Source: Lentisphaeria bacterium
GTDB taxonomy: Bacteria > Verrucomicrobiota > Lentisphaeria > Victivallales > Victivallaceae
Length of the DNA stretch: 41,146 nt
Direction of reading: 5' to 3'
Assembly (NCBI GenBank): GCA_017504585.1
Contig: JAFVQX010000001.1
Location: 1-41,146, forward strand
The notes beneath the pieces are model-generated. The model had not been told where the DNA came from and did not search any database. It was given only the letters and a program-made list of their open reading frames with translations. Of the stretch, positions 1 to 41,146 are shown piece after piece (positions within the stretch are counted from its first letter, which is position 1; the number at the start of each line of letters is the position of its first letter). A program made the position numbers and the translations under genes.

Positions 1-306
1 CATCCATTAGTTATAGGGCAGTTATTACAAGGTGGTTGTTTGTAGGAGTTGCCCTGTTTATGCTATATAGTTTTTTTCAAGTCAAAAAAGTTTTTGGGGG
101 TTCTGTTTTTTCGCCTTTCCTGTTGGGTAAAATAAACACTCCACAATATAGCACTGCAAAGGCAAAATTTCAACTTGAAATTGCAGATTTTCCGTAATGG
201 GATCTGCCAAAAATTCTTACTGCATAGTAACAAGTGTATGCTTTCCATGTGGTAAAACCGTCTGCAAGTAAAAACTGTAAAAATATCTAATCAGCTTGTT
301 TTCTGC
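1..306. other. AT-rich left edge without a supported gene
   Basis: I see no convincing gene here. A 61-codon minus-strand frame at 63-248 lacks a ribosome binding site and resembles no family I know. The base composition is much more AT-rich than the hrpA region to its right and similar to the island at the right end of the window. With the decayed gene beside it, this suggests old mobile DNA. Confidence 0.4.
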
Positions 307-533
307 TCAGTAATAGGGGTGGTTTTCGTGATAGTCCTTTATCAGCTCTTTTATTTCAGAGCGTGAAATAAGTTGAGATTGAATTTTTACAACTTCCACT
401 TGCAAGTTGGCTATCTACTTTTGAATTTCATTCAGTTTCAACGCATACTGCATACAAAAAAACCAACTATGGAAATTAGCACCGTGAACCCGATTTTATA
501 AAAAACGCTCTCTGCTTTCTTTTCAGTTTCCAT
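307..533 (-). pseudogene. Decayed small membrane/coiled-coil protein gene
   Basis: Read on the minus strand from an ATG at 533, with AAGGA about nine bases upstream, the frame starts METEKKAESVFYKIGF and runs into a hydrophobic stretch (VLISIVGFFV), then stops early. A +1 shift resumes a plausible helix (LKLNEIQK), meets a TAG, and continues after it as a charged helix (LQVEVVKIQSQL) ending in ENHPYY and TGA at 307. One frameshift plus one nonsense codon in an otherwise coherent layout of one membrane segment followed by a coiled coil indicates a dead gene. The layout resembles small mobile-element-associated membrane proteins, but I cannot name a family. Sequencing error could explain the shift but not easily both lesions. 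Confidence 0.4.
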
Positions 534-578
534 TTTGAATAGTTCCTTTTATAGTGATAATCTATGGGGTGGAAAACG

Positions 579-605
579 AAAAAATCACCTGGTGACAAGC
601 AGGTG
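579..605 (-). terminator. Rho-independent terminator after hrpA
   Basis: On the minus strand CACCTG, an eight-base loop and CAGGTG form a six-pair stem, followed by A and six T. It lies 37 bases beyond the hrpA stop codon and points the right way to end the exonuclease-araC-hrpA transcript. Confidence 0.6.
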
Positions 606-641
606 CAAAGTCATGGATCTGCCGGGCAGCTTTGAATTTGC

Positions 642-3600
642 TTAATAGCGCAGTTCATCCCAGGCTTTGCGGAGCCTGGCGGCAGAAACTTTTTCCACCG
701 TGCGTACTTCCGGCGCAAATACGGCTATGCGCATTTCTTCCATCATCAGCACAAAATCGTGGAGCATGGGCGCCAGCGGCAGTTCCGGCACGTTTGCCAG
801 TGCCAGATCAAGGCGCTCAACGTAATCGGCGATCTCGTCGTATTTGCTGTCATCCTGCCGGGGATTGGCGATCGCCCGCTGGATACGCAATTCAAGCGCC
901 CGCAAATAGCGTTTGTAATGGTCGTACCAGAAATTGCTGCGCAAAAATCCGGGCCGGAAGTAGAACTCAAGCTGATAATCTATATCGATATATGTGTTGG
1001 AGCTTGACGGCAGTTTTTTCATCAGATTTCTGACGCGGTCATGGCTTTCGATAATATTTTTCAGCTGGGCAAAAAGTTCGCCGGCGCTGGCGGCAAAACG
1101 GCTCCTTGCAGCTTCGCGGGCGCTGTCGTAAGCGGCTTTGCTGCGGATCTGCCAGCGCGACTTTTCATCGCCCAGCGCGTGAAGCATGGATGAGTTCAAA
1201 AGATCATCTTTCCAGTTGAATTCCAAGTGTTCTGCGGTGGCTTTGAAAAACCTTTTTTCGTCGTTGGCAGTTAATTTGAAATCCCGCCTTATGGCGCTGA
1301 ACAACCCGGGCAGCTGTTGTTTTAATAACGCGCACAAACCCTGATCGTGCCGGAGATGGGCTTCGGCTTCTTTCAGATAAACTGCGGTACCTGCGGTGTT
1401 GTTTCCGGCAGCATACAATGCCGGATACGCCACGCTGTCGGAGCCGCCGGCAACTTTGATGAACTCCGGCAGCAGCGGCACTTTGGGGAACCCTTCTTCC
1501 GGCGGCGCACAAAAAGCCCGGGCATCGGGCAGCGCCTTGCTGACCAACGAGGTATTGCGCTCCAATGCGGGAACTTCGTAAAGATACTCTCCGGCATTGC
1601 CCCCGTCGTCCAGGATCAGAAGTTTCATTTTCAAATATTCCGGCAGCGGACAATTTTCAAACTCCCGGCTGTTGACCACCACACCGTATTCGGCAAGCAC
1701 ATTGGCAAGAGCATCGCCCAAGGGCTGTTCGCGGAAGATCGCCCCGGACTTCCAGCGCTGCATAAAGTCGGCAATAAAATTGCTCAACGGTGCGATTTTC
1801 TGCCGCTGGGGGCGGGACATGCTTTTCAGGTAAAGCTCCAGCTTTTCCGGCAGAAATCCCGGCACCAGCGCATCCAGCGCATAGCCCGGCAGCAGTTTGA
1901 CACTCTCCTGATCGGCGATCAAAGTCATGCCATCGCGTTCTTCGCCGGGGGCAAAGGTGTATTCCAGAGGATATTTTACATTGCAGAAAACCAGCTCGTC
2001 GGGGTAATCGGTTTCCGGATCGCCGGGCAGCAGTTCCCGCTGAAAAAGAGTTTCGTCCGGCACATTGAAGTTTTTATGAAAGCGCTGCCAATGGTTTTTT
2101 ATTTCCTGCACGCTGTAAAAATTTTCCGGCAGAGTCTTTTCAAAAAACTCCACCAGAGCTTCGCTGTTGAAAAACATCTCCGGGCGCCGCATTTTCAGTT
2201 CAAACTTCCGGACATCGCGCACCCGGCGCAGATATTGTGCCAGCCACTTTATATGCCTGAAATCGTGTTCTTCAAGCTGATTGCCCACCAGCGCATCACG
2301 GATAAATATACTGCGGGCCCCGGCGGGATTTATGGGGCCGTAATGGCGCTGCCGCCCGGGGTGGATCAACAATCTGCCGCAGTTTATGCGCTCCCGCGCC
2401 GATACAAAGCCCGACTGGGGCGAATAATGGGGTTGATCGTACACTGCTTTGCAGAGATGGGGCGCCACACTCATCAGCCATTCGGGTTTGGCTTCGGCAC
2501 AGCAGCGGCCGAAGACCTGACTGGTTTCCACCAGGGCAAAGGTCAAAAGCCACGGCGCCGGACTTTTCCTCCGGGCCAGGCCGGAACCGGGAAAAATCTT
2601 GAAGCGTTTGCCGGACATATCATAGTAATTTTTCTGCTCGCGGTCAAAACACCCCAGCTGGCGGGGCAATCCGGCAAGCAGCGCCATATGCAGAGCATCG
2701 AAGTCGTATTCCAGAAGCGGCGCAGAACTTATTGCCCCGTTCCAGGCGTGTTCCATGGCGATCAAGGTCAGATCTTCCACCAGATTGCGCCACTCCCGCA
2801 CCCGGCGGTAATTGAGGAAGTTCTGCTGGCAGAAACGGCGCAGAGCCGAATTGCTGGATTTTTCGCCGTACACATTTTCCAGAGCGTCGAACAAATTCAG
2901 CGCCGCGGCAAAATCCGACCGTTCCGAAGCAAATTGTTTGTGCGCCGTATCGGCTGCCGCAGTTTTTTCAAAGGGTCTTTCCCGGGGATCGGGAATACTC
3001 AAAAATGCCGCCACCACCAGCATTTGGCGCAAAACTTTGCGGCAGGATGCGGCCTCCAGCATCTTGCCCAGCTGGGGGTCCAGAGGCATGGAGCTCAAGA
3101 GCCAGCCGGTTTTGGTCAGTTTGCCATGCAAGTCGATGGCGCCCAGATCCTGCAGCGTGCGGTAGCCGTCGCGGATCAACCCCATAGCGGGCATATCCAC
3201 CAGCGGAAAGTTTTCGATAGCGCCCAGTTTAAGCGACGCCATTTGCAATATCACCCCCGCCAGCGAAGATCGCTTGATCTCCGGATCGGTGTAATCCAGT
3301 GCCCGAAGCGCATCGTCTTCGCTGTAAAGATGCACACATATACCATCAGCCAACCGGCCGCAGCGCCCCCGCCGCTGACGCATACTGGCTTTGGAAATAA
3401 ACTCCACTTGCAGCTCCTGTATGCGGGTGCGGGGGTTGTAGCGCGAAAGCCTGACCAGACCGCTGTCGATAACATATTTTATCCCGGGAATAGTCAGCGA
3501 CGTTTCTGCCACATTGGTTGCCAGAATGATCCGCCGCAAACTCCCCGGCGAAAAGATCCGGTTCTGCTCGCCGGCACTCAAGCGCCCGAAGAGCGGCAGT

Positions 3601-4574
3601 ATTTCGGTACGGGGCAATCTTCTGCCGGTCAGCAGTTCGTTGGCATCGCGGATCTCCCGTTCGCCGGGCAGAAAGACCAGTATATCGCCCCGGGGATCCA
3701 GTTCGGTGATAAACTCTGCGGCGCGGGCGATATGTTCAGAGAGTTCCTCATCTTTATAGGGCGCCATGTAGTAATCCTCGATGGGGTAGGTGCGCCCCGC
3801 AACTTCCACAAAAGGTGCGTCGCCGAAAAAGCGGGACAAACTCTCCGCTTCCAGCGTTGCCGATGATATGATAAGTTTGAGATTGCGCCGCCGTGCCAGC
3901 AGTCTTTTCAGATACCCCAGCAGAAAATCGATATTCAAACTGCGTTCATGCACTTCGTCAAGCATGATGCAGTCGTACTGCAAAAGTTCGGGGTCATCCC
4001 GGGTTTCGGCCAGCAATATACCATCGGTCATAAATTTGACCACGGTGTTTTCGGAAGTGTGATCGTCGAACCTTACTTTGTAACCCACTTCGCAGCCGAA
4101 CTCCACACCCATTTCGTCCGCCGCCCGCCGTGCCAGACTCGATGCTGCCAGCCGCCGGGGCTGGGTGCAGCCGACTCTGCCGGTTTTGCCGCATCCGGCA
4201 GCCAGCGCCATCTTCGGCAGCTGGGTGGTTTTGCCCGAACCGGTGGCACCGGCTACGATCACCACCTGGTGGCTGCGGATCAGCTCCACGAGTTTTCCGG
4301 CGTGTTCGCTGACCGGCAGTTCCGGGGGGTATTCCAGCTGGAGTTTTTCGTAAAAAGGCTCCAGCGAGCGTTGGGCTGCCGCCCGCGCCTGTGCCAGCAG
4401 CCGATTGCAGCTGGGAATCAGATTTTCGGGCAGAACACTTTCCGGAGCAAGCTCTTTGGGCACGATTTTCAGCCATTGGCGTTTAATGCGCACACTATCC
4501 TGCAGCCGGCTGTGGAGCAAGGTTTTATCCAGCAGTTTGCGGGCAATTTTCAAGGTCAGAAGTTCTTTACTCAT
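642..4574 (-). CDS. hrpA: ATP-dependent RNA helicase HrpA (DEAH box, DUF3418)
   Basis: DEAH/RHA-family RNA helicase of about 1310 residues, the usual length of bacterial HrpA. Visible motifs, numbered from the ATG at 4574: Walker A GATGSGKT (about 109-116), DEVH (206-209), SAT (238-240), and motif VI QRRGRCGR (400-407). The helicase-associated and OB-fold region follows, then a long C-terminal part typical of the DUF3418 domain. A TTG four codons upstream (4586) could also start it, but ATG at 4574 is preferred; neither has a strong Shine-Dalgarno. It is the last gene of a minus-strand unit after an AraC gene and is followed by a terminator. HrpA acts in the cytoplasm; in E. coli it has been linked to mRNA processing and rescue of stalled ribosomes. 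The family call is secure. Confidence 0.95.
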   Translation of the reverse strand: MSKELLTLKIARKLLDKTLLHSRLQDSVRIKRQWLKIVPKELAPESVLPENLIPSCNRLLAQARAAAQRSLEPFYEKLQLEYPPELPVSEHAGKLVELIRSHQVVIVAGATGSGKTTQLPKMALAAGCGKTGRVGCTQPRRLAASSLARRAADEMGVEFGCEVGYKVRFDDHTSENTVVKFMTDGILLAETRDDPELLQYDCIMLDEVHERSLNIDFLLGYLKRLLARRRNLKLIISSATLEAESLSRFFGDAPFVEVAGRTYPIEDYYMAPYKDEELSEHIARAAEFITELDPRGDILVFLPGEREIRDANELLTGRRLPRTEILPLFGRLSAGEQNRIFSPGSLRRIILATNVAETSLTIPGIKYVIDSGLVRLSRYNPRTRIQELQVEFISKASMRQRRGRCGRLADGICVHLYSEDDALRALDYTDPEIKRSSLAGVILQMASLKLGAIENFPLVDMPAMGLIRDGYRTLQDLGAIDLHGKLTKTGWLLSSMPLDPQLGKMLEAASCRKVLRQMLVVAAFLSIPDPRERPFEKTAAADTAHKQFASERSDFAAALNLFDALENVYGEKSSNSALRRFCQQNFLNYRRVREWRNLVEDLTLIAMEHAWNGAISSAPLLEYDFDALHMALLAGLPRQLGCFDREQKNYYDMSGKRFKIFPGSGLARRKSPAPWLLTFALVETSQVFGRCCAEAKPEWLMSVAPHLCKAVYDQPHYSPQSGFVSARERINCGRLLIHPGRQRHYGPINPAGARSIFIRDALVGNQLEEHDFRHIKWLAQYLRRVRDVRKFELKMRRPEMFFNSEALVEFFEKTLPENFYSVQEIKNHWQRFHKNFNVPDETLFQRELLPGDPETDYPDELVFCNVKYPLEYTFAPGEERDGMTLIADQESVKLLPGYALDALVPGFLPEKLELYLKSMSRPQRQKIAPLSNFIADFMQRWKSGAIFREQPLGDALANVLAEYGVVVNSREFENCPLPEYLKMKLLILDDGGNAGEYLYEVPALERNTSLVSKALPDARAFCAPPEEGFPKVPLLPEFIKVAGGSDSVAYPALYAAGNNTAGTAVYLKEAEAHLRHDQGLCALLKQQLPGLFSAIRRDFKLTANDEKRFFKATAEHLEFNWKDDLLNSSMLHALGDEKSRWQIRSKAAYDSAREAARSRFAASAGELFAQLKNIIESHDRVRNLMKKLPSSSNTYIDIDYQLEFYFRPGFLRSNFWYDHYKRYLRALELRIQRAIANPRQDDSKYDEIADYVERLDLALANVPELPLAPMLHDFVLMMEEMRIAVFAPEVRTVEKVSAARLRKAWDELRY

Positions 4575-4604
4575 AAATAAACTCAAAAAGCTGGTGGATT
4601 TTTT

Positions 4605-5504
4605 TCACACTACCTGACTTGAATTGCGCTTTCTGCGGAATTCCGAAGGCGAACATTGATAGATCTTTTTGAACGCATGGCAAAAGTGGGAACTGTCAAA
4701 AAATCCCCACTTGGCGGCGACTTCTTCCACCGCCATATTGCTGGTGGCTATATCTCTTGCCGCCTGACTGATCCTTGCCCGCGCGGCGAATTGACCGAAA
4801 CTGCTGCCCAGAGCCTCCCGGAAAAGTTCGCTGAAACGGCTGGCGCTCAAGGAACACGCTTTGGCAGCTTTGGCAAGCGTCACCGGTTCGTCATCGCACG
4901 CCCGCGCCAGCTCGATAGCCGGGCGCAGCCGGGCGAATTTATCGCTGGAAACCGCCGCCTGTTCCACCGTATCGGGCTGGATGCGGTTGAGTCGGCTTAT
5001 AGCGGTCAGCAAAAGGTCGTTGATCAACAGCCAGCTTTTCTGCTGCCAGAAAGCACCGCGGCGGCTGTTCCAATGATAAAGTTTGCGTCCGGCTTCCAGA
5101 AATTTGGCCCGTTCCGCATCGTTATCCGGCACATAGCGCTGTTCCCGCGGCAGCGTAAAAGGCAGCAGCCAATGGCAGCCGCCGAAGGGATCAACTGAAC
5201 CGATGGCGTTCATTTCCAGATTTACAGCCACTACAAAGGAGCGTTTTTCCAGAACTTTGAGGGCGTGGGGCTCCCAGCACATGGTCCACCAGCAGTCGCC
5301 GGGACGGCAGATGCGGGAGTAATCGTCGTAAACGATCTCGGTGGCGCCGGTAAGCTGAATACCAAGCTGCAAAGCGTAATGTATATCGCCGGAGTATTCG
5401 TTGCTGGGTGTTTTGGCGTACATATAGTTGATACTGAACGGGCTTTCTGCCGACAAAGTCGGATGGCGCTGTTTTTCTATGGCAATGGTACTTAAATCAG
5501 GCAT
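4605..5504 (-). CDS. AraC-family transcriptional regulator
   Basis: A 299-residue regulator with an N-terminal cupin-like sensing region (roughly 25-110, AraC-binding type) and a C-terminal AraC double helix-turn-helix (roughly 195-295). The latter ends in the characteristic block VAAKWGFFDSSHFCHAF followed by SPSEFRRKR. The ATG at 5504 follows GGGGTG by a normal distance. It starts 12 bases after the exonuclease stop codon and ends 30 bases before hrpA, so all three probably share a transcript. It lacks the Cys-rich PocR sensor of the regulators at 14365-15246, 20887-21765 and 24186-25091. The ligand and targets cannot be read from sequence, and its place between two nucleic-acid enzymes gives no metabolic hint. 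Confidence 0.88.
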   Translation of the reverse strand: MPDLSTIAIEKQRHPTLSAESPFSINYMYAKTPSNEYSGDIHYALQLGIQLTGATEIVYDDYSRICRPGDCWWTMCWEPHALKVLEKRSFVVAVNLEMNAIGSVDPFGGCHWLLPFTLPREQRYVPDNDAERAKFLEAGRKLYHWNSRRGAFWQQKSWLLINDLLLTAISRLNRIQPDTVEQAAVSSDKFARLRPAIELARACDDEPVTLAKAAKACSLSASRFSELFREALGSSFGQFAARARISQAARDIATSNMAVEEVAAKWGFFDSSHFCHAFKKIYQCSPSEFRRKRNSSQVV

Positions 5505-5516
5505 CTTGCACCCCGC

Positions 5517-6566
5517 TTAAAAGAGTGTATCCTGCCGGAATTCCGGTTCAGGCGTCTGTTCAGGAGTTTTTCCGGCAGTTTGTTCTTCCCGGGCAATGCT
5601 CCAGCTGAAAAGGTCATCCGCCGGGGCGCTGTTTTCTTCCGCCGGGGCAGTTGCGATCTCAAGTTCGGCGGCGGGGGCGCTTGGCGCGGTGAACTCTTCC
5701 GGAATATCTTTCAGAATACTTTTCAACTCATACTGCCGGGCGAAACCGGCGATCTTCTGCCAGTCGGGGGGGCGCTTGACCAGATATTTTTCCACCTCGC
5801 CCAGCTCATCCTGCGGCCATTGGGTACGCAGGGTCACCAGCTTGATATTGCGTTGGATGCGCTCGCGGTTTTCCTGCAGTTTGGCGCGGAGTTTGGCATT
5901 GGTCACCAGTTCGGGATCGGCAAAAAAGTTCTCCAGCGAACCAGCTTCGCTCAACACCGCCGCCGCGGTCTTGGGGCCGATGCCCGGCACGCCTTCGATA
6001 ACATCAGATGTATCGCCCAAAAGCGCCAGATAATCGACTATCTGCGACGGTTTTACCGCAAACTTACTGAATGTGCCGGCTTCGTCGCGCACCTCAAAAC
6101 CGCCGCCGCTGCGGGCGGGCAGCAGCATAAAGCAGTGGTCGTCGATCAACTGCGACAGATCTTTGTCGGAAGAGATGATGGCAAATTTTCTTCTGCCGGA
6201 GCTTTTGACCGCCGCGCCGATCAGGTCGTCGGCTTCGTAATTGGTGCATTGGCAGCTCTGCCAGCCGAAGAGTTCCGCCAGCTCCCGCAAAAGGGGCATT
6301 TGCTTTTGCAGATCCTCGGGCATGGGGGGGCGGTTGGATTTATATTCCGGGGCAAGTTCCAGCCGGAACGCCGGTTTGCCGCAGTCAAAGAACATGGCAC
6401 CAGCACCGGGAGCATACTCGTTTTCCAACTGCATAAGCAGCCGGGCAAAGCCAAAGAGCGCGTTGGTGGGAAATCCATCCTTACGACTCAAATAACGGAT
6501 CGCATAAAACACCCGGAAGATCTGGGAATAAGCGTCAATAAGGATCGTGGTGCTGCCTTTATCCAT
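5517..6566 (-). CDS. Stand-alone 5'-3' exonuclease (Pol I N-terminal domain type)
   Basis: A 349-residue FEN/Pol I-type 5' nuclease without a polymerase domain. Metal-binding acidic residues are visible: D11 in the N-terminal ILIDAYSQIFR segment, EADD (111-114) and SDKD (133-136). The helix-3-turn-helix DNA-binding block GDTSDVIEGVPGIGPKTA lies at 184-201. The last 60 or so residues are rich in Ala, Pro and Glu and look like a disordered tail. Such proteins remove RNA primers or flaps in DNA replication and repair. It is the first gene of the exonuclease-araC-hrpA unit, with a good promoter 60-90 bases upstream (6626-6654). A GGAGG lies 13 bases before the ATG, farther than usual. Confidence 0.88.
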   Translation of the reverse strand: MDKGSTTILIDAYSQIFRVFYAIRYLSRKDGFPTNALFGFARLLMQLENEYAPGAGAMFFDCGKPAFRLELAPEYKSNRPPMPEDLQKQMPLLRELAELFGWQSCQCTNYEADDLIGAAVKSSGRRKFAIISSDKDLSQLIDDHCFMLLPARSGGGFEVRDEAGTFSKFAVKPSQIVDYLALLGDTSDVIEGVPGIGPKTAAAVLSEAGSLENFFADPELVTNAKLRAKLQENRERIQRNIKLVTLRTQWPQDELGEVEKYLVKRPPDWQKIAGFARQYELKSILKDIPEEFTAPSAPAAELEIATAPAEENSAPADDLFSWSIAREEQTAGKTPEQTPEPEFRQDTLF

Positions 6567-6625
6567 AAATTTGTAAAAACCTCCACTAAAAATGATATTT
6601 CCAGCACAAAATTCTTGTATATATT

Positions 6626-6654
6626 ACTATACAGGAAGATAATAACAAAAGCAA
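6626..6654 (-). promoter_or_regulatory. Predicted promoter of the exonuclease-araC-hrpA unit
   Basis: On the minus strand TTGCTT (6654-6649), a 17-base spacer and TATAGT (6631-6626) match sigma-70 spacing. Transcription would begin near 6619, giving a leader of roughly 50 bases. Confidence 0.5.
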
Positions 6655-6700
6655 ATCGCAAAGATTTTTTACCCGCAAAAAATCTCCGGAACCCAGTCGG

Positions 6701-7216
6701 TCACTCCCTGCCGGGCGGCAGCAGCAGCTGATATACGCCCCAGGCCGCGGCAAAAAAACCCAGCAGCTGCAATGCGTCAGACAATCCTGAACGGGGCATG
6801 AACAAAAGCAATGCGGCAAATCCCCACACGGTCAAACCGCCGGCGTAACGGGCAAAAACGTGTTTTTCCACCCCCCGCCGCCATGCCGGACGCATGTTGA
6901 TATATGCCGAAATTGCCAGATAAGCTGTAAAAATATACCACAGCACCCCATCCCGCCACTCCGGCCAGCGAAAAAGGGCGATCCCGCAGCAGAAAATCAC
7001 CGCCCCCAGCACGATCTTAAAATACCCGCGGCGGCTTTTGCGGAGTATGCCGCTTAAGAAGATCAGCCCCCCCGCAACACTCAAGATCCAGGGCAACGCC
7101 GCCACCAGATAACCGAAAACCACAAATCCGTAAAAGATAAAGCCCAACCCCAGCAGCAGCGAAAAACATGCCCAGAAAAGCAGCTGCAGCCGGTCATTGA
7201 AAGTTGCCGTATTCAA
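6701..7216 (-). CDS. HdeD/DUF308-like integral membrane protein
   Basis: A 171-residue, almost wholly hydrophobic protein with about six transmembrane segments in pairs (near 10-30, 34-55, 65-82, 86-105, 124-140 and 145-165), matching the DUF308/HdeD layout. The start is a TTG at 7216: it sits eight bases after a strong GAGGAGG (7225-7231), and no ATG competes. HdeD in E. coli is tied to acid stress, but most relatives are uncharacterised, so no function is assigned. It is a single gene on the minus strand. A palindromic repeat element (7260-7334) lies between it and tsaD. Confidence 0.7.
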   Translation of the reverse strand: MNTATFNDRLQLLFWACFSLLLGLGFIFYGFVVFGYLVAALPWILSVAGGLIFLSGILRKSRRGYFKIVLGAVIFCCGIALFRWPEWRDGVLWYIFTAYLAISAYINMRPAWRRGVEKHVFARYAGGLTVWGFAALLLFMPRSGLSDALQLLGFFAAAWGVYQLLLPPGRE

Positions 7217-7259
7217 AATAAAAACCTCCTCAACTGCTCAATAACCTTGTTTACAGAGA

Positions 7260-7334
7260 TAATTTCAAAAGTCATTCAAAACAAAGGCAAAGGTTGTGCC
7301 TTTGACGGCTTTTGAGGACTTTTGAAATTACCTC
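7260..7334. repeat. 75-bp palindromic element, family 2, copy A
   Basis: Perfect 14-base terminal inverted repeats (TAATTTCAAAAGTC at 7260-7273 and its complement at 7317-7330) enclose a further TCAAAA/TTTTGA pairing and a perfect 8-bp inner stem CAAAGGCA/TGCCTTTG. A nearly identical copy in inverted orientation lies at 29711-29785, with about five differences by eye. It is non-coding and looks like a REP- or MITE-type element. Confidence 0.75.
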
Positions 7335-7391
7335 CACAAAGAAAGTTACAGCCTGAACCGGAAAAAATCAAGCGGTAATGTTCATAAAATA

Positions 7392-7423
7392 TTGTTTTTC
7401 TTACAATATATGATATATTGTAA
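7392..7423 (+). promoter_or_regulatory. tsaD promoter overlapped by a 23-bp perfect palindrome
   Basis: TTGTTT (7392-7397), a 16-base spacer and TATATT (7414-7419) form a plausible promoter. The -10 box lies inside a perfect palindrome: arms TTACAATATAT (7401-7411) and ATATATTGTAA (7413-7423) around a single G. Extra ATATTGT/ACAAT half-sites flank it at 7389-7395 and 7417-7429. A repressor-type operator is inferred; no dedicated regulator gene is adjacent. Confidence 0.45.
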
Positions 7424-7471
7424 ACAATACGCTAAAAAAAATGATTTTTTCACACAGGATTTACAATTAAT

Positions 7472-8575
7472 ATGACACTTGTTCTGGGTATAGAAAGCAG
7501 CTGCGACGAAAGCGCATGTGCCGTTGTCCGCGACGGTGTGGAAGTTCTTTCCAGCGCCGTGGCCTCCCAAATCGCCCGCCATGCCGCCCACGGCGGGGTG
7601 GTGCCGGAGCTTGCCGCCCGGGAACACTTGAGCGCGTTCCCCCGGGTGCTGGATGAAGCACTTGCCGCCGCCAATGTGCAGCTCGAAGATATCGACGCCA
7701 TTGCCGTAACCCAAGGCCCCGGCTTGATCCCGGCGCTGCTGGTGGGGGTGAATTTTGCCAAAGGTCTGGCGCTCAAACACCGCAAACCGCTTTATGGAGT
7801 CAACCACTTTGCCGGACATATTTACGGGGCATTCCTCGGCAGCGATGCCCATGCTTTGCTGGAAAAAGAGAGCTCTTACCCCATGCTGGCACTGGTGGTT
7901 TCCGGCGGGCATACAAGTTTGCTTCTGCTCCACGCCGACGGTCACGCCCGGCATTTGGGCTTTACCATCGACGATGCCGCCGGCGAAGCGCTGGACAAAG
8001 CGGCAAAATTGCTCAAACTCGGGTATCCCGGCGGCCCTGTTATGCAGAAAACAGCAGTCAACGGCGATAAAAAACGCTTCGACTTCCCCCGCCCGCTCAC
8101 CGGCGCTGCGGGCAAGGCTTTAAGCGAAGAAAACCGCTACAACTTCAGCTTCAGCGGCATCAAGACTTCTTTGCTTTACACGCTGGAAAAACTCAACTTG
8201 CGCAACGATGAACCCATTGAACCGCAGCTGTTGAGCGACCTAGCAGCTTCGTTTCAGGAAGCGGTGGTGGATGTATTAGCCCGCAAAGCCATCAAGGCCG
8301 CAAAAGATTTCGGCGCCAAAACCCTGATCGCCGCCGGCGGCGTGGCGTGCAATGCACTTTTGCGGGAACGTCTGGCGGCGGATTGCCCCAAAAATGTAAC
8401 TTTGCAGTTGGCAAGTCCGGCGTACTGCACCGACAATGCCGCCATGATCGGCGGTTTGGGTTATTATCACTACCTTGCCGACCACGGCAAAGGCGACGGC
8501 GTGGGTTTTGATGCCTTTGCCCGTTTGCCGGAAATAACCGCCATACGGTTTGCCGCACTTGGCCATGGAGAGTAA
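7472..8575 (+). CDS. tsaD: tRNA N6-adenosine threonylcarbamoyltransferase TsaD
   Basis: TsaD (Gcp/Kae1 family, 367 residues) transfers the threonylcarbamoyl group from threonylcarbamoyl-AMP to A37 of ANN-decoding tRNAs, together with TsaB and TsaE. Seen here are the ESSCDES start block (8-14), the metal-binding pair H112 and H116 in NHFAGHIYGA, the VVSGGHTSLL nucleotide-binding block (143-152), and the late AAGGVACNALLR and CTDNAAM blocks, the latter with the conserved Asp. The length is slightly above the common 340 or so. ATG at 7472 begins right at the conserved TLVLGIESSCDE, so the start is firm. It is the first gene of a three-gene plus-strand operon; the next start lies four bases past its stop. 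Confidence 0.96.
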   Translation: MTLVLGIESSCDESACAVVRDGVEVLSSAVASQIARHAAHGGVVPELAAREHLSAFPRVLDEALAAANVQLEDIDAIAVTQGPGLIPALLVGVNFAKGLALKHRKPLYGVNHFAGHIYGAFLGSDAHALLEKESSYPMLALVVSGGHTSLLLLHADGHARHLGFTIDDAAGEALDKAAKLLKLGYPGGPVMQKTAVNGDKKRFDFPRPLTGAAGKALSEENRYNFSFSGIKTSLLYTLEKLNLRNDEPIEPQLLSDLAASFQEAVVDVLARKAIKAAKDFGAKTLIAAGGVACNALLRERLAADCPKNVTLQLASPAYCTDNAAMIGGLGYYHYLADHGKGDGVGFDAFARLPEITAIRFAALGHGE

Positions 8576-8579
8576 AAAT

Positions 8580-9236
8580 ATGCAAGAGAAATTCAAATGT
8601 TTTATTTTTGACCTCGACGGCACCTTGATCGACTCGGTGGATGATTTGACTACCGCATTCAATCACATGCGCAAAACTCTCAATTACCCGCCGGTGGATC
8701 GGGCAAAGATGGAAACACTTATCGGCAACGGTATGCGGGATGTGATCGTGAAAAATTTTGCCGAAATGAACGCCGATGTCACCGAAGCCGAGATCGATCA
8801 GGCGCTGGAAACCATGCGCAGTTATTACCTTGCCCATACCGTGGTTTTGACCAAAGCCTACGAAAATGTTGCCCAAACTCTGGAATATATGCGCCAACAG
8901 GGGTGCAAAACTGCCGTTGTAACCAATAAATACACCTCCGCAGCGGTGGATATTCTGAAAAAACTCGGTCTGGCGGATCTCCTTGACGTGATTTTCGGCA
9001 ATGGCGAGGGTTTTCCGCTCAAGCCCGCACCGGATCTGCTTTGGGCGGCGGCAAAACAGCTGGATGTGCCTATGGAAAATTGCGTGATGGTAGGCGACAA
9101 TCACACCGATCTGGGCGCAGCGCGCAATGCCGGGTGCAAGAGCATTTTCTGTTGCTTCGGCTACGGCACAGAGCAGGACGAAAAAGCCAGCTATTATATT
9201 GACAACTTTCAGGAACTCAAGGCATTCTGCAAATGA
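8580..9236 (+). CDS. gph: HAD-family phosphatase, phosphoglycolate phosphatase-like
   Basis: A 218-residue HAD superfamily hydrolase with motif I FDLDGTLIDS (nucleophile D11, acid/base D13), a helical cap domain, motif II (VVTNK), a lysine in FPLKPAPDLL, and motif IV MVGDNHTDLGAARNAG. Length and motifs fit phosphoglycolate phosphatase (Gph), which clears 2-phosphoglycolate from DNA repair, but substrate cannot be fixed from motifs. The chosen ATG at 8580 follows GGAGAG (8567-8572) inside the end of tsaD. A longer frame from 8550 would overlap tsaD and add residues before the conserved start. Its stop overlaps the next gene as ATGA, so translation is probably coupled. Confidence 0.88.
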   Translation: MQEKFKCFIFDLDGTLIDSVDDLTTAFNHMRKTLNYPPVDRAKMETLIGNGMRDVIVKNFAEMNADVTEAEIDQALETMRSYYLAHTVVLTKAYENVAQTLEYMRQQGCKTAVVTNKYTSAAVDILKKLGLADLLDVIFGNGEGFPLKPAPDLLWAAAKQLDVPMENCVMVGDNHTDLGAARNAGCKSIFCCFGYGTEQDEKASYYIDNFQELKAFCK

Positions 9237-10297
9237 AAAAGCCCCGTTTTTCGTTACTTTATTTTATCCTTACGCCAGTGATACTGCTGCCGGTGGCGGC
9301 GATGATTTTTCTGGTCATCCGGGGCAGCGAGGCCCAGCAGATCTACAACCGGGCGCTGAAAAATGCCAATGCCGGAAACTTTGCGGAGGCGGCAAAAGAT
9401 TTTGAACGCGCCGGCTTTCTGGGACACGGCGAAAGTTATTACAGTCTGGCGCGGATCTTTCAGAGCGGCAAACTGAAAGTGGATAATCAGCAGGAAGCTG
9501 TGTATGTGAATCTGGTGCGCGCTTCTCTCCACGGTTCGGTGGAAGCCGCTTACGAATTGGGCATGATCTCGCTTGATACCCCCGTTCCGGACTACGCCCA
9601 GGCGGCGCTCTACTTGCGCAACGCGGCTCTGGGCGGCCATGCTCTGGCACAATACGAATTGGGCAAGCTCTACGAGCAGGGTCGGGGGGTGATCAAAAGC
9701 GAAGTGCTTGCCGGAGAGTTTTACCGCAAAGCCGCCGGTCAGAATTGTCTGGAAGCTCAAACCGCGCTGGGGATGCTGCTTCTGACCCGGGCTGCGACTC
9801 CTGACGAACTGCTTAAAGCCGAAAAGCTCCTGCAAGCTGCCGCCGCCAGAAAACACGCCCGGGCGTTCACCGCGCTGGGGGTGATCTACGAAAAACTTTC
9901 TGCCGACAGCGACGAAGCTCTCGCCAAGGCGGGGATCTACTACCGCAAAGCCGCCGAAATGCGCGATCCCGAAGGTTTGGTAAACTACGGCGACTGGCTG
10001 ATGCGCCGCGACCGTACTGCCGAAGCGCTTGCCAACTACCGTTGTGCGGCAGATGAGCTGGACTTTGCGCCGGCGCAGCACCGCATGGGGGTATACTTTT
10101 TCAAGCTGCCCGAGCCGGATTACGGACTTTCGCGCAAATATTTTGAACGCGCCGCCCAAAAAGGTTACGCTGCCAGCTGGCGAAATCTGGGCATAATGGC
10201 TGAACTCGGTCACGGCTGTCCGCCGGATGCCGCACGCGCCGCCAAATGCTACAAAATGGCAGAAGATCTGAATGGAACAGTCAGCGGAAAACGCTGA
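9233..10297 (+). CDS. Membrane-anchored Sel1/TPR-repeat protein
   Basis: A 354-residue protein with one N-terminal membrane segment (about 8-30, LLYFILTPVILLPVAAMIFL) and no clear cleavage site, so it is probably anchored with the repeats outside the cytoplasm. Residues 33-350 are a run of Sel1-like helical repeats recognisable by A-x2-Y-x-LG-x2-Y/E-x-G and YRKAA blocks, for instance near 135-155, 160-180 and 225-245. Sel1 repeats are protein-interaction scaffolds; the partner is unknown. The ATG overlaps the phosphatase stop by four bases. A nine-pair hairpin spans its stop codon. Confidence 0.85.
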   Translation: MKKPRFSLLYFILTPVILLPVAAMIFLVIRGSEAQQIYNRALKNANAGNFAEAAKDFERAGFLGHGESYYSLARIFQSGKLKVDNQQEAVYVNLVRASLHGSVEAAYELGMISLDTPVPDYAQAALYLRNAALGGHALAQYELGKLYEQGRGVIKSEVLAGEFYRKAAGQNCLEAQTALGMLLLTRAATPDELLKAEKLLQAAAARKHARAFTALGVIYEKLSADSDEALAKAGIYYRKAAEMRDPEGLVNYGDWLMRRDRTAEALANYRCAADELDFAPAQHRMGVYFFKLPEPDYGLSRKYFERAAQKGYAASWRNLGIMAELGHGCPPDAARAAKCYKMAEDLNGTVSGKR

Positions 10298-10300
10298 CTG
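10278..10300 (+). terminator. Hairpin across the Sel1-gene stop codon
   Basis: CAGTCAGCG (10278-10286), loop GAAAA, CGCTGACTG (10292-10300) form a perfect nine-pair stem that includes the stop codon. Only a weak T-rich stretch follows, so termination is possible but not certain. The downstream gene converges from the other strand. Confidence 0.45.
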
Positions 10301-10385
10301 CGTTAAGTCTTTCTGACAGCCGGGCGCAGCAAAACCGGATGTATGCGGCGCCCAACCCCCGCCGGGGGAGCTTCAGCTGCCGGAT

Positions 10386-11138
10386 TTATCTGCCGGATTC
10401 TTCCATAGCTTCCAGCAGATCCATGGTTTTCCGGGCGAAGACCCCCGCTTTGATCCAGGGCAGGTTTTCGTCGGGCACCGGCAGCTCCAGCAAGCGTGCC
10501 AGATCCAGACCGATGACGGCGTTGCCGTCGGGATTCAGATGCAGACTGTCCCGCAGCAGCAGCCGGAAGGCTTTGATATCGTACTTGCGCAGCCGTTCCC
10601 AGCGTTTGAAGTTGTCGTTGAGATACTCTCCGGCAACTTCCCGGATTATTTCAATATAAGGCTCATAATTTGCCGCCCAATCCGGCCGGGTTTCCATAAG
10701 TTTTTCTTTATCGCAGGAGTAATAGGTCTGGAAAAGCACATCGCCGCCCAGATCATTGACCCGTTTCCGCAACTCAATAAGATTGTTGCGGTATTCATCT
10801 TTGCTGACATTCCGGTTGGGGTTGGCATCGTTGATCCCGGCTGTCAGGATCAACAGATCGGGCTTGAACGGTGCCACATCCCGGTCAAAACGATTCAGGA
10901 GTTCGGCGGTGGTGTTGTTGCTGGTGCCCGCATTCAGACAAAGTGCGGGGTTATCCACCGAACTGCGGTCATCGGTCCAGCGGCGGTATTTGTGCATAAA
11001 GCCGATATTTACATAGTCAAACCAGTGCGCTCCCACCATAAAGTGTTCGGTATTGGAGCTGCCCAGAGCCAATACATGGACATTTTTGCCCGCTTCGATC
11101 CGCTCAAAGATCCGGAGCTTTTCAGTTAATTTGCTCAT
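10386..11138 (-). CDS. SGNH/GDSL-family hydrolase (probable carbohydrate esterase)
   Basis: A 250-residue SGNH hydrolase with all expected blocks: block I VLALGSSNTE with nucleophile S27 (a GSSN variant of GDSL), an Asn/Gly block near NAGTSNNTTAELL (69-81), block III GIND (101-104), and block V DSLHLNPDG with D197 and H200. There is no signal peptide, so it acts in the cytoplasm. The ATG overlaps the upstream isomerase stop by four bases, making it the last gene of a four-gene operon. Many SGNH enzymes deacetylate sugars, and with two deacetylases in the same operon, removal of O-acetyl groups from an imported sugar is the likely role. That substrate is inferred. Confidence 0.82.
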   Translation of the reverse strand: MSKLTEKLRIFERIEAGKNVHVLALGSSNTEHFMVGAHWFDYVNIGFMHKYRRWTDDRSSVDNPALCLNAGTSNNTTAELLNRFDRDVAPFKPDLLILTAGINDANPNRNVSKDEYRNNLIELRKRVNDLGGDVLFQTYYSCDKEKLMETRPDWAANYEPYIEIIREVAGEYLNDNFKRWERLRKYDIKAFRLLLRDSLHLNPDGNAVIGLDLARLLELPVPDENLPWIKAGVFARKTMDLLEAMEESGR

Positions 11139-12616
11139 AATTTCACCACTTCGATCCGCATAAGTTCCGCTGTTCTTTCCAATGCTGCCGTGCAGTCGCC
11201 GTGGACCGCAATGGCGTGGTGTGCCACACCGACAGAGATCAGCTCTTCCAAATACTGTTTGACCGGTTTTTCCACCCGCACCATGGCATGGAGTTCGTTG
11301 CAGGGCAAAGTGGGGAATTCAAAACTTTCGCCCTTGCTTATAAGCATACGGTAAGTTTCGCCGCAGTTGAGCACATGGCCGAAAGTCACGGTGCCGGGTT
11401 TCATTATCAATTCATAGTTGAGTCCGCCGCCTTTGAAGCCCCATTCTTCCGGCGAACCGGTAAGGGTTATGGCGTCGTCGGAAGCGGCAAGGTCGGGCGT
11501 GCCGATGCCGTGGCCCAGCAGGAAGAGGGCATTGTTCTTTTCGTCAAACTGCCCCCACTCTGCCTGAAAGGGGGTGTTGCCGGTAAAATCTTTCATCAGA
11601 TCCATCATCACCAGACCGCCCACATCGCCTTCGCATGCCACCGGGAACTTGTCGTGTTCCATCAAAAGCGACGCGCCCATACGGGCGGGGGCGCCGGTCA
11701 TCTTTTCGATGTAATGCTGACCGAGGAAGCAGAGGCCGTCCAGATTGAACTTTTTATACAATGCGCGCATGGCAAGACCCAGCTTGACCGATTTGACCAC
11801 ATCGTCTTTATCCACATTGCGGCTCTTGAAGCGCTTGAGCAGTGCTTCGGAAACTTCTTCGGCCTCGCTTTCGCTGACCTTTCTCCACAAATCGATCAGG
11901 TGTTCAGCCTGAATAGTCATGATTTCCGGCCCCAGAAAACCTTTCACCTTGGCACGGTCGAATTCCAGATCATACATGCCCCGGAAAACATGCCCCACGA
12001 TGCCGTAGGTGGAAAGGGCAAGGCGTTTGGCGGCGTGGAGAGCTTTGACTTCCCGGGCGATTTTGGCGTAAGAGGCCATATCGCTGATTTCGCCCACCAC
12101 GGTTTTGTAGTCCAGCTTCATTTTGTGGAATGATCCGGAGAGCTGGGTTATGGCGATCAACGCCGAGTTCCGCATGGTGGCTATGTAGTTGTCTTTGGGA
12201 TTCACATCGCACCCGGTCTGGGTGTTGAACAGTATGACTTGGGGCCGGGCGGCACAACGGTTGATGGCGTGCATGGTTATAAAGTCCGGCAGATAAGTAC
12301 CGGCGATCACCACCAACACGTCGATTTCGGCATTGCGGAACGCCATACCCGCTTCTTCGGCACGGTCAAGGGTATCGACCATGCCGGGGTAGGTAACTAT
12401 GCAATCGCTCAACATCGATTTCAGCCGTTCAGCGGCACCGTTGAGGTCGCTTGCCACCTGATCTTCCAGAGCCGGATACATGCGCCAATATTCAAAGTAG
12501 CCCAACGCCAGCAAGCCGACTTTGGCTTTGCTGTGGATAAGGGGTTTGGTCAGAACATCACCGAAAACACCGGCATCTTCGGCATCAAAACTGGTTATCT
12601 GAACTTTCTTATTCAT
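11135..12616 (-). CDS. L-fucose/L-arabinose isomerase-family protein
   Basis: A 493-residue protein of the fucose/arabinose isomerase superfamily, the usual length for AraA- and FucI-like enzymes. The N-terminal part has the Rossmann-like layout of these enzymes (KVGLLALGYFEYWRMYP at about 32-48; VLVVIAGTYLPDF at about 102-114). The middle contains a conserved acidic block (PVACEGDVGGLVMMDLM), and the C-terminal third the barrel region (GTVTFGHVLNCGETYRML). These enzymes interconvert aldoses and ketoses with a divalent metal. Members outside the core clades act on varied sugars, so the exact substrate is open. The start codon overlaps the deacetylase stop by one base (TAATG) and the stop overlaps the esterase start, indicating tight coupling. 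Confidence 0.82.
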   Translation of the reverse strand: MNKKVQITSFDAEDAGVFGDVLTKPLIHSKAKVGLLALGYFEYWRMYPALEDQVASDLNGAAERLKSMLSDCIVTYPGMVDTLDRAEEAGMAFRNAEIDVLVVIAGTYLPDFITMHAINRCAARPQVILFNTQTGCDVNPKDNYIATMRNSALIAITQLSGSFHKMKLDYKTVVGEISDMASYAKIAREVKALHAAKRLALSTYGIVGHVFRGMYDLEFDRAKVKGFLGPEIMTIQAEHLIDLWRKVSESEAEEVSEALLKRFKSRNVDKDDVVKSVKLGLAMRALYKKFNLDGLCFLGQHYIEKMTGAPARMGASLLMEHDKFPVACEGDVGGLVMMDLMKDFTGNTPFQAEWGQFDEKNNALFLLGHGIGTPDLAASDDAITLTGSPEEWGFKGGGLNYELIMKPGTVTFGHVLNCGETYRMLISKGESFEFPTLPCNELHAMVRVEKPVKQYLEELISVGVAHHAIAVHGDCTAALERTAELMRIEVVKL

Positions 12617-13503
12617 TACAAATTCACCTTTTCTGCTAAAGTTTGGAGGTTGACAAATTCTATATTCAGATCGGCGGCAGCAGCCATTTCTCTGGCTTTG
12701 GCATAAAGTTCGTGCAAAAAGCGCAAGCCTTCGCCCTCATGAACCGGATCGATATGGCAAACTGTTACAAAGGGTATATCCTGATCCATACAGCTCTGCA
12801 AGTCCTGAATTGCCATTTCCATAGTTTCAGCATAGCGTTCGCAAGTCAGATACCATGTGTAATCGCAAGTTAACGGCAGCATAAGGTTATAGCCTTTGGC
12901 GCGCAAACTTTCGTAACGCTCCCGGGTGATCTTCCGGGGCGGCACATCCATTTTGTCCAACAGATAATCCCAGCCGGTTTCCTGCATACAGTTGCTGCTG
13001 TCGTAGGTGTAGCCTTCGGCGGCAAGGGCCTGAAACATGCCCGGACTTTCCTGCAAAGCCGGGGAGCGGAAGCCTTTGACTTCAAAACCGAATGCCTTTT
13101 CCAATATTTCTCTGCCCTGACGGAGCCGGGCACGGCAATTTTCCACACAATGATCGGCAGCCAGTGCGGCGGCATTTTCCCGGGCATAACGCTTGTTTTC
13201 CACTTCGTGGGGCAGATCCAGCACCATATCCGGCGGCACGCCCAATTCAAACCGGTTGTGGCGCAAACCGTGCTGACCAAAGTCGAACCCCAGCTTTTTG
13301 GCGTTTTTGATGGTGGGCAAATAGCGGTCGCTCAAGGTGTAAAACGGTTGATCGCTCTCTTCGTCGATGGGCACTACAAAGAATGTTGCCGGAACTTTTT
13401 CTGCCTGAAAAAACTCAATAAGGTGTTCAAAGTTTTCCGGCTTGCTCCAGCCTTTCAGAGCCACATCGTCCACACTCATAGCAAAGTAAAAGGGCTTGCT
13501 CAT
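12616..13503 (-). CDS. Polysaccharide deacetylase (NodB-homology) family protein
   Basis: A 295-residue NodB-fold protein. Motif 1 is FAMSVDD with metal/catalytic D12-D13, motif 2 is GQHGLRHN with H78 and H82, and motif 3 is GFRSPAL. Downstream VCHIDPVHEGEG could supply the late His motif. There is no signal peptide, unlike cell-wall chitin or peptidoglycan deacetylases, so a soluble sugar or oligosaccharide inside the cell is the more likely substrate. It starts two bases after the PIG-L gene stop and its stop overlaps the isomerase start. With a second, unrelated deacetylase beside it, the operon appears built for an N-acetylated compound. Confidence 0.83.
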   Translation of the reverse strand: MSKPFYFAMSVDDVALKGWSKPENFEHLIEFFQAEKVPATFFVVPIDEESDQPFYTLSDRYLPTIKNAKKLGFDFGQHGLRHNRFELGVPPDMVLDLPHEVENKRYARENAAALAADHCVENCRARLRQGREILEKAFGFEVKGFRSPALQESPGMFQALAAEGYTYDSSNCMQETGWDYLLDKMDVPPRKITRERYESLRAKGYNLMLPLTCDYTWYLTCERYAETMEMAIQDLQSCMDQDIPFVTVCHIDPVHEGEGLRFLHELYAKAREMAAAADLNIEFVNLQTLAEKVNL

Positions 13504-13505
13504 TT

Positions 13506-14198
13506 TCAGAAGATCTCCTTTATGTCTTTAATATTTTCCATAAGGTAAAAGCTCTGGCGGAAGGGTTCGCCATATTTGAAACCCGCACGGCTGCCGTGGT
13601 AGCGGGCGCGGGCCTCCAGAGCGTTATCCAGTTCGCCCAGATGGTCGTGGGCATCTTCAAAACACATCCACGCTGCCATTTTATCTTCAAAAGTATCGGT
13701 TATATCGACTATATGACTGGGTTCCGGCAGGGGGTCGTTGACCTCAAAGTGAAAATACTTCTTTGCCCGGTGGGGTTCCACGCCAAAATCGGCACTGCAC
13801 GCCCATGCCGCCTGATTCCACGCATCGCGGCTGATGGTCGCCATGCCGTGGTGCTGAAAATATTCGTTCCAATAATGGGCAAAGATCACATCCGGCTTGT
13901 GCTGACGGATCACCCGGATGCACTGCTGATAAAACTCCCGGTTGGCATCCACGCCGAAGTCCGGCACATCGTAGCACTCAAAACTTGCCACGCCCAAACG
14001 CTCGTGGGCCTTGATGGCGTCGCGGGTGAAACGCTTGACCGCATTGGCAGAGTCGCCGGGGTGGGTGTAGGCTTCGTCGCCGTTGCCGAAACAGAATACA
14101 TCCACCTGAATACCGGCTTTGACCATTTTGGCGATAGTGCCGCCCATGGCTATGACCGAGTCATCCAGATGGGCGCCGAGAACTAATGCTTTTTTCAT
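13506..14198 (-). CDS. PIG-L/LmbE-family N-deacetylase
   Basis: A 230-residue LmbE-like zinc deacetylase. The zinc-binding signature appears as GAHLDDSVIAMGG (H10, D12, D13), a variant of AHPDDE in which Ser follows the second Asp. A later zinc ligand is probably among the histidines of YWNEYFQHHGMAT (about 117-129). Family members remove acetyl groups from GlcNAc-containing substrates such as GlcNAc-PI, GlcNAc-inositol or diacetylchitobiose. It is the first gene of the operon, 41 bases downstream of the predicted start of transcription, and divergent from the PocR-AraC gene at 14365, its likely regulator. Confidence 0.88.
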   Translation of the reverse strand: MKKALVLGAHLDDSVIAMGGTIAKMVKAGIQVDVFCFGNGDEAYTHPGDSANAVKRFTRDAIKAHERLGVASFECYDVPDFGVDANREFYQQCIRVIRQHKPDVIFAHYWNEYFQHHGMATISRDAWNQAAWACSADFGVEPHRAKKYFHFEVNDPLPEPSHIVDITDTFEDKMAAWMCFEDAHDHLGELDNALEARARYHGSRAGFKYGEPFRQSFYLMENIKDIKEIF

Positions 14199-14245
14199 AA
14201 ATCAGAACCTTACATTAAAAGTTGGTGAAAAATCTTTCTGAAATT

Positions 14246-14251
14246 ATTATA
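14246..14251 (-). promoter_or_regulatory. -10 box of the deacetylase-isomerase operon
   Basis: A consensus TATAAT lies on the minus strand at 14251-14246 with no good -35 hexamer 16-18 bases upstream. That is the pattern expected of an activator-dependent promoter. The divergent AraC-family gene makes such control likely. Confidence 0.45.
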
Positions 14252-14302
14252 CAACAATCTGCACTTAATACTACCTTGATATTGCTTTTTTTTATTCCAA
14301 AA

Positions 14303-14331
14303 TTGCTTTTTTCGTCATAAAGAGCTATATT
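14303..14331 (+). promoter_or_regulatory. Predicted promoter of the divergent PocR-AraC gene
   Basis: TTGCTT (14303-14308), a 17-base spacer and TATATT (14326-14331), followed by GGAG at 14356-14359 and the ATG at 14365. It lies about 50 bases from the opposing -10 box, so one bound regulator could affect both directions. Confidence 0.5.
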
Positions 14332-14364
14332 ATCTTTGGAAATACAACCTTTTACGGAGCAAAA

Positions 14365-15246
14365 ATGGATAAATTCAACGATCTGGCACGGAAGAAACTT
14401 CTGTATAACTACCACGATGCTTTTTACAAGCTTTTTCATCTGCCGCTGGACTTTATGGCTCCGGACAACACCACCTTTACCATTTGCGGCAAAAGCCATT
14501 GCAACGCCCTGTGCGCCAGGATCATGGAAAACGAACATGGTGCCGCCCGCTGTGCCGCACTGGTCCCCCGGCGGGTCGCCGAAGCAAAACGCACCGGCAA
14601 ACCGGTGATAAAGGCTTGCCATGCAGGATTTTACGATGCCTTGATCCCGATTTTTGTCAATAAAGAGTACATGGGCAGTTTGTGTGTGGGGCAGTTTCTG
14701 AAAAAGCCGCCGGATGCCGAAACGCTGAAAAAAATCCGCCAGGAGCTGGATTTTCTGAAACTATCGCCCGGCGAGTTGGAAGAGTATTACTCCAAAACCC
14801 GCATTTTAAGCGAAGAAGAGTCCGAAGGCCTCATAGAATTAGTGCAAATGCTGGGCGAATATATTTGCGAAAGTTACAGCAAACTGCGATTTTTTGAATC
14901 CATGCGCTCCAGCGACCCGATCCGGGCGGCGGAGCAATATATCAAAAGCCACTATGCCAAAAATCTTTCCGTAGATGGTATAGCCCGTTCAGTGGGGATG
15001 AGCAAGAGCTATTTTCTGCACAAATTCACCGAGCAGACCGGCAGCTCCCCCATAGCTTATTTGAACAGTTACCGCTTGCTGCAAGCTTCTGAAATGCTCA
15101 AAGGCACCAATGTACCCATTTCGGAAATAGCGTATACATGCGGATTTCACACGCTGTCGCACTTCAATAAACAATTCAAAAAGCAGTTCCAGCTCTCCCC
15201 CCGGATTTACCGTAAACACGCCTCCGCCGGAGCCGGTTCGGCATAA
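14365..15246 (+). CDS. PocR-sensor AraC-family regulator
   Basis: A 293-residue regulator with an N-terminal PocR-type sensor (about 10-160) and a C-terminal AraC DNA-binding domain (about 187-290, ending SHFNKQFKKQFQLSPRIYRKH). The sensor has the cysteine pattern of the family: C41, C46, C50, C63 and C85 in the ACHAGFYDALIPI block. PocR domains bind small hydrocarbon-type ligands such as 1,2-propanediol in the cobalamin/propanediol regulator; here the ligand is unknown. It is transcribed away from the deacetylase-isomerase operon, the standard arrangement for a local activator. Related regulators lie at 20887-21765 and 24186-25091. Confidence 0.9.
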   Translation: MDKFNDLARKKLLYNYHDAFYKLFHLPLDFMAPDNTTFTICGKSHCNALCARIMENEHGAARCAALVPRRVAEAKRTGKPVIKACHAGFYDALIPIFVNKEYMGSLCVGQFLKKPPDAETLKKIRQELDFLKLSPGELEEYYSKTRILSEEESEGLIELVQMLGEYICESYSKLRFFESMRSSDPIRAAEQYIKSHYAKNLSVDGIARSVGMSKSYFLHKFTEQTGSSPIAYLNSYRLLQASEMLKGTNVPISEIAYTCGFHTLSHFNKQFKKQFQLSPRIYRKHASAGAGSA

Positions 15247-15380
15247 AGTTTTCCGGCAGCGACCCGGGCGATTTTTTGCCGGTCGTCCAGCGGGGTGGCG
15301 GTTTTTGTAAAAAATCGGCAAACAGCATAATTGTATAAATCCTTTTGCGTAAAGTGCATTGCTGCCGGAGAAAATTTGTT

Positions 15381-15410
15381 GTAAATTATTGTTGGTTGAC
15401 AATAATTTAC
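15381..15410 (+). promoter_or_regulatory. 12-bp inverted repeat before the first pseudopilin gene
   Basis: GTAAATTATTGT (15381-15392), six bases, then ACAATAATTTAC (15399-15410): perfect arms ending 18 bases before the ATG. It could be an operator or an RNA hairpin next to the AGAAAGG ribosome binding site (15414-15420). Poor -35/-10 candidates overlap it, so it may control transcription directly. Confidence 0.45.
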
Positions 15411-15428
15411 TCAAGAAAGGCAATACTT

Positions 15429-16130
15429 ATGAAAAAGAGATTTACGCTGATTGAACTTTTGGTCGTAATTGCTATTATTGCCATTCTGGCGGCTATGCTG
15501 CTGCCGGCTCTTTCCGCCTCGCGGGAATCAGCGAAAGGCAGTAAATGCACCGGCAATCTGCGGCAGATCGGGGTTTACAGTTTTATGTACAGCGATGATC
15601 ACGACGGCTATTTTCCGCCCTCCATTTATGCCCGGCAATTTTATAATGCATTGCAGCCCTATATAACCGGTGATATAAAATGGAATAAAAACACTCATAA
15701 TACCATATATATGTGCCCAAGTGATGCCGAACGCTCCAGCGACAGCAAAATAGAAAATGCTGTATACAGTTATGGCGAAAATACCTACACTTGCTGCGAC
15801 CGTTTTGTTCTCCGTGCAGACCGCCCCAGCGTGGTGCGTTTTATGACCAAATTCAGTGACCTTGTTGATGCTTCCAAAACTCTCTTTTTTGCCGACAGTT
15901 CGCGTTACGGAGAGGCTGTGACCAAAGAAAAAGATATAAACGGGTATGTATGCTTGGACTCCGGCAAATACCCCTTTGACACCTCAAAACCCGTTGGTTA
16001 CGGTATGAGTTTCCGCCACAACAATACTGCCAATGTGCTGATGTGCGACGGTCACGTTGAACCGGGGACATTCAAACAATATGAAGGCTCAAACGGAAAC
16101 GCCTACCTTTTTCTGGGCGGGGATTTCTGA
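15429..16130 (+). CDS. Pseudopilin-like secreted protein with H-x9-DG C-terminus
   Basis: A 233-residue protein beginning [19 protein letters not shown], a class III (prepilin-type) signal and hydrophobic helix, with the [14 protein letters not shown] block usual in Lentisphaerota and Planctomycetota. The end carries the H-x9-DG motif ([12 protein letters not shown]) of prepilin-processing-associated proteins. The residue before FTLIE is Arg, not the Gly preferred by prepilin peptidase. ATG at 15429 follows AGAAAGG; a longer frame from 15345 would place 28 residues before the leader and is rejected. The globular part contains [13 protein letters not shown] and two paired aromatic segments. 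Its role is unknown: minor pseudopilin or surface protein. The next gene is a paralogue. Confidence 0.88.
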
Positions 16131-16213
16131 TCCGGAAGGTAGTCGCACAAGAAGTTTATTTGTATCGTGGTTCACTGAAAATCGGTTTAACAAAGAGAGG
16201 AAAGGAACACTTT

Positions 16214-16876
16214 ATGAAGAAATGTTTTACCTTGATTGAACTGCTGGTTGTAATTGCCATTATTGCTATTTTAGCGGCGATGCTGCTGCCCGCCCTTTCT
16301 GCTGCCCGGGAAAGTGCCAGAAGCAGCAAATGCACATCCAATCTCCGGCAGATCGGTATATATTGTCTGATGTACAGCAACGATTGGGAAGATCACTTTC
16401 CGCCATCCATACAAGATCTGAACTTTTACCGGGTGATCCACCGGTATATATCAAAAGATGAAGAGTGGAATGAAAACAAAGCCAACAGTATTTTCACCTG
16501 CCCCAGCGATGCCGACCGTATTCAGGAAAACAATCAGCACACATTTTTCAGTTATGGTCAGAATTTATATACTGCTCACGATGAACAACCTACCGGTCGC
16601 CACTCTTCAGTATTGTTCGGTATAAAGTTTTCTACACTCTTTGATGCTTCCAGATCATTATTTTTTGCCGACAGCTTCAAAAGCGGCAACTCGTATGTGC
16701 GGTTTGACTCCGGCTCCTGGCCGATGAAAGCGACGGCTGTCAACTCCAAAGGAATGGATTTCCGTCATAACAGCCTTGCCAATGTCCTGATGTGCGACGG
16801 TCATGTGGAAACAGGTACGGTAAAACAATACGAAATAAATGGAACAAAGTACCTTTTTAAGGGCGGCAATTTTTAA
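16214..16876 (+). CDS. Pseudopilin-like secreted protein, tandem paralogue
   Basis: A 220-residue protein with [19 protein letters not shown] at its start and the motif [12 protein letters not shown] at its end. It follows the preceding gene (15429-16130) closely and resembles it throughout: [37 protein letters not shown] and a shared end [12 protein letters not shown], so the pair arose by tandem duplication. Cys, not Gly, precedes FTLIE. ATG at 16214 follows AGGAAAGGA. The FAD oxidoreductase starts nine bases after its stop, so the three genes form an operon. Function is unknown. Confidence 0.88.
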
Positions 16877-16885
16877 CCACTTTGA

Positions 16886-18115
16886 ATGATTTCTATGAAG
16901 ATGTATGATTGTATTGTTGCCGGTGCCGGGGTCAGCGGTTTTGCGGCGGCTCTTGCCGCCCGCCGTGCCGGAGCCAAAGTGCTTTTGCTGGATAAACTTT
17001 CTTCGGTTGGCGGTAGTGCCGTTTACGCTCTTACTGCATTTTTAAGCGGCTGGCCGCTGCCTAAACGGGCGGGCGGCATTGCCGATGAATTGCTGCAGCA
17101 ATTGGAAGAACACCATGGTCTGGTCTGGCGGGGCAATGCGGTTTTTGATGAAAATATCATGCAGCTCGTTATGCTGGATATGCTGCGCGATGCCGGGGTG
17201 GAAACGCTTTTCAATGCCATTGTGACCCAAGTTGAGTCTTGCGGCAGAGTGATAAAAAGTGTAACCGTGCAGTGCGGTTCGGAAGCGATCACACTGAATG
17301 CCAAAAACTTTGTGGATGCTACCGGCGACGCCAGTTTTTCCGTACTTGCCGGAGCCGATGTAATTACGCCTGATTCGGAATTGAGCATGACCAAAACCTT
17401 GATGTTCAAGGTGCATAATGTTAAAAATTTTGACAAAGCAGCTATTTGCCGCAAATTCCGGGAAAAGCTCCCAACCAAAAAGTTCCCGGTAGCTATTCAG
17501 GATCGCTTTATGGGTACCAATATGATGCGGGACGATGTGGTGATCCTCAACCTGACCGCAGTTGCCGGCGATGCCGCCGACCCGGTGCAATACAACGCCA
17601 TGCACGAAGAGCTTTTGCGTCAGATACCGGAGGTCGTAAATTGGCTGAAAAATGAGTTTGAAGAATTTGCCGATTGCTCCATAGCCCAGATCGCCCCCAT
17701 GATGGGGGTGCGTTATACCCGCAGTATCGTCAGCTGCCGTCAGATGACCATGCATGATGTATACAACCCCGAACCGCCGGAAGAGGTGGTGGCACTTTGC
17801 GGCAGTTACATCGGCGGGCATTATGTAAAATGTTTCAACTCGCCCTGGAGCAGCCGCGTTACCGGCAAACTGGCAGTACCTTACGGAGCGATCCGCAGCA
17901 GGAGTTTCGATAATCTGCTGGCAGCCGGGCGTATAATCGGCGTGGAACCGGAGCTGATAAGTGCCGTCCGGCTGAATGTAAGCTGTATAGCCTCCGGGCA
18001 GGCCGCCGGATGTGCCGCCGCGCTGGATATACCAGATTATGAGGTTTTGCGCAAAGAATTATTGCGGCAGAACTGTCTGCTTGCAAGAGATGATTCCCCA
18101 AGTACTGAAAAGTAA
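16886..18115 (+). CDS. FAD-dependent oxidoreductase (FAD_oxidored type)
   Basis: A 409-residue flavoprotein. The N-terminal dinucleotide-binding motif is DCIVAGAGVSGFAAALAARR with the acidic end of beta-2 at LLLDK. Other family blocks are VDATGDA (about 144-150), GVRYTRSI and the late AAGRIIGVE. The fold matches FAD-dependent oxidoreductases common in Planctomycetota and Lentisphaerota glycan clusters; the electron donor is unknown. There is no export signal, so it is cytoplasmic. It starts nine bases after the second pseudopilin. The ATG at 16886 is used, but ATGs at 16895 and 16901 are alternatives. A clear full-length paralogue lies at 31804-32988, also beside a pseudopilin. Confidence 0.85.
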   Translation: MISMKMYDCIVAGAGVSGFAAALAARRAGAKVLLLDKLSSVGGSAVYALTAFLSGWPLPKRAGGIADELLQQLEEHHGLVWRGNAVFDENIMQLVMLDMLRDAGVETLFNAIVTQVESCGRVIKSVTVQCGSEAITLNAKNFVDATGDASFSVLAGADVITPDSELSMTKTLMFKVHNVKNFDKAAICRKFREKLPTKKFPVAIQDRFMGTNMMRDDVVILNLTAVAGDAADPVQYNAMHEELLRQIPEVVNWLKNEFEEFADCSIAQIAPMMGVRYTRSIVSCRQMTMHDVYNPEPPEEVVALCGSYIGGHYVKCFNSPWSSRVTGKLAVPYGAIRSRSFDNLLAAGRIIGVEPELISAVRLNVSCIASGQAAGCAAALDIPDYEVLRKELLRQNCLLARDDSPSTEK

Positions 18116-18116
18116 A

Positions 18117-18274
18117 GGCTCTGTTCCCAATACGGGTAGGTCAGTAAAAATCTTTATGATCAACTTTTGTATTGGAACTTTTTTAAAACTTGAATGGCAT
18201 TTACCTATTTGCAGAGCAAATAGATAAATGCCGGGAAAAGGTTTGGAAAAAGGGGGTCCCTTATTGGGAACAGA
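18117..18274 (+). repeat. 155-bp MITE-like element, family 1, complete copy
   Basis: Perfect 13-bp terminal inverted repeats, TCTGTTCCCAATA (18120-18132) and its complement (18262-18274), continue inward with GGG/CCC after one mismatch. Inside is a long hairpin: arms 18196-18212 and 18216-18232, 17 bases each, one C/A mismatch, three-base loop. A second, inverted copy lacking one end is at 25225-25360. There is no coding capacity, which fits a non-autonomous element. Confidence 0.75.
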
Positions 18275-18288
18275 ACAAAAGTAAAAAA

Positions 18289-18316
18289 TTGAAATTTTCA
18301 AGATAGGTTTTATAGT
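18289..18316 (+). promoter_or_regulatory. Predicted promoter of the beta-helix gene
   Basis: TTGAAA (18289-18294), a 16-base spacer and TATAGT (18311-18316). A GTGAGGTG ribosome binding site (18328-18335) and ATG at 18342 follow. It lies immediately right of the repeat element, so the beta-helix gene can be transcribed apart from the pseudopilin-FAD operon. Confidence 0.5.
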
Positions 18317-18341
18317 ATAATATAGCTGTGAGGTGTAAAAA

Positions 18342-20867
18342 ATGAGATTGCTGATCGTTGGATTGTTGTGTTGGGCGTTTATGCTCAACGGTGCAGAATT
18401 AAGCAAATATAAAACCGGTAAAAACAGTTGGGGCGATGCCCTTGCTCAAGCTGTCGCCCAGGAGCGGGTAGTCTATATACCCGGCGGGGTCTATGAGCTT
18501 GATACCCCCCTTGTAATAACCAGAGATGTCGCTTTGATCCTGCAAGATGGTGCAACCCTTGCAACCAATAAAAGTCAGCTTTTCATCCTTAAAAAAGGCA
18601 AACTTGTCATTGAAGGCAGAGGTATACCGGCAATACTGCGTTCATCGGCGGCACCGGAGCAGAAACCTGCCGGAGAAAACCGGGTGTCGATCATTGATCT
18701 GAATGGTGTATCTGTCGGGGCAAACCCGTCGCTGGAAGTAAAAAATGTTGAGTTTCATGCTTACCACGGCATTGACGGCTTCCGCAGACTTCCGACAGTA
18801 GATGTAAGCGGCAAAAGACAGCCTTCATCCGACCGGATCGAAAGCATCGTTATCGAAAACTGCCGTTTTTTCACCCCCTCATACGGTATCGGCATACGCT
18901 GTAAAGAACTGGGTTCGGCAAGGGTGGAAAATTGTCTGTTTGAGGGCGTTGGCTACCCCATATTTCTTTCGTCGCCCATCCACGGCGGGGCGATCGTGCG
19001 GGGCAACATACTCCGGAAGTTCGGGCTTACAGGTATCCAGATCGGCAAAGGCGGGCAGATCTCCGAGGGATGCACTACTCACCTTTCCAGCGCCATCGTT
19101 CACGACAACCAGCTTTTGACCGGCGGCTTGGGCAATACAGAAAAACACTCCTACACCCACGGCATTTTGATTTACGGACACAATGTTTCCGTGCAGGGCA
19201 ATGTGGTGCGCGATGTAAACCGCGGCGAACCCATACCCGGCAAAGATATCGGCCGCCAGTTCCGCACCAAAGATGGCAAAGTATTGAACCGGAACTGGAT
19301 CTTTGAAAACGGTAAACGCCGTCGTCTGGCAGGTGCCGCGATCTATCTTAAAGCCAACCGTGCCGTGGTGCAGGGCAATATTTGCACCAATTCCGGCTGG
19401 CGGAGCGTTATTGAAATCAAAACCGGCGGCAAAGAGCATTTTGTCAGCGTGGTTAATAATATCGTAGACGGCAGCGCCCTCAATACCGACGACAGCTTTG
19501 GCTTTGAGTGCAACAGCGGCCGCTCGCTGTGGGCAAACAATATGGTTTTCAATATGCCCCATCAGGCATTTGTGGTACGCAGCGGTTACGAAAACACCTT
19601 TATCAACAATGTTATAGTAAATTCTCCGGTGGGGTTTGCCCTTTCCGGCAATGCTCCCGGGTATCAGGAGTTGATTTCCGGCAACCGCTTTATCAATGTG
19701 GAACACCCCGTGGCGGTGGATGGAGTCAAAAAGAGTCCGGGCATGGCGCCGGATGTGCTGACTCTGCCCCCCGCTCAACTGGCGGAAAATCAGGAGTTGC
19801 CGGAACCGGGAGAAGAGATCGCCGGACGCATTTTTGTTAAAGGTACTAAATTTTACTGCTGCGTAAAAATGGGCAATGAGTATGTTTATATGGAGCTTGC
19901 CGGTAAAGTCATACCCAATAAAAAATACAAAGTCGTCGGCAAAGAACTGCTCTTCAACGCCGATCAATCCGGCAGGGAAAAAAGCGATAATGCCCTGCTG
20001 AATGATCCCCTGCACCCCGGCTGGCAATCGACATTCTATTCGGCACGGGAAGAAAAACTTTATGCTCAAGGCAATGCCACTTTTGATACAAAAAATTTCA
20101 AAACCGGCAATCGCTCGCTGAAAATCTGTATGACTCAAAAGCCCGGCAGCTGGAAGTTGCGGCAGAATGTAACACTCAAACCCGGTGCCCGCTACCGCGC
20201 GACTGCCGTAGTCAAAGGCGAAGAACCCTTGAATTTGCGTCTGGAAGTCCGGCCCAATGTGGGCAGAAGTTTTATCAAACGGGCAGCGGATACCCAAGAG
20301 TGGCAGACTGTAACAACAGATTTCACCAACCCCAAGGGGAACACCCGGGCGGTCTTCTCGGTGTGGAGTTCCAAAACCAACATGCACAAAAACGCCTGGG
20401 TGGATTCGGTTTCGCTCAAAGAAATCGTTGATGAAGCTGTTGTTGCCCGGCAGGAGGCCGCCGCCGCCCGGAAAACAGTGGGCAAGGAACTGGCGGGCAG
20501 CAAGTGGAACTCGCCCCAAGGCGTTGAACAGCTTCAGGCAGACAAAACTGTAACATTCAAGCGATCTGCCGGTAACGGCAATGCACTTATTTCGCAAAAA
20601 GTCAAACTGCAAAAGGGCAGATCCTACCGGGCGGTCATGCAGATAAAAAGCAATATTCCCGGCAGCCGTTATTCGGTACATGGCAGATTTGACAACGGTC
20701 GGCTGCCGCTGACTTTGACAGGAGAAAAAGATGGAATAATTTTTCTGCAAGGCGATTTTACGGAAGTTGAACCGAAAAAATACAGCCAGATCAATTTATG
20801 GATAAACAATTTTGCCGCCGGAGAAGAAATAACGATCTGCGATTTTTCGCTGAAAGAACTGGAATAA
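18342..20867 (+). CDS. Secreted right-handed beta-helix protein with CBM-like tail
   Basis: An 841-residue exported protein. Residues 1-18 form a signal peptide (LLIVGLLCWAFMLNG, cleavage near AEL). Residues 25 to about 470 form a parallel beta-helix of the pectate-lyase / glycosyl hydrolase 28 type, seen in stacked repeats such as SIVIENCRFF, SARVENCLFEGVG, AIVRGNILRKFG and VSVQGNVVRDVN. About 560-700 (GNRSLKICMTQKPGSWKLRQ) resembles a CBM4/9-like beta-sandwich, and a second similar module runs 720-841. Such proteins are polysaccharide lyases or hydrolases acting outside the cytoplasm; I cannot identify the catalytic residues, so the activity is open. It is followed after 19 bases by a PocR-AraC regulator. 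Confidence 0.8.
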   Translation: MRLLIVGLLCWAFMLNGAELSKYKTGKNSWGDALAQAVAQERVVYIPGGVYELDTPLVITRDVALILQDGATLATNKSQLFILKKGKLVIEGRGIPAILRSSAAPEQKPAGENRVSIIDLNGVSVGANPSLEVKNVEFHAYHGIDGFRRLPTVDVSGKRQPSSDRIESIVIENCRFFTPSYGIGIRCKELGSARVENCLFEGVGYPIFLSSPIHGGAIVRGNILRKFGLTGIQIGKGGQISEGCTTHLSSAIVHDNQLLTGGLGNTEKHSYTHGILIYGHNVSVQGNVVRDVNRGEPIPGKDIGRQFRTKDGKVLNRNWIFENGKRRRLAGAAIYLKANRAVVQGNICTNSGWRSVIEIKTGGKEHFVSVVNNIVDGSALNTDDSFGFECNSGRSLWANNMVFNMPHQAFVVRSGYENTFINNVIVNSPVGFALSGNAPGYQELISGNRFINVEHPVAVDGVKKSPGMAPDVLTLPPAQLAENQELPEPGEEIAGRIFVKGTKFYCCVKMGNEYVYMELAGKVIPNKKYKVVGKELLFNADQSGREKSDNALLNDPLHPGWQSTFYSAREEKLYAQGNATFDTKNFKTGNRSLKICMTQKPGSWKLRQNVTLKPGARYRATAVVKGEEPLNLRLEVRPNVGRSFIKRAADTQEWQTVTTDFTNPKGNTRAVFSVWSSKTNMHKNAWVDSVSLKEIVDEAVVARQEAAAARKTVGKELAGSKWNSPQGVEQLQADKTVTFKRSAGNGNALISQKVKLQKGRSYRAVMQIKSNIPGSRYSVHGRFDNGRLPLTLTGEKDGIIFLQGDFTEVEPKKYSQINLWINNFAAGEEITICDFSLKELE

Positions 20868-20886
20868 AAACATATATTCCCAAGCT

Positions 20887-21765
20887 ATGGAATCGACATT
20901 TACCCCTGTAAATCTGCCCGGATATAATAGCCGGGAGTATTTTGTGCAAATCTGGAACTATCTGGAAGATTTGCATAAAATCCACATAACCATCCACGAT
21001 CACTCCGGCAGTCTGCTGCTTTCCGACGGCAAATTATTGCGGCTGCATGGCAATATCCACCGCAGCGGATACTGCAGTTATTGCCGGGAAAAATTCCACC
21101 GGCATTGCATCCAGCATTGCGCCAAAGAAGCCATGCAGAAAGCCTCCGAAGCCGAGGGCCCCATGCTTTACCGGTGTTACGCCGGGGTGGTGGAAGTGGT
21201 GATGCCGCTTTTCTGGCAAAATGTGCATGTGGCAACGATTTTCGGCGGCTCCTTCCGGGATGCGGACTTTGCAGTGCCCGACTCCTGGGATAATCAGCGG
21301 AAAGCGTTATACAACGATCTGCCGGTGTGGTACCGCAGCAAATACCCGGTCATTGTGCAAGTGCTGGAGCTGTTGGGGTCAGCGGCGCTGGTCTGGGCGG
21401 ATAAAGAGCGGAACACCCTGAAAGATGAAAACAGCCGTCGGCAGATCATCGAAGATTTTTTCCGGAAAAAGCTGACATCCCAGGATTGCACGCTGGAGCT
21501 GTTGGCAGAAAAATTGAATTTATCAACTTCCCGCACCAGTCATGTTTTGCAGGAGGAATTCCACAAAAGTTTCAGTAAACTGTTAATGGAAGCCCGGGTC
21601 CAGCGGATCTGCGATCTGCTGGAAAATACCTATCTGCCTTTGCGGGAAATCGCCCGGCAGACCGGCATGAGCAACGAATATTACTTAAATCGTATTTTCC
21701 GGCGGAAAATGGGCATCCCTCCGGGGAAATACCGCAACTGCCCGCTGAAAAAAGAAGAATGCTGA
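20887..21765 (+). CDS. PocR-sensor AraC-family regulator
   Basis: A 292-residue regulator built like the one at 24186-25091, with which it shares ITIHDHSGSLLLSDGK (or close variants) and GNIHR near residues 34-59. Sensor cysteines are C63, C66, C74, C78 and C97 (YRCYAGVVEVVMPL). The AraC double helix-turn-helix covers about 190-288, including LREIARQTGMSNEYYLNRIF. It lies 19 bases after the beta-helix gene and probably shares its transcript, so it may autoregulate that unit. It converges on the Gfo/Idh/MocA gene at 21829-22938. The ligand is unknown. Confidence 0.88.
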   Translation: MESTFTPVNLPGYNSREYFVQIWNYLEDLHKIHITIHDHSGSLLLSDGKLLRLHGNIHRSGYCSYCREKFHRHCIQHCAKEAMQKASEAEGPMLYRCYAGVVEVVMPLFWQNVHVATIFGGSFRDADFAVPDSWDNQRKALYNDLPVWYRSKYPVIVQVLELLGSAALVWADKERNTLKDENSRRQIIEDFFRKKLTSQDCTLELLAEKLNLSTSRTSHVLQEEFHKSFSKLLMEARVQRICDLLENTYLPLREIARQTGMSNEYYLNRIFRRKMGIPPGKYRNCPLKKEEC

Positions 21766-21828
21766 ATTTCAATACCCTGCTCCCCGACAGCTTGCGTACA
21801 ACAGGGCGTATTTGATGACTCTTTACGC

Positions 21829-22938
21829 TTACAGCGCAGCAAACATAACATCCCACGCTTCGGCTAAACCTTTATTCAAACGCACGCCTTTTTCGCCGAT
21901 GGTGTATTGCTCCGGAGCAAGGGTTTTGACTTCGGCTTTTTTATACAATTCTTCCATAAGCATCACATGTTTTGCGGCGATCTCCGGCGTGCAGATACGC
22001 TGACTGCGGTCGGTAAGGCATTTGATCACCGCTTCAAACATATTTCGGTGAGCGGCGGCACAGGTTACAGTAAATTCCGGCAGCACATTGCCGTCAGCTC
22101 CGGCAACTTGCCAGGAGCCGCTTTCGTTGTAATATACCGAACCATTTTCGCAAGTAAAGAGTATTTGCGGTGAACTTGCTTCCGCACAGCAATGGGTGAA
22201 CATGGCGGTGACCGGAATATCGCCGGCGGCAAAACGGACGATGCCGGTATCAAAATTTTCAATATCTCTTGAGCGGGAAAGTTCGGCAGCAGTAAGCTGG
22301 GGCGTTGCCGCTTCGTCGCGGCTTTTGCCGGCAAGATAAAGCACGATATTTATGTAATGGGCAAAGGCGTTGCAGTAGGGCGAATCCAATATTTGCGAAT
22401 GTCTGCCGAAGATTTTCCCTGCCCAGTAATTGCGATCGTAATAAGCGTCGCCCCGGGGCCAGCGGCCCATAAGTTTGACTTTGGTGATCTTGCCCAGTTT
22501 GCCGGAAAGCAGCAACTCTTTGACTTTCTGCAAAGCCGGTTCGTAAAAATGCTGATACCCCACGGCGATAAAGCGGTCGGTTTTGTTCCGGGCAGAAATC
22601 ATATTTTCCACGGCAGCCAGAGAGCCTGCCAGCGGTTTTTCCACCATAACATTGCAGTTGTGTTCCAACGCCTGAATGGTCAACGGTTCGTGGCTTTCGA
22701 TGCCCACGGGCAGACATACCAGATCAAAATCCACACCCAAACTGTAAAGTTCGTCAGCATCTTTAACGATCCTGACATTATGCTTTTGCAATGTTTCGAT
22801 ACGCTCCTGCCACTTTTCGGGAGCAAATTCGGCGGCGGCAACAAAATCAATGCGGTTTTCTTCTGCCAGACGGCACAAATTTTCCACATAATTGTAGCCG
22901 TAACCGCCAACCCCGACAAGTGCAACTTTTGCTTTCAT
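21829..22938 (-). CDS. Gfo/Idh/MocA-family oxidoreductase
   Basis: A 369-residue NAD(P)-dependent sugar dehydrogenase-type protein. The Rossmann motif is LVGVGGYGYNYVENL (G9-x-G11-G12-x-G14), and the family-defining E100-K101-P102 is seen in VMVEKPLAG. The C-terminal alpha/beta domain follows (KVKLMGRWPRGDAYY). The ATG at 22938 lies about eight bases after AAGGAG. These enzymes oxidise or reduce sugars, inositols or sugar acids in the cytoplasm; the substrate cannot be told. It is related in family, but not closely, to the Gfo/Idh/MocA protein at 23197-24189, and a long hairpin (23054-23175) separates the two. Confidence 0.87.
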   Translation of the reverse strand: MKAKVALVGVGGYGYNYVENLCRLAEENRIDFVAAAEFAPEKWQERIETLQKHNVRIVKDADELYSLGVDFDLVCLPVGIESHEPLTIQALEHNCNVMVEKPLAGSLAAVENMISARNKTDRFIAVGYQHFYEPALQKVKELLLSGKLGKITKVKLMGRWPRGDAYYDRNYWAGKIFGRHSQILDSPYCNAFAHYINIVLYLAGKSRDEAATPQLTAAELSRSRDIENFDTGIVRFAAGDIPVTAMFTHCCAEASSPQILFTCENGSVYYNESGSWQVAGADGNVLPEFTVTCAAAHRNMFEAVIKCLTDRSQRICTPEIAAKHVMLMEELYKKAEVKTLAPEQYTIGEKGVRLNKGLAEAWDVMFAAL

Positions 22939-23053
22939 AAAAACATCTCCTTATTGTATACTAATGTACCAGATTTTGTAAAAATTGAAATGTTGAATTA
23001 CATAATTTATGATAAAAAACATACAAGTAAACGCCAAAACCATAGCAAGCCGC

Positions 23054-23175
23054 CGGTGGATACAGCGTGCGGCAATGTCGAGTTTTGCAATGCCCTGCCC
23101 GAGGGCGTGTACCTTTGTACTCAACCGAGGTGCAGGGTTGAAGCAAGGCTCGAGATTGCCCGCGATGTGCCACCG
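23054..23175 (-). repeat. Long imperfect hairpin between two oxidoreductase genes
   Basis: Arms 23054-23098 and 23132-23175 pair along most of about 44 bases: CGGTGG with CCACCG at the base, then CGGCAAT/ATTGCCCG, TCGAG/CTCGA, TTGC/GCAA and CCCTGC/GCAGGG. The apex has GTAC/GTAC. It is GC-richer than the adjoining spacer and non-coding. No second copy is in the window. It may be a palindromic mobile element or a structured RNA; it also lies just after the stop of the gene at 23197, where it could end that transcript. Confidence 0.55.
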
Positions 23176-23196
23176 TACTTTGCTTGCTCACACAAG

Positions 23197-24189
23197 TCAG
23201 GACAATAATTTAATTTCCTGATTTAAGTCTGCTGACTTCTGGGCGGTCAATGCTGCCCGGGTAACTTGCAGAGTCAAAGCCGTTTCGGCTTGGGCGGCGG
23301 CCGGATCACTCGCCAACGCCCGCACCATTTCGCCAAAACAGCCCACCGGCGGCGTTTTCAGCTCGGGATAGCTTGTGCAGTCATCGGTCATCAATTCCAC
23401 TTTGCCTTGAGCTGCTTCGACAATGCCCTTTTCGCCCACCGCCCGCAGCCGGTCGTCGCCATGAGTGGGGGCGCCCGATGGACGCATAAAATCGATATCC
23501 GCCGAAGCGATAGCTCCGGAATCCAGCTCAAAGATACAATGAGCGGCGGTTTCCAGCGTGCCGCGGCTCTTTTCGCCATAATGCTGCAACGCCCTTACCT
23601 TGCGGAACTTGCCGGCATTGCAGCAAGCGATCCAGTCCACGGCGTGGATACCCACCCACGGGATAGTGCCGCCATAGGTACTGCGGCAAAAATAGTATTC
23701 CGGGCGGTTGCCGATCTTGTAGGATTTCCGGGTATAAATAAGTTTGACTTTACCGATCATTCCCGAATTTATGATTTCCAAAGCGGTGTAAAAGGGCGGC
23801 TCAAAACGAATGCCCATCATGCCGTAAAGTACGCCGTTGTACTTTTTTACGGCAGCTTCCAAATCATCCAGTCCCTCCAGCGTGATGGCGGCGGGTTTTT
23901 CAGTAAAAACCGCTATGTTGCGCTCAATGGCATATTGGCACATAAGGGCGCGTTCTTCAAAAGGTCCGCCGATCACCACAATATCCGGTCTGACTTTATC
24001 CAGCATGGTCTGGTGATCGCCGAAAAGCTCCGGTTCCGGGAGCTTGAGTTCCTTCAAAGCCCGAATTGTCCGCTCCGGGGGGCTACCCCCGGCGGAAGCG
24101 GCGGCAACTACCTGACATTGGGGGAGTTTGGGCAGATCTTCAAAAAGATAATTCAAGTGGCCCAAATTGCCGGTTACTGCAATTTTCAT
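23197..24189 (-). CDS. Gfo/Idh/MocA-family oxidoreductase
   Basis: A 330-residue member of the family, shorter than the common 350-400. The N-terminal nucleotide loop is the variant VTGNLGHLNYLFED rather than GxGxxG. E97-K98-P99 is present in VFTEKPAAIT, and the segment GGTIPWVGIHAVDWIAC carries the His-containing active-site region of these dehydrogenases. The ATG overlaps the stop of the PocR-AraC gene at 24186-25091 by four bases, so regulator and enzyme are translated together. That pairing suggests the regulator's ligand is related to the enzyme's sugar substrate. Binding of NAD(P) through the altered loop is inferred. Confidence 0.83.
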   Translation of the reverse strand: MKIAVTGNLGHLNYLFEDLPKLPQCQVVAAASAGGSPPERTIRALKELKLPEPELFGDHQTMLDKVRPDIVVIGGPFEERALMCQYAIERNIAVFTEKPAAITLEGLDDLEAAVKKYNGVLYGMMGIRFEPPFYTALEIINSGMIGKVKLIYTRKSYKIGNRPEYYFCRSTYGGTIPWVGIHAVDWIACCNAGKFRKVRALQHYGEKSRGTLETAAHCIFELDSGAIASADIDFMRPSGAPTHGDDRLRAVGEKGIVEAAQGKVELMTDDCTSYPELKTPPVGCFGEMVRALASDPAAAQAETALTLQVTRAALTAQKSADLNQEIKLLS

Positions 24190-25091
24190 ATATTCTTTAT
24201 ATCCTCTTTTTCAACTGTTTCTGCCTGTCGGGCGGCGTTGCGGTAACTGCCCGGTGTCATACCGGTCGCCCGGCGGAAAACTCTGCTTAAATAATATTCG
24301 TTACTGAAACCGCAAAGCTGAGCTATCTTCCCCAGCGTCATTTCAGTTGAACTCAACAGCTGACAGACCCGTTCTATCCTTACTTTATTGAGCAATTCGC
24401 TGAAACTCTGATTGAATTCCTGCCGCAGAATGTGGCTGGTGCGGGATTGGGAGAGTTCCAGCTTGTCTGCCAGATTTTTCAAACCCAGATCCGGCGTGGA
24501 CAAATTGCAGCGGAAAAACTCCTCGATCACCGCCTTGCGCCCCCGCAAAGCATTGCCGGAGCTGAACCGTTCATTTTCTGCCAACGCCAGCAGTGCTGCG
24601 CCCAGCATTTCCAATTCCCGCAGATACAACGCCACATTATTGGGCCGCCAGACCGGCAGCGCGTTATAGAGCTGACAAAATTTTTTAGGACATGCCGCCG
24701 GAAGTTTCAGCTCCGGATCCCGGAATGTTCCGGCAAAGATCGTTGCCAGATGTTTGCCGCGCCGCCGCAAAGGCAGCACCAGTTCCATCGCTCCGGCATG
24801 GCAGCGGCTGATAAAGGGCTTGCCGCTGCGGGCGGCTTCGGCGGCGATCTGCCAGCGGCAATGGTCGACGCACTGGTTGCCGTGATACTCCCGGTTGTAA
24901 GTGCAGAAGTCGCAGCGGTGGATATTGCCCTGCGGCCGGAGCATCCTGCCATCGGAAAGCAGCAGACTGCCGGTGTGGTCGTGGATCGTTATGTAAAGAG
25001 CATACTGCTGTTCCACAGCCTGCCACAACTCTATAAAATAGTCCCGGTCATGGGTTATCTGCCGGGGTACAGGAATAAAAACCGACTCCAT
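24186..25091 (-). CDS. PocR-sensor AraC-family regulator
   Basis: A 301-residue PocR-AraC regulator, closest in the window to the protein at 20887-21765 (shared ITIHDHTGSLLLSDGR, GNIHRC, HILRQEFNQSFSELL-type and GFSNEYYLSRVFRR segments). Sensor cysteines are C60, C63, C74, C78 and C97 in the SRCHAGAMELVLPL block. The AraC DNA-binding region covers about 190-290. It is the first gene of a two-gene unit with the Gfo/Idh/MocA oxidoreductase, overlapping by four bases. Upstream lie a hairpin (25141-25179) and a MITE-like repeat. No strong Shine-Dalgarno is seen before the ATG at 25091. Confidence 0.88.
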   Translation of the reverse strand: MESVFIPVPRQITHDRDYFIELWQAVEQQYALYITIHDHTGSLLLSDGRMLRPQGNIHRCDFCTYNREYHGNQCVDHCRWQIAAEAARSGKPFISRCHAGAMELVLPLRRRGKHLATIFAGTFRDPELKLPAACPKKFCQLYNALPVWRPNNVALYLRELEMLGAALLALAENERFSSGNALRGRKAVIEEFFRCNLSTPDLGLKNLADKLELSQSRTSHILRQEFNQSFSELLNKVRIERVCQLLSSTEMTLGKIAQLCGFSNEYYLSRVFRRATGMTPGSYRNAARQAETVEKEDIKNI

Positions 25092-25140
25092 AAAATAGCT
25101 GCCAACTTACATTTTTCTGTTTAGCTCTGGTACTTGAGGA

Positions 25141-25179
25141 GGGGAAAAAGACCTTTTGCTGGATCGGTCCTTTTTCCCC
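25141..25179. terminator. Bidirectional-looking hairpin between repeat and PocR-AraC gene
   Basis: GGGGAAAAAGACC (25141-25153) pairs with GGTCCTTTTTCCCC (25166-25179), with one bulged base and a 12-base loop. It could stop transcription from the lyase operon or act in the leader of the regulator gene. The arms are A/T tracts capped by G/C, so no separate U-tract is needed to call it a stem, but terminator function is not proven. Confidence 0.4.
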
Positions 25180-25224
25180 CGACTCAACTTGTCCCGCCAT
25201 AGCCTTGGCGACGGCGGAACTCCA

Positions 25225-25360
25225 CCCCTTTTTTCCAAACCTTTTACCGGCATTTATCTTTTTGCTCCGCAAAAAGATAAATGCCATTCAAATTTTGAAA
25301 AAATTCTCAATGCACAGGTATATCTGTCATTTTTTTCTACCTACCCGTATTGGGAACAGA
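25225..25360 (-). repeat. MITE-like element, family 1, truncated inverted copy
   Basis: Inverted partner of the element at 18117-18274. The end TATTGGGAACAGA (25348-25360) and adjoining CTACCCG are kept. The hairpin is perfect here: arms 25249-25265 and 25269-25285 (GGCATTTATCTTTTTGC). Compared with the first copy, one pair near the loop has swapped A-T for T-A while staying paired. Similarity stops near 25225, so the other terminal repeat is missing. Confidence 0.72.
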
Positions 25361-25393
25361 GCCTTCTGTTTAAAAATCTATAATGCCTCTTGC

Positions 25394-27865
25394 TTATTTT
25401 GCGGTTCTGCCGGTACCTTTATCTTTGATGCCCGACATGCCGTCCACAGTGCCGTTCCAGGAATAACGCTGGGAAAGATCGTATTTGATTTCCGGCATAA
25501 CGATATCAAGCTGCCGCATCAGCTCCAGCGTAAGCGGTACAAAGTAGAGTCCGCTGGTAACGCCCTTGGGGTCGGGATTATCCGGATCAGTGTTTTTCAA
25601 AGGCGAAGCAAAAACCTCCCGCCGGGTCAGCATCTGCTGCATGGTATCGCAGGAGATCGCCCGCGACTCTTTATCGCCGGTCAGCAAGGTGTCGATCAAC
25701 AGCACATTGCGCATGGCGTTGCCTGCCCCCGACCCGTTGCGGGTACTTTGCCGCCGCCACGGTACCGGGCTGTGGACAAAGCCTTTGCGGTCAGGGTAAT
25801 AGAGGCGGGTTTTGACGTAATTTGCGGTGGCTTTGAGGTTGTCGCGTAAAGCCTTTTGCAAATATTCGTCTTGAGTGATCTTATACACCAGATACATCCC
25901 AGCTGCCTGATAACCGGTGGGGAAAGAGAGTGCGCCGGTGCGGTAAATACTGTTCTTTTCGTTCCAGCCTTCCGGCGGTTTAGGCGCGTTGTGCCGTTCC
26001 AGCCGGTCGTGGCGGACGCCCCGGCCCCGGGCTTGTGCCATAACAGTCCACGCCAGATCTTCGCACGCCCGCAGGAAACGGGGGGTGGCGTTCATCCAGT
26101 AAATACTGGTCAAATTGACCAAAGCCCAGCCCGGTTCACGATGGGTGGCACTCCAGGTGCGGTTGACAAAAAGCTGGGTACTGCGAATATAATCGCCGGT
26201 CATGTTTGCCGTATCGCGAAATCTCCGGTCGCCGGTCAGCACATAACCCATACACATACCCCGGATACGCATGTGGCCGTTGGATACTTTGCTGGTTACA
26301 AAGAGTTTGCCGCCGCCGCCATAGTTGCTGAATTTGAATTCGCCATCTTTGTAATAGCCGCCGGTATGCCCCATGCTGTGGGTGTAGATAGCTCCATTCA
26401 TGCCGCCGGGATGACTTTTAACGGTATCGACTTCCATCTGATGGCGGATGGAACGCACCGCTTCGCGGAAATACTCCGGCTTGCGGAAACGCAGCGCCTG
26501 TTCAAAGAAGATCGCCGCGGCATCGTATTCGTTGTTGAACCAGTTCCAGGTGCGTTCGCCGTGACTGTCGCCGTAGTTGAGGAAGCCGTACCAGCGTTCT
26601 TTTTTGCTGTAATTGAGGTAAGAATCCAGACCGATGAGGATCTCTTTATCAAAGTATTTGCTGTATTTATCGGGCTTGCCGATGTAGTTGAGCCACGCGC
26701 CGGATTTCTGCAGATCTTCCACATCCACCAATCCTACGGGCACTGGCGAAAGGAGTTTGGCGGCATCAACTTTTTTGTTCAGCACAAGATACATGGGAAA
26801 TGACACTTCCACCCCCGCACGGATAACATAGTTGCCGGTACGCAACGCAAAGTAATGCACATACTCTTTATCGCGCTTGGCATAGCGGTTGACCGGCTGG
26901 ATCTCCGGAAACAAATTCACATTGAGTTTGTTGCCCGACTGGGTTACGCCAATGGGGAAACGCTCTGCCATTTCCGGGATCGCCAGCGAGCCTTTGCCCG
27001 CCAGATCAAAAAGCCCCAAAGCGCCTTTGACCGTTTCGCTCTTGCCGTTAAGGAGTTTTTCGTAGCTGTGATCTTCCCACTGGGTCAGGTGACAAATTTT
27101 CCCCAGAGCGGGAGCTTTGACTGCTTCGATTTGCATAGTTGCCGATTTCCACTCCAGCATCTCTTCGTACGCAGTTACGCCGTATTTCCACTCCCGCTCT
27201 GCAACCTTGCCGGGGGTACGCGGTTTTTTCAGTGCCGCCCCCAGCAGCGGTTCCACACCGATAAAGGGTTTGTTGGCCCACATGGTTATCCGCAGCCGCC
27301 AATAGCGGGTATCTTTGTCGCTCTTATGATCGTATTTGCCCCGGAACTCCAAACCGGTAACGGTGTTGCCGCTGTCAAAGAGCTGGACTTTTTCAAAAAC
27401 GGCTTCCGGCTGGCTGCCATCGGGCAGCGTAATTTGAGGCGCACGAATGGCAAACTCTTCTTTGCCGGAAGTTACTTTGATAACAAAGGGCTTTTTTTCA
27501 AAACTCAACTTATAAAGTTTATTGCTGTAACACTCCAGCTTTTTCACCGCTTTGACCGCATTTTTCACCGCTTTGGGCGGGAGCTTGCCGGGAGTGACCG
27601 TGTAACGCCCCGCCGGAAGATCGGCAGAAAGCCGGTACCAGCGCGCCGCACCATTGGGGTAACGGCTGATCATCAAAGTCTGGGGATAATACTTTTTGCC
27701 GCCGCCTTCGATAATAAAACTTTTGTGCAGAGAATCTTTTTCCCCCGCCGGGATGGTGAAATCCACAATACGCGGATCGCCATCGGATTTAAAAATATCA
27801 ACCTCAATCGCCGGAGCAGTCAGCAGCGACAAGAGTGCCAGAGTACTGTAAAATAATTTTTTCAT
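25394..27865 (-). CDS. Exported exo-rhamnogalacturonan lyase-like protein (PcRGLX/YetA, PL26 type)
   Basis: An 823-residue exported protein with a signal peptide at 1-19 (LFYSTLALLSLLTAPA). An N-terminal beta domain (about 20-260) is followed by a central region with the hallmark of the PcRGLX/YetA family: YGDSHGERTWNWFNNEYD (431-448), HQMEVDT (475-481) and YTHSMGHTGG (494-503), within an alpha/alpha-barrel. Family members include an exo-acting lyase on rhamnogalacturonan I, releasing unsaturated galacturonosyl-rhamnose. The assignment is from motif memory, not a search. ATG at 27865 follows AGGA by about nine bases; the gene lies 19 bases after the ceramidase-like gene, so the two are cotranscribed. 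Pectin side-chain or backbone breakdown is the inferred role. Confidence 0.72.
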   Translation of the reverse strand: MKKLFYSTLALLSLLTAPAIEVDIFKSDGDPRIVDFTIPAGEKDSLHKSFIIEGGGKKYYPQTLMISRYPNGAARWYRLSADLPAGRYTVTPGKLPPKAVKNAVKAVKKLECYSNKLYKLSFEKKPFVIKVTSGKEEFAIRAPQITLPDGSQPEAVFEKVQLFDSGNTVTGLEFRGKYDHKSDKDTRYWRLRITMWANKPFIGVEPLLGAALKKPRTPGKVAEREWKYGVTAYEEMLEWKSATMQIEAVKAPALGKICHLTQWEDHSYEKLLNGKSETVKGALGLFDLAGKGSLAIPEMAERFPIGVTQSGNKLNVNLFPEIQPVNRYAKRDKEYVHYFALRTGNYVIRAGVEVSFPMYLVLNKKVDAAKLLSPVPVGLVDVEDLQKSGAWLNYIGKPDKYSKYFDKEILIGLDSYLNYSKKERWYGFLNYGDSHGERTWNWFNNEYDAAAIFFEQALRFRKPEYFREAVRSIRHQMEVDTVKSHPGGMNGAIYTHSMGHTGGYYKDGEFKFSNYGGGGKLFVTSKVSNGHMRIRGMCMGYVLTGDRRFRDTANMTGDYIRSTQLFVNRTWSATHREPGWALVNLTSIYWMNATPRFLRACEDLAWTVMAQARGRGVRHDRLERHNAPKPPEGWNEKNSIYRTGALSFPTGYQAAGMYLVYKITQDEYLQKALRDNLKATANYVKTRLYYPDRKGFVHSPVPWRRQSTRNGSGAGNAMRNVLLIDTLLTGDKESRAISCDTMQQMLTRREVFASPLKNTDPDNPDPKGVTSGLYFVPLTLELMRQLDIVMPEIKYDLSQRYSWNGTVDGMSGIKDKGTGRTAK

Positions 27866-27884
27866 TTGTTTTTATCCTTATATT

Positions 27885-29549
27885 TTAACGGATTTCTTTT
27901 AATGCTTTGATCGTTTCGTTCACAAGCTGCTGACCGCCTTCTGGAGAAACCAGATTGCAGTACGGTGTGGCACTGTAACCTTTGTTGGCGATCGCCCGCC
28001 CGGTGGCAAGGTAACTTACGTTGTCGTTCTCATCGACTGTCAACTGCACGATAAAGGTCTGTTCAAAGGGACTCCTTGCCTGAATACGGTGCATATAGTC
28101 CATGAAAAGTTCAAAGCAGTTACTGGCAAAAGCCACATTGCCGACTTTGACCACATGAATATCGGTAGTGATGAAAGGCTCTTTATCCTGAATGGCAGCA
28201 CGCTTGCTTACACCGCCGATACGGTTGCGGCGTCTGTTCAAGCGTGAATTTTTTATCAGCATTTCATATGCTTCGCCATCTTTGAGAAATTCCTCTTTCA
28301 TTACTTCATCACGCTTGGCTTCTTCCTCGGCAACCAGTTCTGCCGGGAACATGCGGCGGGCAAGTTTAAGTGTTCTAACCTCATGCTTCAATTCAGGATT
28401 ACTCATCTTTTCTTTGCCTGCCCACGCAAGGACTTCATCAAAAGCCGCAACTATGCGGTTGGCAATATCTTCGGCACGCATAAGCTCAACAGTATCACGC
28501 TCGTACCGCTTGGCTGCCGCTTCGGGAGTTTTGATCCACGCTTTCGGATATTTCATGGGGTTTTTCATATATGCAGCGATCTTGTCAGCATACTTCAAAC
28601 GGTAACGGCGTTTTTCTGCTTCCTGGTAATGCATCTGCCGTGGTGCAAGGTCTCCAGCAGCTGCAGACTGACAGATAATGCCGATCCCGCCGTATTTGGC
28701 TTCCAGCTTTTCCCGCACATTGTACCAGAAACTGGCGTGCAGCATCCAGGCACCTTCACTTGTCTGTGCCGGACACGGTACATTGATGATTGCCCCCGTA
28801 AGTTTGCCAGTCTTATCAAATGAGTATAGTATATTTATAAAAGCATCAGTTCCCGCTTCGTACCCATCGAACATATCATCATTGGTTTTGCCGTACATCT
28901 TGCCGTGACCGTTCATGGCAATACCGGCTTGAGCCTGATCGCGTTTGCCTGTATCATCCAGATAAATCGTGCGGCGGCTGTGCCCGGTAGTTGCAAAGCC
29001 GTACCCATAGGAGATCGAGCCTGCAGCACGATTCTGCCATGCTTCTTTAACGGCATCGGCAATCTGGCGGGATATAAAAGAACGCATTTCATTTGAAGGC
29101 GTAAACTTGACCTTATTGGGGTAGTTTTTACTTTCATCTCTATCCGACGGCCCAGCGTGGGTATGTGTGGCGTTGATAATGATCTTTTCCACCGGCAGAC
29201 CGGGAACTTCATTTTTCAAGATATTCTTGACTGCAACCAAAATTGCGGGATGAACTGAAACCATGTCAGCCGAAACAAAAACAGCCGCGTCCCCGTCCTT
29301 TTCCATAACCATTGCACTGGCAAGTACCGGAGTATATACTCCTTGAGATACCCGCAAGTGAAACTGCCCGGCAATCGGCACTGGTTTATCCGATACGATC
29401 GAACGCTTTGCCCAGCCTATCTTCAGGGGGTTGGCAGCTTTTGCCATAGTTTCGGAACAATCACCGGATTCACTGCTTACACATCCACTCAACAGTACAA
29501 CGGCGACAACAAGTCCCATATTTTTCAATACTGTTTTTTTCATATTCAT
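27885..29549 (-). CDS. Neutral/alkaline ceramidase-fold lipoprotein
   Basis: About 554 residues. It begins with a lipoprotein signal (VAVVLLSGC, lipobox LSGC), so the protein is exported and lipid-anchored. The mature part carries the neutral/alkaline non-lysosomal ceramidase N-terminal domain: VFVSADMVSVH and the zinc-site block NATHTHAGPSDRD. The domain's usual C-terminal extension is short. Many relatives in Lentisphaerota and Planctomycetota sit in glycan clusters, so ceramide need not be the substrate. The start is placed at 29549 (ATG at 29543 also possible). A frame reaching 29669 exists but its first 40 codons belong to a broken pseudopilin gene. The Shine-Dalgarno is weak. It precedes the lyase by 19 bases. 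Confidence 0.75.
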   Translation of the reverse strand: MNMKKTVLKNMGLVVAVVLLSGCVSSESGDCSETMAKAANPLKIGWAKRSIVSDKPVPIAGQFHLRVSQGVYTPVLASAMVMEKDGDAAVFVSADMVSVHPAILVAVKNILKNEVPGLPVEKIIINATHTHAGPSDRDESKNYPNKVKFTPSNEMRSFISRQIADAVKEAWQNRAAGSISYGYGFATTGHSRRTIYLDDTGKRDQAQAGIAMNGHGKMYGKTNDDMFDGYEAGTDAFINILYSFDKTGKLTGAIINVPCPAQTSEGAWMLHASFWYNVREKLEAKYGGIGIICQSAAAGDLAPRQMHYQEAEKRRYRLKYADKIAAYMKNPMKYPKAWIKTPEAAAKRYERDTVELMRAEDIANRIVAAFDEVLAWAGKEKMSNPELKHEVRTLKLARRMFPAELVAEEEAKRDEVMKEEFLKDGEAYEMLIKNSRLNRRRNRIGGVSKRAAIQDKEPFITTDIHVVKVGNVAFASNCFELFMDYMHRIQARSPFEQTFIVQLTVDENDNVSYLATGRAIANKGYSATPYCNLVSPEGGQQLVNETIKALKEIR

Positions 29550-29562
29550 TCTACTTATTTTA

Positions 29563-29669
29563 TTACCATGTTTGCAATGTATAACCGGTGGGGAGTTTGT
29601 CTTCGGTGATCTTGTTGAGGCTTTCGACATGGCTGTCAGCAGAGCAATCGTAAAAAATGTTTTTTTCAT
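29563..29669 (-). pseudogene. Pseudopilin gene remnant: first and last codons only
   Basis: From ATG at 29669 the first codons read MKKTFFTI, the start of a pseudopilin. A few bases later, in another frame, the sequence reads [17 protein letters not shown] and ends TGYTLQTW with TAA at 29563-29565. That matches the end of the intact pseudopilin at 31049-31777 ([17 protein letters not shown], ending SDYTLIAW) almost residue for residue. The 107-base remnant therefore keeps about 8 N-terminal and 25 C-terminal codons; some 200 codons between them are gone and the frame is lost. It lies just before the ceramidase-like gene. Confidence 0.82.
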
Positions 29670-29710
29670 AATAAAATTACCGGTTGGTTAGATTTATTTG
29701 TTTAATTAAG

Positions 29711-29785
29711 TAATTTCAAAACTCCTCAAAAGTTGTCAAAGGCACAGCCTTTGCCTTTGTGTTGAATGACTTTTGAAATTACCTC
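29711..29785. repeat. 75-bp palindromic element, family 2, copy B (inverted)
   Basis: Inverted near-copy of 7260-7334. Terminal arms TAATTTCAAAACTC and GACTTTTGAAATTA have one mismatch. The inner stem CAAAGGCA/TGCCTTTG is intact with loop CAGCCTT. It lies between the PatB/MalY gene stop and the pseudopilin remnant, so it may form a strong hairpin in that transcript. Confidence 0.75.
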
Positions 29786-29837
29786 TTAATGCTGAAAATT
29801 AAAAAGTATTTTGCAGTTCCCGTAAAAATCTCCTGTT

Positions 29838-31022
29838 TTACTTTTTGTATGTTTCAAGTATGTTGCGTAAATTTTTCATTGCCTTTTCCAGAATGCTCCG
29901 GGGCATAGCGACTGCCAGCCGGAAGTGGTGCTGTTTACCGGTGTAGTTGTGGATTTGATCGGTGTCGTAGTAATGTCCCGGGTCGGCAGCAATCCCGGCT
30001 CTTGATAACAAATCGTTAAGCTCCGCAGTATTCAAATCAAGTTCGCGGCAGTCCACCCACAGCAGAAAAGATGCTTCCGGACGACGCACTTTTACCGGCA
30101 AATCTGCTAAATACTCCATTGTCAGATCAATATTTTTTTGCAGATATACCAGTAATTCCTCCAAATATGCTTCTCCGTGTTGATACGCAGCGGTTTGGGC
30201 CGCCAGCGAAAAGACCGGCGGTCTGCCGCATTCATGCCCGAACTCATAAAGTTTATCACGCACTTTGCTGCGTACTTCTGCGTTGGCTATAACTGCCGAC
30301 CCGATATGACAGCCACCCAGATTAAAAGTTTTTGAGCCGGAAAATACTGTTATACATCGCTCTCGCATATCCGGCAGATCGGCAAGCACTGAATGCCGGT
30401 GTCCGGGATAAATCAAATCGCGGTGGATTTCGTCAGAAATGGCAAAAACATTGTACTTTTTCAGCAATTCAGCAAGTTTTTCCATCTCATTCTGCCGCCA
30501 GACTCTGCCGGTTGGGTTATGGGGGCTGCAAAGCATCAGAACCTTACATCCATCTTGAAAATGGCGTTCCAGATCTTCAAAATCAAAAGTGTAATCACCA
30601 TTTTTATCGCACTTCAACCAACTGATGCAACGGATACGCCCCTGCATGGCGGCACTGCGGATCGAAGGTGTATGCAGCGGCAGCACTACCGCAACTTTAT
30701 CCCCCGGTTCAGTCAAGGCATACATACTGCAACGCATGGTGTTAAGCACGCCGGGAGTAGAAATAAGTTCCTCTCGCAATATCTTTGAGCCGTGGCGTTT
30801 GTATGACCAGTCGATGACCGCCTGATAGTCTTCGTCGCTCATTATGGTATAACCGTAATTGGTACAATTGATCCGGCGGTGCATGGCTTCGGTTATTTCC
30901 GGCGGAACAGCAAAGTCCATATCCGCTACATTCATAGCGATCAAAGATTTATCGAGCCCGATATATTTGCATGCACTGAAGGGGCGGCGGTCTATCACCC
31001 GATCAAAATCGTATACTCCCAT
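29838..31022 (-). CDS. PatB/MalY-type PLP-dependent C-S lyase/aminotransferase
   Basis: A 394-residue class I/II aminotransferase-fold enzyme of the PatB/MalY (cystathionine beta-lyase) subgroup. It shows the DFD-x3-DRR start, LIAMNVADMDFAVPPEI, SPHNPTGRVW (NPTG about 169-172), ISDEIH with the pyridine-ring Asp (about 197), and the PLP lysine at about K231 in SGSKTFNLGG. Such enzymes cleave cystathionine or other sulfur amino acids in the cytoplasm. The start at 31022 follows GGAG by nine bases, and the frame could extend to 31055, but that would overlap the pseudopilin. It lies 26 bases after the pseudopilin stop, so it is likely in the FAD oxidoreductase-pseudopilin operon. Its link to glycan breakdown is unclear. 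Confidence 0.85.
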   Translation of the reverse strand: MGVYDFDRVIDRRPFSACKYIGLDKSLIAMNVADMDFAVPPEITEAMHRRINCTNYGYTIMSDEDYQAVIDWSYKRHGSKILREELISTPGVLNTMRCSMYALTEPGDKVAVVLPLHTPSIRSAAMQGRIRCISWLKCDKNGDYTFDFEDLERHFQDGCKVLMLCSPHNPTGRVWRQNEMEKLAELLKKYNVFAISDEIHRDLIYPGHRHSVLADLPDMRERCITVFSGSKTFNLGGCHIGSAVIANAEVRSKVRDKLYEFGHECGRPPVFSLAAQTAAYQHGEAYLEELLVYLQKNIDLTMEYLADLPVKVRRPEASFLLWVDCRELDLNTAELNDLLSRAGIAADPGHYYDTDQIHNYTGKQHHFRLAVAMPRSILEKAMKNLRNILETYKK

Positions 31023-31048
31023 AAAACTATTCTCCGGCGTTACAGAAC

Positions 31049-31777
31049 TTACCATGCGATCAGGGTATAATCGCTGGGCAGTTTATCTTCGGTAATAGTT
31101 GCAAGGCTTTCCACATGGCTGTCGGCATAAATAACATTGCCCATATTGCCATGGTGTTTACCCAACCGGGCATTGGCAGTGCCGGCCTTGAAGACTTTCT
31201 GCGTATTAGTATCAAGCTGGTCGATCATTACTACCTCGTTGGAAGGATTGTAGAGTTTGCCCAGAGTCATGGGCTGAAGTTTTTTGGTCCCCATTATATC
31301 GGTATTGACAATAAAACTGTACCAGCGGTTGCCATAGCCGCTGCTGGCTATAATAGTATCGGAACGGCTGGGGCAGCCGCGGCCGCCCAAATCTCTTGCC
31401 CAACTGGTATTGCTCACTTCGCTAAAATAGAGTTTGTGGATCGGCTGCCCCGGATAATGCCAGTTGTTATCAGTGCCGGCATAGTAAGCAGGCATCAGAC
31501 GATCCTGAAAATCGTTGCTGTAAAATTGATGCACCATGCCGATCTGCCGCATGTTAGATAAACAGTGCGACGACCGTGCCCGCTCCCGCGCCGCCGAAAG
31601 TGCCGGCAAAAGCATTGCTGCCAAAATCGCAATAATGGCAATCACTACGAGGAGTTCAATAAGGGTAAAGCATGCTTTACCCTGCCCATGGGCAGGTGGG
31701 CTGCAAGGAGTTTTCCCGCTGCGAGATCCTTTTACCAACAGCTCGATCAAAGTGAATTTTTTTGCCTCTTTTTTCAT
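31049..31777 (-). CDS. Pseudopilin-like protein with duplicated FTLIELLV leader
   Basis: A 242-residue pseudopilin-type protein whose leader is doubled: FTLIELLV occurs at residues 8-15 and again at 37-44. Between them is a 21-residue hydrophilic insert ([18 protein letters not shown] plus three residues). Only the second copy continues into the membrane helix [12 protein letters not shown]. The C-terminus has an H-x9-DS variant ([12 protein letters not shown]) of the H-x9-DG motif. The ATG at 31777 follows GAAGGA, six bases away. It is between an FAD oxidoreductase (26 bases upstream) and PatB/MalY. If translation began later, at no obvious site, the first copy would be dispensable. Whether the peptidase processes either leader is unknown. 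Confidence 0.85.
31663..31696. repeat. Twin perfect palindromes inside the pseudopilin leader
   Basis: GGGTAAAGCATGCTTTACCC (31663-31682) and CCTGCCCATGGGCAGG (31681-31696) are two perfect palindromes overlapping by two bases. They lie within the in-frame insert that separates the two FTLIELLV copies, and encode its PAHGQGKAC part on the minus strand. No other copy is seen in the window. Confidence 0.85.
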
Positions 31778-31803
31778 CAGTTCCTTCTCCCGTGGTTAAA
31801 AAT

Positions 31804-32988
31804 TTATTGGATCAAACACTTTTGTCTTTTTAATTCTTCAGCCAAAACTTCGTAATCCGGTATATCCAGTGCGGCGGCGATCCCTGCTGCCTGCCCGCTG
31901 GACATGCAGTTTACGCAAAGCCGCACCGCACTTATCACTCTTGGGTCAACGTCGATGATCCTGCCGCAAGCCAAAAGATTGCTGATGTTTGCCGAACGCA
32001 ATGCGCCGTAAGGTATGGCGGGTTTGCCGGTAATAGCGTGCCCCCAGGGAGAAGAATAGCCATTTATATAATGGCCGCCGATGTAAGAACCGCAAAAGCC
32101 CACCGGTTCCGGCGGCGGCTCGGTGTTCTGCGTATCAGCTAAACTCAACTGGCGGCGGCTGACGATACTGCGGGTGTAGCGCACACCCAGAATGGGGGCA
32201 ACACGCACTACTTCAAGCTCGGCAAATTCGGGGAACTCCTTACGCAGCCACTCTACGATGACGGGTACTTGGTTTTGCAGTTCCCGGTACATTCTGTCGC
32301 ACTCTTCCGGCGAAGAAGCATCGCCCGCCACGGCGGTCAGATTAAGATTGGCTTCGTCGTTGTGCAAAAGCTGCGTACCCATAAAACGATCCTGCCCGGG
32401 GATGGGGAACTCTTTTTCCCGGAAACGCTTATTGATGGAATCTTTATCAAAACTTTTGATGTTTCTGACCTTGAACATCAGCGTTTTGGTCATGCTCAAC
32501 TCCACCGGCGGAACAGTGGTCAAAGCTCCGGCCGCCAGAGCAAGAGCGGCTTCGCCGGTAGCATCCACAAAATTGCCGGCAGCAAATTCCAGCAGCTCCG
32601 AATTCTGTTTTACTGTTATGAAAGCTATCCGGTCATCGGCACACTTTGCACTGACCAGTTCCGCATCAAAAAGCATATCCACACGGGCTTCTTCAAGCAA
32701 AGCAAGCATGGCATTTTGCAGACAATCTTCTTCGGTATCGGCATTGCAGCCCCGCCAGATAAGTTCGTTGCGTTCTTCCAGATATTCTTTGAGCATATCC
32801 GCCACGCCGCCGCCTTTGCGGTCAGCTTTCCAGCCGCCCAGCACCGGAGTCATGGCATAGACTGCCGTACCGCCCACTGAAGGCTGGCGGTCAAAAAGCA
32901 AAACCCGTGCCCCCGCCTGACTTGCTCCGATGGCGGCGGCAAAACCGCTGACTCCGCCCCCGGCAATAATGACATCATATTTCTTCAT
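31804..32988 (-). CDS. FAD-dependent oxidoreductase, paralogue of 16886-18115
   Basis: A 394-residue flavoprotein with DVIIAGGGVSGFAAAIGAS at the N-terminus, VDATGEAAL, MTKTLMFKVRNIKSFDK, GVRYTRSIVSRRQ and the same C-terminus as its paralogue (AALDIPDYEVL then RQKCLIQ). By eye about half of the positions match end to end. ATG at 32988 is preferred, ten bases after AGGA; a TTG nine codons upstream is a weaker alternative. It heads the minus-strand unit FAD oxidoreductase-pseudopilin-PatB/MalY and has its own promoter (33020-33048). In the other locus the order is pseudopilins then oxidoreductase, so the pairing is kept but not the order. Substrate unknown. Confidence 0.86.
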   Translation of the reverse strand: MKKYDVIIAGGGVSGFAAAIGASQAGARVLLFDRQPSVGGTAVYAMTPVLGGWKADRKGGGVADMLKEYLEERNELIWRGCNADTEEDCLQNAMLALLEEARVDMLFDAELVSAKCADDRIAFITVKQNSELLEFAAGNFVDATGEAALALAAGALTTVPPVELSMTKTLMFKVRNIKSFDKDSINKRFREKEFPIPGQDRFMGTQLLHNDEANLNLTAVAGDASSPEECDRMYRELQNQVPVIVEWLRKEFPEFAELEVVRVAPILGVRYTRSIVSRRQLSLADTQNTEPPPEPVGFCGSYIGGHYINGYSSPWGHAITGKPAIPYGALRSANISNLLACGRIIDVDPRVISAVRLCVNCMSSGQAAGIAAALDIPDYEVLAEELKRQKCLIQ

Positions 32989-33019
32989 AAAAGAGTATTC
33001 CTGAATTTGCTTCAAAAAT

Positions 33020-33048
33020 AGTTTACATTATTTTATGGTAAAATTCAA
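33020..33048 (-). promoter_or_regulatory. Predicted promoter of the FAD oxidoreductase unit
   Basis: On the minus strand TTGAAT (33048-33043), a 17-base spacer and TAAACT (33025-33020). Transcription would start about 25 bases before the ATG. The surrounding 33,049-33,220 is AT-rich with no gene that I can support. Confidence 0.45.
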
Positions 33049-33226
33049 TACATTTTTCTCTAATTTTCTTATAAAAAACCGCTGTTATTATATTTTTTTA
33101 TAGTTTTATAAGTTCTGGCAGGAAATAACTGTAAGCGTTTTTCATAAAAACAAAATGGGCAGTTGCAATTTTCCGTAAATTGTGCAACTTGCCCCCAAAC
33201 AGTTCTTAAAGCATCGTAAAAAATAC

Positions 33227-33263
33227 CCCGGGATCGCGCGTTAAAGATCCGCGTGTTCCCGGG
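33227..33263. repeat. GC-rich hairpin in the 33.2-kb spacer
   Basis: CCCGGG (33227-33232) pairs with CCCGGG (33258-33263), extended by an A-T pair and CGCG/CGCG with bulges. An alternative fold pairs GGATC with GATCC. It stands out in otherwise AT-rich spacer. Function unknown. Confidence 0.35.
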
Positions 33264-33274
33264 CATAAAATCTG

Positions 33275-33302
33275 CTGCCGTTCAATGGCTTAAAGCCGGC
33301 AG
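33275..33302 (-). terminator. Terminator-like hairpin after the 33317 gene
   Basis: CTGCCG (33275-33280) and CGGCAG (33297-33302) close a stem with an internal GGC/GCC pairing. On the minus strand it begins 15 bases past the stop codon and is followed by CAGATTTT. The T-run is short, so it is a weak terminator call. Confidence 0.45.
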
Positions 33303-33316
33303 GAAAGCACTCTTTT

Positions 33317-34873
33317 TCAGAGTTCGTTGAGCATGGAGCTTATTTCGCTGAATTGATCTGCGTAAATTTCAAAGTGCACAGTCAGCTTTTTTGCCACGCC
33401 CCGCTGGGGAGCGGTGAGTTTGCCGGTTTTGGCGTAGTCGATCAAGCTGCGTAAAGCTTCGGTACGATCGTATTTGAAGTACGCTCCGGTTGCCGAAATG
33501 GTGGTCAGGCTGTGTGCCCGGTAAAGGTCGTAGGCAAAAATCGCTTCGGTGTAAGCAAGTTTTTTCAGCAGATCATCGCTGTTGAAATTCTTTGCTTCGG
33601 CTTTTGCCAAGGCTTGCAGAGCTTTGAACTGCTCGTCGGAGATCTTCTTGCCGGTTTTGAGCATTTCAACAGTTTTGCACCAGAATTTGATCTGTTTGGC
33701 TTGCAGCAATGTTACGCTTGCTGTGCCGTTGAGCGAGTTGATGAGCTTGAAATAGAGTTTGGAATATTCCACAATATTTTTGCTGTCATAACGCATCTGG
33801 GTCATCAAAGCAAAAGCGGCACTGCGGATGATCCGTGCCTGGGGCTGTTTGAGCTCCAGCAAATTGCCGTCAACAAAAGCTATGGGATATGCGGGGATGT
33901 CGCCGGCGATAAGTTTGTTCAACGCCGCATAATCTTTGGCATTGGCGGCAAAAGCTGCCGCACGCTTTTTCAAATCTCCGGCGGCGGGCTTGGCAAACTT
34001 TTTGCCTTCGCCTTTGCCTTTAAAGCGTTTGAAACGCATGGCTTTGTTGACTTTGTTTGCCAGAGTATTGAGTTCGTTGTAGAATACGGCATTGACCGCT
34101 CTGCCATCAGCATAAAACTTTTTCATGCCGCTTGCGGAGAGTTCTCCGCCAAAGACTTTTTCGGCCTCGGCTTTGGTGCTTTCCAGAATTTTGCCTTGCA
34201 TTTTATCCGCCGCAACAGTGGCGATCACCGAAAGAACCACCACGCTCCAGACGACCACTGTTACCGGTTTGCGCAAAACGCTTTTCAGCGACCACTCGCC
34301 GTTGGCAAGCATCTTGCCCCGGGCCAGCAAACCGGCGATGGCCAAAACGCCGCAAAGCAGCAAAACCATGTCGCAGCGGAAACTTGAACCTTCAAACTCC
34401 CACTCGCCCAACAGCAACGCTTTCAGCAGCAGCCCCAGCAGAACCGTGCTGCAAAGTGCGGCAAATTCGCCAATACCGGCAGCCACACCCAGCAAGGCAG
34501 TTTTGCCATCCCGCTTGCCGCAAAGCAAAAGCGGCATAGCTATCAGCAAAACTGGCAGCGCCCAGACACAACAGATCACAGCCAAAGTGATTATGGCAGT
34601 TGCCCCGGTCAGATAAAGCCACTGGCGCACAGGTTTGTCAGAATATCTGCTCTGAAGCCAACTGCCCATGTAGGTAATAAAATAAAACGCCCACAAAACT
34701 GTAATGATCAGGCAGTACCACAAAAAAATCGTTTGAGAAGCAACCACACCTGCCGGCAGCCACGCCGCCGCCAGCAGCGCCAGAGTAAACAACACCCAGC
34801 TGCCGGCTAAAGCCAAATTACCGAAAATAAACGATTTGCAGCGCATGGAAGCATTTTGAGACAGATCACACAT
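33317..34873 (-). CDS. Multi-pass membrane protein of unknown family
   Basis: A 518-residue protein I do not recognise. Residues 15-235 contain about six membrane segments (such as VLFTLALLAAAWLPAGVV, IFLWYCLIITVLWAFYFI, ALPVLLIAMPLLLC, VLLGLLLKALLL, LLLCGVLAIAGLLA, VVVWSVVVLSVIATVA). The last 280 residues are a Lys- and Ala-rich, mostly helical soluble domain with no recognisable catalytic motif. It might face the periplasm or the cytoplasm depending on the segment count. ATG at 34873 follows AAGGAG by seven bases and a good promoter lies upstream, so it is a real, separately transcribed gene. Neighbours give no clue. Confidence 0.75.
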   Translation of the reverse strand: MCDLSQNASMRCKSFIFGNLALAGSWVLFTLALLAAAWLPAGVVASQTIFLWYCLIITVLWAFYFITYMGSWLQSRYSDKPVRQWLYLTGATAIITLAVICCVWALPVLLIAMPLLLCGKRDGKTALLGVAAGIGEFAALCSTVLLGLLLKALLLGEWEFEGSSFRCDMVLLLCGVLAIAGLLARGKMLANGEWSLKSVLRKPVTVVVWSVVVLSVIATVAADKMQGKILESTKAEAEKVFGGELSASGMKKFYADGRAVNAVFYNELNTLANKVNKAMRFKRFKGKGEGKKFAKPAAGDLKKRAAAFAANAKDYAALNKLIAGDIPAYPIAFVDGNLLELKQPQARIIRSAAFALMTQMRYDSKNIVEYSKLYFKLINSLNGTASVTLLQAKQIKFWCKTVEMLKTGKKISDEQFKALQALAKAEAKNFNSDDLLKKLAYTEAIFAYDLYRAHSLTTISATGAYFKYDRTEALRSLIDYAKTGKLTAPQRGVAKKLTVHFEIYADQFSEISSMLNEL

Positions 34874-34911
34874 TTTTTTCTCCTTGATAAATTTTTCCGG
34901 AAAGCATTTTT

Positions 34912-34940
34912 ATAATAGCATGTATACAAATAAAATGCAA
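34912..34940 (-). promoter_or_regulatory. Predicted promoter of the unknown membrane-protein gene
   Basis: On the minus strand TTGCAT (34940-34935), a 17-base spacer and TATTAT (34917-34912), about 40 bases before the ATG at 34873. Confidence 0.5.
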
Positions 34941-34989
34941 ATCACAAGCAGTTTATTGTGCAGATTTAAAAAAGTTTTCTTCTGCCGCC

Positions 34990-35290
34990 GGGGGTATGCG
35001 GCAAAAGGCGGCATCCTCCTACGCCGGAGGCTGCGGAGGACAAGCCAGCCGCCACGCACACTATCGTAACAGTTGGCGGCAAGGTTCCGTCTGACTTGTC
35101 CGACCAGTCCGACCAGTCCGACAGCCGCCATCTATACTATCGCCCGCGTATGCGGCGAAAGGCGGCATACGGTATACCGTCGTATGGCGAACGCCCGCTT
35201 GCCACGGCGTAGTGTAACGAAGCCGGGCGTATGCGGAGTACTGCGGCATCCTCCTACGCCGGAGGCTGCGGAGGACAAGTCAGCCGCCCG
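34990..35290. repeat. GC-rich patch of direct repeats and palindromes
   Basis: A 46-base unit at 35008-35053 recurs at 35243-35288 with one difference; it includes CCTCCTACGCCGGAGG. GTATGCGG with similar flanks occurs three times (near 34993, 35148 and 35229). A nine-base unit GTCCGACCA is repeated nearly three times at 35098-35122. ACGGTATACCGT (35169-35180) is a perfect palindrome. Short frames across it on both strands are made of these repeats and are not credible genes. It fills the spacer between the unknown membrane-protein promoter and the AraC gene. Confidence 0.7.
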
Positions 35291-35299
35291 CAGACCTGC

Positions 35300-36121
35300 T
35301 CAATGATTCTGATACTGCCGGGGAGTCATTCCGGCGTGGCGGCGGAAAAATCTGCAGAAATACCCCACATCGCAAAAGCCCAGCTGATTGGAGATTTTTT
35401 CCAATGGCAAACTGGTTTCTTTAAGCAGTCTTCTGGCTTCCAGCATCTTTAACCGGCTCACATATTCCCCGGGGGTGATGTGGAACTTGTTTGCCCAGTG
35501 CCGCAGAAAATTCCGGCGGCTGAATCCGTGTTTGGCGGCCAGAAAATCCATATCGCACTTTTCGGCATAATGGGTTTGCAAATAACTTGCTATATTCAGG
35601 ATCTTTTTGTCAGTTTCGCTTAACAACAGATCTTTTTCCGCCCATAAGAGCATGGCTTCGTGCAGCAATGTATAACAGCCCAGATCCAGCTTGTCGGCAA
35701 AACCCGGCTCGCTCAAGTGTTCACGGCTGCTTTCCAGAAGTTTCATGACTTTTTCCAAACTCTCCGGCAGCGGCAATTCTGCCACACAGAAATCTTCAGT
35801 TAAACCACTGCAAAGAAAAAATGCCGCCGCCTCCGGCTGATACGAAAAATAAAACACATCAGCCGTGTCGGCATTGAGGAACTTCACTTCCACCCCCGGA
35901 TACTTGACCATCAAATGCGGAAACCCAACTTCGTAAAGTTTGCCGTTGACCTTGAATTGCAAAGTCTGCAAATTGTTGCCCGCCAATCGGAAGCAGAATT
36001 GCAGCGAATCGCATTTGCCATCCACCAGCTGAAAATCCTGCCGGTATTCCATTGTCCGCAAATGGGGCAGCATGTTGAGCTTGCGGGGCAAGCTCTCAAG
36101 CCAGAGTACGGGAGAAGCCAT
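35300..36121 (-). CDS. AraC-family transcriptional regulator
   Basis: A 273-residue AraC-type regulator with an N-terminal cupin-like region (about 20-110, without PocR cysteines) and a C-terminal double helix-turn-helix (about 175-270): DFLAAKHGFSRRNFLRHWANKFHITPGEY and LGFCDVGYFCRFFRRHAGMTPRQYQ. It starts only six bases after the stop of the sodium:sugar symporter gene, so both are on one transcript. It probably senses the transported sugar and controls this pair, which is inferred. The gene ends at the edge of the GC-rich repeat patch. Confidence 0.87.
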   Translation of the reverse strand: MASPVLWLESLPRKLNMLPHLRTMEYRQDFQLVDGKCDSLQFCFRLAGNNLQTLQFKVNGKLYEVGFPHLMVKYPGVEVKFLNADTADVFYFSYQPEAAAFFLCSGLTEDFCVAELPLPESLEKVMKLLESSREHLSEPGFADKLDLGCYTLLHEAMLLWAEKDLLLSETDKKILNIASYLQTHYAEKCDMDFLAAKHGFSRRNFLRHWANKFHITPGEYVSRLKMLEARRLLKETSLPLEKISNQLGFCDVGYFCRFFRRHAGMTPRQYQNH

Positions 36122-36127
36122 AACTGT

Positions 36128-37819
36128 TTACTTTGCCGTTTGAGTTGTTTTGACTTCCCGTGCCGGATAAGCGGCTTTGCCCTTTTTGAATACGCCGAAA
36201 TCCGCAAATGCCGCATAGATCAAGCCAATGATCACCAGCAATATAACTGCGGCGGCTTTAGCATGTTTCCACGGGGTCATATCAATAACCTTGGCATCAA
36301 CTTCTTCGTAAGGTGTTTCCCGCGGGGCGATTTTGCCCCACACCAGCATTGCCAGAAGCATTATTGCAAAAACTATCGCTACAAAGTGGAACTGCCCGAT
36401 GGCATTTGCCCAGGTGCTGAAAGGTTTGACAAAGTACCCCAACGCGTTGAGAGTGATCCCGCCGATCAGCACCGTATTAGCCGCTCTGGCAGGCACATAA
36501 CTGGTGGTCATTGCCGCCACCACCACCGCCAGCAGCGGAATAAAAGTCAAACCGTTCATGCTCTGCAAATAGCCGAAAATGCTCCCGGCATTCATCAGCA
36601 TCGGAGCTATGATGATCGAAGCAATCGTGGCAATAAAACCGAAGAGCTGCCCCATTTTGACCACCCGGCGGTCGTCGGCAGTTTTATTGATCCAGCGTTT
36701 GTAAATATCCAAACTGAAAAGCGTGCAGGTGCTGTTGAGTACCGAGTTGTAACTTGAGAGGATCGCCCCCAGCAGCACCGCCGCAAAAAACCCTTTCAAG
36801 GGTGCGGGCAGAACCATGTTGACCAATGCCCCGTAGGCCTTGTCGGAAACCGCAACTCCGGCTGAATTCAAGGGTATATTCAGCGAACCTTTCATAAAAA
36901 GCATTGCCGCAATTATCCCCGGGATCACCAGATAAATGGGGCCCAAAAGTTTGAATGCGCCGGTCAACAGCACACCTTTCTGACCTTCGGCAAGGCTTTT
37001 GGCACCCAGTGTCCGCTGGATGATCTGCTGATTGGTGCACCAGTAAAAGGTGTGGATCAGCAATATACCCGTAAAAAGTCCGAAAAAGGGTGCTTCGCTG
37101 TCGTTGGCACCAATGCTGTTGAGCCGGTCGCCGCCCTCGGCAAAAAAGGTCTGCACGCCTTTGGCAAATTCGCCGTCGCCCAAAGCAGAGAAAGCGTAAT
37201 AACTGATAAGAAATCCACCGATAAACAGCCCGATACCGTTCAAAGTATCCGATACAGCACAGGAGTTCAAGCCGCCGAAAAGTGCGTAAGCCGCCCCGAT
37301 AAGTGCCACCGCAACCACAATGATATAAAGCTGCGTTACTTCGTTCTGCACTCCGATAAGCTGCCCCAGATCCAATATGTCGATCATGCCCCGGGCTCCG
37401 GTGTAAAGAATAATAGGCAGCAAAATCACTGCGTAAGAGAGCAGAAAAACCCCGTTGCAGATGGAGGCAGTCACTTCATCGAATCTGCGACGCAGAAATT
37501 CCGGCACCGTGGTAATGCCGCCTTTGAGGAACTTGGGCAGAAACCACAACGCCATCAAGACCAGTGCCACCACCGCCACAACTTCCCACGCCATAACCGC
37601 CATGCCTTCTTTGAACGCCGACCCGTTCAGCCCCACCATCTGTTCGGTGGAGAGATTGGTCAGCAAGAGCGATCCGGCAATGACCGGAAAGGTCAGACTG
37701 CGACCGGCAAGGAAAAATCCATCTTGCGAAGAATTTTCCCGCTTACGGCAGATAAGGTAAGTACCCAACGCCACCAGCCCGGTAAAGAGCACAAACGAAA
37801 CGATCGAGATCCAGAACAT
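36128..37819 (-). CDS. Sodium:solute symporter (SSS/SLC5 family), probable sugar transporter
   Basis: A 563-residue inner-membrane symporter with about 14 hydrophobic segments. Family hallmarks are FFLAGRSLTFPVIAGSLLLTN in the first helices, the TVPEFLRRRFDE block, and the GGLNSCAVSDTLNGIG segment. The C-terminal part ends with an extra helix near VILLVIIGLIYAAFADFG. The sequence is closer in feel to SGLT-type sugar symporters (LSTEQMVGLNGSA) than to proline or pantothenate carriers. It uses the sodium gradient to import a solute, probably a monosaccharide. ATG at 37819 follows AGGAG by about seven bases. It is the first gene of a unit with AraC. Confidence 0.88.
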   Translation of the reverse strand: MFWISIVSFVLFTGLVALGTYLICRKRENSSQDGFFLAGRSLTFPVIAGSLLLTNLSTEQMVGLNGSAFKEGMAVMAWEVVAVVALVLMALWFLPKFLKGGITTVPEFLRRRFDEVTASICNGVFLLSYAVILLPIILYTGARGMIDILDLGQLIGVQNEVTQLYIIVVAVALIGAAYALFGGLNSCAVSDTLNGIGLFIGGFLISYYAFSALGDGEFAKGVQTFFAEGGDRLNSIGANDSEAPFFGLFTGILLIHTFYWCTNQQIIQRTLGAKSLAEGQKGVLLTGAFKLLGPIYLVIPGIIAAMLFMKGSLNIPLNSAGVAVSDKAYGALVNMVLPAPLKGFFAAVLLGAILSSYNSVLNSTCTLFSLDIYKRWINKTADDRRVVKMGQLFGFIATIASIIIAPMLMNAGSIFGYLQSMNGLTFIPLLAVVVAAMTTSYVPARAANTVLIGGITLNALGYFVKPFSTWANAIGQFHFVAIVFAIMLLAMLVWGKIAPRETPYEEVDAKVIDMTPWKHAKAAAVILLVIIGLIYAAFADFGVFKKGKAAYPAREVKTTQTAK

Positions 37820-37869
37820 GTTTATCTCCTGTCAAGGTTAAAAGTATTAAAAAAACTCTTTGATCACCC

Positions 37870-37898
37870 CATATAAAGGCAGACGCCCTCCCAAACAA
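37870..37898 (-). promoter_or_regulatory. Predicted promoter of the symporter-araC unit
   Basis: On the minus strand TTGTTT (37898-37893), a 17-base spacer and TATATG (37875-37870), giving a leader of roughly 45 bases. Confidence 0.4.
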
Positions 37899-37974
37899 TA
37901 TACATTCTTTTAAGAAAAAAGTCTACAACCTGCAACTGCTTTTTCAAAAAAAAACCGGACTATTTGCAAAAAAA

Positions 37975-38004
37975 TTGGCAAAAACAGATTACAAGGTATA
38001 TATT
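37975..38004 (+). promoter_or_regulatory. Predicted promoter of the tRNA-Ser gene
   Basis: TTGGCA (37975-37980), an 18-base spacer and TATATT (37999-38004), ending 16 bases before the tRNA. Overlapping TATA-like boxes make the exact -10 uncertain. Confidence 0.45.
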
Positions 38005-38020
38005 ATAAGTATATATAAGC

Positions 38021-38111
38021 GGAGAGCTGGCTGAGCGGTCGAAGGCGACGGTCTCGAAAATCGTTATACTCCTCGTGGGTATCGAGGGTTCGAATCCCTC
38101 GCTCTCCGCCA
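38021..38111 (+). tRNA. tRNA-Ser (anticodon CGA), CCA encoded
   Basis: The acceptor stem GGAGAGC (38021-38027) pairs with GCTCTCC (38101-38107), followed by discriminator G and an encoded CCA (38109-38111). The anticodon arm has loop CTCGAAA with anticodon CGA, reading UCG. A long variable arm (ATACTC paired with GGGTAT) identifies a class II serine tRNA. The T arm GAGGG-TTCGAAT-CCCTC is perfect. Its 3' end is the usual target of tRNA-directed integrases, and an integrase fragment lies 108 bases downstream. Confidence 0.95.
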
Positions 38112-38219
38112 TTTTTATGCTCAAATCCCGGATATCTCCCCATTTTTTCCCCGTTAGATTGGTAAAACTGTCTTTTGTGTGCTATATTGTGCCATAATCT
38201 GTAAAAACAGACTTATGAG

Positions 38220-38588
38220 ATGAAAACAGTAAACAGGAACAAAAGTCGGATGAAGAAACTTCAAGGCAAACTCAGACAAAAAAATTCCAAAGGCAATTAC
38301 TATTATCGTTTGACAGTTGCCAATGGAATACGCAAAGAATTTGCTTTGAAAACAGCAGATGAAACTGAAGCAATTCAACGTGCCGAAGAACTGGATTCTA
38401 TCTATGCTGCCCCCAATATGGATGTGGCAGTTGCCCAAATCAACGCAATAAAAGGCTTTTCTAAACAAGCTCAGATGCTGCCGCTCTCAGAAGGCTGGGC
38501 AAAGTATGAAATTCATCCGGAACGGGCTACTCCGCATACTGTCAGTGAGCAGTTGTCATACAAGATCGTACTATCCGTAACTGGATGA
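38220..38588 (+). pseudogene. Truncated tyrosine-recombinase (phage-type integrase), N-terminal part
   Basis: 122 codons resembling the N-terminus of phage-type integrases: a basic start (SRMKKLQGKLRQKNSKGNYY) with the arm-binding fold YYYRLTVANGIRKEFALKTAD and EAIQRAEELDS, then the start of the core-binding domain (HPERATPHTVSEQLSY). After that the frame runs into seven unrelated residues and a stop. A full integrase is about 350-400 residues, so the catalytic R-H-R-Y domain is missing. In another frame right after the break a short segment reads DRTIRNWMKEEKED and stops, possibly the tail of a helix-turn-helix gene fused by a deletion. A promoter candidate (TTGGTA, 18 bases, TATATT at 38183-38188) precedes it. 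Position right after tRNA-Ser supports the call. Confidence 0.72.
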
Positions 38589-38625
38589 AAGAAGAAAAGG
38601 AGGATTGATTCTCTTTCAGAGTATG

Positions 38626-38662
38626 GAGACGGAGTTTCGATGTGCGCTCCGTCTCATTTTCT
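38626..38662 (+). terminator. Rho-independent terminator after the integrase remnant
   Basis: GAGACGGAG (38626-38634), a 12-base loop and CTCCGTCTC (38647-38655) form a perfect nine-pair stem followed by ATTTTCT. It lies 38 bases after the truncated gene and points the same way. Confidence 0.7.
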
Positions 38663-38786
38663 ACCCTCTCTGTTTTTCCGTTTTTGCGCATTTCCGTTTC
38701 CGCTTTTGAGCGTAAACCGGAAATCCATCAGCGGAAAATGCTCAGAAGATGAAAAGCAGAAAACAGGAGGATGGGGACTCTCATTA

Positions 38787-39386
38787 TCACTTGTGAAGTG
38801 CCCCGTCCTTCTTGAATTGCGAGACGAAGAATTTGCGGGTTGCGGTGGGTGTCGTATCCTTCGGGACATACTTTGTCAGATAGGACATCTGTCGGATCAT
38901 GTGATCTCTGGTCTCGGTATAATCACCGGAACCTCTCGTCAGCATGTAGCCGTTGGGATGATCCTTGTCACTGTAATCAACCAGTCCCATATTTCGGACA
39001 TCCTCCTGAGATAATCCGAGTGCGTTCCCCCAATGTCTTTCTGCTTTCTTTATGATCCCACATCTGTTCTCGTGTTTCTTTGCATTCGTGAGCAGATTAA
39101 GATGGTAATGCTGATGAGGTTGATCGTTCTGTTCTCTGCGTCCGAGGTACTGTGGATCATACCCATCCTTGTTCAGTTCTTTCGATAATCCCTGCAATGC
39201 TTTTGAGAAGTCTTTGTCGCTTCCATCGGTCTCCATCTCCTGTGGGTATCTGAAGTCCATCCTTGTCTGCATCACCTTCCTGTGCCTTTGGCTCATGGAA
39301 TCGATCATTTCAATTCCGTTTGTCAGGTATGTCTTGTAATGACTGTAACCAGTCTCTTCCTGTTTGATGATCTTCTTCCTTGGCAT
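38787..39386 (-). CDS. Inovirus Gp2-like (YagK/YfjJ C-terminal) protein
   Basis: A 199-residue protein with the family's key blocks: RMDFRYP near residue 42, an acidic/aromatic segment, YLGRREQNDQPHQHYHLNLL (about 100-120) with a histidine pair HYH, and WGNALGL. The match to inovirus Gp2 / YagK-YfjJ proteins is by pattern memory. Family members are found on inovirus-like prophages and integrated elements and may act in replication; the HYH triad resembles the metal site of HUH-type initiators, which is inference. The ATG at 39386 follows an AGAGGGTGAT stretch. It has no partner gene in the window: no coat or zot-like gene is present. Confidence 0.75.
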   Translation of the reverse strand: MPRKKIIKQEETGYSHYKTYLTNGIEMIDSMSQRHRKVMQTRMDFRYPQEMETDGSDKDFSKALQGLSKELNKDGYDPQYLGRREQNDQPHQHYHLNLLTNAKKHENRCGIIKKAERHWGNALGLSQEDVRNMGLVDYSDKDHPNGYMLTRGSGDYTETRDHMIRQMSYLTKYVPKDTTPTATRKFFVSQFKKDGALHK

Positions 39387-39845
39387 ATCACCCTCTGCTT
39401 GATATCGTGTTGATGTCTGTGTAGCTGGTATTGTTCTTTGAAGGGATTGTTCTTTATGTGTAGATCATTCATACAGTGTATTACCTATATCCCCCTTCAT
39501 GTCACACTCGAATCAACCTCAAAAAACATTCCCGAGTTAGTGCCCTACATATTATAATGCAATATTTGAAAATAGTATCAATATTAAATGATAAAAAAAG
39601 AACAGAATTGATTAAATGTCTAAGACATTTTGAATCATATAAACGAAAGACCGACATGACAACTTCGTTCAGAATATGTCCTCTAGGACTAGTCGTTCTT
39701 TTCGGTATGGTCATTTCGGCTTTCTGTTCAAATACGCGTCCAGGGCAAGTGAAAAAATCAATAAAAAATGTCCTTCTACGACCTATTACGATTGATTTTT
39801 TGCCGGAGTGGTGTATATTCGTTACGTTTGATCATTGTGATCGTT
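39387..39845. other. AT-rich stretch without a supported gene
   Basis: A plus-strand frame of 123 codons (39476-39847) has no ribosome binding site, odd composition and no recognisable domain, so I do not call it. A promoter candidate lies at its end: TTGATT (39792-39797), 16 bases, TATATT (39814-39819). The stretch is markedly AT-richer than the left part of the window. It may contain the replication origin of the element next to the Gp2-like gene, but no iteron or nick-site motif is clear. Confidence 0.4.
39792..39819 (+). promoter_or_regulatory. Predicted promoter upstream of the small ORF and ATPase
   Basis: TTGATT (39792-39797), a 16-base spacer and TATATT (39814-39819). Transcription would begin near 39827, before the small frame at 39856 and the ATPase at 40012. 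Confidence 0.4.
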
Positions 39846-39855
39846 GAGGAGATTT

Positions 39856-39939
39856 ATGACTTCTGAGGATCGCTGGTGGACATTCGAGGGTCTATTCCTG
39901 CGACATAAATCCGCTTGGCATTTTATTTTCGAGGATTAA
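39856..39939 (+). CDS. Possible 27-residue small ORF
   Basis: ATG at 39856 with GAGGAG four bases upstream opens a 27-codon frame beginning MTSEDRWWTFEGLFLRHKS. It lies between a promoter candidate and the ATPase gene. It may be a leader peptide, a remnant or chance. No family recognised. Confidence 0.25.
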   Translation: MTSEDRWWTFEGLFLRHKSAWHFIFED

Positions 39940-40011
39940 GATCAAAGAATTTTACTAAATCGGTTGACAATCCTGACTTCTTGTTGGAGAAACAACCAAA
40001 GGAGCTTAAAA

Positions 40012-41146
40012 ATGAAATTTGCAATTAAAAACCTTGGTCCAATTAAAAATGCGGAAGTTGAATTTGGAAATTTGACTATTCTTTGTGGTCCCAACAATAT
40101 GGGAAAATCATATCTTACATATTCAATTTATTCCTTTCTTGAAACAGTAGCAGCCAATATTACATTTGACATTAAGAGCGAAACAATATTAGAACTGGTT
40201 TCTACTGGAAGTTGTACTGTCGACTTTAATGATTTATGGTACTCATTTCCGAAAAAACTGGAGGATGTATTGCAGAAATACAGCAGATGTATTCCTCGTT
40301 TTTTGGCAATTCAGAAGTCACCAGAAGAAAAAGCTAAAATTCAGTTTGCTGTTTCCGATTATGACACTTGGAAGGAATCATTTTTGAAGAGCTCCTTTGA
40401 CAATCAGAATGAACCAATCCCTGTGGGGAAGGATATTGCAATTCTGGTTTCAAAGGAAAGGGGAAGTAGTTCAATAAAATGCTCTTTGGAAAGTAATACT
40501 AATGACTTCCCTAAAGAAGATAAGATATCTGTGGCATTTACTAAAAAAATCTCCTATTGTGTGATGGAAAAAATGCTTCCATTAATTTTTGGTTTAACTG
40601 GAGAGCGATCTGGTATATCTATCTTTAGTGATTTTTTAAATAAAATTGCAAGGGAAAAAAATAACAATGAGAAATATAAGGAAAATGAAGAAGATTCCTC
40701 GAAACATAAGATTAATGTGGAATTAGAATATGCTCTTCCACTTCGTGATGAAGTCAATTTCTTACTCAATCTCAAACATTATAAACGAAAGAACAGTGTC
40801 TTAAATGGACGCGATCAAATACTTAATAAATTTGCAGCTCTAGCAGGAGGACAGTATTCTTGTGGAGAAGAGGACAGTACAATATATTTTCTTGACGATG
40901 TAACGAAAGAAAGATATACTATTACAGAAACATCTAGCAGTATTAAATCTTTAGCCGAACTTTTCTTTTACATCAAACATATTGCTAGCCCAGGGCAACT
41001 CCTCATGATTGATGAGCCGGAATTAAATCTTCATCCAGCGAGTCAAAGAAAAATTGCTCGATTGCTTGCTATGATAGTTAATGCTGGCATTCACGTTTTT
41101 GTCACGACTCATAGTGATTACATTATTCGAGAATTTAATACTATGA
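40012..41146 (+). CDS. AAA/ABC-type ATPase (AAA_15/OLD-like), 3' end outside window
   Basis: At least 378 residues, open to the window edge. Walker A is GPNNMGKS (26-33), just after the FAIKNLGPIKNAEVEFGNLT opening typical of RecF/SMC-like AAA ATPases. A degenerate ABC signature is at SSSIKSL (308-314), Walker B LLMIDEPE (about 329-336, with D334 and E335), D-loop NLHP, and the His switch TTHSDYI (365-371). The middle (about 50-300) is an insert of coiled or helical character. Such ATPases occur in OLD, Septu, Gabija-like and retron effector systems and in DNA repair; the partner domain would be C-terminal or downstream, beyond the window. ATG follows AAAGGAG by seven bases. It is AT-rich, as expected for an acquired gene. 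Confidence 0.8.
   Translation, partial: MKFAIKNLGPIKNAEVEFGNLTILCGPNNMGKSYLTYSIYSFLETVAANITFDIKSETILELVSTGSCTVDFNDLWYSFPKKLEDVLQKYSRCIPRFLAIQKSPEEKAKIQFAVSDYDTWKESFLKSSFDNQNEPIPVGKDIAILVSKERGSSSIKCSLESNTNDFPKEDKISVAFTKKISYCVMEKMLPLIFGLTGERSGISIFSDFLNKIAREKNNNEKYKENEEDSSKHKINVELEYALPLRDEVNFLLNLKHYKRKNSVLNGRDQILNKFAALAGGQYSCGEEDSTIYFLDDVTKERYTITETSSSIKSLAELFFYIKHIASPGQLLMIDEPELNLHPASQRKIARLLAMIVNAGIHVFVTTHSDYIIREFNTM

Follow-up and report, generated by a model that had tools for sequence, protein, structure and literature searches.

A deacetylase-isomerase operon of Lentisphaeria with a divergent PocR-AraC regulator as candidate part of an inducible unit for acetylated glycan fragments

In the chitin route of the archaea Thermococcus and Pyrococcus, diacetylchitobiose deacetylase (Dac) works together with the exo-beta-D-glucosaminidase GlmA, whose domains are ordered as in GH42 enzymes and which acts after the deacetylation (PMC6566704). 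Another described arrangement is represented by the ASRT operons of the Thermotoga TM1070 type, which carry aldolase and kinase genes (PMC2739507). Large, poorly understood gene sets for glycan degradation are found in bacteria of gut and rumen, Lentisphaeria among them. From one Lentisphaeria genome, a stretch of 41,146 nucleotides (the window) was analyzed, in which an operon combining a relative of Dac with a second deacetylase and a sugar isomerase was found. All enzyme superfamilies encoded there are known, while the open-licence papers searched describe neither their combination nor several of the families.

The PIG-L, NodB-type, isomerase and SGNH genes form a single minus-strand operon with a divergently oriented PocR-AraC gene (Table 1). 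The tight coupling given in the preliminary description is confirmed, with a gap of 2 bases between the PIG-L and NodB-type genes and overlaps of 1 base between the NodB-type and isomerase genes and 4 bases between the isomerase and SGNH genes. All four operon genes start with ATG, and the divergent starts of the PIG-L and PocR-AraC genes are separated by 166 bp. Likewise as described before, an N-terminal hydrophobic export segment is absent from the enzymes when the sequences are inspected by eye, a cytoplasmic location of the enzymes is supported, and genes for a kinase, an aldolase or a transporter are not present inside the operon. Scanning of the neighboring genes did not reveal a linked kinase or aldolase.

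Table 1. Positions of the operon genes, the divergent regulator gene and the predicted promoter elements in the window.
Feature	Position	Strand	Basis
PIG-L/LmbE-type N-deacetylase, 230 aa	13506..14198	(-)	PF02585, 3.6e-19
NodB-type/DUF2334 deacetylase, 295 aa	12616..13503	(-)	PF10096 5.8e-10, PF01522 4.8e-9
AraA/FucI-superfamily aldose-ketose isomerase, uncharacterised family, 493 aa	11135..12616	(-)	AraA profile match, predicted fold, metal site
SGNH/GDSL esterase, 250 aa, optional member	10386..11138	(-)	PF13472, 1.2e-15
Divergent PocR-sensor AraC-type regulator, 293 aa	14365..15246	(+)	PF10114 2.3e-27, PF12833 1.2e-23
Tandem half-sites AAAAAAGCAATTTT-N7-AAAAAAGCAATATC, 21-bp period	14278..14312	(-)	predicted binding site, divergent AraC-type regulator
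Predicted -10 element TATAAT, 26 nt downstream of tandem site	14246..14251	(-)	

With 70 bits against PF02585 (cut-off 28.2), the PIG-L protein belongs to its superfamily, and H10, D12, D13 and H116, representing the HxDD motif and the distal metal-binding histidine, are invariant in 18 homologues. Its best relatives in the PDB are diacetylchitobiose deacetylases (6.6e-17). The second deacetylase is of the NodB/CE4 type (36.7 bits against PF01522, cut-off 23.1), with D12, D13, H78, H82, R146 and H250, including the DD and HxxxH metal motifs, being invariant in 17 homologues; a PDB sequence search with this protein gave no match. The esterase is a member of PF13472 (Lipase_GDSL_2; 59 bits, cut-off 32.9) in which the Ser, Gly, Asn and Asp/His blocks are visible on inspection. 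Because their active-site residues are invariant among homologues, the three core enzymes, i.e., PIG-L, NodB-type protein and isomerase, look catalytically competent.

The PIG-L protein gives 111.1 bits with the model of the bacillithiol deacetylase BshB1, under the NCBIfam equivalog cut-off of 182.5, and is not assigned to this enzyme. Still, this score and a weak match to 4-oxalomesaconate hydratase in the PDB (5e-10) would fit genes that make or recycle a small molecule, such as a bacillithiol-like glycoside, a glycolipid or an aromatic ring fission product, and not glycan catabolism. The same applies to the Amidohydro_2 and PTE proteins of the clostridial version of the cluster (see below), as enzymes of both families occur in non-sugar pathways as well. 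However, genes for bacillithiol or aromatic compounds are absent nearby, the partners are an aldose isomerase and ASRT, GH42-like, GH20 and GH123 proteins, and sugar-type ABC transporters are seen in some loci on sequence inspection, making a small-molecule role quite improbable.

Against Pfam Fucose_iso_C, the isomerase reaches 27 bits (4e-6), just under the cut-off of 29.3 bits, while a profile of 29 isomerase sequences matches L-arabinose isomerase AraA at 1e-14. The AlphaFold2 model (pLDDT 91) shows TM values of 0.79 to E. coli AraA (4f2d) and 0.74 to FucI. Moreover, E329, E353, H369 and H466/H467, invariant in 29 of 29 homologues, align with the residues that we take to be the metal ligands of E. 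coli AraA, and both fold and Glu/Glu/His/His metal site place the protein in the AraA/FucI superfamily. It is not AraA proper (29.9 bits versus an NCBIfam equivalog cut-off of 622), and its top match among curated families, the sulfoquinovose isomerase SftI (NF048012, 9e-20), does not apply either, with 70.8 bits versus an equivalog cut-off of 700. Judged by alignment and model, the isomerase thus represents an uncharacterised family with a predicted intact metal site.

FucI and AraA being the nearest solved folds, the unit could be thought to catabolise a neutral, fucose- or rhamnose-like 6-deoxy sugar, either free or as acetyl esters, with the hydrolases acting as O-deacetylases and the isomerase as a second deoxyhexose isomerase. 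In line with this, a GH29 alpha-L-fucosidase gene is found within one cluster (locus L042), and distant Bacteroidota homologues (35-38%; L063, L064, L067, L072) are located beside proteins that look, by sequence inspection only, alpha-L-rhamnosidase-like (GH78/GH106) and RhaT-like. On the other hand, GH29 and rhamnosidase-like genes are not recurrent among the loci of Lentisphaeria, PIG-L is an N-deacetylase family, and canonical FucI and canonical RhaA are each separately encoded elsewhere in 12 of the 13 isomerase-carrying genomes, which argues against a simple L-fucose or L-rhamnose isomerase. We therefore regard the 6-deoxy sugar route as unlikely. A further constraint comes from the reaction itself. 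Metal-dependent C1-C2 isomerisation requires a C2 hydroxyl, and a 2-amino sugar such as GlcN or GalN consequently cannot be the isomerase substrate; this leaves a neutral partner sugar, an amino sugar with the amino group at C3, C4 or C6, or a sugar that has first been deaminated. Hence, the picture of a single substrate needs revision and the isomerase step is not a simple consequence of deacetylation.

The divergent gene encodes an AraC-family protein with a PocR sensor, PocR domain and HTH_18 both being over their cut-offs; with 95.3 bits versus a cut-off of 500 (NF047788), it is not PocR (propanediol/cobalamin) proper. The region separating the divergent genes contains a direct repeat with a spacing of the kind known for AraC-family half-sites (tandem site in Table 1), which is the sole match in the genome at up to 3 mismatches. 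Tandem site and -10 element also occur upstream of orthologous clusters in about ten relatives, several of these sites belonging to loci outside the motif-defining set. A TATAAT-like hexamer (0-1 mismatch), which was no part of the motif scan, is positioned 26-28 nt past the site in 12 of 13 sites. The weak sites score 18-21, compared with a best chance score of 20.7 (one of ten shuffles), and were accepted only because of position and -10 element. The motif also precedes other genes, some of them pilin-like, in loci L052, L062 and L046. The operon promoter has a good -10 and is devoid of a clear -35; a sigma-70 consensus scan, in which promoter-like sites were no more frequent than in shuffles, did not list it as a good -35 is missing. 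Since tandem site and fixed -10 recur in relatives and the site occurs once in the genome, the neighboring PocR-AraC protein is a plausible local activator of the operon. The proposed local, inducible-type regulation by the divergent PocR regulator is supported as a prediction by this conserved arrangement.

An isomerase scan of about 85,000 genomes yielded 43 loci (L numbers), of which 21, with isomerases 55-78% identical and mostly from Lentisphaeria, constitute the Lentisphaeria-type set. Near the isomerase gene, PIG-L is encoded in 19 of these 21 loci, the NodB-type protein in 17, a PocR-AraC homologue in 13 and the SGNH esterase in 5, with the deacetylases sharing the isomerase's orientation and several of the absences of partner genes falling at contig ends. 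Gene order, the conservation of which was a test of the preliminary description, is thus maintained for the deacetylases, albeit shuffled in some relatives (L032, L034, L040, L045). The SGNH esterase is indeed in the operon of the window, yet is not a core member; the core, as derived from gene neighborhoods, consists of PIG-L, NodB-type protein and isomerase, with the SGNH gene as optional. Both the coming and going of the SGNH gene and the shuffled orders would be compatible with genes that are co-regulated but catalyze separate reactions, for example in detoxifying several acetylated sugars, instead of consecutive steps. This is improbable, though, considering that the three core genes remain neighbors in loci with isomerase identities as low as 55%, scrambled orders included, and that from genome to genome the NodB orthologue tracks the isomerase. 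In a phylum sample of 388 genomes, close isomerase orthologues (58% or more) are present in 13, of which 12 have one copy of the NodB orthologue, whereas it is found in 0 of 3 congeners without isomerase. From this tracking, we therefore infer that the cluster is an accessory unit that is inherited together. Conserved neighbors and orientation, invariant catalytic residues and the conserved predicted promoter place the cluster beyond chance.

Besides, further partners are encoded near the isomerase in the 21 Lentisphaeria-type loci, namely an M24/creatinase-like protein (16/21), a 124-aa ASRT protein (PF07100; 13/21) and a protein of 650-700 aa (9/21). The M24 protein matches prolidases and, according to the alignment, is without their two Asp metal ligands, which are likewise lacking in creatinase. 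For the 650-700-aa protein, no match was obtained in Pfam (E up to 0.1), in a PDB sequence search or to any glycosidase; its model (pLDDT 87) shows a TIM barrel plus extra domains. Because GH42 enzymes are the closest folds to this model (best E 8e-11, TM about 0.5), it is a predicted glycosidase by fold likeness only, without evident export signal. In the 388-genome sample, ASRT is found in 12 of the 13 isomerase genomes versus 30 overall and the GH42-like protein in 11 of 13 versus 22 overall, both co-occurrences having a hypergeometric P of about 1e-13 with kinship ignored. In the window's genome, these partners are not in the operon but at the ends of two other contigs (C52 and C199), which are inferred to adjoin because the M24 gene is split between their ends. 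There, a second PocR-AraC gene is divergent from a PTE gene, along with CBM9-like, M24, ASRT and GH42-like genes; genome G058 (L106) has a comparable operon, which includes a GxDLY-type SGNH esterase. By linkage, the M24, ASRT, GH42-like and PTE genes are assigned to the same unit as the window's operon. Accordingly, the operon as first described is real, but it is not the whole pathway. The genome's two PocR operons were not found to share a binding site, the first motif occurring only once and the second operon having its own 21-bp repeat, CGCAGAATATGCGT.

A different version is encountered in ten loci from Clostridia and Spirochaetes with isomerases 44-48% identical. PIG-L and NodB-type genes are present in none of the ten, and the isomerase is accompanied by two Amidohydro_2 proteins (10/10 and 8/10), PTE (6/10) and an SGNH esterase of a different family (6/10), while M24, ASRT and the GH42-like protein are each found in 4 of 10. 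In one of the Amidohydro_2 proteins (family c9), the usual HxH motif is seemingly missing on inspection. Comparing the two versions, it looks like the hydrolytic steps have been swapped by non-orthologous replacement around a fixed isomerase. On a broader view, which we put forward tentatively and with somewhat less than even chances, the loci would represent an undescribed, patchy catabolic system with a new isomerase family, a new family of cytoplasmic GH42-like glycosidases, an ASRT sugar sensor and a metal-ligand-less M24 enzyme. The removal of acyl groups would fall to PIG-L and NodB-type enzymes in Lentisphaeria and to the amidohydrolase pair in Clostridia and Spirochaetes.

Regarding the substrate, GH20-type genes are found next to or within the cluster in four loci (L033, L034, L038, L054), the last of which also has Amidohydro_1 (NagA-like) and Glucosamine_iso (NagB-like) genes. 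GH123-type proteins are encoded near the cluster in L036, L039, L044 and L046; as GH123 is present in 192 of the 388 phylum genomes, i.e., about half, this proximity says little and was dismissed as strong evidence for GalNAc. GH20 and GH123 genes are also encoded in the window's genome, away from the cluster. Of the acetylated amino-deoxy sugar initially suggested, the acetylated amino-sugar part is favored by the relationship to diacetylchitobiose deacetylases and by the GH20, GH123 and NagA/NagB-like neighbors, whereas the deoxy part is not retained in view of the separate FucI and RhaA. By kind, the cluster is classed as an inducible glycan-utilisation locus, most likely an inducible cytoplasmic route for N- and O-acetylated sugar fragments. 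More specifically, we give about even odds to a reading in which the operon supplies one half, deacetylases and isomerase, of an inducible catabolic unit that handles acetylated glycan fragments, probably containing amino sugars, in the cytoplasm. The GH29 neighbor in L042 counts among the glycan-related genes that speak for it. In such a unit, a metabolite of the imported glycan would be sensed by the PocR domain, and the AraC domain would bind the 21-bp tandem site, of which motif and geometry are seen, and switch the operon on. PIG-L and NodB-type enzymes, with families and active sites recognized, may then strip acyl groups, N-acetyl or similar ones, and O-acetyl groups may be removed by the SGNH esterase, where present, as its family suggests. 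By analogy to GlmA acting after Dac, the partner operon's GH42-like glycosidase might split the deacetylated oligosaccharide. Among the sugars released, an aldose whose C2 hydroxyl is free would be converted to the ketose by the isomerase, as predicted from fold and metal site, and the ketose would be finished by kinase and aldolase enzymes encoded elsewhere. Speaking against this explanation, the similarity to GH42 at a TM of about 0.5 is a fold likeness only, and both deacetylases are missing from the clostridial and spirochaete versions.

The earlier characterization as an undescribed pathway agrees with our search of open-licence papers, in which no literature on this enzyme combination was found. 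With this unit, a well-delimited and conserved protein set becomes accessible to testing, comprising an isomerase family, an unannotated glycosidase family and an M24 protein without Asp metal ligands, these uncharacterised proteins being accompanied by a defined predicted promoter and regulator. Through the unit, the sugar-binding protein ASRT is also connected with one particular pathway.

Compared to known systems, the isomerase shares the fold and the four metal ligands with AraA and FucI, but identity is only about 15% and the cluster family has GYFEYWRMY as an invariant signature of its own. As for SftI, sulfosugar genes were not recognised in the cluster neighborhoods examined. With BshB1 and other PIG-L enzymes, the PIG-L protein has family and catalytic residues in common, whereas its score is below the BshB1 equivalog cut-off and bsh genes were not seen near the cluster. 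The ASRT-linked sugar operons of the Thermotoga TM1070 type combine ASRT with a sugar isomerase, as do the cluster loci; in contrast, the latter possess deacetylases, M24 and the GH42-like protein and are devoid of a linked kinase or aldolase. With the archaeal Dac/GlmA route, the likeness is one of working only, as the cluster glycosidase has no sequence match to GH35/GH42 and is not recognizable by sequence as an orthologue of GlmA (GH35). Nevertheless, a Dac-related PIG-L protein is linked to a glycosidase of predicted GH42-like fold in the cluster loci too, where the isomerase, the second deacetylase, M24 and ASRT come in addition.

Besides the cluster's own regulator, the 41-kb window encodes two PocR-AraC proteins, and a further operon of the same genome, located on contigs C52 and C199, is likewise PocR-AraC-controlled. 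The latter comprises genes for PTE, a CBM9-like protein, M24, ASRT and a GH42-like protein and bears a 21-bp repeat, CGCAGAATATGCGT, as its own motif, part of which is shared by L106, a genome G058 locus with a similar operon encoding a GxDLY-type SGNH esterase. Each of these several PocR paralogues may control a local catabolic operon.

Coordinates of additional features in the window and in its genome's other loci (L104, L105)
Feature	Position	Remark
Pilin-like DUF1559/N-methylation proteins (n = 3)	window 15345-16876 and 31049-31777	
PocR-AraC regulator	window 20887-21765	
PocR-AraC regulator	window 24186-25091	adjoins Gfo/Idh/MocA oxidoreductase genes
Second PocR-AraC operon	L105:8109-14256 and L104:~16500-19085	contigs C52 and C199
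Neutral/alkaline-ceramidase-like protein	window 27885-29669	
823-aa protein	window 25394-27865	
Dispersed, internally repetitive intergenic element	window 34987-35289 (also ~10270-10309); L104:6053-6397, 13591-14380	

The dispersed element occurs both in the window and elsewhere in its genome, on other contigs, as pieces that are 75-97% identical. Pilin-like proteins of the same kind are recurrent neighbours of the cluster in relatives. The ceramidase-like assignment is a weak match below the Pfam cut-off, and the adjoining 823-aa protein gave no Pfam match.

Among the loci compared, L047 (LBWG01000008.1) bears a cluster of typical Lentisphaeria-like form in a record labelled Candidatus Uhrbacteria, which is probably a mis-binned contig, the alternative being transfer. 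In Bacteroidota (L063, L064, L067, and L072), distant isomerase homologues at 35-38% identity adjoin rhamnosidase-like and RhaT-like genes, with a second isomerase paralogue (~20%) encoded downstream; possibly, these homologues represent alternative rhamnose-type isomerases.
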